Positions 1 through 64,000 of a DNA stretch of 64,000 nt are shown here, one piece after another. A program made the position numbers and the translations under genes. Source of the stretch: Eubacteriales bacterium (GTDB lineage Bacteria; Bacillota; Clostridia; Christensenellales; Aristaeellaceae); NCBI GenBank assembly GCA_028693055.1, contig JAQUWD010000001.1:1-64000 (forward strand), read 5' to 3'. The number at the start of each line of letters is the position of its first letter. Position 1 is the stretch's first letter. Under the pieces are notes generated by a model. The model saw nothing but the letters and a program-made list of their open reading frames with translations, was not told where the DNA came from and did no database searches.

Positions 1-1743
1 AATATCTTTCGCGACCCGCGCTGGGGCAGAGGGCAGGAGACCTATGGCGAGGATCCCTTCCTGACTGCTAAGCTGGGCTGTGCCTATGTGCGCGGCTTGC
101 AAGGCAAGGGAAGCTATCTGAAAACCGCCGCCTGCGCCAAGCATTATGCCGTTCACTCCGGCCCGGAGGAGCTGCGCCACGAGTTCGACGCCGTCGCCAG
201 CCCCAAGGATTTGTGGGAAACCTACCTTTATGCCTTTGAGGAGCTGGTAAAGGACGCCCATGTGGAATCGGTGATGGGCGCGTACAATCGCGTCAATGGC
301 GAGCCCTCCTGCGGCAGCAAAACCTTGCTCAAGGATATCCTCCGGGACCAATGGGGCTTTGAGGGCCACGTCGTCAGCGACTGCTGGGCCATCCGGGATT
401 TCCATACCGGGCATTTCGTCACCGATACGGCTCCCGAAAGTGCGGCTCTCGCTCTTAAAAATGGCTGCAACCTCAATTGCGGCAACACCTATCTTCATAT
501 TTTGCAGGCATATCAGGAGGGGCTAGTCACCGAAGAGGAGATCACCGAAGCCGCCGTCACCGTTTATACCTCCCGCTACCTGCTGGGCGTGTTCGCGAAA
601 GATTGCGAGTACGACTCTATCACCATGGAGCAAAACGATACCGAGGAAAGCAACGCCTTGGCGCTGGAGGCTGCGGAAAAATCCATGGTGCTGCTAAAAA
701 ACGACGGTATTCTTCCGCTGCGGCTGGACAGCCTTTCCTCCATCGCCGTCATCGGCCCCAACGCGGACAGCGTGCCCTGCTTGGAGGGCAACTACAACGG
801 CGTTTCCTCCCGGAATGTAACGCTGCTGCGCGGTATCCAAGATGCGTGTGCGGGCAAGGCGCGTGTTTACTACTCCGAGGGCTGCCACATTATTAAGGAT
901 CGTCTCAGCGGACTGGCGCTGCCTGACGACCGGCTGGCGGAAGCCGTAGCTTACGCCTCGCTGGCGGACGTAACCGTTCTGTGCTTAGGGCTGGACGTGC
1001 GCATCGAGGGCGAGCAGGGCGACGAGGGCAACGAATATAAATCCGGCGATAAGCCCAATTTGGAGCTGCCTGCCGTACAACGTCGTTTGCTTAACGCCGT
1101 ACTGGCTATCGGCAAGCCCGTCATTATCGTGAACGCGGCGGGCAGCGCCATCCATTTGGAGGAAGGCAACGCCATTTTACAAGCTTGGTATCCCGGCCAG
1201 GCAGGAGGAACCGCTCTTGCTAACCTGTTGTTTGGCAAGACGAATTTTAGCGGTAAGCTCCCCGTCACCTTCTATTACAGCGCCGACGACCTGCCGCCCT
1301 TCGAGGATTACGCCATGCCCGGTCACACCTACCGTTATTTTATAGGCAAGCCCCTTTACCCCTTTGGGTACGGGTTGAGCTACACCCGCTACGCCTATTC
1401 CGACGCGAGGTATGAGGCGGGTCGGGTCACTGTGACGGTAAAGAACACGGGCTCCATGGATGGTGAAGAAACGGTGGAGGTCTATCTCAAGGACTGCGAT
1501 TTCCCCGCCGCCGTACCCAACGGGTCGCTATGCGCCTTCCTGCGTGTACCGCTCAAGGCAGGCGAGAAAAAAACGGTATCGTTGCCCATTGAGAAGAAAG
1601 CCTTTGAAACCGTAGACGAAAGGGGAAACCGCGCCGTAACCGGCAAGCGTTTTTTCCTTAGCGTAGGCGGTTCTCAGCCCGATGCCAGAAGCGAAGAGCT
1701 ATTGGGCCAAAAGCCGCTGGGCTTGGAAATAAGCTATTCCTAA
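1..1743 (+). CDS. Glycoside hydrolase family 3 (beta-glucosidase/beta-xylosidase-like), 5' end cut by window edge
   Basis: Frame open from base 1 (NIFRDPRWGRGQETYGEDPFL), then KHYAVHSGPEELRH, VVSDCWAI (nucleophile region), C-terminal fibronectin III-like domain. Confidence 0.93.
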   Translation, partial: NIFRDPRWGRGQETYGEDPFLTAKLGCAYVRGLQGKGSYLKTAACAKHYAVHSGPEELRHEFDAVASPKDLWETYLYAFEELVKDAHVESVMGAYNRVNGEPSCGSKTLLKDILRDQWGFEGHVVSDCWAIRDFHTGHFVTDTAPESAALALKNGCNLNCGNTYLHILQAYQEGLVTEEEITEAAVTVYTSRYLLGVFAKDCEYDSITMEQNDTEESNALALEAAEKSMVLLKNDGILPLRLDSLSSIAVIGPNADSVPCLEGNYNGVSSRNVTLLRGIQDACAGKARVYYSEGCHIIKDRLSGLALPDDRLAEAVAYASLADVTVLCLGLDVRIEGEQGDEGNEYKSGDKPNLELPAVQRRLLNAVLAIGKPVIIVNAAGSAIHLEEGNAILQAWYPGQAGGTALANLLFGKTNFSGKLPVTFYYSADDLPPFEDYAMPGHTYRYFIGKPLYPFGYGLSYTRYAYSDARYEAGRVTVTVKNTGSMDGEETVEVYLKDCDFPAAVPNGSLCAFLRVPLKAGEKKTVSLPIEKKAFETVDERGNRAVTGKRFFLSVGGSQPDARSEELLGQKPLGLEISYS

Positions 1744-1744
1744 A

Positions 1745-1804
1745 AAACAAGGGGTCGATGATGGCAATACCGCTTCTGGCGGCATTCTCATCACCGACCC
1801 CTTA
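1745..1804 (-). terminator. Long intrinsic terminator hairpin for the minus-strand DUF4342 gene
   Basis: Minus strand reads AAGGGGTCG-GTGATGA...CATCAT-CGACCCCTT followed by GTTTTTTA; inner arms AATGCCGC/GCGGTATT. Confidence 0.7.
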
Positions 1805-1834
1805 TGGATGGTGTGCTTCTATGGACAGATGAGC

Positions 1835-2140
1835 TTACTCCTGCGTGTCCGGGCGACTGCCCACAACGGAATCCACGGTGGATTTTACATTGAAGGCCGC
1901 ATCCTTTACGACCTCCTGAAAATTATCGGTAAAGCTCTGGGCGTTACGCTCCATGGAGAACCGATAGCCCAACGCCAGTGCGGCGATCAGGCCAATGATG
2001 GCAATCCAAGGCGCAAATACCACCACAAACGCAACAAAGGCTACGGACAGGTTCACAATAGAGGTATCGTCCTTGTTTACCTTCACCCGGGTACGATAAA
2101 GAAACGAAAAAAGATTGGTTTGCTTGTTTTGGTTTTCCAT
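1835..2140 (-). CDS. DUF4342-like small membrane protein
   Basis: 101 aa; RVKVNKDDTSIVNLSVAFVAFVVVFAPWIAIIGLIAALALGYRFSMER; GGAGGAACACAACC RBS upstream. Confidence 0.65.
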   Translation of the reverse strand: MENQNKQTNLFSFLYRTRVKVNKDDTSIVNLSVAFVAFVVVFAPWIAIIGLIAALALGYRFSMERNAQSFTDNFQEVVKDAAFNVKSTVDSVVGSRPDTQE

Positions 2141-2247
2141 GGTTGTGTTCCTCCTTCAAATTCAAAGCCCGCATGGCTTTCAGATTGTTGAAAGCTCCTT
2201 AAGGGGGTGTCGGGGGAGCCCGAAGGCTACCCTGACTGCATTCGTAT

Positions 2248-2333
2248 CGACCGGCTTTGCCGGTCGGGCGGGTAGTTTGCAGCTCTGCTGCAAACAGTAC
2301 CCGTACTGGCGAAAAAGCGCGTAGCGCTTTTTT
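2248..2333. repeat. Cluster of short perfect hairpins in intergenic region
   Basis: CGACCGGC-TTT-GCCGGTCG (2248-2266), GTTTGCAGC-TCT-GCTGCAAAC (2275-2295), AAAAAGCGC-GTA-GCGCTTTTTT (2312-2333). Confidence 0.6.
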
Positions 2334-2468
2334 GACACAATGAACGCCCGCATGGGCTTTCATCCTTTCCTTTTGACAAGAATGATCTTACCACACCCGG
2401 TAAGCGGATGCTTGAGGAACCGCTGCAAATCAAATGAGAAAACCATTAGAAATACGGGAGGAAACGCC

Positions 2469-4337
2469 ATGTCGCCCGATCGTCAAAAATATCTTGCTCT
2501 GCTGGGAGAGCGCTTCCCCACAAAGCAGTCCCTGTACACGGAAATCATCAACCTCAACGCCATCCTCAACCTACCCAAGGGCACCGAGCATTTCATCAGC
2601 GACCTGCACGGCGAGTATGAGGCGTTCCTGCACATCATGAACAACTGCTCCGGCGTCATCCGGGAAAAGGTAAGGCTGGTGCTGGGCGACGAGCTGTCCC
2701 CTCAGGAAACCAACGAATTTTGCACGCTGCTCTACTATCCCCGGGAGAAGCTGGAATACCTGCGTAGCCACGGTCTGGCAACCCACGAATGGTATCGCCC
2801 CACCCTTGACCGCCTCATCCGCGTGGCGCGGCAGCTATCATCCAAATACACCCGTTCCAAGGTGCGCAAGGCAATGCCTTCGTCCTACGCCTATATTTTG
2901 GACGAGCTGCTGCACGCCCAGCCCGACGAGGACGCCAATCAGTTGGCCTATCATCAAAGCATCATTGATACGCTGATCGACATCGGCTCTGCAAGGCATT
3001 TTATACTGGCGCTCTGCCAGCTGATCAAAAGGCTGGCGGTGGATCGGCTTCACGTGCTGGGAGATGTGTTTGATCGGGGCGGCAGGCCGGACGCGATTTT
3101 GGACGCGCTGATGGAATATCCCAATGTGGATTTCACTTGGGGTAATCACGACGCGCTTTGGATGGGCGCGGCGGCGGGGAACCCGGCCTGCGTCGCGGCG
3201 GTCGTATGCAATTCCCTTTCCTACGGTCACGCACGGCTGCTGGAGCGAGGGTACGGCGTCAGCCTGCGGCTGCTGTGGATGAAAGCGGCGGCGCTGTACC
3301 CCCAGATAGCGCCGGAGGAGGCGGCGTTGCGCCTGATGACCACGCTGATGTTCAAGCTGGAGGGGCAAATCGTTAGCCGACACCCGGAATATGAAATGAA
3401 CGACCATCTGCTGATGGAGCGTGTGAACTGGGCGAAGAAAACCGTGGAATGGGACGGCAAGACCATTCCCCTGAAGGCGTGGACGTTTCCCACCGTGGAC
3501 GCCGAGGCTCCCTACGCTGTAACGGCTGATGAAAATAGGCTGATGCTTGATTTGATCGCTTCGTTTAAGGCAAGCCAACGGCTGCAAAAGCAGATTCGGT
3601 TTTTGTACGAAAGGGGCGGGATGTATCGACGGATCAACGGCAATCTGCTTTTCCACGGCTGTATCCCCTTAACGGAGGACGGTATGCTTCGCGAGGTTTC
3701 CCTCCATAGCGGCGCCTTTTGCGGCATGGCGCTAATGGACGAATGCGACCGACTGGCACGGGAGGCCTTTAACAGCCGCACGCCGGATGCGGTGGATTTT
3801 ATGTGGTATTTATGGTGCGGCGCGTCCTCTCCCCTGTGCGGACGGCACGTTCACACGTTCCTGCGCCATTTGACCGATGAAACGCCCAAGGAGCCCCAGG
3901 ATCCGTATTATCGCTGGAACCGGCAGCGCAGCGCCTGTGAAGCGCTGCTGCACGGCTTTGGCCTGAGCGCTTCGGAAGGGCGAATCATCAACGGACATAC
4001 CCCGGTGGTTATGGGCGAATCTCCGATCCGGGGAGAAGGCAAGCTGTTGGTCATTGACGGCGGCCTATGCAAGGCTTATCAGCACGTGACGGGCATTGCG
4101 GGATACACCTTGATTGCCAACTCTCACGGCATGCGGGTGGTGGCGCATCAGCCCTTCATCCACCCGGATGAAGCCGTGAAGGGCAACGCGGATATTATCT
4201 CCAACGACGCGGAATTTTTAGCCTTTACAAAGCGGCAAATGGTTGCGGATACGGACGATGGCAAGGTCATCCGAGAGCGAATCGGCGATTTATCGGAGCT
4301 GCTGGCCCTTTACCGGGCGCATAGCGGGGGCGTGTAA
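2469..4337 (+). CDS. fbp: Class III (Firmicutes-type) fructose-1,6-bisphosphatase
   Basis: FISDLHGEYEAFLHIMNNCSG, LGDVFDRGGRPDAILDALM, WGNHDALWMGAAAG, INGHTPV; GGGAGGAAACGCC RBS before ATG 2469. Confidence 0.95.
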   Translation: MSPDRQKYLALLGERFPTKQSLYTEIINLNAILNLPKGTEHFISDLHGEYEAFLHIMNNCSGVIREKVRLVLGDELSPQETNEFCTLLYYPREKLEYLRSHGLATHEWYRPTLDRLIRVARQLSSKYTRSKVRKAMPSSYAYILDELLHAQPDEDANQLAYHQSIIDTLIDIGSARHFILALCQLIKRLAVDRLHVLGDVFDRGGRPDAILDALMEYPNVDFTWGNHDALWMGAAAGNPACVAAVVCNSLSYGHARLLERGYGVSLRLLWMKAAALYPQIAPEEAALRLMTTLMFKLEGQIVSRHPEYEMNDHLLMERVNWAKKTVEWDGKTIPLKAWTFPTVDAEAPYAVTADENRLMLDLIASFKASQRLQKQIRFLYERGGMYRRINGNLLFHGCIPLTEDGMLREVSLHSGAFCGMALMDECDRLAREAFNSRTPDAVDFMWYLWCGASSPLCGRHVHTFLRHLTDETPKEPQDPYYRWNRQRSACEALLHGFGLSASEGRIINGHTPVVMGESPIRGEGKLLVIDGGLCKAYQHVTGIAGYTLIANSHGMRVVAHQPFIHPDEAVKGNADIISNDAEFLAFTKRQMVADTDDGKVIRERIGDLSELLALYRAHSGGV

Positions 4338-4361
4338 AAGGAACCCGGTTTCGCCTATCTA

Positions 4362-4390
4362 TTGCTTTTCCCGGCAATACACAGTACAAT
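4362..4390 (+). promoter_or_regulatory. Putative sigma-A promoter for xpt
   Basis: TTGCTT-N17-TACAAT. Confidence 0.5.
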
Positions 4391-4426
4391 AGCTTCATTA
4401 TCCATCATCAGGAGGTTAGGTCGCTT

Positions 4427-5002
4427 ATGAAGGAACTGGTAGAGGCCATTCGCGCCCGGGGCAAGGGCGTCGGTACGGAAATTGTGAAGGTGGACATGTT
4501 CCTCAATCACCGTCTGGACACGGATTTGTTTGTAAAAATGGGCCGTGCCTTTGCCGACGCGTTTGCTGGCGAGCAGCCCGATTTGGTGCTTACGGTGGAA
4601 GCCAGCGGCATCGCGGCTGCGTTGACCACAGCCATCGCCTTTGGAAATGTCCCCGTAGTTTTCGCTAAAAAGAGCCGCACCCGCAACGTAACCGGCGATG
4701 TATATGAAAGCTCCGTTTTTAGCTTTACCCACGGCGTGGAAAACCATATTCGGGTGGCAAAGGAATATCTGCCCGCCAACTCCAAGGTTTTAATCATCGA
4801 TGATTTTCTGGCTAACGGCGAAGCCGCCGAGGGGCTTTGCAACATTGTAAAGCAGGCCGACGCTCAAGTGCTGGGCATTGGCGTATGCGTAGAAAAAAGC
4901 TTCCAGCCGGGCCATGAAAAGCTGGCTAAGGATGGCTACAAGGTTGTCGCGCTGGCTAAAGTGACAGGCATTCAAGATGGCAACCTAGTCGTTGAGGACT
5001 AA
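4427..5002 (+). CDS. xpt: Xanthine phosphoribosyltransferase
   Basis: FLNHRLDTDLFVKMGRAFADAF, VLIIDDFLANGEAAEGL (PRPP motif). Confidence 0.93.
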   Translation: MKELVEAIRARGKGVGTEIVKVDMFLNHRLDTDLFVKMGRAFADAFAGEQPDLVLTVEASGIAAALTTAIAFGNVPVVFAKKSRTRNVTGDVYESSVFSFTHGVENHIRVAKEYLPANSKVLIIDDFLANGEAAEGLCNIVKQADAQVLGIGVCVEKSFQPGHEKLAKDGYKVVALAKVTGIQDGNLVVED

Positions 5003-5038
5003 TCCCGTCGACCTACGAAGGAGGGTATCCCCCAAGCC

Positions 5039-6286
5039 ATGGATCATGACATAGGGCAAATCCTGTTAATGGCACTGTTTGTTCTTCTATCTGCCTTTTT
5101 TTCCGCCACGGAAACCGCCTTTTCCTCCTTGAGCCGTCCAAGGCTTAAAACCATGGCTGAGGACGGGCACAGGGGCGCGCTTCTGGCTCTGCGCTTGTCC
5201 GAGCGCTATGACGATCTGCTGTCTACCATTTTAATCGGCAACAACATTGTCAATATTGCGCTGGCTTCCATCGGCACCATCGTCTTTGTGCGCTGGATTG
5301 GCGATGCGGGAGTCAGTGTTTCCACGGCGGTTATTACGGTGGTGGTGCTGATCTTTGGCGAGATCAGCCCCAAGAGCATCGCGAAGGAGATGCCGGAGCG
5401 CTTCGCCATTGCCGCCGCTCCCGTCCTACGCGGCTTGATGACCTTTTTAAAGCCCGTCAACTGGGTTTTTTCCAAATGGAAGAAGCTGCTAACCCGCGTT
5501 TTCAGCATCAAAAACAACAACGCCATCACTCAAGACGAGCTGCTTACCTTGGTGGATGAAGCCGAGCAGGGCGGCGGCATGAACGCTGAGGAAAGCGATT
5601 TGCTCAAAAGCGCCATTGAGTTTAACGACCGCTGCGTCACCGACATCCTTACCCCGCGGGTAAAAATAGACGGCGTCCCATCGGACAGTACGCCGGAGGA
5701 GCTGCTGGACATTCTTACCGCCAGTAATCAGTCCCGACTGCCGGTGTATGAGGAAAGCTTGGATCACATCATTGGGGTGCTGCATCAGCGGGATTATTTT
5801 CATTATTTGCATCAGGGACATACCGATTTTCACGAGATCATGCAAAAAGCCGTTTTTGTGCCGGAAACCGCCAAGATCAGCGGCACCCTAAAGCTGCTGC
5901 AGGAGACCCAGAGCCAGATGGCGGTAGTGGCGGACGAATACGGCGGCACCATCGGCATCATCACCACCGAGGATATTCTGGAGGAGCTGGTGGGTGAAAT
6001 CTGGGACGAGCACGACCAAAAGCAGGAGCTGATCCATCAGGTAAACGCCGACCACTATATCGTGGATGGCGCTGTCCCCTTAGAGCTGTTGGAAAAGCGC
6101 CTGAACATGGAATTTGACGAATCGGACGCGGCTACGCTGGGCGGCTGGTTTATGGAACGTGCGGAGCGGATTCCCCACCCCGGCGACACGCTTCGCTGGA
6201 AATGCTGGAAAATCGACGTGCTGAAAACAGATGGACGGCATGTGCAGGAAATGAAGCTGAACCGCATGGAAAGCGCAGGCTGTTAG
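5039..6286 (+). CDS. CNNM/HlyC-CorC family transporter with CBS domains
   Basis: DUF21 N-terminus ([22 protein letters not shown]), CBS pair, [31 protein letters not shown]. Confidence 0.93.
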
Positions 6287-6306
6287 GAAACGAGGGAGTC
6301 TTAGGG

Positions 6307-8538
6307 TTGGAAACGCTGACCGCCGTTGTGCAGGATACCACCTTTCGCAATGAGGAAAACGGCTATACCGTCATACGCGTCACGGTGGGGCGCACGGTGC
6401 AGACCGTCGTAGGCATTATGCCGGAATTAAGCCCCGGTGAAAACGTCACCTTCGAGGGCGGCTGGACGGAGCACCCCTCCTATGGCAAGCAGTTCAGCGC
6501 GCAGAAATGCGCCATCACGCCCCCCACGGGCAAGAGCGCCATCGAGAAATATCTGGGCTCCGGCTTAATTCGGGGCATCGGCCCCGCCACTGCGAAGCTC
6601 ATCGTAAAGGCCTTTGGCGAAAAGGCGCTGGACATTCTGGACGAGCACCCAGAAAAGCTCTGCGATATTTCCGGCATTGGAAAAAAACGGGCTGAAATGA
6701 TCATCGAAAGCTACACCCTGCAAATGGGGATGCGCCGGGTGATGGTCTTTTTACAAAACTATGGCATGAGCCCCAACCTTGCCATGAAGGTGGCAAAGTA
6801 CTATGGGGAGAATACCATCGAGCTGGTGCGGGAGAACCCCTACCGCATGGTGATGGACATCGAGGGCGTAGGCTTTTTAACAGCCGACCGCATCGCCCTG
6901 AGCATGGGCATGGACCCTCAAAGCGAGTTCCGCATTCGGGCCGCGCTCTTTTATCTACTAAATGAAGCGGCCAACGGCGCGGGGCATACCTATCTTCCCC
7001 GGGAGCTTTTGGTATCCCGTGCCGCCGCCACTTTACATGCCGAGGCAGAGGTGGTGGAGCAGCAAATTTCTCAAGCGCTACTCCAAAAAATGATCATCGG
7101 CTTCTCATTGCCGGATTGCGACAATGCTCTTTGTCTACCGGCTTTTTATATGGCGGAGAGCGAAATTGCCCTGCGCCTCACCCGTCTGATGAACGCCCGG
7201 CCCTACAAGCGGGTCAGCGGGCTAGCCAAAAGCATCGCGGCTTACGAAAAGCAGGAGCAGGTGCGTTTCAGCGCCACCCAAAAAAAGGCCATCAGCAGCG
7301 CCGTAGAGGAAGGCGTGTTGGTGATTACCGGCGGGCCGGGAACAGGCAAGACCACTATCATCCGTTGTATCCTGTCCTTGCTGAAGGAGGACAACGACAT
7401 TTTGCTCTGCGCCCCTACCGGTCGCGCGGCCAAGCGCATGAGCGAAGCTACCGGTGAGGAAGCCAAGACCATCCATCGTTTGCTGGAATATGGCGGCGAT
7501 TCCGGCGTTTTTGCCCGCAGCGAGGATTACCCGCTGGAATGCGACTGCCTTATTGTAGACGAAATGAGTATGGTCGATGTAACGCTGATGCGTGGGCTCA
7601 TGCGGGCTGTGCTGCCCGGCACCCGGGTCATTCTGGTGGGAGATGCAGATCAGCTGCCCAGCGTAGGGGCGGGCAACGTACTCAAGGATGTGCTCCAAAG
7701 CGACGTGGTACCTAGCATCCGTCTGACCGATATTTTTCGTCAGGACGAAAGCAGCATGATCGTCCTGAACGCCCACAAGATCAACCATGGAGAGATGCCC
7801 ATCTTTAAAACGAGAGACACAGATTTCTTCTTTGAACGAAAAACGCTGCAATCCGAGGCGGCGCAGGCCATCTGCCAGCTATTGCAAAAGCGTCTGCCCA
7901 AATATTTAGGTTTTCCCAAGGATCAGTGGCGAGCCGAGGCTACCCGCTGCATTCAGGTGCTCAGCCCCGCCAAAAAGGGGGACTGCGGTTCGCTGATGCT
8001 CAACCAGCTTTTGCAGAACACTCTGAATCCGGAGCGGGACGGACTGGACTCGCTGGTGCATGGCGAGACGGAGTTTCGCGTCGGCGACAAGGTAATCCAG
8101 ACCAAAAATGATTATCAAATTGAGTTTACCCGGCACACCTCCTTTGGGGAGGAAACGGGAACCGGCGTGTTTAACGGAGACGTGGGATACATCCAACGCG
8201 TCGATCCCGCCGAGCATGTAATGACCGTATGCTTTGACGACGACCGTTTTGTGGTATACCAAAAGCAGCAGCTGGACGCGCTGGATTTGGCCTATTGCCT
8301 TACGGTTCACAAAAGCCAAGGCAGCGAGTTTCCCGTAGTGGTCATGCCGGTGGTGGGCGGCCCGCCCATGCTGATGGCCCGAAACCTGCTATACACCGCG
8401 CTGACCCGGGCTAGACGGCTAGTGGTGCTGGTCGGCCGGGAGGAGGTCGTACGGCAAATGGTGGAAAACGACCACGTTGCCAAGCGCTACACCACCCTTG
8501 CCCAGCGGCTGATCGCGGCTTCAGAGCTTACCGGCTAA
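6307..8538 (+). CDS. recD2: RecD2-type ATP-dependent DNA helicase
   Basis: Helix-hairpin-helix region, Walker A GGPGTGKTT, VDEMSMVD, VGDADQLPSVGAGNVL, TVHKSQGSEFP; likely TTG start at 6307. Confidence 0.93.
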   Translation: METLTAVVQDTTFRNEENGYTVIRVTVGRTVQTVVGIMPELSPGENVTFEGGWTEHPSYGKQFSAQKCAITPPTGKSAIEKYLGSGLIRGIGPATAKLIVKAFGEKALDILDEHPEKLCDISGIGKKRAEMIIESYTLQMGMRRVMVFLQNYGMSPNLAMKVAKYYGENTIELVRENPYRMVMDIEGVGFLTADRIALSMGMDPQSEFRIRAALFYLLNEAANGAGHTYLPRELLVSRAAATLHAEAEVVEQQISQALLQKMIIGFSLPDCDNALCLPAFYMAESEIALRLTRLMNARPYKRVSGLAKSIAAYEKQEQVRFSATQKKAISSAVEEGVLVITGGPGTGKTTIIRCILSLLKEDNDILLCAPTGRAAKRMSEATGEEAKTIHRLLEYGGDSGVFARSEDYPLECDCLIVDEMSMVDVTLMRGLMRAVLPGTRVILVGDADQLPSVGAGNVLKDVLQSDVVPSIRLTDIFRQDESSMIVLNAHKINHGEMPIFKTRDTDFFFERKTLQSEAAQAICQLLQKRLPKYLGFPKDQWRAEATRCIQVLSPAKKGDCGSLMLNQLLQNTLNPERDGLDSLVHGETEFRVGDKVIQTKNDYQIEFTRHTSFGEETGTGVFNGDVGYIQRVDPAEHVMTVCFDDDRFVVYQKQQLDALDLAYCLTVHKSQGSEFPVVVMPVVGGPPMLMARNLLYTALTRARRLVVLVGREEVVRQMVENDHVAKRYTTLAQRLIAASELTG

Positions 8539-8546
8539 GCTTTTTT

Positions 8547-8650
8547 GTTGCGGCAGGCAAAGATTGGAAACGACCCTATGGGTCAAGCCTTCTACAAGGC
8601 TGCTGGCGCAACAGGGAGGCTAACATTCGATGCACTATTGTGTAGAAGGC
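8547..8650. other. Multibranch inverted-repeat element (possible structured RNA)
   Basis: GTTGCGgCAG (8547-) / CTGgCGCAAC (-8612) enclosing GACCC-TAT-GGGTC (8572-8584) and GCCTT-CTAC-AAGGC (8587-8600); alternative pairing GCCTTCTACA (8587-8596) / TGTAGAAGGC (8641-8650). Confidence 0.45.
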
Positions 8651-8689
8651 TGTTATGATAAAAAGGCTGGTTTGGTTCACTGGCAGCCG

Positions 8690-8777
8690 TTACTCGCTTT
8701 GTCGGTTCACAAAGTCTCGCAGCAGCTCTATGGCATGCTTTTCCACCCGCGATACATAGGAGCGCGGCTAATGTAAG
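8690..8777 (-). pseudogene. C-terminal remnant of an RNA polymerase sigma-70 family factor (SigK/SigE-like region 4)
   Basis: Minus strand RSYVSRVEKHAIELLRDFVNRQSE*, with ISR one frame away just upstream (ATT AGC CGC) and an in-frame TAG; resembles sporulation sigma ending GISRSYVSRIEK. Confidence 0.6.
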
Positions 8778-8781
8778 TTGA

Positions 8782-8818
8782 CCAGAATCGTCAGAATGAC
8801 CTACGGTTCTGGTTTTTT
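8782..8818 (+). terminator. Intrinsic terminator
   Basis: CCAGAATCGT-cagaatgacct-ACGGTTCTGG followed by TTTTTT. Confidence 0.75.
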
Positions 8819-9233
8819 ATGTGGACAAGTTGCTTGGTGCAAATCCTGCGGCCATTCGCCATAGCGTTAAGAATATAACAAATTGCTTTATGTGTAAGGT
8901 TGAACAGAAAAGAAACATAACTATGCACAGGATACCCATCTCATCCCCCAAAAATATTCCGTTCTTAATTTTACTGGTCTTGCTGATGTGGAAAAATCTG
9001 GTAACTTGCATTTCTCCCTGTATACTAGTATAATAAATGCGCGGATATCGGCGAAGTAATCATAACGCCGAATACCATTAGCGTACTGTCGCGGAATAAG
9101 GATTTTTGCGACATCCGCGATCCGCCCGCATGAGATTACACCAGTTGGTGATCTAAGCGGCAAACAGTCGGCTAGCGTCAGATGCTGAAGAGTCGCAGTG
9201 ACGCAAACCGTCTTGCATAAGTAGTATTAGCCA

Positions 9234-9247
9234 CACCTAATTAGGTG
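9234..9247. promoter_or_regulatory. 14-bp perfect palindrome upstream of the loaP-like gene
   Basis: CACCTAATTAGGTG. Confidence 0.4.
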
Positions 9248-9286
9248 AGGATGGCGAAGCGTTGCCATTTGGACGGGGGAAAAAAG

Positions 9287-9844
9287 ATGGCGGAGTATGA
9301 CCGGGTGCTGTGCTTGTTTTGTAAAGTGGGAAAAGAACAAAGCATTGTGAAATACATTCATGAAAACGGATACGGCCGTGCTCTTTTCCCTCAGAAAACC
9401 CGAAAAACCCGCGACAAGAGTACCCGGGCATGGAAGGAAGAATTAGTACCGATGCTGCCCGGCTATGTGTTTGTGTATGAAACCGACGAGGCGATGCCCA
9501 GAGACAAGTTGCTCTCTCTTACAGAAGTCATCCGTATTCTCGGCTACGAAGCAGGAGAGTCGGATTACTTGAAGGGACATGATTTGGAGTTTGCAAAGTG
9601 GTTATGGCAAATAGACGGAAAGCTTGAAAAGCTGAAGATTGTCCAGGTCGGGGAACGAATCCAAATTGCCGACGACGTGTTTCGTTCACTCTTGGGAAAC
9701 ATACGAAAAGTAGACAAAAGAAGGCAAACCTGCGAGGTTGAGCTCGATAGCCGTAGCATTCTTCAGCACATTTGGCTACCCTATGAAATGATTGATCCAT
9801 CGAAACAGAAAACAACCGATGTTCCGAAGGGCGCGACAACATAG
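9287..9844 (+). CDS. loaP: NusG-family specialised transcription antiterminator, LoaP-like
   Basis: LFCKVGKEQSIVKYIHENG...ELVPMLPGYVFVYE...IRILG NGN domain and VQVGERIQIADDVF...GNIRKVDKRRQTCEVEL KOW-like domain; directly upstream of a long glycan operon. Confidence 0.82.
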   Translation: MAEYDRVLCLFCKVGKEQSIVKYIHENGYGRALFPQKTRKTRDKSTRAWKEELVPMLPGYVFVYETDEAMPRDKLLSLTEVIRILGYEAGESDYLKGHDLEFAKWLWQIDGKLEKLKIVQVGERIQIADDVFRSLLGNIRKVDKRRQTCEVELDSRSILQHIWLPYEMIDPSKQKTTDVPKGATT

Positions 9845-10165
9845 GTAACAAGAAGAACCAATTTTGCATAGTGGGTTTTGTGAGTATCGAGCAATGCACC
9901 CATGGCCTCTGCGCTACGCTGACGAGCCGGAACAATGGGAAGCTACGGAGCGAGGCAAGGATGAAATACTGGAAACGCGCATCCTTGGACACAAATAGGA
10001 AAATTGGGGGCAAGTATCTGTGCATCGTTACAAAGCTGACAGATGGGGGATATGCAGCCAGCGATCTAGTTCAAATTCATGATGTTCCGCAGACAGATAA
10101 CCTCCATGTCCTTTAAACGCTTGCGTGGCAGACGGGGAGAAATAAGACTCTGATACTTCATCATC

Positions 10166-10185
10166 TGCATCCCGAAAGGGATGCA
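10166..10185 (+). promoter_or_regulatory. Leader RNA hairpin with GNRA (GAAA) tetraloop between loaP and the glycan operon
   Basis: TGCATCCC-GAAA-GGGATGCA, perfect 8-bp stem. Confidence 0.55.
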
Positions 10186-10376
10186 CTTTTGATTTATGCG
10201 GGGATAACGTAGCTTTAGGCTTACGGCAGATGCCTGCCCTTTTGAAATGCTGGATACTCTCATTTGCTGAAGCGTTTCATTGTGGCGTCAACAATCAGTG
10301 TTGATACGTTTTCTCGCAATAAGCTTTGATTTGCAGCTCTACAGTAGGTAAGAATATTTTGGGGGATGAAATAGAT

Positions 10377-11507
10377 TTGAAAGAATTAAAAGTTGCGATC
10401 GTTCATGACTGGCTCGTCGCCTATGCAGGTGCTGATCGTGTGGTCGAACAGCTTCATCAGATTTTTCCACAAGCTCCCATCTATACGCTCATCTATCGGA
10501 AACAATCTATGCCGAAGAAATTTGAAACTTATGACATACGCACAACCTATTTGCAAAAAATCCCATTTATTCACAAGCTCTATAAGTACTTGCTGACATG
10601 GATGCCGCGAGCGTTTGAACAGTTGGATCTATCAGAATATGATCTGGTTGTCTCCTCCTGCTCGAGTTGCTCAAAAGGTGTTATCACGCGCCCGGATGCG
10701 CTGCATATCTGTTACTGCCACACGCCTACACGATATATTTGGGATTTTTTCTATACATATATGAACAACGCCGGCTGGTTCAAGCGGATGATGATGGGAC
10801 CAATGATCCATAGGATGCGGATCTGGGATCGATTAGCGGCTGATCGGGTAGACGAGTTCATAGGCAACAGCAACTACATTGCCAACCGCATCCAAAAATA
10901 CTATCGGAGAGAAGCAAAAGTTATTTATCCTGGTGTGCGGCTTTGCGGCTTACCTGCGCTGGATCGCGGCGAGGACTATTACCTGATGGTGGGTCGCTTC
11001 ACGTTTTATAAACGCTTTGATCTGGGGGTTCGTGCTTGCACTAAGCTAAAGCGCAGGCTAATCGTCGTAGGCTATGGAGATGAGGAAAAGAAACTCCGGG
11101 CCAACGCTGGCGAAACGGTGGAATTCAGAGGTTCGCTCAGCGATCAGGAGATCATGAATCTATATCGACACGCGAAGGCGTTCCTGTTCCCGGGAGAAGA
11201 AGACTTCGGTATGACGCCTGTCGAAGCCCAAAGCGCGGGATGCCCTGTCCTGGCTTATGGGAGCGGTGGCGCCTGCGAGACAGTGGCAGATGGTCGGACG
11301 GGCCTTTTGTTCGCTGAGCAGAGTGTGCAGTCGCTAATGGATTGTATCTGTCGCTTTGAGGATGAGGGAGTCAATTGCACCCGTGCGGAAATCCAACAGA
11401 ACATGCAGAGGTTTTCACAGGAGCGGTTCACAAAAGAAATGACGGCTTTCTGCAAAGAAAAACTGGATGCTTACCGGCAAAAAAACGTAGTTGTGAAAGG
11501 AGAGTGA
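10377..11507 (+). CDS. Glycosyltransferase family 4
   Basis: VAIVHDWLVAYAGADRVVEQLHQIFPQAPIYTLIY; VGRFTFYKRFDLGVRA; FPGEEDFGMTPVEAQSAGCPVLAYGSGG; TTG start inferred. Confidence 0.88.
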   Translation: MKELKVAIVHDWLVAYAGADRVVEQLHQIFPQAPIYTLIYRKQSMPKKFETYDIRTTYLQKIPFIHKLYKYLLTWMPRAFEQLDLSEYDLVVSSCSSCSKGVITRPDALHICYCHTPTRYIWDFFYTYMNNAGWFKRMMMGPMIHRMRIWDRLAADRVDEFIGNSNYIANRIQKYYRREAKVIYPGVRLCGLPALDRGEDYYLMVGRFTFYKRFDLGVRACTKLKRRLIVVGYGDEEKKLRANAGETVEFRGSLSDQEIMNLYRHAKAFLFPGEEDFGMTPVEAQSAGCPVLAYGSGGACETVADGRTGLLFAEQSVQSLMDCICRFEDEGVNCTRAEIQQNMQRFSQERFTKEMTAFCKEKLDAYRQKNVVVKGE

Positions 11508-11511
11508 CGGC

Positions 11512-12603
11512 GTGAAGGTCGTTCAAATAGTGTCGAATCTGAGCTATGGCGACGCGATCGGTAACGAAGTGCAGTCAATGGATGCGTCCATGAAGGCGCA
11601 TGGCTACGATACGACGATCATGGCTCTAGATGTCCATCCGGCATTGAAGCATTTGGCCGAGCCGATCTCTGCCGCCGCAATTGAGCCAGACGATATCGTG
11701 ATCTTCCACAAAGCAGCGGGAGATTCATTGTCTAGAATCTTTGCTGGGCTGGCATGCCGCAAAGTCCTGCTGTATCACAATATCACGCCCGTCTCTTTTT
11801 TTCTACCCTATGATCCGATCATTTCGTGGAACCTGATCAGGGGAAGAAAGCAGCTGCGTATATTAGCAAAATATGCAGACTGGGCATGGGGCGATTCAAG
11901 CTACAACTGCAAGGAACTACTGGAGCTGGGTTACCAGGCAGACCGCGTGCAATTACTGCCCATTCTGTCATTGGATGATCAAAAACACACCCAAGCGGCT
12001 CCAGAGCTACTGCGAGAATTACAGGCGCAGCCGGGCACAAGGATCTTGTTTGTAGGACGGCTTGCTCCAAATAAGAAGCAGGAGGATGTCATCAAGCTGT
12101 TTGCGTATTATCAAGCGCGGGTGGACCCGCAAGCGCAGCTTTACCTAGTCGGCTCTCAGACCAGCTGCGAGAAATACTACGCGAAGCTGATGGGCTTTGT
12201 CGCGGACCTTAAGCTAAAAAACGTGCACATCACCGGCGCAGTGACAGACCAGCAGAAAGAGGCCTACTATCGCTGTGCCGATGTTTTCGTTTGCATGAGC
12301 GAGCATGAGGGCTTTTGTGTGCCTTTTCTGGAGGCGATGCGTGCATCGGTGCCAGTCGTTGCCTATGATTGTTGCGCTTTTAAAGATACCTTCGGCGACA
12401 ACGGAGTCCTATTTAAGGACAAAGACTACGGGGAGATCTGCGACGCAATAAAAAAGCTACGAGAGGATGCTGCGTTCCGCCAAGCAGTCATTGACAAGCA
12501 GGACGCACAGCTTGGACGGTTTGACTCCAGAGCCATCGAGCAGAGGTTTCTTTCATTGCTGCAATCGGTCTGTGATGAGAGGGTCAATTCGAAACCCAAG
12601 TAG
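11512..12603 (+). CDS. Glycosyltransferase family 4
   Basis: ILFVGRLAPNKKQEDVIKLFAYY; CMSEHEGFCVPFLEAMRASVPVVAYD; GTG start with AAAGGAGAG RBS. Confidence 0.88.
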   Translation: MKVVQIVSNLSYGDAIGNEVQSMDASMKAHGYDTTIMALDVHPALKHLAEPISAAAIEPDDIVIFHKAAGDSLSRIFAGLACRKVLLYHNITPVSFFLPYDPIISWNLIRGRKQLRILAKYADWAWGDSSYNCKELLELGYQADRVQLLPILSLDDQKHTQAAPELLRELQAQPGTRILFVGRLAPNKKQEDVIKLFAYYQARVDPQAQLYLVGSQTSCEKYYAKLMGFVADLKLKNVHITGAVTDQQKEAYYRCADVFVCMSEHEGFCVPFLEAMRASVPVVAYDCCAFKDTFGDNGVLFKDKDYGEICDAIKKLREDAAFRQAVIDKQDAQLGRFDSRAIEQRFLSLLQSVCDERVNSKPK

Positions 12604-12792
12604 GTCCAAAGGATAAAGCAAACAAGCCTTGACTGGATATCCAGCAGCTTATTCATGAGCGGGCTTACACTCTGCGCGCGCCGCCTGCCTCCGCATACTC
12701 TATCGTATACCAGCTCCTCTAAACGATTCTACTACATTCAATGATTCTAACGGGTTTTATATCTCGTTGGTGTCAGAAAGGCACGGTCCAAC

Positions 12793-12945
12793 ATGAGAGA
12801 GCCGCTGCGATTCAAGCCCCTGTGGCGCATCCATAACAGCACCTATCGTCGCTTGATGCGGACAGTGAGGCCCAAGCGCTTTGCGCACTATATTAAAAAG
12901 CTCAAGCTAATCTTGCATTTAGGGGCATCACAAGGAGGAAACTAG
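12793..12945 (+). CDS. Small basic ORF of unknown function (50 aa) directly upstream of manC
   Basis: MREPLRFKPLWRIHNSTYRRLMRTVRPKRFAHYIKKLKLILHLGASQGGN*; may be non-coding or a relic. Confidence 0.25.
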   Translation: MREPLRFKPLWRIHNSTYRRLMRTVRPKRFAHYIKKLKLILHLGASQGGN

Positions 12946-12946
12946 A

Positions 12947-14023
12947 ATGAAAACATCAGCCTTGATCATGGCGGGAGGCCGGGGCGAACGCTTCTGGCCC
13001 AAGAGCCGTAAGCAACTACCCAAACAGTTTTTGTCACTAACGAACGATAAAAAATCGATGATTCAGCTGACTGTGGATCGCATCCTGCCGCTCATTCGAA
13101 TTGAGGATATTTACATCGCGACGAATGAAGAATACCGTGAGCTGGTCCATGAACAGCTGCCCGAGCTGCCGCCTGAGAATATCCTGTGCGAGCCGATCTC
13201 ACGCAACACGGCCCCCTGTATTGGCTTGGGCGCCATTACTATGCGCAAGAAATACGGCGATGCAGTAATGGTCGTGCTGCCCAGCGATCACATGATCCGC
13301 CAAAAGCACATCTTCCTGAGCGTACTGAAGGATGCCATCGAGATCGTACAGCAGAAGGAGTCGTTGGTGACCTTGGGCATTTCACCCACTAGCCCCGATA
13401 CCGGATACGGCTACATCCAGTATGAAGCCGATGAGACGGAGGATGAAGGCGGCGCGTACCGGGTCAAGCGCTTTGTGGAGAAGCCGAATATTGAGCTAGC
13501 CAAGGAATACCTGGCTAGCGGCGATTATCTGTGGAACAGTGGTATGTTTGTCTGGAAGACTTCCGATATTCTGAATCTGATGGAGCAATTTCTACCGGAG
13601 AACTATCTGCACCTGACAAAGATCGAAGAAGCTTTGAGCACCGCAGCGCAGGAAGAGGTTCTGGAACGGGAATTCAAGCAGATGCAGTCGATTTCCATCG
13701 ACTATGGTGTGATGGAAAAGGCGAAGAACATCTACATTCTGCCAGCCGCCTTCAGCTGGGACGACGTCGGATCCTGGCTAGCCCTTGAACGGATCAATCC
13801 GCTCAACGATCAACAGAATATCATTCACGGTGATGTCATCACGATCAACACGAAGCGCTGCATTGTGGAAGGCAATTCGAAGCTGATCGCAATGCTGGGC
13901 ATGGAGGATGTAATCGTGGTGGATACGAAGGATGCATTGCTGCTTTGTGCCAAGGAACATGCAGGAGAGATCAAAACCATCGTGGAAACGCTGAAAAACT
14001 GCAATCGTACAGAACTGCTGTAA
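12947..14023 (+). CDS. manC: Mannose-1-phosphate guanylyltransferase
   Basis: [37 protein letters not shown]...[19 protein letters not shown]. Confidence 0.93.
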
Positions 14024-14042
14024 AATCAAGGAGGAAAAGCAC

Positions 14043-15089
14043 ATGAAACGCGCACTGATTACTGGCATTACTGGACAGGACGGATCTTACCTAGCGGAGC
14101 TGCTATTGGAGAAGGGCTATGAGGTTCATGGCATCACCCGCCGCGCCTCGCTCCCGAATACGGACCGGATCAATCACTTGATGGATAAAATCACGCTGCA
14201 TGATGGTGATCTGAGCGACTCCTCCAGCATCCTGCGGATCATGACTCTGGTGCGGCCGGATGAGGTATACAATCTAGCGGCGCAGAGTCATGTGCAGGTC
14301 TCCTTCGATGTGCCCGAATATTCCGGCGATGTAGATGCTATTGGTGTGCTGCGCGTGCTGGAGGCTATCCGTATCTTAGGTCTGACCAAAACTTGCAAGT
14401 TCTATCAGGCTTCCACCTCTGAGCTGTATGGCAAGGTAGAGGAGGTCCCGCAGAAGGAGACCACTCCCTTCCATCCTTACAGCCCATATGCCATTGCAAA
14501 GCAGTATGGCTTCTGGATGGTGAAGGAGTACCGCGAAGCGTATGGAATGTTTGCCGTGAACGGTATTCTATTCAATCATGAGTCCGAGCGTCGCGGCGAA
14601 AATTTCGTGACCCGCAAAATCACCCGCGCCGCCGGCCGCATTGCCTGTGGACTGCAGGACAAGCTGTATCTAGGCAATCTTGACAGCAAGCGTGACTGGG
14701 GTTATGCGAAGGACTACGTGGAGTGCATGTGGTTGATCATGCAGCATGAGGTACCCGAAGATTTTGTCATTGCCACCGGCGTCCAGCATACTGTCCGGGA
14801 GTTCACCACGCTGGTCTTTGCCCATAACGGCATCGAACTGCGTTGGGAAGGCCATGGGCTGGAGGAGAAGGGCATCGACAAGGCGACCAATCGCGTGTTG
14901 GTCGAGGTGAATGCTGCTTGGTTCCGCCCCACTGATGTGGACAACCTATGGGGTGATCCAACCAAAGCCCGGACCGTACTGGGATGGGATCCCCTGAAGA
15001 CCAGCTATGAGGAACTGTGCTCCATCATGGCCGATTACGACATGAAACTTGCTAAGCAGGAGAAGATCCAGAGGGAGCACGCGGAGTGA
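14043..15089 (+). CDS. gmd: GDP-mannose 4,6-dehydratase
   Basis: [91 protein letters not shown]. Confidence 0.96.
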
Positions 15090-15182
15090 GCTTGTCACTG
15101 ACAATACACCAAAAGCGGAAGTGACGGGGCTGCCCCAAGCTAGATCATGGGATCCTCCCGTATCTATCCTCACATGGCTCCT

Positions 15183-15240
15183 CAGCCCATACGGGAATAC
15201 CTGTATGCGGACGATCTGGTTAACCTGTGCGTGCTCCTCC
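15183..15240 (+). pseudogene. Remnant of GDP-L-fucose synthase-like (Fcl/WcaG) gene
   Basis: QPIREYLYADDLVNLCVLL matches the Fcl-family G.PlREFlyvDDLA.ac motif; no flanking intact ORF. Confidence 0.6.
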
Positions 15241-15270
15241 TCTATTTACTTCGTTACCTAATTATACCTA

Positions 15271-15411
15271 ATCATCACTTGCGGCGAAGGCGGCATGGTC
15301 GATACAGACAACGATCGCCGTATTAAGCTGCTCAAGGGTCAGAGCGTCGATTCGAACAAGCGGTATTGGCATACGTTGATAGGTTACAACTACCGCGTTA
15401 AAAATCTGCGA
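15271..15411 (+). pseudogene. Remnant of DegT/DnrJ/EryC1 aminotransferase (GDP-perosamine synthase-like)
   Basis: IITCGEGGMVDTDNDRRIKLLKGQSVDSNKRYWHTLIGYNYRVKNL; N-terminal catalytic half and C-terminus missing. Confidence 0.8.
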
Positions 15412-15426
15412 AGGGTTAATGAAAGA

Positions 15427-16203
15427 ATGAAAACAATGCAGGCTATTTACCGCTACAGAGAAATGATTTTCAGCCTTGTCCGCCGCGAGCTTCGCGGCCG
15501 CTACAAAGCCTCCTTTCTCGGTTTTTTGTGGACCTTTGTCAATCCGTTCCTTCAATTGCTCGTCTACACGCTGGTCTTTTCCGTCATTATGCGCTCCGGG
15601 ATTGAAAAGTACTACCTCTTTTTGTTTGTCGCACTGATCCCTTGGATATTCTTTTCCTCCTCCGTCTCAGTGGGCGCAACGTGTATCGTGAACCAAAGCA
15701 GTATGGTTACGAAAATCTACTTTCCGAGAGAGGTCCTCCCTATTTCTTTTGTGACAAGTCAATTTGTAAGCATGCTGCTTTCCTTTGTTGTTGTGCTGCT
15801 GGTCGTGCTTCTTTCCGGGCTTGGCCTTGTATGGACGCTCTTGCCGATGTTGATCCCCATCATGCTACTGGAATATTGTCTAGCTTTGGGTATCACACTG
15901 ATTGTTTCTGCCCTAACGGTTTATTTCCGCGACTTGGAATATATTACCGGCATTGTTGTCATGGCTTGGCAGTTTATGACGCCCGTTATGTATTCTGTAG
16001 ATATGGTTCCCGAGAACCTACGCGGTATCTTCATGCTCAATCCAATGACTTCTATCATCAGAGCCTACCGTGATATTCTCTACTACCAGCAAATGCCCGA
16101 AATGAACACTCTCCTGCTGTCGGTAGGAATGGCCATTGGTTTTTTGCTGCTGGGCATACTGGTTTTTGGAAAGCTTGAGAAGCGTTTTGCGGAGGAGTTA
16201 TGA
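15427..16203 (+). CDS. wzm: ABC-2 type polysaccharide export permease
   Basis: RRELRGRYKASFLGFLWTFVNPFLQLLVYTLVFS; multi-TM; paired with Wzt. Confidence 0.92.
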   Translation: MKTMQAIYRYREMIFSLVRRELRGRYKASFLGFLWTFVNPFLQLLVYTLVFSVIMRSGIEKYYLFLFVALIPWIFFSSSVSVGATCIVNQSSMVTKIYFPREVLPISFVTSQFVSMLLSFVVVLLVVLLSGLGLVWTLLPMLIPIMLLEYCLALGITLIVSALTVYFRDLEYITGIVVMAWQFMTPVMYSVDMVPENLRGIFMLNPMTSIIRAYRDILYYQQMPEMNTLLLSVGMAIGFLLLGILVFGKLEKRFAEEL

Positions 16204-17558
16204 GTAAGATGAACGAAGGAAATAAACCAGAGCTGGCAGCGCAAAGCAGCAACGCTCCGGTCATCCAAGTATGCAATGTGGAAAAAAAATTCCGGGTTTA
16301 CTATGACAAGGGCTATTCCCTTAAAGATAAGCTGGTTCAGTGGGGCAGAAACCGCTATCAGAATCGATACGTCCTCCGGGGGGTGAGCATGGACGTTCAG
16401 CGCGGCGAAGCCATCGGCATTATTGGCGAAAATGGCTGCGGCAAAAGCACCATGCTTAAAATGCTGACGCGCATCATGTACCCGGACGCTGGTTCCATTC
16501 AGATTAAGGGACGAATTTCCAGCCTGATTGAGCTGGGCGCCGGCTTCCATCCAGATCTCTCAGGCCGGGAGAACATCTATACTAACGCCTCCATTTTTGG
16601 GCTTACAAGGAAAGAAATCAACGAGCGTATGGAGGATATCGTTGAATTCTCCGAGCTGGGCGAATATCTCGATAACCCAATCCGAACCTATTCCTCCGGT
16701 ATGTACATGCGTTTGGCATTTTCCATTGCCATCAATGTGGACGCCGACGTACTGCTGATTGACGAAATTCTGGCGGTTGGCGACGCTAACTTCCAAACAA
16801 AATGCTTTTCACGTTTGCGGGATATTAAGGCAACGGGAACCACGATTGCGATTGTCAGTCACGATCTGGGAACCATTCAAACCTTCTGTGACAAGGCGCT
16901 TTGGCTTTCAGACGGCAAGGCCGCCGCATACGGCAACGCGAAGAGCGTTGTGGAAAGCTACCGACAGTATATGAACGAGAAATACATCGCCTCCCTGCGC
17001 GCGCATGAAGAAGCCGAGCGCACACCCGCCGCGAAGGCTAAAGCGGCTACATCCGAGGAGGAACAAAGCCCTTCCACGCAGAATGCCTCGGCTTCTGAAA
17101 TGGAAAGCAGCATAACGGAAATTGATTACAATGCGAACCGTTTCGGCCTTGGCGACGTCGTTATTACGAGGGTTACTTTCCGCCAAGCCGACGGTCAAAT
17201 CATCCATACGCTCGTTGAGGGCGAACCCACAGACATCGACATCTCCTATGCTGTTCACAAATCCCGATATGCCTATAATTTTGGCATGGGCTTTTATACG
17301 CCGGAAAATGTGTGTCTATACGGCGTCAACACCCAGCTGGATGGTATGGAGGTCAAACTGACGCAGGATGCTGGCTTCGTCCGTTTCCATATGGATCATA
17401 TGCCGCTGCTGGCGGGGCATTATTATTTTCAATGCGCTGTGAACGATATAAACGGCGTTCCATTAGATTACTACCGCCGTTATATGGATTTCGATGTATC
17501 CTCCAGTAGAGCGGCGATCGGCTGCATTCAGGTAGATCATCAGTGGGAAATTTTCTAA
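16200..17558 (+). CDS. wzt: Polysaccharide ABC transporter ATPase with C-terminal Wzt_C-like carbohydrate-binding domain
   Basis: IIGENGCGKSTMLKMLTRI; YSSGMYMRLAFSIAINVDADVLLIDEILAVGD; C-terminal beta-rich domain NRFGLGDVVITRVTF... Confidence 0.93.
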   Translation: MSKMNEGNKPELAAQSSNAPVIQVCNVEKKFRVYYDKGYSLKDKLVQWGRNRYQNRYVLRGVSMDVQRGEAIGIIGENGCGKSTMLKMLTRIMYPDAGSIQIKGRISSLIELGAGFHPDLSGRENIYTNASIFGLTRKEINERMEDIVEFSELGEYLDNPIRTYSSGMYMRLAFSIAINVDADVLLIDEILAVGDANFQTKCFSRLRDIKATGTTIAIVSHDLGTIQTFCDKALWLSDGKAAAYGNAKSVVESYRQYMNEKYIASLRAHEEAERTPAAKAKAATSEEEQSPSTQNASASEMESSITEIDYNANRFGLGDVVITRVTFRQADGQIIHTLVEGEPTDIDISYAVHKSRYAYNFGMGFYTPENVCLYGVNTQLDGMEVKLTQDAGFVRFHMDHMPLLAGHYYFQCAVNDINGVPLDYYRRYMDFDVSSSRAAIGCIQVDHQWEIF

Positions 17559-17594
17559 CCAAAGTGCTTATATATGAAGTGTAGAGGAGAGAGT

Positions 17595-18524
17595 ATGAAG
17601 AAGCTGCTGGTTGTAGGTAGCAATGGCTTTGCCGGGTCTTACCTAAAAAAAGAACTGCTTGATCATGGCTACGAGGTCTATGGCGTCGACTTGAAGAGCA
17701 CAGACAGCAATACCTTTGCTGCGGATATGCTCGTCCCAGAAAACATGAATCGCATCATGGAGGAGGTTCAGCCAGACGGGATTTTTAACCTCTCGGGTTT
17801 TGCCTCGCCTCACTTGTCTTGGGAGCACGTGCTCAAGGCCATTCATCTGAATGTAGATGTCTCTGTTAATTTAGCCCTCGCCATGAAGTCCTTCTGCCCA
17901 AAGGCTCGTTTCATCGTTATCGGCTCCGCCAATCAGTATGATTTCCCTGCATGCCACAATCAGCCGATAAGCGAGCTGTCTCCCTGCAAATCCGATGATC
18001 CCTATTCCGTGTCAAAGCAGGCGCAAGAATCATTGCTTCAGCTATTGGCTAAACGGTATGAGCTGGATATTATGATGACCCGCTCCTTTAACCATATCGG
18101 GCCTAGGCAGCAAAGGGGCTTTGTCGTTTCAGATTTTGCGTCAGGCATTGTAGACGTGGAGCGCGGCCTAACAGACGAGCTTAGGGTGGGTAATTTGGAT
18201 GCGTGGCGTGATTTCTCAGACGTTAGGGACACGGTACGCGCCTATCGCCTGCTGTATGAGAAGGGACATAGCGGCGAGATATACAATGTAGGCTCCGGCA
18301 AGGTCTATCACATTCGCTGGATTCTGGAAACCTTGCTCTCCTACAGCACCGCTTCTCCCCGCATCGCCTACCGACAAATGAACAACGAAATGCCGGCCTT
18401 CACCAAGGTGCTTTGCGACCCGACCAAGCTTTATGAGCATACAGGCTATTGCCCTCAGTGCGATATGGAAGCCACGCTGCGTGATGTGCTCCTGTATTAT
18501 CGCAATCTGCCTTCACCAACATAA
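17595..18524 (+). CDS. NAD-dependent epimerase/dehydratase, GDP-6-deoxy-D-mannose reductase (Rmd)-like
   Basis: LLVVGSNGFAGSYLKKELL; DPYSVSKQAQESL; TRSFNHIGPRQQRGFVVSDFASGIV. Confidence 0.82.
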   Translation: MKKLLVVGSNGFAGSYLKKELLDHGYEVYGVDLKSTDSNTFAADMLVPENMNRIMEEVQPDGIFNLSGFASPHLSWEHVLKAIHLNVDVSVNLALAMKSFCPKARFIVIGSANQYDFPACHNQPISELSPCKSDDPYSVSKQAQESLLQLLAKRYELDIMMTRSFNHIGPRQQRGFVVSDFASGIVDVERGLTDELRVGNLDAWRDFSDVRDTVRAYRLLYEKGHSGEIYNVGSGKVYHIRWILETLLSYSTASPRIAYRQMNNEMPAFTKVLCDPTKLYEHTGYCPQCDMEATLRDVLLYYRNLPSPT

Positions 18525-18543
18525 GGGAAAAAGGAGATCGTCT

Positions 18544-20343
18544 ATGTTGAACACTTCGGAGCCGTTTACAAGGCAAGCGGTAGAAGCCGCGTTGCTCCAA
18601 GGCCTAAACCAGCTTGAGCCTATCGATCCGCAGAAACCTGTTTTCCATGGAAGCATCTGTGAGCTTCCGGATAACACCTTGAAGTCCAAGGTGAAGCTGC
18701 GCCTAAAAAAGAATCGTCTTATTTACGGATGTTGGCTACGCTACAAGGCTTTGCGGGCGCGCAGAGCCTCCCGAGCCTCCTTCAAAACCCGCGTGAAATT
18801 TCGGTTAAAGAATAACCGTCTCGTTCGTTTCCTGATCAATAAGAAAAAGGAACCCGGGCTTGTGCGAGAGGATCACGAGCTGCTGCTTCAGTTGCTGCAA
18901 ATTGCTACCATCAACAGTCAAAAATGCGACGCAACTAGCATTCTCCTCAGCACGGTAGCAAACGTTACCAACATTAACAGCGAGAAATGCGACGAATTAA
19001 CGCTTCTCGCCGATAAGCTAATAGGACAGGCGGACGAGCTTTTAGCCAATACGGGCTTCCTCACGGAGCACGTGCAGCAGGTATCCGACGTCAGAGAGCA
19101 GCTTACCGAGCATTATCGTCAATCCGCGATAGCACTGGATGCTTTACAGCAGCAGCATGACAATCTCTCTTCCGTGCTGCATCAGCTACAGGAGCTTGTC
19201 AAGCAGGATAAGGCAGGCAATGGGGAACGTCTGGACAAGCTGACTAGCGTGCAGAATCAACTGAACGGTTTATCGAATACCTTGCAGCAAGCAGATATCC
19301 GCGTTGGGGAGCGTCTGGACAAGCTGACCAGCGTGCAGAATCAACTGAACGGTTTATCGAATACCTTGCAGCAGGCAGATATCCATGTTGGGGAGCGTCT
19401 GGACAAGCTGAACCACATGCAAGAGCAGCTTGATGGTTTGACAGGTGCATTGCAGCAGACAAATATCAATGCCAATGCCGATCAGAATACTGCATTAACC
19501 ATTTTGACCGGTGCGCACGAAAAGCTGGATGCTTTGAGCCTCGGTATGCAGCAGCTGGCAGGCGATCAGCGGCGATGCCACACAGCCGTCAGCGGCAGTG
19601 ATGCCATTTGCATTCAATATGACTGGGATATTCTACTAGCCGTTCCTAAATCTGACTGGAGGCTGGCTATGTACCTATCCACAGGCGGACATTTTGAATA
19701 CGGAACAGAAAAGCTGTTCCGTGAAACGGTGCATGAAGGTATGGTTGTGCTAGACATCGGCGCGAATGTCGGAGTCTATACCCTGCACGCGTTGAAGCAG
19801 CAGGCAGAGGTTTATGCATTTGAGCCTACGCCTTTAACCTACAGCATTCTTCGTCTGAACACAGAGATGAACGGCTTTGAGTTTTCACACAAAGTGCATT
19901 TGTTTAACGTTGCAGCCTCAAACAAATATGGCGTGGCTAATTTTCAGGAGGTTGAATACACTTGCGGACACAATTCTCTGTATGAGCAGGAAACTGGTTT
20001 CCATCGTATTGAGGTAAGCACCGACCTGATTGATCATCTTGTCGGAAATATAAAGGTGGACTGCTTTAAGCTGGACGTGGAAGGCGCTGAAATGATCGCG
20101 CTGGAAGGAATGGAGCAACTACTGCAGGCAAATACCAGCATTATTGGTTTCGTAGAATTTGCCCCTGGAAATCTTCGTCGAGCGTCTGTGGAGCCGGAAG
20201 TATACTATAACAAGCTTCTTGCATATGGCTTTTTGGACATGCAAGTTATTAACGAGGCAGACGGCAGCCTAACTCCCGTCGCATCCTATGAGCAGATTCA
20301 GCATGTTGATTCCGTTAATCTGCTTCTAAAGAAAAGGAGCTAA
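18544..20343 (+). CDS. FkbM-family methyltransferase with long N-terminal coiled-coil region
   Basis: C-terminal VVLDIGANVGVYTLHALKQQAEVYAFEPTPLTYSILRLNTEMN and KLDVEGAEMIALEGM; N-terminal heptad-rich region. Confidence 0.85.
   Translation: MLNTSEPFTRQAVEAALLQGLNQLEPIDPQKPVFHGSICELPDNTLKSKVKLRLKKNRLIYGCWLRYKALRARRASRASFKTRVKFRLKNNRLVRFLINKKKEPGLVREDHELLLQLLQIATINSQKCDATSILLSTVANVTNINSEKCDELTLLADKLIGQADELLANTGFLTEHVQQVSDVREQLTEHYRQSAIALDALQQQHDNLSSVLHQLQELVKQDKAGNGERLDKLTSVQNQLNGLSNTLQQADIRVGERLDKLTSVQNQLNGLSNTLQQADIHVGERLDKLNHMQEQLDGLTGALQQTNINANADQNTALTILTGAHEKLDALSLGMQQLAGDQRRCHTAVSGSDAICIQYDWDILLAVPKSDWRLAMYLSTGGHFEYGTEKLFRETVHEGMVVLDIGANVGVYTLHALKQQAEVYAFEPTPLTYSILRLNTEMNGFEFSHKVHLFNVAASNKYGVANFQEVEYTCGHNSLYEQETGFHRIEVSTDLIDHLVGNIKVDCFKLDVEGAEMIALEGMEQLLQANTSIIGFVEFAPGNLRRASVEPEVYYNKLLAYGFLDMQVINEADGSLTPVASYEQIQHVDSVNLLLKKRS
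19222..19473 (+). repeat. Three tandem 84-bp repeats (28 aa, four heptads) inside the FkbM methyltransferase gene
   Basis: 19222-19305 GERLDKLTSVQNQLNGLSNTLQQADIRV; 19306-19389 GERLDKLTSVQNQLNGLSNTLQQADIHV; 19390-19473 GERLDKLNHMQEQLDGLTGALQQTNIN-. Confidence 0.92.
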
Positions 20344-20345
20344 TC

Positions 20346-21356
20346 ATGAAGATTTTGATTGCCGGGGCGCTTGCTCCCTATTCCAACCGTCAGGAAAAAG
20401 CTCTATGTGAAGCCGTTGAGCAGCATTATCGTTCTCAGCAGCATACGACGGATCTTTTCTATCTGCCTTGGGAGCCAGATTTCTATGGTGCTCACGAGCA
20501 AATTCTCGCTTACCGTCTGCTCACTGTCTACAACGAATGCGATATTCTCATCACCGTCGGCTATCCAGCCTTCGCGCTACAGCACCCTCGTAAGTATGCG
20601 TTTCTTTTTGATTTTTTCCCCGCGTTTCACACACAATATGGAACCGACTACGGCTTCAAGGATCAGTTTTTCCGTGTAGACCAGGATCAAAAAATGGTCA
20701 AAAATCTGCATCAGGCCGAGAAAGTCTGTCTTGGAGAAGCGCGCAAGGTTTTTGTGGCTAGTTCTACCCTTCAAGAAAATTTGCAATCGCTTGCCTGTCA
20801 GGCAGAACGCTTTTCCTTCACGCCAACTCTTGCAAAGGGAGAGCCATCTCAGGTGGAAAAGGGAAGCATCCTTGTTGAAAGCTATCTGGAGCCGCTAGAT
20901 CGCATCGATCTGCTTTTGCAGGCTGCGGCACTGATGAAGGACAAGCACCCAATTGCTATCATGATTCCGGCGTCAGATCCTCAGTACCAGAATGCCCTCT
21001 ATGAGCGGATTGCCCGCTTGCAGCTGCAAAAGCGTGTGAGTGTGTACGAGCGCGCGGTCACGCTGACGGATCTACAGGACTGTAGCGGCGCCCTATCTCT
21101 CCGCCGTTTTTCTGAATATGTTCCGGCATACGTGTCATACGCCCTAGCCATGGGCATTCACTGTGTTGTTCCCAAAGACGGCGGGGCGCTGTGCAGCCTT
21201 GATGGTCAATCCGAAAACATTTTTGGCGTTTCTGCGGAGGAGCAGAGTATTGCCAAGAGCTTGCAGCGCCTCCCGCTGTATTCAACAAAGCGAAAAGCTT
21301 CGGCAGATTCGTTGAACGCCGATTTGCCGAAGCTTTTGGAAGGATTGGTGAAATAA
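20346..21356 (+). CDS. Divergent GT-B-like protein, putative glycosyltransferase
   Basis: Rossmann-like N-terminus, HPRKYAFLFDFFPAFHTQYGTDYGF, C-terminal GSILVESYLEPLDRIDLLLQAAALM; GT4 signatures weak. Confidence 0.5.
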   Translation: MKILIAGALAPYSNRQEKALCEAVEQHYRSQQHTTDLFYLPWEPDFYGAHEQILAYRLLTVYNECDILITVGYPAFALQHPRKYAFLFDFFPAFHTQYGTDYGFKDQFFRVDQDQKMVKNLHQAEKVCLGEARKVFVASSTLQENLQSLACQAERFSFTPTLAKGEPSQVEKGSILVESYLEPLDRIDLLLQAAALMKDKHPIAIMIPASDPQYQNALYERIARLQLQKRVSVYERAVTLTDLQDCSGALSLRRFSEYVPAYVSYALAMGIHCVVPKDGGALCSLDGQSENIFGVSAEEQSIAKSLQRLPLYSTKRKASADSLNADLPKLLEGLVK

Positions 21357-21357
21357 G

Positions 21358-22386
21358 ATGCGCATCGCTCTTGTGAATATGATATCACCATTTATCCGCG
21401 GCGGGGCTGAAATTCTGGTGGACGACCTAATGCATCAGCTTCAATTGCGCGGGCATACCGTGGAGCTTTATCGTTTACCCTCTCCCAATGACTTCGGACT
21501 TTTAATGGCGCGTTTGATCGAAGCGTCCAAGATGCTACGATTTGACCATTATGACCGTGTGATCTGTTTCAAATTTCCAGCCTACTGCGTCATCCATCGA
21601 AATCGTGTGGTTTGGATGTTTCATCAGTTTCGTCAAGCCTATGAGCTTTGGAATACAGAATTTGGTATTGAAGCAAACCCACAGAATGAAATTATGAGAA
21701 ATATTGTTATGCATGCCGATACTGCTTTAGTCGATTCCAGACAGTTGTTTACCATTGCTCACGAAGTCACCAATCGATTGAAGAAGTTTAACAATATTGA
21801 CTCCACTGTGTTACCGCATTTGGGAAACATGGAAAAATTTGGACCCGGTAAAACAGGCTCGTATCTCTTTTTTCCCAGCCGTATCAGTTCAATAAAGCGA
21901 CAACATTTAGCGGTAGAAGCCATGCACTATGTCAAATCGGACGTCAAGCTGGTTGTTGCTGGCGTATGCGAGGTGTCGGCTTATGATTTGCAAATTCGCA
22001 GTTTTATAAAAAAGCATCACTTGGAAGAGCACGTTCAGTACGAAAACCGTTGGATCAGCGACGAAGAAATGTATCAATGGATGTCCAATTGCTTGGGTTC
22101 CATGTATTTGGCCTACAAGGAGGATTCCTGCGGACTTGTGTCCATGGAGGCATTTTATAGTGCAAAGCCCGTCATAACCTGCATCGATTCCGGCGGAACC
22201 ATCGAATTGATCGAGGATCAAAAGACGGGCTTCATTTGTGAACCTACGCCCCAAAGCATCGCCAAGGCCATGGATCAGCTGTACATGGACAAACAAGCCG
22301 CAGCAAAGATGGGTCAAGCCGCGCGGGATGAAATCATCCGGCGTGATATCACTTGGGACAATACCATAAGGAGGCTGCTGGCATGA
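21358..22386 (+). CDS. Glycosyltransferase family 4
   Basis: LVNMISPFIRGGAEILVDDL; FFPSRISSIKRQHLAVEAM; EDSCGLVSMEAFYSAKPVITCIDSGG. Confidence 0.9.
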   Translation: MRIALVNMISPFIRGGAEILVDDLMHQLQLRGHTVELYRLPSPNDFGLLMARLIEASKMLRFDHYDRVICFKFPAYCVIHRNRVVWMFHQFRQAYELWNTEFGIEANPQNEIMRNIVMHADTALVDSRQLFTIAHEVTNRLKKFNNIDSTVLPHLGNMEKFGPGKTGSYLFFPSRISSIKRQHLAVEAMHYVKSDVKLVVAGVCEVSAYDLQIRSFIKKHHLEEHVQYENRWISDEEMYQWMSNCLGSMYLAYKEDSCGLVSMEAFYSAKPVITCIDSGGTIELIEDQKTGFICEPTPQSIAKAMDQLYMDKQAAAKMGQAARDEIIRRDITWDNTIRRLLA

Positions 22387-24992
22387 AAATCGCATGGTTT
22401 ACCCCCTTGGATAAAAAAAGCGCGATCGGCAAGGTTGGCGTCGCCGTCTGCGAGGAGCTTGCAAAGCATCATTCGGTCGATATCTGGTGTTATGAAACTG
22501 AAGGTACCCTTGAGACAAGCCTAAAGGTGATCCACTTTAATCCCTCTCATTTGGATATACGTACACTTTCCGGGTATACCCATGTTATTTACAACATGGG
22601 TAACTATGCCGGATATCATTGGGCCATCTATGAAGCATTGCTCCAATATCCCGGTATTGTCATTCTCCACGACAGAACCATGTACGATTTTTATAAGCAA
22701 TACTGTGCAATTCAGCATCCACACGATGCTGATGGGGCGCATAACGCTTTCTCCCAGATGCTGTATCAAGAATATGGTGATATGGGTGTGACGGCATTAG
22801 AGCAGTTCTCTTCACTGAATCTAATGGAGAAGGTGAACCAAACTGTCGCCCTGCCCCTAATGTACAGCATATGCAGGAGGGCGACAGGAATTTTTACCCA
22901 CTCCTTCGCCTTTGCCAAGCTGCTAAAACAATACACGCTGAAGCCAGTTAGCGCTTCCTATCTCCCCTTTCAGCCTGAAGAGAAAAAAATGGCAGTGCTT
23001 CCAAAGAGTTTTATCCGCGACCCCGATAGACTGCTGATTGTTTCCATTGGGCTGGTGCATCCGACTAAGCATACCAAGGAACTAGCGGATGTTTTAGTCA
23101 AACATCCTGATTTGCGAAGTCGTGTGCAATACGTTGTCATAGGCGACTGTGGCGATCCCTATGGAGAAAATCTCCGCAAGATGGCGAATACAGTGTTGAA
23201 TGACAGCATGTTTATATTGGGCTATCAACCTTACGATGTGATGTACAGCTTTTTACAGGAAGCAGATGCCTGCGTAAATTTACGTTATCCCAATTCTGAG
23301 GTATGCTCGCTATCGCTTTTTGAACAGATGGGCTTTGGCAAGCCAGTTATTGCCTACAGTAGCGGCATTTATGACGAAATTCCTTCGGATGCCATCTGCA
23401 AAATCGATATGCAGATGGGCGAAGCGGCTCTGGCTGATATGCTTCACGCCATGATTGCGGACAAGGAGTCCTTTCGCAGGATTGGTGAAAAGGCTAAGCA
23501 ATTTATCAAAAAGAACTGTACCCTCGAAACCTATTGTTCGCTGCTCAACGAATATCTGGAAGCACTGCCAAGTCAATCCGTGAGAGCGGCTTACAACGAC
23601 GCTATTCTTTGGGATCTGCGTCAAGAAATGCAAGTACTTGGCTATAATACGCTGGATATCCCCGACGCGCTGGATGACATTGCCTACACCGTAGGCAGCA
23701 TTCTTGATGCCCAAAACGTATTTCCTGCCAATCCAAATACCATCGGCATTTGGATTGGCTTTCCCTACGAAATGCCTCGTTTGCATCAGGAATGCGCCAT
23801 GAAGCTTATGCAGCGCATGGTCAGCGCAATGCTTGAATATACGCCGGCCTGTTTCGAAATTTGGTGCTATTCCTGTAATGAAGCAGAAGTGCGGTATAGT
23901 CTTGAAAACCTGCTTCAAGATGAACGTTGGGCTAAACGCATCAAGATTGTTACTGAGGAGAGTTGGAGGCAGGTACTATGCGTGCCTGTCATGGATCGAG
24001 TTCTCCCCTATCCAATTTCCATCGCGGCGGACAATCTGGGAACCATCGCAGCCCAGTATTCGCAGGCATGCGTCTTTGTACCGATTACCCTTTACTTATC
24101 CAATGTCATTCAAACCAAACGCCCACTGGTCATTCCCGCGTTGGATATGAACGTTAAACTCCATTATGAAGAATATACGCTGCAAGACAGCAATAACAAA
24201 TTCCTGAGCCGCGACATCGAAAGCCGTGTCGGTCGAATGGTACGGCGCGGCGCGAAAGCGTATTCGATGAGCCGCTCTGTGAAAGATCAACAAATCATTC
24301 CCTGCATTCCGGGTCTAAAGGCGGAGGACGTCGTACCCATATGGGCTGCTGACATGGCAATCTGCGACCCTGATACTCATTTCTCAAGAGAAATTTTGGA
24401 GCAGTATCATATATCAAATCCATACTTGTTTTATCCAACCCAGCTGCGTCCTCAGAAAAATATAGAAACGCTGATGCAGGCAGTTGAGCTGCTCTACAAT
24501 GAATATCCCAATTTGCAAATCGTTCTGACCGGCAAGTTGGAGGATGTTCCTAGCGTAAAGAAGCAGTGGGAAAAACTGCGCTCCTATAAGAACCTTGTTT
24601 TTGTTCATGATTTGACAGATCAACAGCTGTACACCGTTTATCATTACGCCTCTTGCGTGCCTGTTCCAACACTTATGGAGGGCGGGTTCCCTTCACAAGC
24701 CATCGAGGCGCTAAAACAAAATATACCCACCGTGCTGACCGATATAGACGTTGTAGAGGAGCGTCTGGAGGGATGCGGCTTCACGGCGGAAAACTGCGGG
24801 CTGCTGCTCTTTAAGCCTGAGGACGCGACGGACATGGCCGCAAAGCTTTGTACTGCATTAACAGCGCCGCAAAAGGTTCTGGCGGCACAGAAAGCTTTTT
24901 CCGAAAAGTTTTTCCAGTATACATGGAGGGACGCGGCAGAAAAGTATTATCAACTGCTGATAGCAAAGAAAGGATCTGCAGAATCATGCTAA
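22383..24992 (+). CDS. Large protein with two GT4-type domains
   Basis: First domain: VSIGLVHPTKHTKELADVL...SLFEQMGFGKPVIAYSSG; second: YPTQLRPQKNIETLMQAVELL...VPVPTLMEGGFPSQAIEALKQNIPTV. Confidence 0.85.
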   Translation: MKIAWFTPLDKKSAIGKVGVAVCEELAKHHSVDIWCYETEGTLETSLKVIHFNPSHLDIRTLSGYTHVIYNMGNYAGYHWAIYEALLQYPGIVILHDRTMYDFYKQYCAIQHPHDADGAHNAFSQMLYQEYGDMGVTALEQFSSLNLMEKVNQTVALPLMYSICRRATGIFTHSFAFAKLLKQYTLKPVSASYLPFQPEEKKMAVLPKSFIRDPDRLLIVSIGLVHPTKHTKELADVLVKHPDLRSRVQYVVIGDCGDPYGENLRKMANTVLNDSMFILGYQPYDVMYSFLQEADACVNLRYPNSEVCSLSLFEQMGFGKPVIAYSSGIYDEIPSDAICKIDMQMGEAALADMLHAMIADKESFRRIGEKAKQFIKKNCTLETYCSLLNEYLEALPSQSVRAAYNDAILWDLRQEMQVLGYNTLDIPDALDDIAYTVGSILDAQNVFPANPNTIGIWIGFPYEMPRLHQECAMKLMQRMVSAMLEYTPACFEIWCYSCNEAEVRYSLENLLQDERWAKRIKIVTEESWRQVLCVPVMDRVLPYPISIAADNLGTIAAQYSQACVFVPITLYLSNVIQTKRPLVIPALDMNVKLHYEEYTLQDSNNKFLSRDIESRVGRMVRRGAKAYSMSRSVKDQQIIPCIPGLKAEDVVPIWAADMAICDPDTHFSREILEQYHISNPYLFYPTQLRPQKNIETLMQAVELLYNEYPNLQIVLTGKLEDVPSVKKQWEKLRSYKNLVFVHDLTDQQLYTVYHYASCVPVPTLMEGGFPSQAIEALKQNIPTVLTDIDVVEERLEGCGFTAENCGLLLFKPEDATDMAAKLCTALTAPQKVLAAQKAFSEKFFQYTWRDAAEKYYQLLIAKKGSAESC

Positions 24993-27712
24993 AGACATTG
25001 TACACAAAAACAATCGGAGGAAAGCACGGCTGGCTGTGGTGCTTTTTCCTCATGTTTCTCCTCATGGGGCTGTGTAATCTGCATTATCCCCTTTCCGGGC
25101 AAGCATTGACTATGGGCGATGGCCCGGGCAGTATATATTTTCCCGAATGGTTCTCCCAGCAGTATACTTCCGGTCAGCTTCCCCTTTGGAGCAGCGAAAG
25201 CGCCGGCGGCATACCGGTCTCCTCGCATATGCTGGGTGCTTTCTTTCTGATTCCACTTCTTTTTGCCCAGCTTCCCCTGACTTGGTTCATTTGGCTGAAC
25301 TATGTGTTTTTCGTTTCCTTTGGAGCATGCTTCTTTGCCCGTTATCTGGAGGAGCTGGGCGTCAACCGCAAGCTATCCGTCGCAATGGGCTTTGTTCTGT
25401 TGTTCTGTTGTCATTTTGGCGGTCTTCGGAAATCTCATATTACTATCATTGAATGCATTTCCCTTTATCCGCTAATCTTTTTTGCCTTCCAGCGCTTTTT
25501 AAACACTCAAAAACGCTCCGCTGTCGTTCTGGCGGGACTGGGCTGCGGAACGATGCTGCTGGTTACGACCCCTTCCGTGCAGTATGCTATGTACCTGATG
25601 CTGGGGCTTTTCGTATACGTGCTGGTCGGCTGTGTTTGCCGAAGGATGAAAGCAAAGGATATTGTTCTAAATGTTTTTCTTTTCCTTGGCATAACAGTCG
25701 CCGCCGGTGCCGTGCAGGTTCTACCGGGCTATCTGCTTATGCAACGCTATTCGGCTCTCTGCACCACGCCGAATTATCCTTATGCGGCTTTCGTTTCCTA
25801 TTCCATTCATCCTGTCAAGCTGTTAATTGCCTTCTTTCCCAATCTTTTTACGGACGTCTATCAAGCGTTCGGTGCATACCATTCTTCGGAACTGGATATT
25901 GAGATTTTTCTTGGCACAGTGGCGGCGGCGACGATTGTCTTTGGTCTGCTGCGGTATAGGAAGGATCGCCGTATATGGCTGCCCGCACTGATTTCCTTCT
26001 TTGCTTTCCTCTATGCAGCCAACGGGAACATTCCCTACCTGTCTAAGATTCTGTACAAAATCCCCCTCTTAAACAGTGTGCGCTGCCCCAGCAGATGTCT
26101 TTTCCTTTTCGTTTTTCTTCAGTACACCATTCTAGGGGTCACGCTATCTCGTATCTGCAAGGAAAAAGCAGAGCTGGCGGCTTATCGAAAATTTTTAGCT
26201 AGCTATACCGTTGTGCTGGGATTAGGTCTAGTGCTAGCTTATACCACACCAATCCGCACTCTCATGGAGCGCACAGGTCAGATCAATATGGACGCTTTCT
26301 CCGTAGCGCTGCACGGACTAGGTCCCGTGGTTTTACTGCAAATCATCCTTTTCTTCTGTAACGCAGTAACACAGCGTTTTTCTGACAATGGGCGAGTTCC
26401 CGCCATTTGTTTGGCTGTGGCGCTGATTATCAGCTGTATTGCCGAAACCGCGCCATACTTTTTTGTGCCAACGGCAGGAACGGTTCCTTCAGCGTCCTCT
26501 TCTTTGCAACAAATTATTCAGGCAAATGACAATGGAAAAACAATCACGACATATACCACCGTTGATGTTGGAGCTCCGTCCGAAACCTTCGCCGCAAACA
26601 TACAGATGCATACCGGCGTTCCATCGCTAAATACCTACCTTACCTATAACAATCCTTATCTGTGCAAGCTGTTGTGGCTAGGCGCTGCTCCTAACGTGCC
26701 CTACTGGAATTTATCTGGTCTACAAACAGGTTATGGCACCTTACGGGCACTCCTACAAAACAACGAGATTCTTTCTGCGTTGGGGGTAAAATATATTGAG
26801 GATCAAACGGGCATGCTCGCGCAGAACATACCCATACTAAATAGCTCGACGGAAGAAGCCCCCCTCCTTACAGTGGATGAGCTGCTTCTACCTGTGTGTA
26901 CAGCGGAGTACCAATGCATCCCCTATCCCATGCAGCTTGAGCGGGGAACAACCTATTGGATTTCCTTTGATGTGGAAACCGAAGCCGTTCCAGAGGTGTT
27001 TTATCTTGACTTTTATGGTACAGATTATGACAATAGCGAACAAACGGCTACCTTTTTGCCAGCGACGGGCGCTCATCACTATAGTGGTTTCATTTTTTCC
27101 GGCGATGCGGAGCTGCCCACGGACGCCATGCTACGTATCGTTACTATCAACAAAACTGCCCCTTTAGCCATTCGCAACCTGACCGTTTCACGAATTGCGG
27201 CGAATACTACTGTCTACCAGCCAATGAATGACGAGGCTGGAAACCTGTATTATCGCAACACACGGGCTAAGGAAATTCTCTTTACCGTAGATGAGCTTCA
27301 GCAAATGGAAAACCTTGACGATATTGAAATCTGCCCGAACAACTACCGCTTTACCAGCGTTGCCTATGCGGAGGATGTAGAAACGACCAACCTTTCCAAT
27401 GTGACAACCACCTTCTCCGATGTTACATGGCTTACCAACCATACCTTGCAGGCGACGGCAGTCAGCAATGGCAGGAATTTCGTTGTGTTTTCACAATGCT
27501 ATGACCCTTCATGGCGCGTCTACGTTGATGGGCAGCGGGTAGAAAACCACCGTGTTGATCTAGCGTTACAGGGCTTCTGGCTGGAAGATGGCCAGCACAC
27601 GGTAACCTACGAATATTGCCCATTGGATGTTTATATTTGTCTCGGTATTACAGTCCTCGCTTATCTGCTGGGCGTAGCGTACCTGATCTGGGATCGGCGG
27701 AAGACTTGTTAA
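24986..27712 (+). CDS. YfhO-like multi-pass membrane protein (putative lipid-linked sugar-dependent glycosyltransferase)
   Basis: Many TM segments, MGDGPGSIYFPEWFSQQYTSGQLPLWSSESAGGIP, PCPSRCLFLFVFL-type loop, C-terminal SQCYDPSWRVYVDGQRVE...DGQHTVTYEY. Confidence 0.75.
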   Translation: MLKTLYTKTIGGKHGWLWCFFLMFLLMGLCNLHYPLSGQALTMGDGPGSIYFPEWFSQQYTSGQLPLWSSESAGGIPVSSHMLGAFFLIPLLFAQLPLTWFIWLNYVFFVSFGACFFARYLEELGVNRKLSVAMGFVLLFCCHFGGLRKSHITIIECISLYPLIFFAFQRFLNTQKRSAVVLAGLGCGTMLLVTTPSVQYAMYLMLGLFVYVLVGCVCRRMKAKDIVLNVFLFLGITVAAGAVQVLPGYLLMQRYSALCTTPNYPYAAFVSYSIHPVKLLIAFFPNLFTDVYQAFGAYHSSELDIEIFLGTVAAATIVFGLLRYRKDRRIWLPALISFFAFLYAANGNIPYLSKILYKIPLLNSVRCPSRCLFLFVFLQYTILGVTLSRICKEKAELAAYRKFLASYTVVLGLGLVLAYTTPIRTLMERTGQINMDAFSVALHGLGPVVLLQIILFFCNAVTQRFSDNGRVPAICLAVALIISCIAETAPYFFVPTAGTVPSASSSLQQIIQANDNGKTITTYTTVDVGAPSETFAANIQMHTGVPSLNTYLTYNNPYLCKLLWLGAAPNVPYWNLSGLQTGYGTLRALLQNNEILSALGVKYIEDQTGMLAQNIPILNSSTEEAPLLTVDELLLPVCTAEYQCIPYPMQLERGTTYWISFDVETEAVPEVFYLDFYGTDYDNSEQTATFLPATGAHHYSGFIFSGDAELPTDAMLRIVTINKTAPLAIRNLTVSRIAANTTVYQPMNDEAGNLYYRNTRAKEILFTVDELQQMENLDDIEICPNNYRFTSVAYAEDVETTNLSNVTTTFSDVTWLTNHTLQATAVSNGRNFVVFSQCYDPSWRVYVDGQRVENHRVDLALQGFWLEDGQHTVTYEYCPLDVYICLGITVLAYLLGVAYLIWDRRKTC

Positions 27713-27820
27713 CAGCAGACGAGCTTATACTGATAATCTGATGTTAACACAGCGAACCAAGAGCAGATCGATGGCAGTTTATACATTCAAACGCATAGTG
27801 AAAGGGGCGTAAATGAATCC

Positions 27821-28594
27821 ATGAAAGTTGTCCTTTTAGCTGGTGGTTTCGGCACTCGTATCTCAGAGGAGTCCCAGTTCAAGCCAAAGCCAATGATTGA
27901 GATTGGTGAAATGCCCATTCTATGGCATATTATGAAATGTTATACCGCCTATGGGTATAACGAATTTGTCATTTGTGCGGGTTATATGCAGCACGTTATC
28001 AAGGAATGGTTTGCCGACTATTTCCTCCACACCAGCGACATCACCTTTGACTTCACCCATGGCAATGAAATGATTGTGCATCAAAAACACGCAGAGCCTT
28101 GGAAGGTAACGATCGTAGATACGGGGCTGCACACAATGACAGGAGGTCGTATCAAGCGAATTCAACCTTTCATTGGCAACGAACCTTTTATGCTGACCTA
28201 TGGCGACGGCGTATGTGATGTAAATATTAGCAAACTGGTGGCATTCCATCAATCACACGGAAAACTAGCTACCCTGACATCCGTCATGCTCGAGCAGCAG
28301 AAGGGTGTGCTAGACATTGGCGGTGATAACGCTGTGCACTTGTTCCGTGAAAAGAATGTTAATGATGGCGCTCCAATCAACGCAGGTTTTATGGTGCTAC
28401 AGCCGGAAGTGTTTAATCTGCTCGAGAACGATCAAACGGTTTTCGAACGTGATCCGTTGCAAAAGCTTGCAGCCAAAAATCAGTTGATGAGCTATTCACA
28501 CAAGGGATTCTGGCAGTGCATGGACACAAAGCGCGAAAAGGATATGCTCGAAAAATTGTGGGAATCCGGTAACGCTCCATGGAAGGTATGGTAA
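27821..28594 (+). CDS. rfbF: Glucose-1-phosphate cytidylyltransferase
   Basis: VVLLAGGFGTRISEESQFKPKPMIEIGEMPILWHIMKCYTAYGYNEFVICAGYM. Confidence 0.96.
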   Translation: MKVVLLAGGFGTRISEESQFKPKPMIEIGEMPILWHIMKCYTAYGYNEFVICAGYMQHVIKEWFADYFLHTSDITFDFTHGNEMIVHQKHAEPWKVTIVDTGLHTMTGGRIKRIQPFIGNEPFMLTYGDGVCDVNISKLVAFHQSHGKLATLTSVMLEQQKGVLDIGGDNAVHLFREKNVNDGAPINAGFMVLQPEVFNLLENDQTVFERDPLQKLAAKNQLMSYSHKGFWQCMDTKREKDMLEKLWESGNAPWKVW

Positions 28595-28598
28595 GCCT

Positions 28599-29654
28599 AT
28601 GAATCAAGTAATGGAATTTTACCGTGGTAAGCGTGTTCTAGTAACCGGTCATACTGGCTTTAAGGGCAGCTGGCTGTGCCGTATGCTCATTGGAGCAGGC
28701 GCTATAGTGACCGGCTACAGCCTCGAAGCACCTACAAAGCCAAACCTGTTTGCGCTAGCAGAGCTCGAAACCAAGATAACCAGTATCATCGGTGATGTAC
28801 GGGATCTGCCGCACATGATGGAGGTCTTTACGCAGACGCAGCCGGAGATTGTGCTGCATTTGGCCGCACAGCCGATTGTACGTGACGGCTATAAGTCCCC
28901 CGTATATACCTATGAAACGAACGTGATGGGTACGGTTAATATGCTGGAGTGTGTGCGCAAGACAGTTTCCGTCAAAAGTGTCCTTAACGTGACTACCGAT
29001 AAGGTGTATCACAATAACGAGTGGTGCTGGGGTTATCGCGAAGATGAACCACTGGATGGCTTTGACCCTTACAGCAACAGTAAATCCTGCTCCGAGCTGG
29101 TGACTCACTGCTATAAAAACTCCTTCTTCACGAACGACCGTGTGGCCGTATCGACAGCCCGCGCGGGGAATGTGATTGGCGGCGGTGACTTTGCCACTGA
29201 CCGCATCATCCCGGACTGTGTCCGTGCAGTGCAGTCAGGCCGTGCCATCGGTGTACGAAATCCATATTCAACACGTCCTTATCAGCATGTACTGGAACCG
29301 TTGATGGTCTATCTAACCATCGCCAAGTACCAGTATGAACAACCATCCTATCAAGACTATTACAACGTGGGTCCCGATGACTGCGACTGCGTTTCGACCG
29401 GTACACTGGTGGACATGTTCTGCCGTCATTGGGGTGAAGGCGCCTCTTGGGAAAATCAAGAAGAAGCAAACGCACCGCATGAAGCAAGTTTTCTTAAATT
29501 GGATTGCAGCAAAGCGAAGACGGTATTCGGATGGATGCCGCGTTGGCATATTGAAGAGTGCATGGATATGGTATGCCGCTTTAGTAAAGTTTATCTAACC
29601 GGTGGAAACATCCCAGAAGAAATGGATATTGAAATTAACAAATTTCTCGGTTAA
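28599..29654 (+). CDS. rfbG: CDP-glucose 4,6-dehydratase
   Basis: RGKRVLVTGHTGFKGSWLCRML; HLAAQPIVRDGYKSPVYTYETNVMGTVNMLE; AVSTARAGNVIGGGDFATDRIIPDC. Confidence 0.96.
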   Translation: MNQVMEFYRGKRVLVTGHTGFKGSWLCRMLIGAGAIVTGYSLEAPTKPNLFALAELETKITSIIGDVRDLPHMMEVFTQTQPEIVLHLAAQPIVRDGYKSPVYTYETNVMGTVNMLECVRKTVSVKSVLNVTTDKVYHNNEWCWGYREDEPLDGFDPYSNSKSCSELVTHCYKNSFFTNDRVAVSTARAGNVIGGGDFATDRIIPDCVRAVQSGRAIGVRNPYSTRPYQHVLEPLMVYLTIAKYQYEQPSYQDYYNVGPDDCDCVSTGTLVDMFCRHWGEGASWENQEEANAPHEASFLKLDCSKAKTVFGWMPRWHIEECMDMVCRFSKVYLTGGNIPEEMDIEINKFLG

Positions 29655-29695
29655 TGTCCATAACGCCCCAAAAACAGATGACGGAGGAATATATT

Positions 29696-31039
29696 ATGCA
29701 ACAGTGGCGTAATGAAGCGGAGGCTCGTGAGCAGATCAAGCAGATGGTCACGGCCTATTACCACAATTTTAAAGAAAACAAAAAAGAATTTGAGCCCGGT
29801 GATCGGATCACCTACGCCGCCCGCGTTTTCGATGAAAAAGAAATGTGCGCGCTGACCGATGCAACGCTGGATTTTTGGCTGACGACTGGCCGCTTCTCCG
29901 ACCAGTTCGAGAAGGAATTTGCGCGCTGGCTAGGGGTTAAGCATGCTCATCTGGTGAACTCCGGCTCTTCAGCAAATCTAATCGCTTTCATGGCACTGAC
30001 TGCGCCGGAGCTAGGTGATCGTCAGATCAAGCGTGGGGATGAGGTTATCACTGTCGCCTGCGGCTTTCCGACAACGGTCGCACCGATCATTCAGTTTGGC
30101 GCGGTGCCAGTGTTCTTGGATGTGACGATTCCGCAGTACAACATCGATGTGACGCAGTTGGATGAGGCGCTTTCTCCCAAGACGAAAGCTGTGATGATTG
30201 CGCATACGCTGGGCAACGCCTTTGACTTAAAGACGATTCGCGCGTTCTGCCAAAAGCATCGTCTATGGCTGGTGGAGGATAACTGCGACGCTCTGGGTAC
30301 ACAATATACCATCGATGGAGAGACGCGTTTCACTGGTACATGGGGGGACATCGGCACAAGCTCCTTCTATCCGCCGCATCATATGACAATGGGTGAGGGC
30401 GGCTGCGTCTACACCAACGACGCAACGCTTAGCCGACTGATTCTCTCCTATCGCGACTGGGGACGCGACTGTATTTGCCCATCGGGTCACGATAATTTTT
30501 GCAATCATCGTTTTGATGGTCAGTATGGTGAACTTCCGCAAGGTTATGACCACAAGTATGTGTACAGCCATCTGGGCTTTAATTTAAAGGTGACGGATCT
30601 TCAAGCGGCCATCGGATGCGAGCAGTTGAAAAAATTTCCTTCTTTCATAGAACACCGTCGTCATAACTGGGCGCATTTAAAAGATGCTTTACTGCCCATC
30701 GCAGACAAGCTGATCTTACCTGAGCCCGCTCTGAACAGCGAACCCAGTTGGTTTGGCTTCTTGATTACTGTTAAACCGGAGAGCGGGCTGGATCGCAACG
30801 TCATTACACGATATGTGGAAGACCACAATGTACAGACTCGGTTGCTATTCAGTGGTAATTTAATCAAACACCCCTGCTTTGATCAACTTCGCGGAACGGA
30901 TGCATACCGCACGGTGGGAGAACTCAGAAATACGGATTACATCATGAATAATTCCTTCTGGGTAGGGGTTTATCCGGGAATGACGGATGAGATGATTTCT
31001 TATATGGCGAAAGTCATCATTGAAGCGTTTAGAAATTGA
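29696..31039 (+). CDS. rfbH: RfbH/DdhC-type CDP-4-keto-6-deoxyglucose 3-dehydrase (E1)
   Basis: HLVNSGSSANLIAFMAL; YPPHHMTMGEGG (His in place of the usual PLP Lys, an E1 hallmark); Cys-rich DCICPSGHDNFCNHRF segment. Confidence 0.95.
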   Translation: MQQWRNEAEAREQIKQMVTAYYHNFKENKKEFEPGDRITYAARVFDEKEMCALTDATLDFWLTTGRFSDQFEKEFARWLGVKHAHLVNSGSSANLIAFMALTAPELGDRQIKRGDEVITVACGFPTTVAPIIQFGAVPVFLDVTIPQYNIDVTQLDEALSPKTKAVMIAHTLGNAFDLKTIRAFCQKHRLWLVEDNCDALGTQYTIDGETRFTGTWGDIGTSSFYPPHHMTMGEGGCVYTNDATLSRLILSYRDWGRDCICPSGHDNFCNHRFDGQYGELPQGYDHKYVYSHLGFNLKVTDLQAAIGCEQLKKFPSFIEHRRHNWAHLKDALLPIADKLILPEPALNSEPSWFGFLITVKPESGLDRNVITRYVEDHNVQTRLLFSGNLIKHPCFDQLRGTDAYRTVGELRNTDYIMNNSFWVGVYPGMTDEMISYMAKVIIEAFRN

Positions 31040-31053
31040 AGGACTGAGAAATA

Positions 31054-31884
31054 ATGATAGATCAGATTACGAAACTTGAAAGGGCCGCAACGAAAATTCG
31101 CAGACAGCTTTTAAAGCTCTGCTCCATTCAGGTTATTCACATTGGTGGTGACCTTTCCAGCACAGATTTCATGACAGTACTCTGGCAGTACCAAATGAAG
31201 TACGATCCTAAGAACCCAAAGGACGAAGGACGAGATCGCTTCGTCCTATCAAAGGGACACGCCTCCGCTGTAACAAGTTTTAATCAAGCTGCTATTGGAT
31301 GCTTTAGCCCAGAGGCTGTTATCAATGAATATGCAACAGATAACGGTCGCTTTTCCATGCACTCATGCAATATCGTCAATCCATATGTTGAAGTGTCTAC
31401 AGGCAGCTTAGGACATGGCTTTCCAGTCGCCTGTGGCATGGCGGCGGCGTTGCGCTTAAAAGGCAACCATACCAGTAGAGTTTATGTAGTAATGGGCGAC
31501 GGCGAACAATCCGAGGGATCAATCTGGGAAGCTGTGATGAATGCGTATCATTACAAACTTGGCAACCTTGTAGCCATCGTGGATTGGAATGGCCTTGAAT
31601 CAGACGGTACGCTTGACCAAATTACCGGATTGGGTAATCTGGCAGAAAAATATAAGGTATGCGGCTGGCGTGTATGCGAGCTAGATGGTCATGACATAAC
31701 CGCTATCAAAGAAGCGTTCGACCAGCTTCCACCTGCAGATTCAAATCAACCGACCGTGTTCATCTGTCATACTATCAAGGGAAAGGGCATTCCTTTTATG
31801 GAAAATCAACTCCACTGGCATGCGGGGAAAGTGACGGCTGAACAGTATACCGAGGCAATACAAGCTTTGAAAATGGAGGTGTGA
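31054..31884 (+). CDS. Transketolase, N-terminal (TPP-binding) subunit
   Basis: DRFVLSKGHASAV; GSLGHGFPVACGMAAALRLKG; VVMGDGEQSEGSIWEAVMNAYHYKLGNLVAIVDWN. Confidence 0.93.
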   Translation: MIDQITKLERAATKIRRQLLKLCSIQVIHIGGDLSSTDFMTVLWQYQMKYDPKNPKDEGRDRFVLSKGHASAVTSFNQAAIGCFSPEAVINEYATDNGRFSMHSCNIVNPYVEVSTGSLGHGFPVACGMAAALRLKGNHTSRVYVVMGDGEQSEGSIWEAVMNAYHYKLGNLVAIVDWNGLESDGTLDQITGLGNLAEKYKVCGWRVCELDGHDITAIKEAFDQLPPADSNQPTVFICHTIKGKGIPFMENQLHWHAGKVTAEQYTEAIQALKMEV

Positions 31885-31887
31885 CGA

Positions 31888-32865
31888 ATGGCTGATTTAA
31901 CGGCAAATGTTTTCTTACGCAATGAAATCGGTAACGAAATGATCGAACTTGGCCAAAAGGACCCGCGTGTAGTTGTCGTCAACGCCGATTTGATGGGAAC
32001 TTGCCGAAACGGAAGCTTTGTAGAGAAGTTTCCGTCTCGCTCTTTTAACGTAGGAATCGCTGAGCAAAATTTGGTCAGCTTTTCTGCTGGACTTGCCCAT
32101 GAAGGCTTTATGCCCTTTGCCTTTTCAATGAGTCCATTTCTTACAATGCGCGCCTGTGAACAATGCAGAACGGACATAGCCTATGGGCAAGTAGACGCAC
32201 GATTGATCGGAACATACGCTGGATGCTCCGGAGGTATTTCTGGTGCAACGCATTGGTCTGTTGAGGATTGCGCCATTATGACAAGTATTCCAGGCATGAC
32301 GGTGTTAGAGCCTTGCGATGCCGGACAAGTACGAAAGATGCTACATGCCGCACTTGCGTACCACGGCCCAATTTTCATCCGTAGCACGATAGAGCCGGTA
32401 TGCGCTGTATATACTGAAGACACCCCCTATGAGATTGGCAAGGCCGCTGTCCCATTAAATGGAACTGATGGTGCCTTCATTTGCTCGGGAATCACCGTCA
32501 AATATGCACTGATAGCCGCTGTACGGATTCGAGAAAAAACTGGAAAACAGATTCGCGTTGTGGACATGCATACATTAAAGCCCATCGACCGTCATGCAGT
32601 TGTGGAAGCTGCTAGAACCGGGCATATCGTCGTAGCTCAGGATCATAACATCGTTGGCGGATTGGGCTATGCCGTTTCAGCGGTGCTCGCAGAAGAGGGT
32701 CTGTCAGTAAAATTTGTAAATCTCGGTTTCCCTGACCATTTTGTCCCCATGGCTCATGCGTCATACCTCTACCGCCAATTCGGCTATGATGACGTAGGTT
32801 TGGAAACCAAAATGCTTGAATTACTTAGCAATGAACCAGTCAGGGATACGCTCGAAAGGATTTGA
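31888..32865 (+). CDS. Transketolase, C-terminal subunit
   Basis: FNVGIAEQNLVSFSAGLAHEGFMPFAFSMSPFLTMRACEQ; RVVDMHTLKPID. Confidence 0.93.
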   Translation: MADLTANVFLRNEIGNEMIELGQKDPRVVVVNADLMGTCRNGSFVEKFPSRSFNVGIAEQNLVSFSAGLAHEGFMPFAFSMSPFLTMRACEQCRTDIAYGQVDARLIGTYAGCSGGISGATHWSVEDCAIMTSIPGMTVLEPCDAGQVRKMLHAALAYHGPIFIRSTIEPVCAVYTEDTPYEIGKAAVPLNGTDGAFICSGITVKYALIAAVRIREKTGKQIRVVDMHTLKPIDRHAVVEAARTGHIVVAQDHNIVGGLGYAVSAVLAEEGLSVKFVNLGFPDHFVPMAHASYLYRQFGYDDVGLETKMLELLSNEPVRDTLERI

Positions 32866-33791
32866 AGAAACCTATGAGGATTCTCGTTACCGGCGCGACA
32901 AGCTTTATCGGCGTACATTTGGTTCGAAAAATGCTACACCAAGGGCATGAGGTATACGCAGTAATTCGTCCAAATTCAGCAAATTTGTATCGATTGCCTA
33001 AGCATCCTGCCCTAACCGTGTTAGAAATCTCCTTGAATCAAATGGAAACGGTTGCAAACCATGTAAATCACGCGGATGCGTTTTTCCATTTGGCATGGGA
33101 AGGAGCTAGAGCCCCCTATCGAGATGATAGCGCCTTGCAAGCAGATAATTATTGGGGAGCCGTATCAGCGATACTGGCAGCCCATAAGATGCACTGCCGA
33201 TTATTTGTGGGCTCAGGCTCGCAAGCCGAGTATGGACAATGCGTTGATAAAGTAGATGAAGCGGCTGTTTGTGATCCACTAACGCCTTATGGTAAAGAAA
33301 AGCTCCATGCTTACCGAACGTTGATGGAGATGTCAAACGGTATGCAATTGATTTGGACGCGTATTTTTAGCGTTTACGGTCAGTACGATTATCCAACAAC
33401 ATTGGTAATGTCGTGCTTGCGGGATATGAAGCAAAAATCTGAGATCCAGCTAACGGCGTGCTCCCAATTATGGGACTACTTGTATGTGGAAGACGCGGCA
33501 GAAGCGCTGCTGCGCTTTCTAAATACAGAAACTGAAAGCGGTATATATAATCTTGCTTCCGGCAATGCTCGTCCACTAAAAGCCTATGTGGAGGATATCC
33601 GTCATGCAATGAATTACAAAGGCGATATACTGTATGGCGCCATTCCCTATGGCAAAGAAGGGAGTATAGCGCTAACGCCAAGCATTGCAAAAATCCAAAA
33701 AGCCATTGGATGGAATGCTAGAACGTCTTTTGCACAAGGAATTCAAAAGCTGATTGACATACAAGCCAATGAAAGTAAGAGGGGTGCTTAA
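32862..33791 (+). CDS. NAD-dependent epimerase/dehydratase (extended SDR)
   Basis: ILVTGATSFIGVHLVRKMLHQGHEVYAVIR; YGKEKLHAY (YxxxK); start TTG 32862 or ATG 32874. Confidence 0.85.
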   Translation: MKKPMRILVTGATSFIGVHLVRKMLHQGHEVYAVIRPNSANLYRLPKHPALTVLEISLNQMETVANHVNHADAFFHLAWEGARAPYRDDSALQADNYWGAVSAILAAHKMHCRLFVGSGSQAEYGQCVDKVDEAAVCDPLTPYGKEKLHAYRTLMEMSNGMQLIWTRIFSVYGQYDYPTTLVMSCLRDMKQKSEIQLTACSQLWDYLYVEDAAEALLRFLNTETESGIYNLASGNARPLKAYVEDIRHAMNYKGDILYGAIPYGKEGSIALTPSIAKIQKAIGWNARTSFAQGIQKLIDIQANESKRGA

Positions 33792-34756
33792 TGAGTAAAA
33801 AACTTGTCTCTATCCTAATCCCAACCTACAATGAAGAAGCAAATGTGATACCGCTTCACGATGCCTTGGTGAACAGGTTTAAGGCAGATCTACCAAATTA
33901 TGATTATGAAATCATGTTTATCGATAACAAGTCTACCGACGGAACACGCACCTTACTCCGCCAACTATGTCTAAATGACCAGCATGTAAAGGTCATCTTC
34001 AACATGAAGAATTTCGGTCAGTTCAACAGCCCATATTATGGTCTATGCCAGACAACGGGCGATTGCACTGTACTGCTCTGTGCGGACTTTCAGGATCCGA
34101 TTGAAGTCATTCCCGACATGGTTCACAGATGGGAAGAAGGCAATCAAGTCATCTGCATGATTAAGAATCACAGTGAAGAAAATCGCCTCATCTACTGGGT
34201 GCGAGGATGCTACTATAAGCTGCTCCGTCGGATGAGCGATATCCAGCAGATGCCACAGTTCACGGGATTTGGCTTGTATGACCGAAGCTTTATAGATGTG
34301 ATGCGCAATGTGAATGAGCATATGCCCTTCTTTCGAGGAATGGTCGCGGAATATGCGCCGATTCATCTGGAGATGACTTATACCCAGCCGAAGCGTCGTG
34401 CGGGTAAAACAAAGAACAATTTCTATTCGCTCTATGATGCCGCGATGCTCAGCTTCACAAACTACACGAAAGCAGGATTGCGTATCGTGACCTTTGGCGG
34501 TTTCATGATTGCCGGACTCAGCTTTTTGGTGGCGCTGATCTATCTGATCTTGAAACTGTGCAACTGGTATAATTTCAACGCAGGCACGGCCCCAATGATA
34601 CTTGGTATTTTTTTAATGGGCGGCTTACAGCTGGCTGCGCTTGGCTTTATTGGTGAGTATATCTTATCCATCAATCAGCGCGTGATGAACAAACCTATCG
34701 TCATCGAGGAAGAACGGATCAACTTTAAAACTTCAGATAGTATTGAAACAAAGTAG
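33791..34756 (+). CDS. Glycosyltransferase family 2 with two C-terminal TM helices (DPM1/GtrB-like)
   Basis: VSILIPTYNEEANVIPLHDALV; DFQDPIEVIPDMVHRWEEG; two C-terminal TM helices. Confidence 0.9.
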   Translation: MSKKLVSILIPTYNEEANVIPLHDALVNRFKADLPNYDYEIMFIDNKSTDGTRTLLRQLCLNDQHVKVIFNMKNFGQFNSPYYGLCQTTGDCTVLLCADFQDPIEVIPDMVHRWEEGNQVICMIKNHSEENRLIYWVRGCYYKLLRRMSDIQQMPQFTGFGLYDRSFIDVMRNVNEHMPFFRGMVAEYAPIHLEMTYTQPKRRAGKTKNNFYSLYDAAMLSFTNYTKAGLRIVTFGGFMIAGLSFLVALIYLILKLCNWYNFNAGTAPMILGIFLMGGLQLAALGFIGEYILSINQRVMNKPIVIEEERINFKTSDSIETK

Positions 34757-34882
34757 TCGTTCAATTGGGCCTGGCATACCTAATGTGGGATCAGCAGCGA
34801 AGCAAGGGCACGCAGCCCGCCGCTTAAATACTATTCGAAGTCAAGCTTTGCATGAGCTACCAACAAAAATGGAGACGCACCT

Positions 34883-35147
34883 ATGATCCAGCAGAAGAAC
34901 CTCGTTGTTCTTGGAGCCGGTGGACACGCTCGCTCCGTTTGCGACATTCTGGAGCAGAGCGGCGCATACCACATTATCGGATTGGTTGCGGCGGATCCAG
35001 CGGACGGATTTTGGGGCTGGCGCATGCGTGATCGACGTTTTATCAATCGGTTCATGGTCCATCATTGGAGCGGGCGCCGCCGTCGTTCGGGATATTCCCG
35101 AAAAATGCACAGCGGTCGGGGTGCCTGCTAGGATTGTCAAGCGATAA
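34883..35147 (+). pseudogene. Internally deleted and frameshifted NeuD-like sugar O-acyltransferase
   Basis: N-part NLVVLGAGGHARSVCDILEQSGAYHIIGLV in one frame; C-part CVIDVLSIGSWSIIGAGAAVVRDIPEKCTAVGVPARIVKR* in another; central region missing. Confidence 0.85.
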
Positions 35148-35173
35148 ATAGTCAACCTGAAAAACAACTTATA

Positions 35174-35216
35174 AAAAAAGAGCGCCTCCAAATCAATGGA
35201 GGCGCTCTTTTTTTAT
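35174..35216. terminator. Bidirectional intrinsic terminator between the glycan locus and nifJ
   Basis: AAAAAAA-GAGCGCCTCCA-aatcaa-TGGAGGCGCTC-TTTTTTTT, 11-bp perfect stem. Confidence 0.92.
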
Positions 35217-35223
35217 AGATTGC

Positions 35224-38814
<3,591 letters not shown>

Positions 38815-38879
38815 TTATGGTGTGAAAGCCGTCTGTCTGTTTTGCGTACGACAAACAGACGGAGGTTTCCAACATATTT

Positions 38880-38936
38880 ATTATAAGGACATGACAAAAG
38901 CTTGTCAACCTTTGACGAATGGTTAACCATCAAAGG
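38880..38936 (-). promoter_or_regulatory. Consensus sigma-A promoter for nifJ with upstream inverted repeat
   Basis: Minus strand TTGACA (38908-38903)-N17-TATAAT (38885-38880); IR CCTTTGA...TCAAAGG at 38909-38936 containing TGGTTAACCA. Confidence 0.8.
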
Positions 38937-38950
38937 TTTTCCTATCGCGC

Positions 38951-40942
38951 CTAATCCATTTTTCTGCGCGCCGCTTCCCCGTCGGCGAACGGTCCGGGAA
39001 TCGTCTGCTTGCCCCTGCTCGCCCCAAAGTAATCCCGATCGAAAACGATGTCCGTTCCATCCGGGTTTTCAAACCGCTGTTCCGGCTCAAAGGCTTTGCC
39101 TAGTGTGTCGCTGTTGATAAGCTCATCCTGAAAGCCCTGCAGCAAATCATACACATTGGTTTGGAGGCGATACGCGCCATCCTTTTGAACCAGCTCCACC
39201 TTAGCCTGCTCTTTTGTGCAGACCCAATGATGAGCTTCATGCTTCCATACGGTGGCGCCGTTAAAGTATGCGTTGCCCTCCACCCATACCGGCAGATGAC
39301 CGAAATGGTACGTCGCCAGCGCGTTCATGTTTGGCTCCTGATCCATCATAAAGTGGGAAATCCATTCGTCATAGGTGGGGAAAATATCGAAGGGCGCGGT
39401 ACCGACAACCTCATAGTCAGTATCTTGGGGCGTTTTTTCTTTGTCCATTATCGGATAATGCTGAACAAAGATATTGTTGTAGATGCGGTCATCGCCATGA
39501 AGGATGGTCATGAAGCCAGCCACCTCTGTACGGTGACGGATATGATAGGGCGTATATCTCGGCTCCCGCTGGCCGTTCACAATACTATCCACGCCGGAAT
39601 TGATTAAGGCAAAGGAGCCCAGCATGAGATTGTGCACGCAGGCAATTCCCTCGCTGGGAATCGCCACAGAAACCTTCGACAGCATCAGGTTGTTGTCAAT
39701 CAACGTGGGGCCGTGGCCTACTTCGATAAAAACGTCGTTGCTGAACATCGCGCCTTCGGCGGGCAGAACGCCCTCCGGGCGGTGGTTATCGTGCAGGAGA
39801 TTTTGTGTAATTCTTGCGCCCTGAGCCTCCCAGTCGCACCATACGCCCATGATGCAATGATGGATGTGATTTCTGCGGATGGTAACGTCAATCGCGGCGT
39901 GGAGCTTGATTCCCGCCGTTTCTGCGCCGCCCAGCTGCTGCGAATTGCATATGTGGTGAATATGGCAGTCCTCAATGGTGGAGAACACGCCGCCCATACG
40001 GCCCACAATGCCTGTTTGCTCGCAATGGTGAATGTGGCAGCGACGTATAAGATGTCCTCCCACATTTTCCTTCAGCCAGCCATGATACTGTCCGCGGCAA
40101 ACCGCGTCCCGCTCCATCTGCGTAGGGCTTTTTACATGCTTGGTGTAGAAATACATATCATTTTCGGGATCGCAATATTTTCCCAAGGAGATGCCGCAGC
40201 ATTTGCTATTGCTGATTTCGCAGTCCTCGATAATCCATCCCCGGCTCCAGTGTGGGCCTACCATACCATCCTGATAAGCCGCAGGCGGAGCCCATGTGGT
40301 AGCCGCCTTTTGGACAGTAAAACCGCTCAGGGTAATATACCCAACGCCGTTTTGGTCCGGCATAAAGCAATTGCGCCTAACGCTGAATTCCATAGTCTCC
40401 CGGTTGGGATCCTTGCCTTGCAGGTTCACATACAGTACGGTTTCGTCCTTGTCCTGCTGAGTGAACCATTTGAAGGTTGACTCCTCCTGAGACCATGCGC
40501 AAGGATCTGCCTGTCCCGCAATACATTCCTCTAAGGTTACGGTTTCGTACAGCATGCGCTCCCCAAGGAAAACAGCGCCGGTATGGCGCACCGTAGGCGC
40601 AAAGTACCAATCGCCGCAGACATAAGTGGTATAAGGGTTATAATCACCGAATATGCTATTGCTTACCCGGGTGCTCCAGACGTTTCCTTGCTCATGAACC
40701 CAATTATCAAGAGGCTCGGCTCCCGTAATCACCGCTCCCAGCGGCACTTCGGAGCGGTACACAATACGTTTTTCTTCCGTACCGGCATTTCTAGGATTCA
40801 CATACTCTCGATACACGCCGGGCATGACGATTACTTCATCTCCGGCGACGGCGACTCGCGCAGCGTCGTCTATGTGCTGAAAGGGGGATTCATGGCTTCC
40901 ATTTCCGTTCTGAGCTGCGGCTACATTCACGTAGTAAATCAT
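38951..40942 (-). CDS. Right-handed beta-helix glycosidase, GH120 (beta-xylosidase)-like
   Basis: GNVWSTRVSNSIFGDYNPYTTYVCGDWYF; ATTWAPPAAYQDGMVGPHWSRGWIIEDCEI; AGIKLHAAIDVTIRRNHIHHC...DWEAQGARITQNLLHDN; RBS GAGGTGAAGG. Confidence 0.85.
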   Translation of the reverse strand: MIYYVNVAAAQNGNGSHESPFQHIDDAARVAVAGDEVIVMPGVYREYVNPRNAGTEEKRIVYRSEVPLGAVITGAEPLDNWVHEQGNVWSTRVSNSIFGDYNPYTTYVCGDWYFAPTVRHTGAVFLGERMLYETVTLEECIAGQADPCAWSQEESTFKWFTQQDKDETVLYVNLQGKDPNRETMEFSVRRNCFMPDQNGVGYITLSGFTVQKAATTWAPPAAYQDGMVGPHWSRGWIIEDCEISNSKCCGISLGKYCDPENDMYFYTKHVKSPTQMERDAVCRGQYHGWLKENVGGHLIRRCHIHHCEQTGIVGRMGGVFSTIEDCHIHHICNSQQLGGAETAGIKLHAAIDVTIRRNHIHHCIMGVWCDWEAQGARITQNLLHDNHRPEGVLPAEGAMFSNDVFIEVGHGPTLIDNNLMLSKVSVAIPSEGIACVHNLMLGSFALINSGVDSIVNGQREPRYTPYHIRHRTEVAGFMTILHGDDRIYNNIFVQHYPIMDKEKTPQDTDYEVVGTAPFDIFPTYDEWISHFMMDQEPNMNALATYHFGHLPVWVEGNAYFNGATVWKHEAHHWVCTKEQAKVELVQKDGAYRLQTNVYDLLQGFQDELINSDTLGKAFEPEQRFENPDGTDIVFDRDYFGASRGKQTIPGPFADGEAARRKMD

Positions 40943-41065
40943 TTTTCCTTCACCTCTTGTTTCCTTTCGATTCACCGAGTTGTCCAGTTCGTTTTTTTAT
41001 TTATCAAATGAGCCTCAAGGCTAGCTCTACTTTACAGCGCCGCTAGCCTTGCTTCCTCATCGATA

Positions 41066-41085
41066 TGTGCTCGAGCACAATTATA
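41066..41085 (-). promoter_or_regulatory. Putative LacI-family-type operator abutting a -10 box upstream of the GH120-like gene
   Basis: Perfect palindrome TGTGCTCGAGCACA (41066-41079) next to minus-strand TATAAT (41085-41080). Confidence 0.5.
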
Positions 41086-41117
41086 CATAATACAATAAAC
41101 GCCCCTTCCGTATCCGC

Positions 41118-43178
41118 TTAAAAACGTTCCAAGTCGGCGGAGGCGGTTTTTAACAAATCCTTAGGCGTAGCTTCCCCATCCGGCGGGCAGCAAGTATAGC
41201 CGCGAACATATTCCGGAAAAACGCAGTTGTCCGTCCAAAATGGAAATTCAACGGTGATCAGCCTTGTTCTCAGCCGATCAAAAACCACATTAATGGATTC
41301 GGCGTTGGTAAACATGTTAATACACCACATGCCTTTGTCCTTATCGACAAAATAGGTCATGTCGTTTAGTCGAATGGAATCACGCAAGGTGGAAGAGGTA
41401 ATTTCCAGCAAGGCGTTATAATCGTCTTCGTGCATGCTCTTGCGCACCTGGTCCACATTACGAATACCCACGGTGACCAATACCAAGGTTAATTGGTAGC
41501 GCTTTGCAATTTTCATATAAATGGGCGTGTCATTCAGAAATGCGTGTAGGTTACGGGTTTGAGTGATTTTATCCGTCATCTCGGTACGCGCCATTTCCTC
41601 GTAGCACAGGGCAAGCCTTGCCAGCAGACGCTTGCGGTTTTCCTTCACCCCGCCGATGATCACTGCGTCGCAAAGCAGCCATATCCCCCAGAAAACCATA
41701 CCCCTCGCTAGTTCGGGCCAAAAACCAACCGTTACAGCCGCACCTGCCACAATAGAAGCAACGGCGGCGATTAAGCCTATCTTTCTACCAAATAGGTAAG
41801 TGAGGAACGTTACAACGGTTCCCCCAAAAAGAGCGCACCAATGAAGGGATGTAAAGGACGGGCGAGCAAGCATGTAAGCCGCGCCAATTACCGGAAGCAA
41901 AAATGCCAGCACGGTCGCAGGCTGAATCGGCTTCTCGGTATCTTTATCGTCCATATCCTTACTCCTCCTTTGAGAGCGCCCATCGATCGCTTCATGGTCT
42001 GCGGCGTTCTTAGGTACGGCGACCACCCGCTGATAAATCTCCAGCGTCTTTCGGCTCACGACGTCCCAATCCTCCCAAACTGCATTCGCTTTGGTGATCC
42101 TTCCCTCCTCCGGGCGGCTGATCAAGGAATCCATTTTCTTGGCCAGATCCGCAACGTCGCCGTGTTTAAACAGGCTGACGCAGCCCTGCCCCGCCTCGAT
42201 GTTTTCGCTGATGTCGCTGACCAAGCATCGGCAGCCAAAGCTGAGCGCCTCCAGCAGGCTCATAGGCATGCCCTCAATATCGCTGGGCAAGATATAAAGG
42301 CAGCAATTGCTAAAAAGCTCTTGCCACAGCCGTCCCCGTACCAGACCAACGAATTGAATCCGTCGATCGTTAGCCGCCATCGCCCGCACCTTCTGGCAAT
42401 ATGGGTCGTTTGCGTCCATATTGCCGGCAATAATCAATTTTTTATCTGTATGGAGGGTTTGAAACGCCTCAATAAGGTAATGAAGCCCCTTCTCAGGCAC
42501 GATTCTCGCTAGATACAGCAGATAGTCGCCCTTGCTTAGTCCGTACTCGGCGGTGATCAAATCAGCCTCGGCAAGCGTACATTTATCAACGCCATTTGGC
42601 AGCAAGGTAGTCGTTCGACCGTAGGTTTCTAAAAAATACTGCTGATTGTCCTTGCACAGCACAATGATTTCATCGGCGTACTTTGCAGCCACCGCTTCGC
42701 CAAGTTTTAAATAGCGGGTGGCAAAGCCGTTCCATTTAGCCCTTTTCCAATCCAACCCATGAACGGTGACCACCGTTTTTTTCCCAAACCAATGAGGCAG
42801 CCACAGCATAGCGCAGCTACCGATGGCATGGTAATGTATCACGTCGTAATCCCCAAAAAGCACGCGAATACTGGCCAACACAGAGTAAATAAACGCGTTG
42901 ACCTTTGAATTGCGCAAAGTGGGAATTTGCCGAATTCGCACCCCTTGATAGTATCTTTGTCCAACTCTGCCGCCCTTGGTGAAAAGATCCCATCGATTCA
43001 GGACTTCCACTCTGTTGCCCATAGCCGCCATGCGTACCGCCAATTCGCGCACCACAATTTCCACACCGCCTTCACGCGTGGGGATTCGCTTGTGTCCCAG
43101 CATAGCGATATGAAAGGTATGGGCTCCATTAGAAGCTGTTTTTTCAGGTAAATCCATCTTTGGCGACTGCTTAGCCAT
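41118..43178 (-). CDS. GT4 glycosyltransferase fused to TM segments and a degenerate GGDEF-like domain
   Basis: GT4: RIPTREGGVEIVVRELAVRMA...LYLARIVPEKGLHYLIEAFQ; several TM helices; DKITQTRNLHAFL...RLNDMTYFVDKDKGMWCI. Confidence 0.8.
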   Translation of the reverse strand: MAKQSPKMDLPEKTASNGAHTFHIAMLGHKRIPTREGGVEIVVRELAVRMAAMGNRVEVLNRWDLFTKGGRVGQRYYQGVRIRQIPTLRNSKVNAFIYSVLASIRVLFGDYDVIHYHAIGSCAMLWLPHWFGKKTVVTVHGLDWKRAKWNGFATRYLKLGEAVAAKYADEIIVLCKDNQQYFLETYGRTTTLLPNGVDKCTLAEADLITAEYGLSKGDYLLYLARIVPEKGLHYLIEAFQTLHTDKKLIIAGNMDANDPYCQKVRAMAANDRRIQFVGLVRGRLWQELFSNCCLYILPSDIEGMPMSLLEALSFGCRCLVSDISENIEAGQGCVSLFKHGDVADLAKKMDSLISRPEEGRITKANAVWEDWDVVSRKTLEIYQRVVAVPKNAADHEAIDGRSQRRSKDMDDKDTEKPIQPATVLAFLLPVIGAAYMLARPSFTSLHWCALFGGTVVTFLTYLFGRKIGLIAAVASIVAGAAVTVGFWPELARGMVFWGIWLLCDAVIIGGVKENRKRLLARLALCYEEMARTEMTDKITQTRNLHAFLNDTPIYMKIAKRYQLTLVLVTVGIRNVDQVRKSMHEDDYNALLEITSSTLRDSIRLNDMTYFVDKDKGMWCINMFTNAESINVVFDRLRTRLITVEFPFWTDNCVFPEYVRGYTCCPPDGEATPKDLLKTASADLERF

Positions 43179-43611
43179 TCTTTTTCTTCAGTTCCTTCTT
43201 CTCATAATCGTTCAACCATTCAAGAAAAGCGGCGGTTACGCGAAACATGCGAGACAATGATTTTAAATCTTGAATTTCCACCGTGTCTTTATCCAGCGCC
43301 TTAAGCACAATTTCCTCGTTTTTCTCATTCCCATAGATCCAAGGGGTGATCTCCATAATCTCGTTATCTCTGCGTTTGAACATATAGGAGCCGAAAGGAA
43401 TATTTAGCATATTAATAATCGCAGACATCAGCAGCGTCTCCGACACCTCGTTTTTTACAAACGCATCGCGCCAGAAGGTAGCGGTGGGATGCTTGCGGTA
43501 TTCGGCGTACAGGCGCTCTGCATCGCTCAAAACGCCTAAGCAAATAGCGCTGTAATACATTTTTTCGAAGTTCTTGCCATCGTTTTTCAGAATCAGCGAT
43601 GTAGACTGCAT
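43171..43611 (-). CDS. Conserved-looking hypothetical protein (146 aa) in EPS operon
   Basis: Intact ORF overlapping the downstream GT-GGDEF gene by 8 bp; no family recognised. Confidence 0.6.
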   Translation of the reverse strand: MQSTSLILKNDGKNFEKMYYSAICLGVLSDAERLYAEYRKHPTATFWRDAFVKNEVSETLLMSAIINMLNIPFGSYMFKRRDNEIMEITPWIYGNEKNEEIVLKALDKDTVEIQDLKSLSRMFRVTAAFLEWLNDYEKKELKKKNG

Positions 43612-43631
43612 GCTGTAACGCCTTCTCTCCG

Positions 43632-44324
43632 TTATTCACTATCGAGCCGAAAAACCGCCAAAACTGTTTTAAACAGAATGCTCACGTCTAGCCAGAAGCT
43701 GCGACGGATGATGTAATCGATGTCCATTTCCAGCCAGTCGTCAAAGGAGATATCGTTTCTGTGGGGTGCGATCTGCCAAAAACAGGTCAAGCCCGGTGTG
43801 ATGTACAGACGTTGAAATTGATATTCATCATACATCTTTACCTCCCGCGGCAGCGGAGGACGGGGACCCACCAAGCTCATATCTCCCTTGAGAATGTTCC
43901 AAAACTGAGGAAGCTCGTCCAAGCTGGTTTTCCGAAGCAGCTTTCCAAACCGCGTAATTCTCGGATCGTTTTTGATCTTGAAGGCCGGCCCCTCCATCTC
44001 GTTTTGATCCAGCAAATCGTCCAACAGCTTAACAGCATCGGCTCTCATGGTACGGAATTTATACATTGTAAAGATCTTTCCACCCCGGCCGCATCGGTGC
44101 TGCCTAAAAATTGGGCAGCCATGGGGATCGTCGATAAAAATCAGCAGCATAATCGGCAGAGAAATCGGAAGCATGAGCACCAGTGCAATAAGCGACCCCA
44201 GAATATCGCAGGTACGCTTTACCACCCAGAAATTTTCCCTTCCCGGCAGGTTCAACTCGCGTATCATGAGATTTCGAGGAGGCTGCAAATCATTGATAAC
44301 TTGATTTGGTTCCGGCATGCTCAT
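43632..44324 (-). CDS. Initiating sugar transferase (WbaP/CpsE-type undecaprenyl-phosphate glycosyl-1-phosphate transferase)
   Basis: KRTCDILGSLIALVLMLPI; YKFRTMRADA; GKLLRKTSLDELPQFWNILKGDMSLVGPRPPLPREV. Confidence 0.95.
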   Translation of the reverse strand: MSMPEPNQVINDLQPPRNLMIRELNLPGRENFWVVKRTCDILGSLIALVLMLPISLPIMLLIFIDDPHGCPIFRQHRCGRGGKIFTMYKFRTMRADAVKLLDDLLDQNEMEGPAFKIKNDPRITRFGKLLRKTSLDELPQFWNILKGDMSLVGPRPPLPREVKMYDEYQFQRLYITPGLTCFWQIAPHRNDISFDDWLEMDIDYIIRRSFWLDVSILFKTVLAVFRLDSE

Positions 44325-44389
44325 ACTAACACTCCTCCATCTACAGCAACGCGTGAAGCAACGCTTCATCTATTGTATTTATCCTATAA

Positions 44390-44418
44390 AGTATAACGAA
44401 AAATTACGTTGTGCGCAA
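44390..44418 (-). promoter_or_regulatory. Putative sigma-A promoter for the sugar transferase sub-operon
   Basis: Minus strand TTGCGC-N17-TATACT. Confidence 0.5.
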
Positions 44419-44455
44419 GGTCGAAAACGATGTTTTTAGGCCAAAACACACATTT

Positions 44456-45598
44456 TTAGGTTTGGCAGTCGAAAACTTTCTTATATTGTTGATAAACCTG
44501 CTCCCAGTCCATTTCGACTGCCGTTTCACGCGCGGCTGCTCGTAGGCTCTTCATCTCTTCAAAATGAGTTAGTGCGTAGCTCACCTGCTTCTCCATCTCA
44601 TCCCACTGGCCCACATCGACAACAAAGCCGTTGACCCCGTTTTGAATATAATCCTCAATTCCATATACCCGCGTAGAAAATACGACCAGCTCCGCGGCCA
44701 TAGCCTCCAAAACAACCAAGCCGAAGGTCTCATAACAGGTAGGAAAAATCATAAAATCAGCAGCGGCATAAAACTGCTCCACATGGGCGGAAAAGCCTGC
44801 GAAGATCAATCTGTTCTCGCACCCAAGCGCCCTTGCCTGCTCTAGATAGGGCGTTCTATCCTGTTCCTTGCCGACAATCACCAGCTTGGCTTCGGGATGC
44901 CGTGCGACGATTCGGATGGCTACATCCAAGCCCTTGTGACCCCATTCGGAGCCCACAAAACAGAACAGCGGTTCCTGTGAGCTAACCCCATACCGCTCCC
45001 GAACAGCCTCGCGAGCTTTGGGATCAGGCTTCATCAGCTCAGTATCCACTCCGTTGGGAATCACAGTTCCATGGCCCATCGGAAATGCCTGCTCAAAGGA
45101 GCTTTCCTCCCGTTCTGACACGCAAACATATTTCGTATGGGGGTTGCGGTAAATCCATTTTTCCGGCAGCTCGTAAATCAGCGGGCTGTATATCTTGCGC
45201 AGCCACCTTTTCAACGGTGAATAACCCTGATGATACAGTCCGCGCTTTTCCAAGGCATCCAACGAATGCCGACGCTCGGCAATAAGCATATGGACGGTGA
45301 TCAAATTCGCGTTAAGACATAATGCACCGGCGGCGTAAACCAAATCATATGCTTTTCCCTTCAGCGCTCGATGGCTTTTTACGATTAAATGCCAATGCTG
45401 CAAAAGCCCAATCTTGGTCAGCGAAAGAAGCTGAACGGCATGCACCTTTGTATGGGCTAGAATGTCATCATCCGCTTTGGCGCAGTACACATCCACCTCG
45501 TAGCCGTCCCGAGCAAAACGCTCCATAAGCTCCGTGGTAACGCGGGCTGTTCCTCCCGCGTAGCCGTACTGGGTACAGACTGTGGCAATTCGTTTCAT
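44456..45598 (-). CDS. Glycosyltransferase family 4
   Basis: YGYAGGTARVTTELMERFARDGYEVDVYC; FPTCYETFGLVVLEAMAAELVVFST; GGAGGGAACGGA RBS. Confidence 0.92.
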   Translation of the reverse strand: MKRIATVCTQYGYAGGTARVTTELMERFARDGYEVDVYCAKADDDILAHTKVHAVQLLSLTKIGLLQHWHLIVKSHRALKGKAYDLVYAAGALCLNANLITVHMLIAERRHSLDALEKRGLYHQGYSPLKRWLRKIYSPLIYELPEKWIYRNPHTKYVCVSEREESSFEQAFPMGHGTVIPNGVDTELMKPDPKAREAVRERYGVSSQEPLFCFVGSEWGHKGLDVAIRIVARHPEAKLVIVGKEQDRTPYLEQARALGCENRLIFAGFSAHVEQFYAAADFMIFPTCYETFGLVVLEAMAAELVVFSTRVYGIEDYIQNGVNGFVVDVGQWDEMEKQVSYALTHFEEMKSLRAAARETAVEMDWEQVYQQYKKVFDCQT

Positions 45599-46473
45599 TC
45601 CGTTCCCTCCTTCCCCGTTCTGGCGCGTGCTAAGGCAAGCGTATCCGACGGGCTGATCAAAAGCATGCGAAGGTAATACCACAATGCAAGGCCACGACGG
45701 TTCATGCGGAGAGCGCATTCCTTGAAATTCCACATCAAGCGGAAGCGAGCCTTACGGTCTCGTCGGTATTCCCTTTGAAACTCTTGATAAACAGCCAGAA
45801 AGCCCTGATAAGCCTTTCGGGGATTCCCAGTGATTTGCTCGCCGCTGTGAAGGGTATGCACAAAACCAAAATGCTCAACCTGAACGGCTTGATAACGCTT
45901 TAGCAGGCGCAGCCACAGCTCGTAATCCTGCCGAGCCGGAAGGCCGATCTTGAATCCCCCCACCTCAACCAAGGCCCGTCTCGTTGCCATGCCGTTAATC
46001 GTAGAGCCGATGCTGTCCACCCGGAGCATGCTTTCAAAGGTCGGGTGAGCCATCCAGTTTGCGTTACTATAAACCGTGCGGCGCTCCTCCCCCTCCCTTT
46101 CTCTCCATCCTTTTGTGCCGACCAACGCTATTTCGTCCGAGAAAAGCGGAACCGAACAGCTGACCTTTCCCGGCAGCCAATAGTCGTCGTCATCCAAAAA
46201 ACCAATGATTTCACCCTGTGCGTTCGCAATTCCCCAATTGCGCGCCGCGCACGCACCTCCGTTGCCAAAGGTCTTGTAGTAATGAACGCGCTCCATACCT
46301 TGATAGTACTGGCGAATTCCCTCGCTGTACTGGTTTTGCAGGGGATTGTCATCCACTACCAGCACTTCAAGGGGCTCATAGTCCTGTTGCAGGGCGCTGT
46401 TGACCGCCCGGGACAGCAGCTCGGCACTGCGTCCATAGGTAGGGATTACCACGCTTACCAAGGGCTGCTTCAT
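45595..46473 (-). CDS. Glycosyltransferase family 2
   Basis: VSVVIPTYGRSAELLSRAVNSALQQDYEPLEVLVVDDN; GFLDDDDYWLPGK. Confidence 0.93.
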   Translation of the reverse strand: MKQPLVSVVIPTYGRSAELLSRAVNSALQQDYEPLEVLVVDDNPLQNQYSEGIRQYYQGMERVHYYKTFGNGGACAARNWGIANAQGEIIGFLDDDDYWLPGKVSCSVPLFSDEIALVGTKGWREREGEERRTVYSNANWMAHPTFESMLRVDSIGSTINGMATRRALVEVGGFKIGLPARQDYELWLRLLKRYQAVQVEHFGFVHTLHSGEQITGNPRKAYQGFLAVYQEFQREYRRDRKARFRLMWNFKECALRMNRRGLALWYYLRMLLISPSDTLALARARTGKEGTE

Positions 46474-47633
46474 CTTTTCAGCCCCCTTGTCCCGGCTCTC
46501 CTTCTTTTAGAAATCGCTTGAAAAACAATGCGGAAGCAATGGGCTGTTCCTTTCCCTATCCCTTCCAATGAAATCAGCTTGCGAAGCAGAAAGGCTCCCC
46601 GCTTAGGAGACAAGCCCGTCGCATGCCCCAAATTGCATTCCGCGTTGTGAATAAGCCGCTCAGATAGCTCTTGTGACTTTGTGTCACGGGTTATGCCATC
46701 AAAAAGCATCAGGAAATTGCAAAGGGTACCGCTCTCCAATTCTGTTACCTTCAAGGGATAGGCTTCCGCGCCGTGCACCGCATACCATGCCTGTAGCTTG
46801 GATAGCGCCTCCGGATATTCGCGTAGCTTATAGACCACGTCGCAAAGCACAGAAATGGCGACCTCAAAATAGGCGACGCTAAAATCCTGAAACAACCCAG
46901 CCTTATCCAGACTGCGCTTTAGCTTTAACGTTTCGTTGGCGAAGTCCAGCGGGGCGAGGGGAAGCTTGGAGCGCGTATTGCCTCCCGCATTGATGCGATA
47001 GCACAACAGCGGTCGCTCATCGTAAATACAAATAGAGTCTGCCAGCGCTATAGCCATAGACATACAATAGAAATCGTTGGTATTGCGCGTGCCGCTAAAG
47101 CTTAACCCATGATCTACAAGCAAAGAGCGCCGGATCAGCTTATTGGTTGGGCCAAGCATGCTAAAACGAAACGCATCAGCTCCCAGCTCTATGGCCCGAA
47201 AGGTCGAACGGTCATGAGGAATGCATTCCTTCTTTAAGAAATACTCGCCGGTAAAGCGTTCCACCCGCTGATCGTACAGCTGGCCCAGACAAGCGCATAG
47301 GTCCGCCCCGGTTTCCACCAAACGGGCATACATCAGCTCCAGCATATTCCGCTCGTAAAAATCATCAGCGTCCAAAAACTGCACATATTCACCCTGAGCC
47401 TGCGCAAGCCCAAGGTTTCGCGCCGCCCCGGCGAATTGGTGCTCCTGCTTCAAGAGCCGTACCCGGTTGTCACCGCGAGCATATTGCTCCAAAAGCTCTG
47501 CCGAGCCGTCCGTGGAGCCGTCGTCAACACATAAAATCTCGATATCCCTCAGCGTCTGACCAACAATACTATTTAAGCATTGCTCCAAATATGGCATGGC
47601 GTTATACACCGGGATGATTACTGTAACTTTCAT
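46470..47633 (-). CDS. Glycosyltransferase family 2
   Basis: VTVIIPVYNAMPYLEQCLNSIVGQTLRDIEILCVDDGSTDGS; YVQFLDADDFYERN. Confidence 0.95.
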   Translation of the reverse strand: MKVTVIIPVYNAMPYLEQCLNSIVGQTLRDIEILCVDDGSTDGSAELLEQYARGDNRVRLLKQEHQFAGAARNLGLAQAQGEYVQFLDADDFYERNMLELMYARLVETGADLCACLGQLYDQRVERFTGEYFLKKECIPHDRSTFRAIELGADAFRFSMLGPTNKLIRRSLLVDHGLSFSGTRNTNDFYCMSMAIALADSICIYDERPLLCYRINAGGNTRSKLPLAPLDFANETLKLKRSLDKAGLFQDFSVAYFEVAISVLCDVVYKLREYPEALSKLQAWYAVHGAEAYPLKVTELESGTLCNFLMLFDGITRDTKSQELSERLIHNAECNLGHATGLSPKRGAFLLRKLISLEGIGKGTAHCFRIVFQAISKRRRAGTRGLKR

Positions 47634-47652
47634 GACTGCGGCCTTCCTTCCG

Positions 47653-49683
47653 TTACTGCTCGGCTGGGCTTAAACGATGAATCAAGGCGGCGGCAATGGG
47701 GTTGGCAATCATGCGAAAGCCAGCCTCCGCCGGATGAATCCAATCGGTCTGGGTAGTGACGCTCTGCCCGTTTTCATCCACCGTAACGACGGTATCAAAC
47801 GCATTGTTGCGGTCGAAGGTAAAGGCAGAGTTCACATAGGTACAGCTTTGAGCATATTCAGCCTGCGCGCATAGGCTCTCATAAGCTTCATTGATTTCGT
47901 CAATCCGGCCGTTAAACGTCGCCGCATTCACTTGACCATTGCCATCCGAGACATAAACCGGGCCGCACAGCAAAATAGATGCGTTGGGAAATTCACTCCG
48001 CAAAAGATCGATAAAGGCTTGAGCGCGGCTGCAAACCACCGTTGCGACGTCGTCCTTCCCGGTTCCGTAATGGGTCAAATCGTTCAGCCCTTGATAGACC
48101 ACAAAAACGTCCGGGGTGGGCAAGCCGTTTTGGGCAAGATACGCGGCGACGCTCACCTTTCCGTCTATACAGTAAGGATTGGGGAAATTTTCTCCCCGTC
48201 CCTCAGCGTTGTTCATTTTTAGCAAATCTTCAAAGCCATAGCCGCCATAGCCCTCGTGTGCGCATTCCATGCCGTCTGCCTTAGCGGTTCGTCTGCCCAC
48301 AAAAGACACCTGAGACATTCCGAAGTCCTGCGTAACAATACGCTTAATAGTGCAGGGAAGCACTGCTCTTTCCGTAAAGCTGTCGCCAATGATCATTACC
48401 TTTGCGTCGGACTGGGTGTTGGCGGCTTGCCCCGCGCGAATGCAGGTAAAATCGTAAGACAAGGTTTCCCCGGCGCTTGTGGCTACGCTAAAGGAGCACA
48501 GCCCGGTCGCATCCGGCAAGCGATAAGCTTGTTCCGTTGTCTCTACGCCGTCCACACTGAGCGTTACAGCTTCCTTACCACTCAAAAGATTGCTCAGCAG
48601 CGCATAGGTTTCCACCCCTTGCAGCGCAAAAACGACCTTCTGGGTCGAGCTTTTAGCCTGCGTATCCGTCGCGGGCTGTTCCGCGGAACCCTTCAACAGT
48701 TGAGAGGAGTAATCTTCCATGGCAAGGTCGTTATCCTCTACGATTTGCTGAAGCTTGCCGCCGCTGGCGCTTGCGTCGGCAGTGAAGGGCACCAGCTTCC
48801 CGGCGGAAGCCAGGCTGGTTTCCTGCGTTTTTTGGGCGGTGGTTAATGCGTCGGACGCTCCGAAATCCACAATCACCAGCTCGGGCGGGTTGTTCACGCG
48901 GGGCAGCTGATGAGAATTGCCCAGCCCGCGGCTGACGATCATCGTGGTATCCTGCTCGGTAAACATGCCTTCCGTATAGTCCGGCAGAAAGCCGTCCTCG
49001 TAGGAGTACAACCCTCCGAGGTAGGGAAGGCGTACCTGTCCGCCGTGGAGATGGCCGCTGAGCATCAAATCGATATCGTAGCCCTGAACCACGCCAAAAT
49101 TAGAAGGATAATGGGATAGTAGCAGCTTAAAGCCATCCAATTCGGAAAGTTTGCCTAAAATATCCTTGCTGTAGGTTTCGATCCCGCCGCCCGATTCGCT
49201 GAGACCGCCGATATAGAGCTCACAGCCGCCCACCGTCACCTTTTGATAAGTGTCGTTGAGCATCACCACGCCGGTAGCAGCCAAGTCGTCGTAGATTTGC
49301 CGTCCATCCTGCACGATCTGGGTCAGCTCATGATTGCCAAGCCCATAATAAACAGGAGCGATTTTTACAAGCTCCCGGCAAAGGGATAGCACGGGTGCGT
49401 AATCCTCATGGACAATGTTCATGTCCCCGCCGATCAAAATGATATCCGGCTTCAAATTTGCAACGCTAGCAATCAGATCGCAATTATCCGTACCAAAGAC
49501 CGACAAATGCAGATCGCTTAAAAAGACCGCCCGCACCCGCACGTCCAGCTTATCGGTGACGACCTGATAAAAGGTCTTATCCATCTGGCTTTGATCCGTC
49601 AAAACCTGAAAGGCGAAAAAAGCTATAGAAGCACAGAGGAAAAAGATGCAGAGGACTAAAAGGAGGACTCTGACTTTTTTCAT
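47653..49683 (-). CDS. Membrane-anchored metallophosphoesterase fused to SGNH/GDSL hydrolase
   Basis: MPE motifs SDLHLS, GGDMN, GNHEL, SGHLHGGQ; SGNH motifs IGDSFTE, GYGGYGF, GLNDLTHY, DWIHPAEAGF. Confidence 0.88.
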   Translation of the reverse strand: MKKVRVLLLVLCIFFLCASIAFFAFQVLTDQSQMDKTFYQVVTDKLDVRVRAVFLSDLHLSVFGTDNCDLIASVANLKPDIILIGGDMNIVHEDYAPVLSLCRELVKIAPVYYGLGNHELTQIVQDGRQIYDDLAATGVVMLNDTYQKVTVGGCELYIGGLSESGGGIETYSKDILGKLSELDGFKLLLSHYPSNFGVVQGYDIDLMLSGHLHGGQVRLPYLGGLYSYEDGFLPDYTEGMFTEQDTTMIVSRGLGNSHQLPRVNNPPELVIVDFGASDALTTAQKTQETSLASAGKLVPFTADASASGGKLQQIVEDNDLAMEDYSSQLLKGSAEQPATDTQAKSSTQKVVFALQGVETYALLSNLLSGKEAVTLSVDGVETTEQAYRLPDATGLCSFSVATSAGETLSYDFTCIRAGQAANTQSDAKVMIIGDSFTERAVLPCTIKRIVTQDFGMSQVSFVGRRTAKADGMECAHEGYGGYGFEDLLKMNNAEGRGENFPNPYCIDGKVSVAAYLAQNGLPTPDVFVVYQGLNDLTHYGTGKDDVATVVCSRAQAFIDLLRSEFPNASILLCGPVYVSDGNGQVNAATFNGRIDEINEAYESLCAQAEYAQSCTYVNSAFTFDRNNAFDTVVTVDENGQSVTTQTDWIHPAEAGFRMIANPIAAALIHRLSPAEQ

Positions 49684-51485
49684 TTGATGATCCTCCTCTC
49701 ATTTCTAACCCGCTCATAAACCGCTCGCATGAGCTGACGGATGTTAAAAATTTGGTCGCGGTCTGTCTGAGCGTAAGCGGAGGCCACCTCGATCTGATAG
49801 CTTTCATTGGATAGGTTCAGTTTATGAACCGACTCCTGCAATTGATCGTTTAACGCTTCAATGCGGCTTTCCGTGCAATCGGGGAATAGGCAGAGGAAGC
49901 TTCCGGCGCCATTGTAGCCGATAAAGCCCATATCGTTTCCAATCTGCTTCAGCAGACTAGAAATCTGCTGCAAAACCGCGTCGCCCACCGCAAAGCCCTG
50001 CTCCTGACTGAGCATATCCAAATTGTTAATGCGCACCACGGCACAGCAGAAGCGGTCGTTGAGGATATGATCCGCGTATTTGGCAATTTCCTGATCGCAG
50101 CCCACCCGGTTGGGTAAACCGGTTTTATGGTCGTTATAAATCATATAATGGAGGATATCCTCACCGCGACCCAAGATCACCGTTCCGATACAGCCGAACA
50201 CGAAGAACACAAAAATCGCCAGCAGTAAATACAGCTGAATATTGATTCCCTCGGAAACCTTGATGTTGGATAGAACCTGAATATTTTGCATAGCCAAATA
50301 GCCGTTGAATTCCTCGCAGGTGTCGTTGAGGATCGGGTAAAGGGTTTCCAGCAGCGCGCCGGTACCCTGAATGGAGGCTGCCAGATAATCGTTGGTGGTG
50401 GAGGCTGCGTCGTCGAAAATTTTCAGCAGGTCTTGGGTGCGCTCCATATTCAGCTTGGTATCAATCAGCGACAGCTCATAGTCAATCCGCTCGTAAAGCA
50501 GCTTGTCGTAGGTTGTTTCATTGCTGCTGCGCACGTCGTCATTGTAGCCGTATACGTTAGGCAGGACGTTTGTGGCGATGGTGCTGTTGTTATCGGTAGC
50601 GACGCTGTTGGACTCTTGAATTTTTGCCGTTAGCTTATCGCCAAAGCTTTGAATAATATGGTCGATATAGGTTAATTGCTCTTCAATATTTGTTGTTTGC
50701 AGATCATAGTCCGCCAGCCGTTCTCGATAGGTTTTTGCTAGAACGTCCGCATTTTGGCTCAGGGCGTTATCAAGCGTCATGGCATATAGATAGGGAATAC
50801 AATTCTCATAGACATATTCATAAATCGCATATAAGTCGGAAAAGCAGTAGCCTGTTTTCGCCGAGCGAAAATCCGGATATAGGTCTTGCTTTCCATCCAA
50901 ATTGACCATAATATTCGTAACCGTATTCATAAACAAGTCAATTTTCTGGATATAGTCGTAATCGGACTGAGCCACCACATCCATGTTATTGGGCAAAGAT
51001 GCGACGCTAACATATTTCTCCACATAGCTGGTCACATATTCATCGATAAGATAGCTCAGCACCATCTTGGCGGTATCGGCGTCGGAGGAGGAATCAGCCA
51101 CATAAAAAACCTTATAATCCGTGGGATGATAGATATATTCATCCCCATCCTGAAGGATGGCCTCCTTGCGCGTCAGCTCATCCTCCGAAATGACAGGGGC
51201 GGTGGCGCAGCTGCTGCGAATGCTTTCCGTGCTGGAGTCCCATCCCAGCTTTTCCCGAATGCGGTTAATAATATTGCTGGAGTAGATTTCCGTAGGATCG
51301 ATTTCCGTACCGTCAGGGCGAAGGCCATCCACCGCGCCTGCATTGGTATAACGAATCGTAATGCTTGCCGTATATGTCTGGTTGGAGGCGGCGTAAAAAT
51401 AAAACAAAGCGCTGCCCACCAAAATAACCAACGCGATCAGGTAACGCCAGCGCTTCAAATAGCGGAAAAGTTGGAATTGCTGCAT
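49680..51485 (-). CDS. Wzz/PCP-like membrane protein with C-terminal degenerate GGDEF domain
   Basis: N-terminal TM + periplasmic-type region (YTASITIRYTNAGAVDG), second TM, then HKTGLPNRVGCDQEI...INNLDMLSQEQGFAVGDAVLQQIS...GYNGAGSFLCLFPD. Confidence 0.78.
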   Translation of the reverse strand: MQQFQLFRYLKRWRYLIALVILVGSALFYFYAASNQTYTASITIRYTNAGAVDGLRPDGTEIDPTEIYSSNIINRIREKLGWDSSTESIRSSCATAPVISEDELTRKEAILQDGDEYIYHPTDYKVFYVADSSSDADTAKMVLSYLIDEYVTSYVEKYVSVASLPNNMDVVAQSDYDYIQKIDLFMNTVTNIMVNLDGKQDLYPDFRSAKTGYCFSDLYAIYEYVYENCIPYLYAMTLDNALSQNADVLAKTYRERLADYDLQTTNIEEQLTYIDHIIQSFGDKLTAKIQESNSVATDNNSTIATNVLPNVYGYNDDVRSSNETTYDKLLYERIDYELSLIDTKLNMERTQDLLKIFDDAASTTNDYLAASIQGTGALLETLYPILNDTCEEFNGYLAMQNIQVLSNIKVSEGINIQLYLLLAIFVFFVFGCIGTVILGRGEDILHYMIYNDHKTGLPNRVGCDQEIAKYADHILNDRFCCAVVRINNLDMLSQEQGFAVGDAVLQQISSLLKQIGNDMGFIGYNGAGSFLCLFPDCTESRIEALNDQLQESVHKLNLSNESYQIEVASAYAQTDRDQIFNIRQLMRAVYERVRNERRIIK

Positions 51486-51486
51486 A

Positions 51487-52815
51487 CTACAAAACCTCCG
51501 TTTTGCTTCTGTTAAATTCCCGCCTGCCCACGATCAGCCACAGCAGCAGATAGAAAACGGCGCAAATCACGAAGTTTATTTTGATATTCAGCTTATCCGA
51601 TGTGGATACCCCTAGCAAACGGTATGTAATGGGCGCTTTGTATTTATAATCTAAATATTCTGCGTCCACCCGAATGATGAGGTCGGTAAGTTCCGAAATT
51701 TTGGTTTCTAGGCTGTCAACCATCTTCTCGGTAGTAGCTAGCGCGCTTGCAGAGGGGGTTTGGGATACATCCACATTATTCGCAATTTCCTTGATGCGGT
51801 TGATCGCCAGACGGGTGTTAGCCGCCTGCGTATTCCAGTTCTGCGCCAGAAGTGCGATATCGTCAATGCCCGTCTTGGTCATCGACATATAAAACTCGCC
51901 GTTCTCATCATAGGTTGGCACCATGACAACGGCTGTTTGCAGAATATTATATTGAGCGATCGCTTCAGCATAGGCGCCATAATATTGAAACTGTTTTTGA
52001 TAATCGTCGGATTTTGAGTAGATCTGGTAATTAAGCTTCGCCAAATAAGCGGCAGCCTGTTTGACGACGCCGGTCTGCTTAATATAGGAATCCAGCGCAG
52101 GCAAATCAATCGTAACCAACTGATTGACCCGATCCTTGATATCTACATAGGTCTGGCCAGTGCTATCGGAACGGAAGGATTTTAAATCTGCGCTACGGCT
52201 GTTGACAAAGCGCTGTATGATAGCTAAACGTATGGTCAAATAATCCACCAGCTCTGGGTATTCCAAAGCGTCGCTATCTAAAAAGTCAGTGAAAAGATTG
52301 CCGGTATCACCGATGTACTGATTAAAAAAATCAGCCGTATAGGCCTGACAAAGAAGCCCTAGCAAAGAGAAGGGATCCGTGTGGATATCCATGCCATACA
52401 AATTGGCTGTTAAAATATATTCGGTAGAAATATAGTCTCCTATTCCTGAGCCGCTAGAGCGTAAAGAGAGATGATTTCTCAACTCGTGAGGCGTAATATC
52501 GCCAAAATCGGAGGAGTCGATCACGGAGCTTAACAAATCCTCCGAAATGACCTCATACATATTCAGCCGTGTTTTATTGGGCGCCATGCCTTTATTGGCT
52601 TCTTCATAATTCAGCGAAATCCTTACCATAGCCGTATCTTTATTGCGCATATAGGACGCGCCGCATAGCAACACGCACAACGCCATCGTAATCAGCGTTA
52701 GGCGTATAAAGTATTTCTTAATCAGGCGTACTCGAAAGCTTTGGTTTCCATTGCCGGTCTTGGTCTCACGGGCTGCGCCGGCAGACTTGTGTTTGCCGCC
52801 CGATGCATTCTTCAT
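51487..52815 (-). CDS. Wzz/PCP-like chain-length/secretion protein
   Basis: N- and C-terminal TM helices flanking a large extracytoplasmic domain; TAMVRISLNYEEANKGMAPNKTRLNMYEVISEDLLSSVI. Confidence 0.65.
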   Translation of the reverse strand: MKNASGGKHKSAGAARETKTGNGNQSFRVRLIKKYFIRLTLITMALCVLLCGASYMRNKDTAMVRISLNYEEANKGMAPNKTRLNMYEVISEDLLSSVIDSSDFGDITPHELRNHLSLRSSGSGIGDYISTEYILTANLYGMDIHTDPFSLLGLLCQAYTADFFNQYIGDTGNLFTDFLDSDALEYPELVDYLTIRLAIIQRFVNSRSADLKSFRSDSTGQTYVDIKDRVNQLVTIDLPALDSYIKQTGVVKQAAAYLAKLNYQIYSKSDDYQKQFQYYGAYAEAIAQYNILQTAVVMVPTYDENGEFYMSMTKTGIDDIALLAQNWNTQAANTRLAINRIKEIANNVDVSQTPSASALATTEKMVDSLETKISELTDLIIRVDAEYLDYKYKAPITYRLLGVSTSDKLNIKINFVICAVFYLLLWLIVGRREFNRSKTEVL

Positions 52816-52842
52816 TAGCGTGTACCGAAGTCCTTTCGAAGA

Positions 52843-54141
52843 TTACGTTTTGATTATAACATTATTAAGCACCGCTTGCAACTTATCATCATTCTGCTGA
52901 TGAAAATACTGTGCGCAAGCCAGCGGCACAAGACGATAAATAAAAGCCGAGTGATAGTAATAAATGGTATTATCAGTAAAGTAGGTAAAAAACATATAAA
53001 TGGAAAGAAGCACATACATTTCAGCAGCGAAAAAGCCGTGACGCTCCAAAAGCCACCGGGGACGGACGTACAGCTCATAAAGCAACCATAGAAAGTAGCC
53101 CCAAAAGCCCAGCTCGATATACTGTCGCAATAGATCGTTATGGATGGCCGTGATGCCGCTGATTCCATCAATGCCGGCGTCCTTCAGCGAAACGAGCAGC
53201 GTGTATAGATAATTCAGACCGTTTCCCCTATAAGTGGGCGTTAGCTCGTAATAATCCGAAATAAAATGGTACAGCCCCGTTCGGCTCATGGTATCGATAT
53301 TGAAGGTTTCGGTGAACCAGTCGAACAGCCCATATTTGATGGTAAACAGATACGCCCAGCAAACAATGATAAACCCAACGCAAAAGCGAATCATGGCTTT
53401 GTTGCGCTTGTTAGGCTTGCGATGCGAAATATAGAAATGATAAGCCAGCGCCAAAATCACGCCGATCAGACCAATGCGCTTAAAGCCCATAAAGAAGCCA
53501 AGCAGCGAAAGGAAAATGCACAGCTTCCGCCGAGGCTCGTCCTTTGGCGCGGCAATATAGAAAATAACATAGGAGCCAAAGGCGAAGGTCAGGTCGTGAA
53601 CCTCCATATAGCGCATCGCGCCGCTGGCGTCTCCCAAAGAGGTAAGAAAATAAATAAAGGAGCTGATAAAGCCGCCTATGCCATAGGTGGCTATCATTTT
53701 TAGGAAGATCACAAAATAAGCGAGGGACATGGAATACAACGTATAGCGCAATGTAGCCCGCTTTAAAATATAGAGTCCGCCAATAACTGCAAAGATATTG
53801 ATTGCCTGAATCAGAACCTTGTCCGACCCTGCCAAGATATATTCCAAGCTGGCCATATCGTAAATCCAAATCATTAAAGAAATGGAAATGACAAGGACCA
53901 CCGATAAGGTGAGCATCATGAAGAATTCCAGAAGGTAGCGGGTATTTTTGATGTCATAATTGATTAGGAAATGGAAAAAAGCCATTACGCAAAAAACGAT
54001 GCCCGTACCCTTTAGCATCCTTGGAAAGCCGCGCAGATCTCCCAGAAAATTGAGGGTCATCAGCACGATATAAGTAGCGCTCCAAAAAAAGCTCTTCAGC
54101 TTTTGACGCGCCTCCTGCCGAAACGGCGCATTAGCCTGCAA
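52843..54141 (-). CDS. wzy: O-antigen ligase/polymerase-like (Wzy) multi-TM protein
   Basis: About 10 TM segments, position in locus, AIHNDLLRQYIELGFWGYFLWLLY (Wzy/WaaL-like HND...E.G..G). Confidence 0.8.
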   Translation of the reverse strand: MQANAPFRQEARQKLKSFFWSATYIVLMTLNFLGDLRGFPRMLKGTGIVFCVMAFFHFLINYDIKNTRYLLEFFMMLTLSVVLVISISLMIWIYDMASLEYILAGSDKVLIQAINIFAVIGGLYILKRATLRYTLYSMSLAYFVIFLKMIATYGIGGFISSFIYFLTSLGDASGAMRYMEVHDLTFAFGSYVIFYIAAPKDEPRRKLCIFLSLLGFFMGFKRIGLIGVILALAYHFYISHRKPNKRNKAMIRFCVGFIIVCWAYLFTIKYGLFDWFTETFNIDTMSRTGLYHFISDYYELTPTYRGNGLNYLYTLLVSLKDAGIDGISGITAIHNDLLRQYIELGFWGYFLWLLYELYVRPRWLLERHGFFAAEMYVLLSIYMFFTYFTDNTIYYYHSAFIYRLVPLACAQYFHQQNDDKLQAVLNNVIIKT

Positions 54142-55687
54142 TCGGTTTGCCTCCCTTTCCTCCGCGCTTTAGCCGGGAAAGCAGCCTTTGAAGAAACCAC
54201 AACAGGTAGCGCTGCTCCTTTGTTCCTAAAAAGCCAAGCATAGCTAGGGCGCAGGATAGGACGATAGCCGCCAGCCAGCGGAGAAGTAACGCCAATAAAA
54301 CGTTGCTGACTACCAATACACTGCCAAACCAGCGAATCAGCAGCATACCCAGGGCAAAGAGCCCCAGCATGCGCGCAAACAGCAAATAGTAGCCCGTAGC
54401 GGAACGGTGAAGCCTTCTGCGGTATAAAAGCAGAATTTTAAGCGCGATCTGCACAACATGGGTGCAGGTAGTACCAATGAACACACCCAGCATACCCAGC
54501 TTCAACCCCAGCACGATGGACACGATCAGGTTAATGGTGCTGCCTAGGATGGAAATATTTTTGTCAATCCTAAAAAGATTGGCGGCAGAAACGGTTTCCA
54601 AAAGCGGATTGCGCGCGGCAACCAAGAAAAAATTGACGACCAGCACAAAGACCACCAGATCGGACAGCACAAAGCTAGCGTCATACCAAAGCCCGCCGAT
54701 AAACAAGGAAAGGGTGCCATATAGGCATAGGGAGCAGATGAGCGTGGGAATAAAAACCAAATAGGTTAAGCGCCGAAGCACCTCGTCGCATTTGTCATCA
54801 GATTCGCTGGTGAGCATATTGCCGATGCTGCCTTTGGAAGCAAAGACGATTTGGTCCAGCAGGTTGCGAACCGCGCTAATGATCAGTTGATAATTGGAGT
54901 AGTAGCCTACTGTGGTGGTGCTGTCCAGCATCGAAATCAAGACGTTGTCCGTAGAATTGGTAATCTTGCCGGACAGCGCGCCAATGAAAACGAATTTCAC
55001 ATTGGAAAGCACCTCTCGCCGACCTTCGGGCTCCAAGCTTTCGGCATGCTCTCGCAAAAAAGGATACTCTTTTGTAGCCGAGTGGGATATGAGGAGGTTA
55101 ATCGCAAGCGTGCATGCGATCTGTACACACAGGTACGCCACGAAATTATTGGTTTTTAACAGCAAGATAACCGCCGCCGCCGCATAGCCGACGCGACAAA
55201 GGGTATTGATCCAAGCAACCTTATAGGATTTTTGATCAGCGGTTAAAAGAATGGCCTTATAGGAAAAAAGATAGGAAACCGCCGCTTGAAAAACGAAGAG
55301 CAGGTAAATAAAGCGCAGATAGCTTTCATCCATCCCCGTATCCGTAACGGTGAGCTGGATAAAGGGCATAGTGATCAGCCCAATCGCCATGATTGCCAAC
55401 GCGATCATCCGATAGGCGGTTTTAAACAGCTTCATGAGCTGCTTGAGCCGAGGAATATCGTTTTGCGCCAAGGGCTGGTAGAGGTGAAAGGTGATGGCGC
55501 GGCCCACGCCCAGCTCTGCCAAGCTCAACAGGGCTATCAGCTCGGTAAACACACTATTGACGCCAAGGATCGTTACGCCAAGGGTATGTACCATAACGGT
55601 GCGGGTCGCAAAGCTAACGGCAATGTTGATCAGCTGCTGCAGCTCGCCAAACAAGAGGTTCTTAAAGCTTTTTTGGGTACGGTTCAT
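54131..55687 (-). CDS. wzx: Polysaccharide flippase (Wzx/MATE-like)
   Basis: TVMVHTLGVTILGVNSVFTELIALLSLAELGVGRAI; ~12-14 TM. Confidence 0.9.
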   Translation of the reverse strand: MNRTQKSFKNLLFGELQQLINIAVSFATRTVMVHTLGVTILGVNSVFTELIALLSLAELGVGRAITFHLYQPLAQNDIPRLKQLMKLFKTAYRMIALAIMAIGLITMPFIQLTVTDTGMDESYLRFIYLLFVFQAAVSYLFSYKAILLTADQKSYKVAWINTLCRVGYAAAAVILLLKTNNFVAYLCVQIACTLAINLLISHSATKEYPFLREHAESLEPEGRREVLSNVKFVFIGALSGKITNSTDNVLISMLDSTTTVGYYSNYQLIISAVRNLLDQIVFASKGSIGNMLTSESDDKCDEVLRRLTYLVFIPTLICSLCLYGTLSLFIGGLWYDASFVLSDLVVFVLVVNFFLVAARNPLLETVSAANLFRIDKNISILGSTINLIVSIVLGLKLGMLGVFIGTTCTHVVQIALKILLLYRRRLHRSATGYYLLFARMLGLFALGMLLIRWFGSVLVVSNVLLALLLRWLAAIVLSCALAMLGFLGTKEQRYLLWFLQRLLSRLKRGGKGGKPIAG

Positions 55688-55691
55688 AAAA

Positions 55692-56603
55692 TCAGCCCTT
55701 GCTGCTTACGCGTTTTTGGTGGGTTTGAAGGCGCTTTTTCAGTTCCGCGCGGTCGACAAAAGGAACGGTGACTAGCACGAAAACGGAGCGCAGCACGTAG
55801 GAGCACGCCCGCAGGTATTCCTTTGCTCCCTTACAATGCCGGGCGACGCCAAGATATAAATGAGAGCGCGCCAAGGGATGAGCCCGATAGTCTGCTTTGT
55901 ATTTTTCGTATACCTGTAGCAGCCCCCTATACCCTCGGCGGCTGCCCTTGGAGATTTGCTCCCCATCATGGACCCAATGCTCAAAAAGATACTCGTCCGC
56001 GCCCACGCAATGGAAACGGCGGGAAATGCGAAGCCACATTTCATAATCCTGCCGGGAGACCTGCTGTATATCAAAGGAACCGCAGGCTTCGATGGCCTTG
56101 CGGGCGATCAACGCCTGAGAGGTGGTACCGATATAATCCCCGTAAAGCAGGTCTTCAAAATCCACGCTTGTCAGAAAGGCCGCGCTCATGTTATAGGGCT
56201 TGCGAACTGTCGTGCCGTCCGGGTTTTTCCTGCAAGCCCAGCCTTTGCAGTAGATTAACCCAACGGACGGGTCGATTAGCTCGGCTTGCTTTTCCAGCTT
56301 TTGCGGAAGCCAAAGATCATCATCGTCGATAAAGGCAAGCCAGCTTCCTTGGGACAGCGCAACGCCATCGTTGCGGGAGCGCTGTGCCCCGCTGTTTTTT
56401 TCATGAGCCAGATACTTCACAGCAGGATAAGCCTGAAGCCCGGCGGCAAGCTCAACCGGCAGGGGCGAGGACGCGCCGTTATCGTCTACTACGATGATTT
56501 CAGTGGGCGAATAGGTCTGTGCCAGAACGGATTTGAGGCAGCGCTCCACCATGGAAAACGACCGACCATAGGTGGTGATAATAATACTGATCAACTCATT
56601 CAT
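55692..56603 (-). CDS. Glycosyltransferase family 2
   Basis: ISIIITTYGRSFSMVERCLKSVLAQTYSPTEIIVVDDNG; AFIDDDDLWLPQKL. Confidence 0.93.
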   Translation of the reverse strand: MNELISIIITTYGRSFSMVERCLKSVLAQTYSPTEIIVVDDNGASSPLPVELAAGLQAYPAVKYLAHEKNSGAQRSRNDGVALSQGSWLAFIDDDDLWLPQKLEKQAELIDPSVGLIYCKGWACRKNPDGTTVRKPYNMSAAFLTSVDFEDLLYGDYIGTTSQALIARKAIEACGSFDIQQVSRQDYEMWLRISRRFHCVGADEYLFEHWVHDGEQISKGSRRGYRGLLQVYEKYKADYRAHPLARSHLYLGVARHCKGAKEYLRACSYVLRSVFVLVTVPFVDRAELKKRLQTHQKRVSSKG

Positions 56604-57738
56604 GAGCGTCACCTGCCAACATCGCCTTATATTTTTCCAGCATGGTTCGGGCAATGGGCAACCACATAAAACGCTCCCGAATCAATCGCGCGCCGTTTTC
56701 TCCCATAGCTGGGAAGCGATCGGACAACACCTCAATAATTCGGTCAGCCCATTTTTCTTCGTCAAGCTCCAAGGCAAAGCCCGTTACGCCGTTTTCAATC
56801 AGCATGGAAGCGCCGCCGTTTGGGGTGGTGATCGCTGGTACGGAGAAATACATGGCCTCCAGCAATACCATGCCGAAAATTTCATAATGAGAGGGCAGTA
56901 AAAATACATCCGCCGTTTGATAAAGCGCCTTTAATGCGCTTTGAGGAAGGGCTTTGCAGTAGCTAACGCGACCCTTTAACGCTTCGCCAAGGGGACGGAG
57001 ACGTTCGCCGTATGCAGAATCGGTCAACCTACCTACGATCACCAGCCTCGTTTTCGGCTCTTTTTCCATGACGTTAGCAGCCGTTTTCAGCAAAAATTCT
57101 ATATTCTTGGCAGCAGCAAGCTGTCCGATATAGAGCATATACTTCTGGTCGCCCTTGCTTTGCGCCAGCTCCTCCACCCAGGGATGGGGTTCTGCCTTTT
57201 CCAGCCGTTCCGCGTCCAGCCCCACACCTACAGGCGTAATATCCCGAAAGCCCTTGCTGCGCAAAAAGTCAGCCGCCTGTAGGCTCTTGGTAAAACAGGG
57301 GACGGCGGCAAGCCTTGCCCTGCGCAAAGCTAAAAACAACGCGTCAAAGACCCGGGCTCGCAGATTATAGCGTTTATTAAAGGCGCAGCCATAGGAGCCG
57401 TGATAGACCGTTACATTTTTCCGTCCGCTATGATACAAGCTCCAGCTTGTATACTGGTCATAGCCGTTGGTTTGGATGATATCATACTGGGGCAAAATAA
57501 CGGATAGAGAAGGAAACAAGCCGTTGTTCAGCACTCCGCGCCCATGAAGCCACAGGATGCGCGCCTTACCGCCTTGGCAAGGAAGCTCCTGCATATGGTC
57601 TGCTTCCTTACCGCAGTAATATACCACGTCGCAATCGTGTCCCAGCGCGGCAAAAGCCTTTGCCAAGCCCACCTCCTGCGCGTTATAGTTTTGTACGTTC
57701 ATCACATTGGGAAAGGTGCGAATGATTAAAATCTTCAT
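56596..57738 (-). CDS. Glycosyltransferase family 4
   Basis: YIGQLAAAKNIEFLLKTAANV; LPSHYEIFGMVLLEAMYFSVPAITTPNGGA. Confidence 0.93.
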   Translation of the reverse strand: MKILIIRTFPNVMNVQNYNAQEVGLAKAFAALGHDCDVVYYCGKEADHMQELPCQGGKARILWLHGRGVLNNGLFPSLSVILPQYDIIQTNGYDQYTSWSLYHSGRKNVTVYHGSYGCAFNKRYNLRARVFDALFLALRRARLAAVPCFTKSLQAADFLRSKGFRDITPVGVGLDAERLEKAEPHPWVEELAQSKGDQKYMLYIGQLAAAKNIEFLLKTAANVMEKEPKTRLVIVGRLTDSAYGERLRPLGEALKGRVSYCKALPQSALKALYQTADVFLLPSHYEIFGMVLLEAMYFSVPAITTPNGGASMLIENGVTGFALELDEEKWADRIIEVLSDRFPAMGENGARLIRERFMWLPIARTMLEKYKAMLAGDAHE

Positions 57739-58970
57739 AGGCTACGTCCTTGCTCTACGGACTCATACAGCCGCACGAGACGCTCGCCATAGGCTTGCGC
57801 GTCAAATTTGCTCTTGGCGGCGGCTACAGAAGCATCCGCCATGGCGGCGTACTCCGCGTCCGTCAACCCCGCGAAACGATGAAGCGCCTCCAGCAGCGAC
57901 TTTTCCTGGAAGGGTTCAAAGAGCAGCCCGGTCTTTCCGTCCTCCACCAGCTCGGGAATACCGCCGATGCGGGAGCCTAGCACGGGCTTGCCCATGCTCA
58001 TCGCTTCCATAATCGTATAGGGACAGTTTTCATACCATTCCGAGGGTACGATGACGGCTCGAGCGCTTGACAGCAAAGCGCCCATGCTTTCCTTATTCTG
58101 AAAGCCGACGAGACGAACCCGCCCCTCCATTCCGTTATCGCGAAGGAAGCCCGCGATCCATTCTCTTTCTTCCCCATCCCCCGCCAGCGTCAGCGTTTCC
58201 TCACAATGCGCAAAGGCGCGTACCAGCGTGCGCACGCCCTTTTCATGGGAAAGCCGCCCGAAATAGAGGAAGCCGCCCGAAGCGTCGCTTTGACGCTCAT
58301 ATCGGGTTCCCAGTGGCAGAAAGTTGGTCATCCGTATAACCGGCGACGTGGAAAAATGAGACGCTGTTAGCTTGTCGCATAGAAACTGCGAGGGAGCAAT
58401 GAACGCGTTGATTTGATCATAGCCGTGTCCCCTGCGAATATGACGAGCTTCCAACGCCGCCAGCAGACTTTTCAAGGTGGAATCCTTCACGCATTTTTGC
58501 TGAATGCAAGGCCTATAGCCGCCGCTTGAGCAGCGCTCGCAGATGCTTCCGTGGGAAAGCATGGTATAGTTGGGGCAAAGAGCAATCAAGTCGTGCATGG
58601 TGAAAACCATGGGAACATGATGCTCTTTCAATGCGTCCACAATCGAGAAGGTCAGGTGCCGATGCACCAAATTAAGGTGCGCCACATCCGGGTGCTCCTG
58701 TTCGATCAAGGCAGAGATACGCGCTTTGTTTTCCTTGGAATAAATCAACCGGGAAGCGCCCTTTATTTTCTGAATGGGCGATTGATTGCCGGAAAAATCC
58801 ACGTTATCGGCGAAAAACGCCGATTGTTCACAGGGAATATTACGCTCGTCCTTCATGGAAAACCAAATGACCTGGTGGCCCATGGCCTTTAGCAAATCTG
58901 CCAGCGCAAAGCAATAGCTTTCCGAACCGCCTCTTGGATAGAGAAACTTATTGATGAGCAGTACTTTCAT
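57735..58970 (-). CDS. Glycosyltransferase family 4
   Basis: LLINKFLYPRGGSESYCFALADLLKAMGHQVIWFSM; PSEWYENCPYTIMEAMSMGKPVLGSRIGG. Confidence 0.93.
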   Translation of the reverse strand: MKVLLINKFLYPRGGSESYCFALADLLKAMGHQVIWFSMKDERNIPCEQSAFFADNVDFSGNQSPIQKIKGASRLIYSKENKARISALIEQEHPDVAHLNLVHRHLTFSIVDALKEHHVPMVFTMHDLIALCPNYTMLSHGSICERCSSGGYRPCIQQKCVKDSTLKSLLAALEARHIRRGHGYDQINAFIAPSQFLCDKLTASHFSTSPVIRMTNFLPLGTRYERQSDASGGFLYFGRLSHEKGVRTLVRAFAHCEETLTLAGDGEEREWIAGFLRDNGMEGRVRLVGFQNKESMGALLSSARAVIVPSEWYENCPYTIMEAMSMGKPVLGSRIGGIPELVEDGKTGLLFEPFQEKSLLEALHRFAGLTDAEYAAMADASVAAAKSKFDAQAYGERLVRLYESVEQGRSL

Positions 58971-59970
58971 GGCTTTCCTCCCGGGCTGTGAAGTCGGCTT
59001 CGTTAAAATGATAGCCGGTCAGCTTGTGGCGCAGGATCCAGCTTCCGGGTACCCAGATGCGCTTATGCATGGCGGGCGACGCGCTGCCGATCATCCAACA
59101 GTTACGCGGGCAGTTTTTCACCTGAGCGCGTACCGCCTCCGCCTGCGGGCTATGCCAAAGCTCCTCCCAATCCATATCCTTAAGGTTGCCCATGGAAAGC
59201 TTCTTTTCCAGGCCGTTGCAGGGAAGCACGTCGCAGAAGGGATCAATGAAGAACGCGTCCTTGCCCATCTCGCAGGGCAGAAGGCGCGGTTTCCCATAAA
59301 GATAGTTAATCAGACCGTAGTTAAAATACGCGCGGAACCATTTCTTGGGCGACTTATCCTTGAGCAGGATGTTAATCAGCTTTTCAAACTGCCGGGACAC
59401 CTCGGCCTTATCGTCGATCTTGTTATCCGTTTTACGGAAATAAAAGGAGTTATGCAGTGTAGCGGTGGCAAACTCCATATGGAGCTCATTGGAAAGCTCG
59501 TAAAGGGGCACCAAATCGTGGCAATTCATATCCTGTACGGTCATGCCGAAGCCCACGTCCGGGTGGCCCATCTCCACTAACGTTTTTAACGTGTTATAGC
59601 CTCGGTTAAAGCCGTCCGGAATGCCGCGAATCGCGTCGTTATTCTGCTGCAAGCCCTCAATGCTGATGCGGATACCCACCTGTGGGAACTGTTTGCACAG
59701 GCTGATGATCCGGTCGGTAAAAAATCCGTTGGTGGAGATCACAATGCGATTGGTCTTTTTATAAAGCTCCTCTACAATCTCCGGGATATCCATACGCACG
59801 AAGGGCTCGCCGCCTGTAATGTTGGTAAAGGCCATTTCGGGCAGCTTGCGGATGGTATCCAGCTGGATTTCCTCGCTGGGCTTGGACGGATCCTTGAAGC
59901 AGTCGCACATATTGCACCGCGCGTTACACCGATAGGTGACAATAACCGTTCCATACAGCGTTCGACTCAT
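58948..59970 (-). CDS. Radical SAM protein with SPASM-like C-terminal cysteines
   Basis: CNARCNMC (Cx3Cx2C), ITGGEPFVR, STNGFF; C-terminal CEMGKDAFFIDPFCDVLPCNG...CPRNCW. Confidence 0.9.
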   Translation of the reverse strand: MSRTLYGTVIVTYRCNARCNMCDCFKDPSKPSEEIQLDTIRKLPEMAFTNITGGEPFVRMDIPEIVEELYKKTNRIVISTNGFFTDRIISLCKQFPQVGIRISIEGLQQNNDAIRGIPDGFNRGYNTLKTLVEMGHPDVGFGMTVQDMNCHDLVPLYELSNELHMEFATATLHNSFYFRKTDNKIDDKAEVSRQFEKLINILLKDKSPKKWFRAYFNYGLINYLYGKPRLLPCEMGKDAFFIDPFCDVLPCNGLEKKLSMGNLKDMDWEELWHSPQAEAVRAQVKNCPRNCWMIGSASPAMHKRIWVPGSWILRHKLTGYHFNEADFTAREESHESTAHQ

Positions 59971-59989
59971 ATGTATTATCCCTCCGATA

Positions 59990-60529
59990 TTATAAAATGG
60001 ACACAGAGGTTTGCCGCTTTTGTATGATTTTCAGGTCCGGCGGGTACTCGCCGTGGAGCACGCTGCCCGCGCCTACCACGCAGCGCTGACCGATGCTCGT
60101 ACCCTTCAGCAGCACCGTATTTGCGCCGATCCAAGACCGCTCGCCGACGGAAACGGGCTTAGAGACAAAATCCACCGGCAGGAAGCCTTTTCCCGGCTCC
60201 ACCTGATGATCATGGTCATAAATCAGCACGTTAGGCCCCAAGGACACGCCGTTTTCGATGCGCACCGTCTCCTTGCAGACAATCATGGAGCCAATGCCGA
60301 TATAGCAATGCTCGTCCAGCGTCAGATGACCTCCCGGCAGGACGTGAAGAACGGAGCGCGGCATCAGATGAACCTTTTGGCCCAAGCTGAGCCTACCGCC
60401 CTTTTCTACAATGATTTTTGCCGAGGGGGCAATGTCCTGTACGGGAGAGAAATCCACCTGCCGTCCGGGGGATAGCCGAAGCGCCAACAGGCGCAACAGC
60501 GACAGCAGGGCTATCAGGAGTTTTTTCAT
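59990..60529 (-). CDS. Left-handed beta-helix (hexapeptide) acyltransferase
   Basis: GENGVSLGPNVLIYDHDHQ-type region; VGERSWIGANTVLLKGTSIGQRCVVGAGSVL. Confidence 0.92.
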   Translation of the reverse strand: MKKLLIALLSLLRLLALRLSPGRQVDFSPVQDIAPSAKIIVEKGGRLSLGQKVHLMPRSVLHVLPGGHLTLDEHCYIGIGSMIVCKETVRIENGVSLGPNVLIYDHDHQVEPGKGFLPVDFVSKPVSVGERSWIGANTVLLKGTSIGQRCVVGAGSVLHGEYPPDLKIIQKRQTSVSIL

Positions 60530-60608
60530 TGGTTTTATCTCCTATCAAAGGAAGGCTATCAACCGTATTAGCAATTTCTATACTATACCAATCTGTGCAA
60601 AAGTGCAA

Positions 60609-60706
60609 GAGGGACTGTAGCGCTAAGCGGAGCTGGCTTTGCCACGTCTGAGCCGCACGGGTGTACGCTTAGACAGGTCTCGCTCTTCTTAGGGATACAG
60701 CCCCTC
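60609..60706. other. Nested inverted repeats between GH20 gene and EPS operon start
   Basis: GAGGGACTGTA (60609-60619) / TACAGCCCCTC (60696-60706), 10 of 11 complementary; inner CTAAGCG (60623-60629) / CGCTTAG (60666-60672). Confidence 0.45.
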
Positions 60707-60723
60707 AACAGGAAAAAGTGATT

Positions 60724-62538
60724 CTACGGCCGCAGCTGATCGGCATACCAGCTTACCACGTCGGCAATCTGGTGAAGCTCGCTCTCCCGGCAAGTAGCAC
60801 GCCAAAGGCGCTTGTAGCTTTCAAACCAACGCTCTAGCGCCGTAGCCAGCGATTGATCGATGCGTCTGGCCGCGACGGCGGCTCCCGTCAGGTTCCATAG
60901 GCGGACGCCTTCTCCCGCCACGGTCCATGCTTGCAAGCGTTCCCGCATGGAGGTATCCATTTCTAGCACGCGCTGCCGAAGCTCCGCCATGGTTTGAGCC
61001 AAGGCGTCGTTGCAGCGCCGTACATTGTGCTCCTGCACATCCGCCGTCCATTCCACCGGCCTCTCGGAAAGCGTGCCCTGCCGCCCGTCTTTATAACGCA
61101 CCAAATCGCGCCAGTGGCAGGCGGTTTCGACCTCCAGCTGTGCCAGCAAGCCAACCACGCTGCCGCTGCGATCCAGATAGGTCAAATGAGAAATTGCTTC
61201 GTTCAACGCATCAAAGGAGACGGGCTTCTCGCTCCAAGCCATGGCTGCGCCATAGATTAGCCCCGGCAGGGAAAGCGTGTTATCATTGATGTGGCCGTAA
61301 TCGCCCCAATCTGTATTCAGCAGCCCCATGGCCTTGTATTTACGGGCGTAGGAGGACATACGCCGTATGTTCTCATAGCTGCTGCGCAATAAGGGCATCC
61401 AGTAATTCCAGCCGCAAACTCCGGGGCAAAGGTACTGGGCCGCGCCTGCCCGCGCCATGGCACGGGCGCTTTGCTCGCTTTCGTCGGGAGCATAGCCCCA
61501 AGTAAGGCAGACAGTTCCCTTGGGCAGCATCGCTACCGCATCCGGGAAGCGTCGAATGATATCGCCCCAGAACATGGGCGTACGCCCTTTTTTGACCACG
61601 AAATCGCAAAGCTCCTTCACAAAGCCCATATAATAGTCGCGCTCACCGGCTTTTTCAGCCGCCGTACGGCTGCGATCCTTGCCCAAATCAAAGGTTTCAT
61701 CGGCGCAAATATTGAAATGACGGGAACGGAAAAGCGGCATGACCTCGGCGATTAGCTGCTTGATCAACGGAAGCGCCCGAGGGTCAGAGACGTTGAGGGT
61801 ATGGTGATGCATCCGATTGGGCATGGTGGAGGGCATCGTATCCGCGCAGCTCAGCTCGCACAACCCGTTGTAGGTCTTGGTATGCAGCAGCTCAAACAGA
61901 TGGCCGAAGCAGGAAAAGGAGGGAACCAGCTCGATTCCACGGGCTGCGCAATATGCGTCCAGCTCCATGATTTCCTCTGCGGTCAGCGGGTTGCCCAAAC
62001 GGTACAGCTCCGTTAAATCGCGATATAAATAGGTATGCTCGATGTAAAGCTGCAGCTGGTTTTGCTTGTAAAAGCACAGCTCGTCCGCCAGCGCCTTCAG
62101 CGTTGCAAGGGTCGGCACCCGGCCGCGGGTAACATCCAGATAGTAACCCCGGTTTGAAAGGGACGGCGCGTCCACGATTTCCACGCCGTTGAGACAGCAG
62201 CCCTCCTGCCGGATGATCTGGCGCAAGGTCTGCACGCCGTGAAGCAATCCGCGCGGATCTCCGCCAGCAACGGAAACCAGCTGCGGGGTGATCAGCAGAC
62301 GGTAGCCTTGCTCCTTTTGGGCAGCGTCCAGCAGGAGCGCAATATCCCCGTCGCGGCTCTCGCCCCGCAGGATGGGCAGCTCGAAGCCCGTGAAGCGCCG
62401 GATTTCCGCTTGCAGCTGCTTTGCGCCGGTCATTCCAAGCTCGCCGGTGCTTTCTCCCAGCACGATTGCGGTCTGCAAGCCGATGTCGAATACGCCCTGA
62501 AGTCGGTTCTCGTGGGTGGGTGTGGGTAAGTAGAACAT
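60724..62538 (-). CDS. Glycoside hydrolase family 20-like (beta-N-acetylhexosaminidase)
   Basis: DAPSLSNRGYYLDVTRGRVPTLATLKALADELCFYKQNQLQLYIEHTY; FNICADETFDLG catalytic D-E; RBS AGGAGG before ATG 62538. Confidence 0.87.
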   Translation of the reverse strand: MFYLPTPTHENRLQGVFDIGLQTAIVLGESTGELGMTGAKQLQAEIRRFTGFELPILRGESRDGDIALLLDAAQKEQGYRLLITPQLVSVAGGDPRGLLHGVQTLRQIIRQEGCCLNGVEIVDAPSLSNRGYYLDVTRGRVPTLATLKALADELCFYKQNQLQLYIEHTYLYRDLTELYRLGNPLTAEEIMELDAYCAARGIELVPSFSCFGHLFELLHTKTYNGLCELSCADTMPSTMPNRMHHHTLNVSDPRALPLIKQLIAEVMPLFRSRHFNICADETFDLGKDRSRTAAEKAGERDYYMGFVKELCDFVVKKGRTPMFWGDIIRRFPDAVAMLPKGTVCLTWGYAPDESEQSARAMARAGAAQYLCPGVCGWNYWMPLLRSSYENIRRMSSYARKYKAMGLLNTDWGDYGHINDNTLSLPGLIYGAAMAWSEKPVSFDALNEAISHLTYLDRSGSVVGLLAQLEVETACHWRDLVRYKDGRQGTLSERPVEWTADVQEHNVRRCNDALAQTMAELRQRVLEMDTSMRERLQAWTVAGEGVRLWNLTGAAVAARRIDQSLATALERWFESYKRLWRATCRESELHQIADVVSWYADQLRP

Positions 62539-62565
62539 GGGGCATCCTCCTATTTCCTGACCTGT

Positions 62566-62606
62566 AAAGAAGCCCGCCGGCATTGACACGTCGGCGAGCT
62601 TCTTTA
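62566..62606. terminator. Intrinsic terminator downstream of prs
   Basis: AAAGAAGC-c-CGCCG...CGGCG-a-GCTTCTTT. Confidence 0.65.
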
Positions 62607-62632
62607 TTAGTCATGTAAATCAAAGTAGGGCG

Positions 62633-63847
62633 TTAAATCAGCCGAAAGCCCGCTTCCGTCTGCTTGTCGTGATAGCGGCCGATGAGCGCTTTGATGCGAT
62701 CATAGGGGTTCAGCAATCCACTGAGGCTGCGGTCATGGTTCAGGCTGGCAATGATGTAGGAAATATACTTGCTCATATCCGCCTCGATAAACCAAGGCGC
62801 GGCCTTTAATTCGGGCGTGCGGTAGGTCAGGTTGGTGGAGATAATCCGGCTGATCAGCCCGTCGGCATAAGCCTTTTGGAAAGCGTCCAGACCGTTGGTG
62901 AACAGGGCGAAGGTGGCTGCGGCGAAGATGCGGTTAGCCTTGCGCTTTTTCAGCTCCTTGGCTAAATCCAGAATGCTGTCGCCGGAGGACAAAATATCAT
63001 CGGACACCAGCACGTCCTTGCCCTCTACGTTGTCGCCCAGATATTCGTGGGCAACGATGGGGTTGCGGCCGTTGACGATGCGGGTATAATCCCGGCGCTT
63101 GTAGAACATTCCCATGTCCAGCCCCAGCACGGAGCTATAGAAGATATTGCGGTCCATTGCGCCTTCATCGGGGCTGACGATCATCATATGCTCCCGGTCT
63201 AGCTGCAAATCGCATTCCTTGCGGAACAGGGCCTTCAAAATCTGATAGCTGGGCTTGACGCTGTCAAAGCCCATCAAGGGCACGGCGTTCTGTACCCGGG
63301 GGTCATGAGCATCAAAGGTGATAAAGTTGGTTACGCCCAGATTTTGCAGCTCCTGCAATGCAAGGGCGCAGTCCAAACTTTCCCGGGTGGTGCGGCGGTG
63401 CTGGCGGCCTTCGTACAGAAGGGGCATGATAACGTTAATACGCTTCGCCCGTCCGCCGATAGCGGCAATGATACGCTTCAAATCCTGATAATGGTCGTCG
63501 GGAGAGGTGGGTACTTCCTTGCCGTACATGTTGTAGGTTACATTATAGGCGCCGATGTCGCATAGAATGTAAATATCATACCCTCGAACGCTGCTTTTGA
63601 TCATGCCCTTGCCCTCGCCGGTGCCAAACCGGGGGCATTGGGTTTCGATCAGGAAATCGTTGCGATTATAGCCCATCAATGCGTAAAGCGGGGTATCCTC
63701 CAGCGCGTCTTGTTGCTCGTGCCATTTCAGCAGCCAGCTGTTAACCATTGCGCCCAACGCCTCGCAGCCGGGCATCGCGATCAATCCTAGGGGCGCGTAA
63801 GGCGTAGTTAACAAGTCGTTGTTCCAGGTGCTCACAAAATCCGTCAC
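62633..63847 (-). CDS. prs: Ribose-phosphate pyrophosphokinase family protein
   Basis: DDHYQDLKRIIAAIGGRAKRINVIMPLLYEGRQHRRT; VSPDEGAMDRN; DVLVSDDILSSGDSILDLAKELK. Confidence 0.88.
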   Translation of the reverse strand: MTDFVSTWNNDLLTTPYAPLGLIAMPGCEALGAMVNSWLLKWHEQQDALEDTPLYALMGYNRNDFLIETQCPRFGTGEGKGMIKSSVRGYDIYILCDIGAYNVTYNMYGKEVPTSPDDHYQDLKRIIAAIGGRAKRINVIMPLLYEGRQHRRTTRESLDCALALQELQNLGVTNFITFDAHDPRVQNAVPLMGFDSVKPSYQILKALFRKECDLQLDREHMMIVSPDEGAMDRNIFYSSVLGLDMGMFYKRRDYTRIVNGRNPIVAHEYLGDNVEGKDVLVSDDILSSGDSILDLAKELKKRKANRIFAAATFALFTNGLDAFQKAYADGLISRIISTNLTYRTPELKAAPWFIEADMSKYISYIIASLNHDRSLSGLLNPYDRIKALIGRYHDKQTEAGFRLI

Positions 63848-64000
63848 TTGTCATGCTCCTTTTTGTCGTCACAGGGGTGGCATACAAGCATAGTATAACT
63901 CAAAACTTCCACACTGAAAAGCCGGAAATGAAAAAAAGGCAAACATTTGGCGGTTTTTGTGAAATAATGACATGTTTTTTGTGTTCCTATACACGGCATA

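Follow-up and report, generated by a model that had tools for sequence, protein, structure and literature searches.

A candidate coil-tethered capping methyltransferase beside a Wzm/Wzt glycan exporter in a member of the Clostridia

Could a glycan made for ABC export in a Gram-positive cell be ended, and perhaps measured, by an enzyme held at the end of a coiled coil? The question arises from a gene cluster in an Eubacteriales bacterium (contig JAQUWD010000001.1; the window is the whole 64,000-nucleotide stretch analyzed). A sequence-only reading had noted that Wzm, a Wzt with a C-terminal carbohydrate-binding domain (CBD), and a methyltransferase bearing a coil occur together here, and this combination was confirmed by matches to PF01061, PF14524, and the FkbM profiles and by the periodicity of the coil (Table 1). 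By analogy with Escherichia coli WbdD, we give about even chances to the 599-amino-acid (aa) methyltransferase being its mirror-image counterpart, a tethered capping enzyme whose coil may also set chain length. No Rfam family was found between positions 8500 and 36000 of the window.

Table 1. Features of the exporter cluster, in window coordinates
Feature	Position	Strand	Basis or remark
ManC-like mannose-1-phosphate guanylyltransferase	12947..14023	+	PF00483, PF22640; GDP-mannose supply
Gmd, GDP-mannose 4,6-dehydratase	14043..15089	+	TIGR01472, 515.8 bits (cut-off, 415)
PerA-like (GDP-perosamine synthase) aminotransferase remnant, 52 aa	15271..15417	+	Similarity to gene in locus L009
Wzm, glycan ABC exporter permease	15427..16203	+	PF01061, E = 3.9e-19
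Wzt, ATPase with C-terminal CBD	16200..17558	+	PF00005, PF14524
Rmd-like reductase	17598..18524	+	SDR family, PF01370/PF16363; adjoins Gmd in relatives too
Coiled-coil FkbM methyltransferase, 599 aa, candidate capping enzyme	18544..20343	+	Domain profiles, AlphaFold2, periodicity
Basic, partly repeated segment, residues 47-104	18682..18855	+	KVKLRLKKNRL / RVKFRLKNNRL
Coil/helical spacer, residues 146-349	18979..19590	+	AlphaFold2 helices, periodicity
Three tandem 84-bp (28-aa, four-heptad) coil repeats	19221..19471	+	Tandem Repeats Finder
FkbM methyltransferase domain, residues 368-599, class I SAM fold	19645..20343	+	TIGR01444, Foldseek
GT4-like protein	20346..21356	+	Weak PF13692; same place in L007/L020 and L009/L021
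GT4 glycosyltransferase	21358..22386	+	PF00534, E = 6.4e-22; gene order kept in relatives
Double-GT4 glycosyltransferase, candidate polymerase	22383..24992	+	Two PF00534 stretches
YfhO-type membrane protein, possible extracytoplasmic glycosyltransferase	24962..27712	+	PF09586
CDP-sugar branch: RfbF, RfbG, RfbH, split transketolase, SDR, GT2	27821..34756	+	Profile matches

Among the sugar-nucleotide genes, the ManC-like one scored slightly below the TIGR01479 cut-off (344 bits; cut-off, 373). The PerA-like remnant resembles an intact gene in L009 (54% identity; E = 1e-16) and is decayed and nonfunctional. The equivalog models searched gave nothing above cut-off for the Rmd-like reductase, whose probable role is GDP-D-rhamnose synthesis. 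Wzt matched both its nucleotide-binding domain (ABC_tran; residues 59-190) and Wzt_C (residues 311-444; 79.7 bits; cut-off, 30.4) above cut-off, placing it among the CBD-bearing exporters. A gene of the GT4-like type lies immediately 3' of the methyltransferase gene every time the cassette occurs, and double-GT4 orthologues at the equivalent position in relatives measure 888 and 875 aa. The CDP-sugar branch (TIGR02623, TIGR02622, and PRK15407 above cut-off; PF00456, PF02779, PF02780, and PF00535 matched) probably serves side-branch synthesis, and its GT2 ends in C-terminal membrane helices.

The window organism is a gut-type bacterium. We found no LpxC (PF03331) in the whole genome, with the control search positive in four known genomes; the claim that the window holds no evident LPS pathway is thus borne out genome-wide, and an LPS O-antigen cluster is ruled out. 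The lack of LpxC and the presence of three LCP proteins support a Gram-positive setting. The SLH domain (PF00395), the one S-layer type searched for, had no match in the genome (94.6% complete); we rejected carriage by an SLH protein for this genome, and an S-layer carrier thus lacks support. This bears on the Geobacillus precedent that had been invoked for cap recognition. The S-layer glycan of Geobacillus stearothermophilus is an ABC-exported rhamnan that ends in a methyl cap, which Wzt has been proposed to recognize (PMC2943079), and its Wzm/Wzt system is Gram-positive like the window organism. As an example of a methyl cap, the comparison is apt. It does not carry over to the S-layer carrier or to the enzyme, since WsaE, unlike the window protein, has an N-terminal methyltransferase fused to two glycosyltransferases and uses dTDP-L-Rha.

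We placed the start of the 599-aa protein at the ATG at 18544, which follows an AAGGAG-like ribosome site; a longer open reading frame from 18433 was set aside, as it would overlap the preceding gene. From N to C terminus, the protein consists of a basic segment, about 245 proline-free heptad-periodic residues, and the FkbM methyltransferase. The basic segment contains the motif L[KR]NN[KR]xxR[WF][IL], present in 3 of 3 homologues, and has a moderate hydrophobic moment (0.43; not strongly amphipathic); we propose that it docks at the membrane or the polymerase. The short [IV]DxxxIMxxIR dock-anchor-coil module of sister Wzt loci is absent from this protein. In the 245-residue spacer (0 prolines, 14 glycines), hydrophobic periodicity peaks at 3.52 residues, a maximum equaled in 0 of 1,000 shuffles, and a COILS-type script (28-residue window) gave P > 0.5 over 73 residues (181-225 and 288-315). 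The AlphaFold check of coil length suggested earlier returned helices at residues 146-222, 230-305, and 312-349 in a weak model (pLDDT about 50 [50.8]; three-sequence alignment). The coil is real, though its coil scores are moderate, and on its periodicity and these low-confidence helices it extends between the candidate enzyme and the proposed dock. The FkbM assignment is firm (TIGR01444, 85.7 bits against 37.7; PF05050, 45.1 against a cut-off of 22.7), and Foldseek matched the domain to SAM methyltransferases (E about 5e-5), so the earlier description of an FkbM-type enzyme with an N-terminal coil stands. FkbM enzymes can methylate internal residues as well, which counts against capping.

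In WbdD of E. coli O9a and Klebsiella pneumoniae O3, too, a long coil carries the modifying enzyme, with Wzm and a CBD-bearing Wzt encoded nearby, and the window proposal shares its cap-and-ruler logic. WbdD runs from an N-terminal methyltransferase and kinase through the coil to a C-terminal membrane region (PMC3482155, PMC5082667), whereas the window protein carries its basic segment and coil toward the N terminus and a single FkbM domain at the C terminus. Domain profiles revealed no kinase family and no N-terminal WbdD-type methyltransferase in the 599-aa protein, and a WbdD-style C-terminal coil with a membrane-interacting region is not present. Because the kinase is missing, the polarity is reversed, and the methyltransferase belongs to a different family, the protein is not a WbdD homologue; its similar parts list gives good support to the suggestion that it is a possible analogue. 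A coil with a terminal enzyme beside CBD-type exporters is a known terminator signature, and in K. pneumoniae O7 ORF6, O4 ORF7, and O12 WbbB the coil separates the terminating module from the polymerase (PMC11231755). Those proteins are ordered enzyme, coil, and then polymerase (the last in O7 and O12), with catalytic modules from families unrelated to the window's.

We propose a mechanism in which the cluster would direct cytoplasmic synthesis of a D-rhamnose-type glycan linked to polyprenol, for export by Wzm/Wzt. The basic N terminus would dock on the membrane or the glycosyltransferases, and the probably oligomeric coil of about 200 to 250 residues (up to roughly 30 to 37 nm if continuous) would space the FkbM domain from the polymerase. 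A free chain end reaching that domain would be O-methylated; growth would then stop, and the Wzt binding domain would read the methyl end and license export. Modal chain length would be set by the coil, with whole-heptad tandem duplications as steps of about 4 nm.

A search of genome contigs with the full-length protein gave 0 matches; the methyltransferase domain alone found two homologues, both in Christensenellaceae (Christensenella hongkongensis and isolate K19). Generic FkbM matches at the class level were set aside, their alignments covering the FkbM domain alone. The linkage is conserved: the cassette of Gmd, Rmd-like reductase, coil-methyltransferase, two GTs, double GT, Wzm (54.5% identical to the window's), and Wzt recurs in C. 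hongkongensis, which belongs to a different family of the same order, and the incomplete K19 contig has it minus Gmd, Wzm, and Wzt. Across the three proteins the catalytic domains are 43 to 49% identical, with spacers of 270, 123, and 147 residues. The 84-bp coil repeat, which the first description did not mention, is in frame in three copies, of which copies 1 and 2 are 95% identical; the protein repeat is identical at 27/28 residues. Strong tandem arrays are not enriched in wzt-linked coil genes (10/46, against 2/7 unrelated coil ORFs). Periods in 8 of those 10 were coil compatible (21, 33, 42, 63, or 84 bp), as any functional coil would favor.

We then surveyed 82 Wzt_C loci of the class, ignoring kinship between loci in the counts and assigning Wzt in high-GC loci by a strand-specific walk, because antisense ORFs mislead there. 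In 43 of the 82 loci, at least one of the next three genes downstream of wzt encoded a coil protein; on the upstream side the count was 4 of 75. By gene, the figures near wzt were 45/234, against 7/585 (1.2%) background ORFs. Among the 43 loci with a downstream coil protein, 8 probably represent a single GT2 family in which the N-terminal coil is short. Within the window's Wzt clade (n = 23; at least 44% identity, the next Wzt being at 34%), the catalytic ends of the coil proteins vary among FkbM, Methyltransf_23, and hexapeptide acyltransferase; no coil-enzyme was seen beside wzt in L041 and L043, and several loci hold coil modules without an enzyme. Such enzyme-less modules fit a reading in which the protein caps the chain and Wzt reads the cap but the coil is merely an oligomerization or docking tether, with chain length controlled in another way, such as competition of the capping enzyme with the polymerase. 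The homologues' spacers point the same way: they vary more than 2-fold within a common cassette, so precise spacer length is not conserved. However, heptad-phase duplications lengthen the coil while keeping its continuity, and in O9a-type systems altered coil length alters modal length (PMC5082667). We regard the tether-only role as rather unlikely.

The Wzt binding domain bears on whether the methyl group ends the chain. Aquifex aeolicus Wzt, the nearest solved Wzt, aligns with the window's over both domains (clade profile; binding domain i-Evalue, 6.5e-11), so sequence relates the window domain to a methyl-cap reader. It binds a 3-O-methyl-D-mannose/rhamnose cap (PMC9445017, which does not describe the methyltransferase). 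The A. aeolicus glycan is a rhamnose/mannose polymer, and a rhamnose-type glycan is likewise predicted here; Aquifex, unlike the window organism, is Gram-negative with LPS. The methyl-stacking Trp362 corresponds to Tyr424 (Tyr/Phe in 21/21). Apart from this aromatic, the pocket mostly differs: Ala348 is kept (A413), but Thr346 becomes Gln411, His350 becomes Asn415, and Leu300 becomes Gly364 (HMMER alignment). An AlphaFold2 Wzt model (two sequences) was too poor and was left out.

The methyltransferase might instead decorate without terminating, acting on internal residues or, in the manner of RfbT, altering the final residue as a serotype-type change. In Vibrio cholerae O1, whose perosamine glycan leaves through an ABC exporter, RfbT adds a methyl group to the terminal sugar; the PerA-like remnant is reminiscent of such glycans, FkbM is a broad O-methyltransferase family, and the 599-aa protein bears a very weak, subthreshold resemblance to the profile for RfbT (19.6 bits; cut-off, 27.9). 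However, RfbT-type enzymes are not known to have a long coil, and the cassette has no other obvious end-modifying enzyme. Natural Inaba variants of V. cholerae O1 are unmethylated (PMC9929944), and methylation is therefore dispensable for making that glycan. In characterized exporters, the presence of a binding domain on Wzt implies that the chain end is recognized (PMC9445017). We hold decoration to be improbable, somewhat more so than a tether-only coil. Least credible by far is a weak, incidental helical linker whose association with CBD-Wzt is mere operon co-membership: the moderate coil scores and low-confidence model allow it, but the shuffled-sequence result and the strong downstream-over-upstream asymmetry at wzt oppose it. 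The proposed ruler action and cap recognition draw circumstantial backing from the linkage, the spacer-length series, the exchanged catalytic ends, and the Aquifex-like binding domain.

More broadly, and tentatively, coil-tethered glycan terminators may form a large modular repertoire in Clostridia, with at least two polarities, one exporter clade with varied catalytic ends (including acetyl-type caps), and coil length evolving by whole-heptad tandem duplication. Coil-ruler termination is established for Gram-negative O antigens, which the experimental literature we found covers; the Clostridial parts, with reversed polarity and exchangeable ends, suggest a general means to measure and license surface glycans. 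If so, glycan length in monoderm bacteria would be heritable and adjustable in steps of about 4 nm. The three natural spacer lengths and the 28-residue repeat form a ready test series for a ruler, and C. hongkongensis is cultured and sequenced, so that glycan size is measurable there.

The polysaccharide cluster starts at a LoaP-like antiterminator that scores under its model cut-off. It runs ManC, Gmd, gene remnants, Wzm, Wzt, an Rmd-like enzyme, the coiled-coil FkbM methyltransferase (coil protein), two glycosyltransferases, a double glycosyltransferase, and a YfhO-type protein, followed by a CDP-sugar branch. The C terminus of the window Wzt is clearly a carbohydrate-binding domain (PF14524, 79.7 bits). 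The sequence-only reading had put Wzm, such a Wzt, and a coil methyltransferase together, and the gene order and this match bear it out.

We place the start of the coil protein at the ATG because a good ribosome site precedes it and a longer alternative ORF would run into the upstream gene. Residues 47 to 104 are basic, with a twofold repeat (KVKLRLKKNRL/RVKFRLKNNRL). A proline-free spacer of 245 to 270 residues then leads to the FkbM domain, which starts at residue 368. Hydrophobic periodicity in the spacer is 3.52 residues, equalled by 0 of 1,000 shuffles. A COILS-type script, used as a rough tool, called coil at P > 0.5 for 73 residues when the window was 28 residues and found four segments when it was 21 residues. 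AlphaFold2, given a three-row alignment, modeled helices at 146-222, 230-305, and 312-349 with pLDDT of about 50. The FkbM domain was better modeled, and Foldseek placed it among class I SAM methyltransferases. Each of three copies of an 84-bp unit inside the coil encodes 28 residues (four heptads), and copies one and two differ at 1 of 28 residues. Duplicating whole heptads in this way extends a coil with its phase kept. The computed reach is 37 to 40 nm for a fully helical spacer, about 30 nm for the AlphaFold2 helices, and 4.2 nm for each repeat.

A search of the genome collection found no close homologue of the full-length coil protein. The methyltransferase domain alone had two, in Christensenella hongkongensis HKU16 and Christensenellaceae isolate OttesenSCG-928-K19 (K19), which belong to another family of the same order. 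The three domains are 43 to 49% identical. In both homologues, a basic motif of related sequence, L[KR]NN[KR]xxR[WF][IL], precedes the spacer, which measures 123 and 147 residues, versus 270 in the window protein; the enzyme is kept and the arm is variable. The cassette recurs in C. hongkongensis, with Wzm and a binding-domain Wzt among its genes. K19 has part of it on a truncated contig, plus an intact PerA-like aminotransferase and an acetyltransferase-like gene. The remnant between Gmd and Wzm in the window (52 aa) is 54% identical to the K19 PerA-like gene (E = 1e-16), so the cluster probably descends from a perosamine-making ancestor. Only a GDP-D-rhamnose route is now probably left, if the Rmd-like enzyme, for which no equivalog model confirms the expected activity, acts as expected.

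To survey such neighborhoods, we scanned 396 genomes from the order and 391 from the class for Wzt_C, walked along the wzt strand, and scored proteins for which 35 or more coil residues were predicted. Such a protein was among the first three genes downstream of wzt in 43 of 82 loci and among the three upstream of wzm in 4 of 75. Counted by gene, the figures are 45/234 versus 4/205 (Fisher P = 1e-9, in a test that ignores kinship); of 585 ORFs in an arbitrary 800 kb drawn from three surveyed genomes, 7 passed. Eight of the positive loci probably represent a single GT2 family whose members have a short N-terminal coil; with kinship also ignored, independent cases number fewer than 43. Many of the other coil proteins scanned have the order methyltransferase-coil or methyltransferase-coil-glycosyltransferase, as in Escherichia coli O9a WbdD or the Klebsiella pneumoniae O7 terminator (enzyme, coil, polymerase). 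Near-identical tandem repeats (21, 33, 42, 63, or 84 bp) occur in coils of wzt-linked proteins in the window and loci L026, L027, L036, L039, L051, and L088; copy number may differ between strains. In three loci, a protein of about 300 aa, a methyltransferase by eye only, adjoins a coil protein with a by-eye kinase-like N terminus that lacks a Pfam kinase match; in L026 and L028, GT2 domains follow the coil. These pairs are possible split methyl-phosphate terminators.

The window Wzt groups with 22 others at ≥44% identity (next Wzt, 34%). Within this clade, the coil protein ends in FkbM in the window (beside wzt) and C. hongkongensis (a few genes upstream of wzm), in Methyltransf_23 beside wzt in L069, L072, L077, L080, and L083, in a hexapeptide acyltransferase beside wzt in L037, L038, and L039 and farther off in L040, and in no recognizable domain in L036, L081, L084, and L086. 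The arm-plus-exporter arrangement therefore lasts while the enzyme changes. The L039 coil has its own 28-residue tandem repeat, independent of that in the window. The acyltransferase proteins hold the place of the methyltransferase in other clusters and are candidates for an acetyl-type chain cap. Nearly all sister loci also carry a short module ([IV]DxxxIMxxIR, basic helix, short coil), either on its own or as part of a methyltransferase or acyltransferase protein, that turned up in neither the other Wzt_C loci nor the background sequence. It was not detectable in the window protein, whose docking must therefore use another segment.

A profile built from 21 clade Wzts hit two separate regions of Aquifex aeolicus Wzt: its ATPase domain, with 326.9 bits, and its binding domain, with 45.2 bits (i-Evalue, 6.5e-11). 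The latter binds 3-O-methyl-D-mannose, whose methyl group stacks against Trp362; the natural chain in A. aeolicus is a polymer of rhamnose and mannose (PMC9445017). Trp362 corresponds to Tyr424 in the window Wzt (Tyr/Phe in 21/21 rows), and Ala348 is identical (Ala413). Thr346 and His350 are replaced by Gln411 and Asn415, and Leu300 falls on Gly364 in the HMMER alignment. Given the profile match and the aromatic kept at 362, a methyl-ended hexose is a plausible ligand.

In known systems, the polymerase lies close to the membrane, and the terminating enzyme is carried at the distal tip of a coil; in WbdD, the enzyme is held about 200 Å off, and modal chain length shifts with coil length (PMC11231755, PMC5082667). 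The window protein has the same geometry with the sequence order reversed. By this analogy, it could act as both capper and ruler, a full reading to which we give an even chance; that it caps without measuring seems rather unlikely. Our literature search, which covered few subscription journals, found no paper linking FkbM, coil, and Wzt and no description of coil-ruler capping in Clostridia.

The absence of an evident LPS pathway, first remarked for the window, holds genome-wide, as LpxC had no match. SLH also had none, and the genome encodes three LCP proteins and two Wzy_C/ligase-like proteins; rather than LPS, the glycan is therefore most likely a monoderm polymer attached to the cell wall or to a lipid. 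The YfhO-type protein and a membrane GT2 share an operon with the CDP-sugar genes and look like a post-export extracytoplasmic side-branch glycosylation system. The split transketolase may create a branched-chain sugar by transferring two carbons onto a CDP-3,6-dideoxy-4-ketohexose. A second polysaccharide cluster lies on the opposite strand.

Coordinates of features in the window and in surveyed loci (L numbers)
Feature	Location	Strand	Remark
Polysaccharide cluster	9245 to ~34756	+	
LoaP-like antiterminator	9245-9844	+	
Gene scar, Gmd/Wzm gap	15090-15420		Another frame resembles GDP-fucose synthase end (by eye only)
PerA-like fragment	15271-15417		Confirmed by tblastn
Longer alternative ORF	from 18433	+	
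Coil protein (599 aa)	18544-20343	+	
84-bp repeats	19221-19471	+	
YfhO-type membrane protein	24962-27712	+	
Split transketolase	31054-32865	+	N and C halves; after RfbF-RfbG-RfbH, before SDR
Membrane GT2	33791-34756	+	C-terminal membrane helices
Second polysaccharide cluster	41118-58970	-	Bacterial sugar transferase PF02397, several GT2/GT4
GDSL lipase/metallophosphatase fusion	47653-49683	-	Second cluster
GGDEF protein	49680-51485	-	Second cluster
Wzy_C protein	52843-54141	-	Second cluster
Candidate split terminators	L026:6692-9742; L028:10386-14192; L051:9510-11914		
Coil-acyltransferase	L040:16088-16981		
[IV]DxxxIMxxIR module near clade wzt	L031, L034, L036, L038-L040, L047, L069, L070, L077, L080, L081, L083, L084, L086, L087
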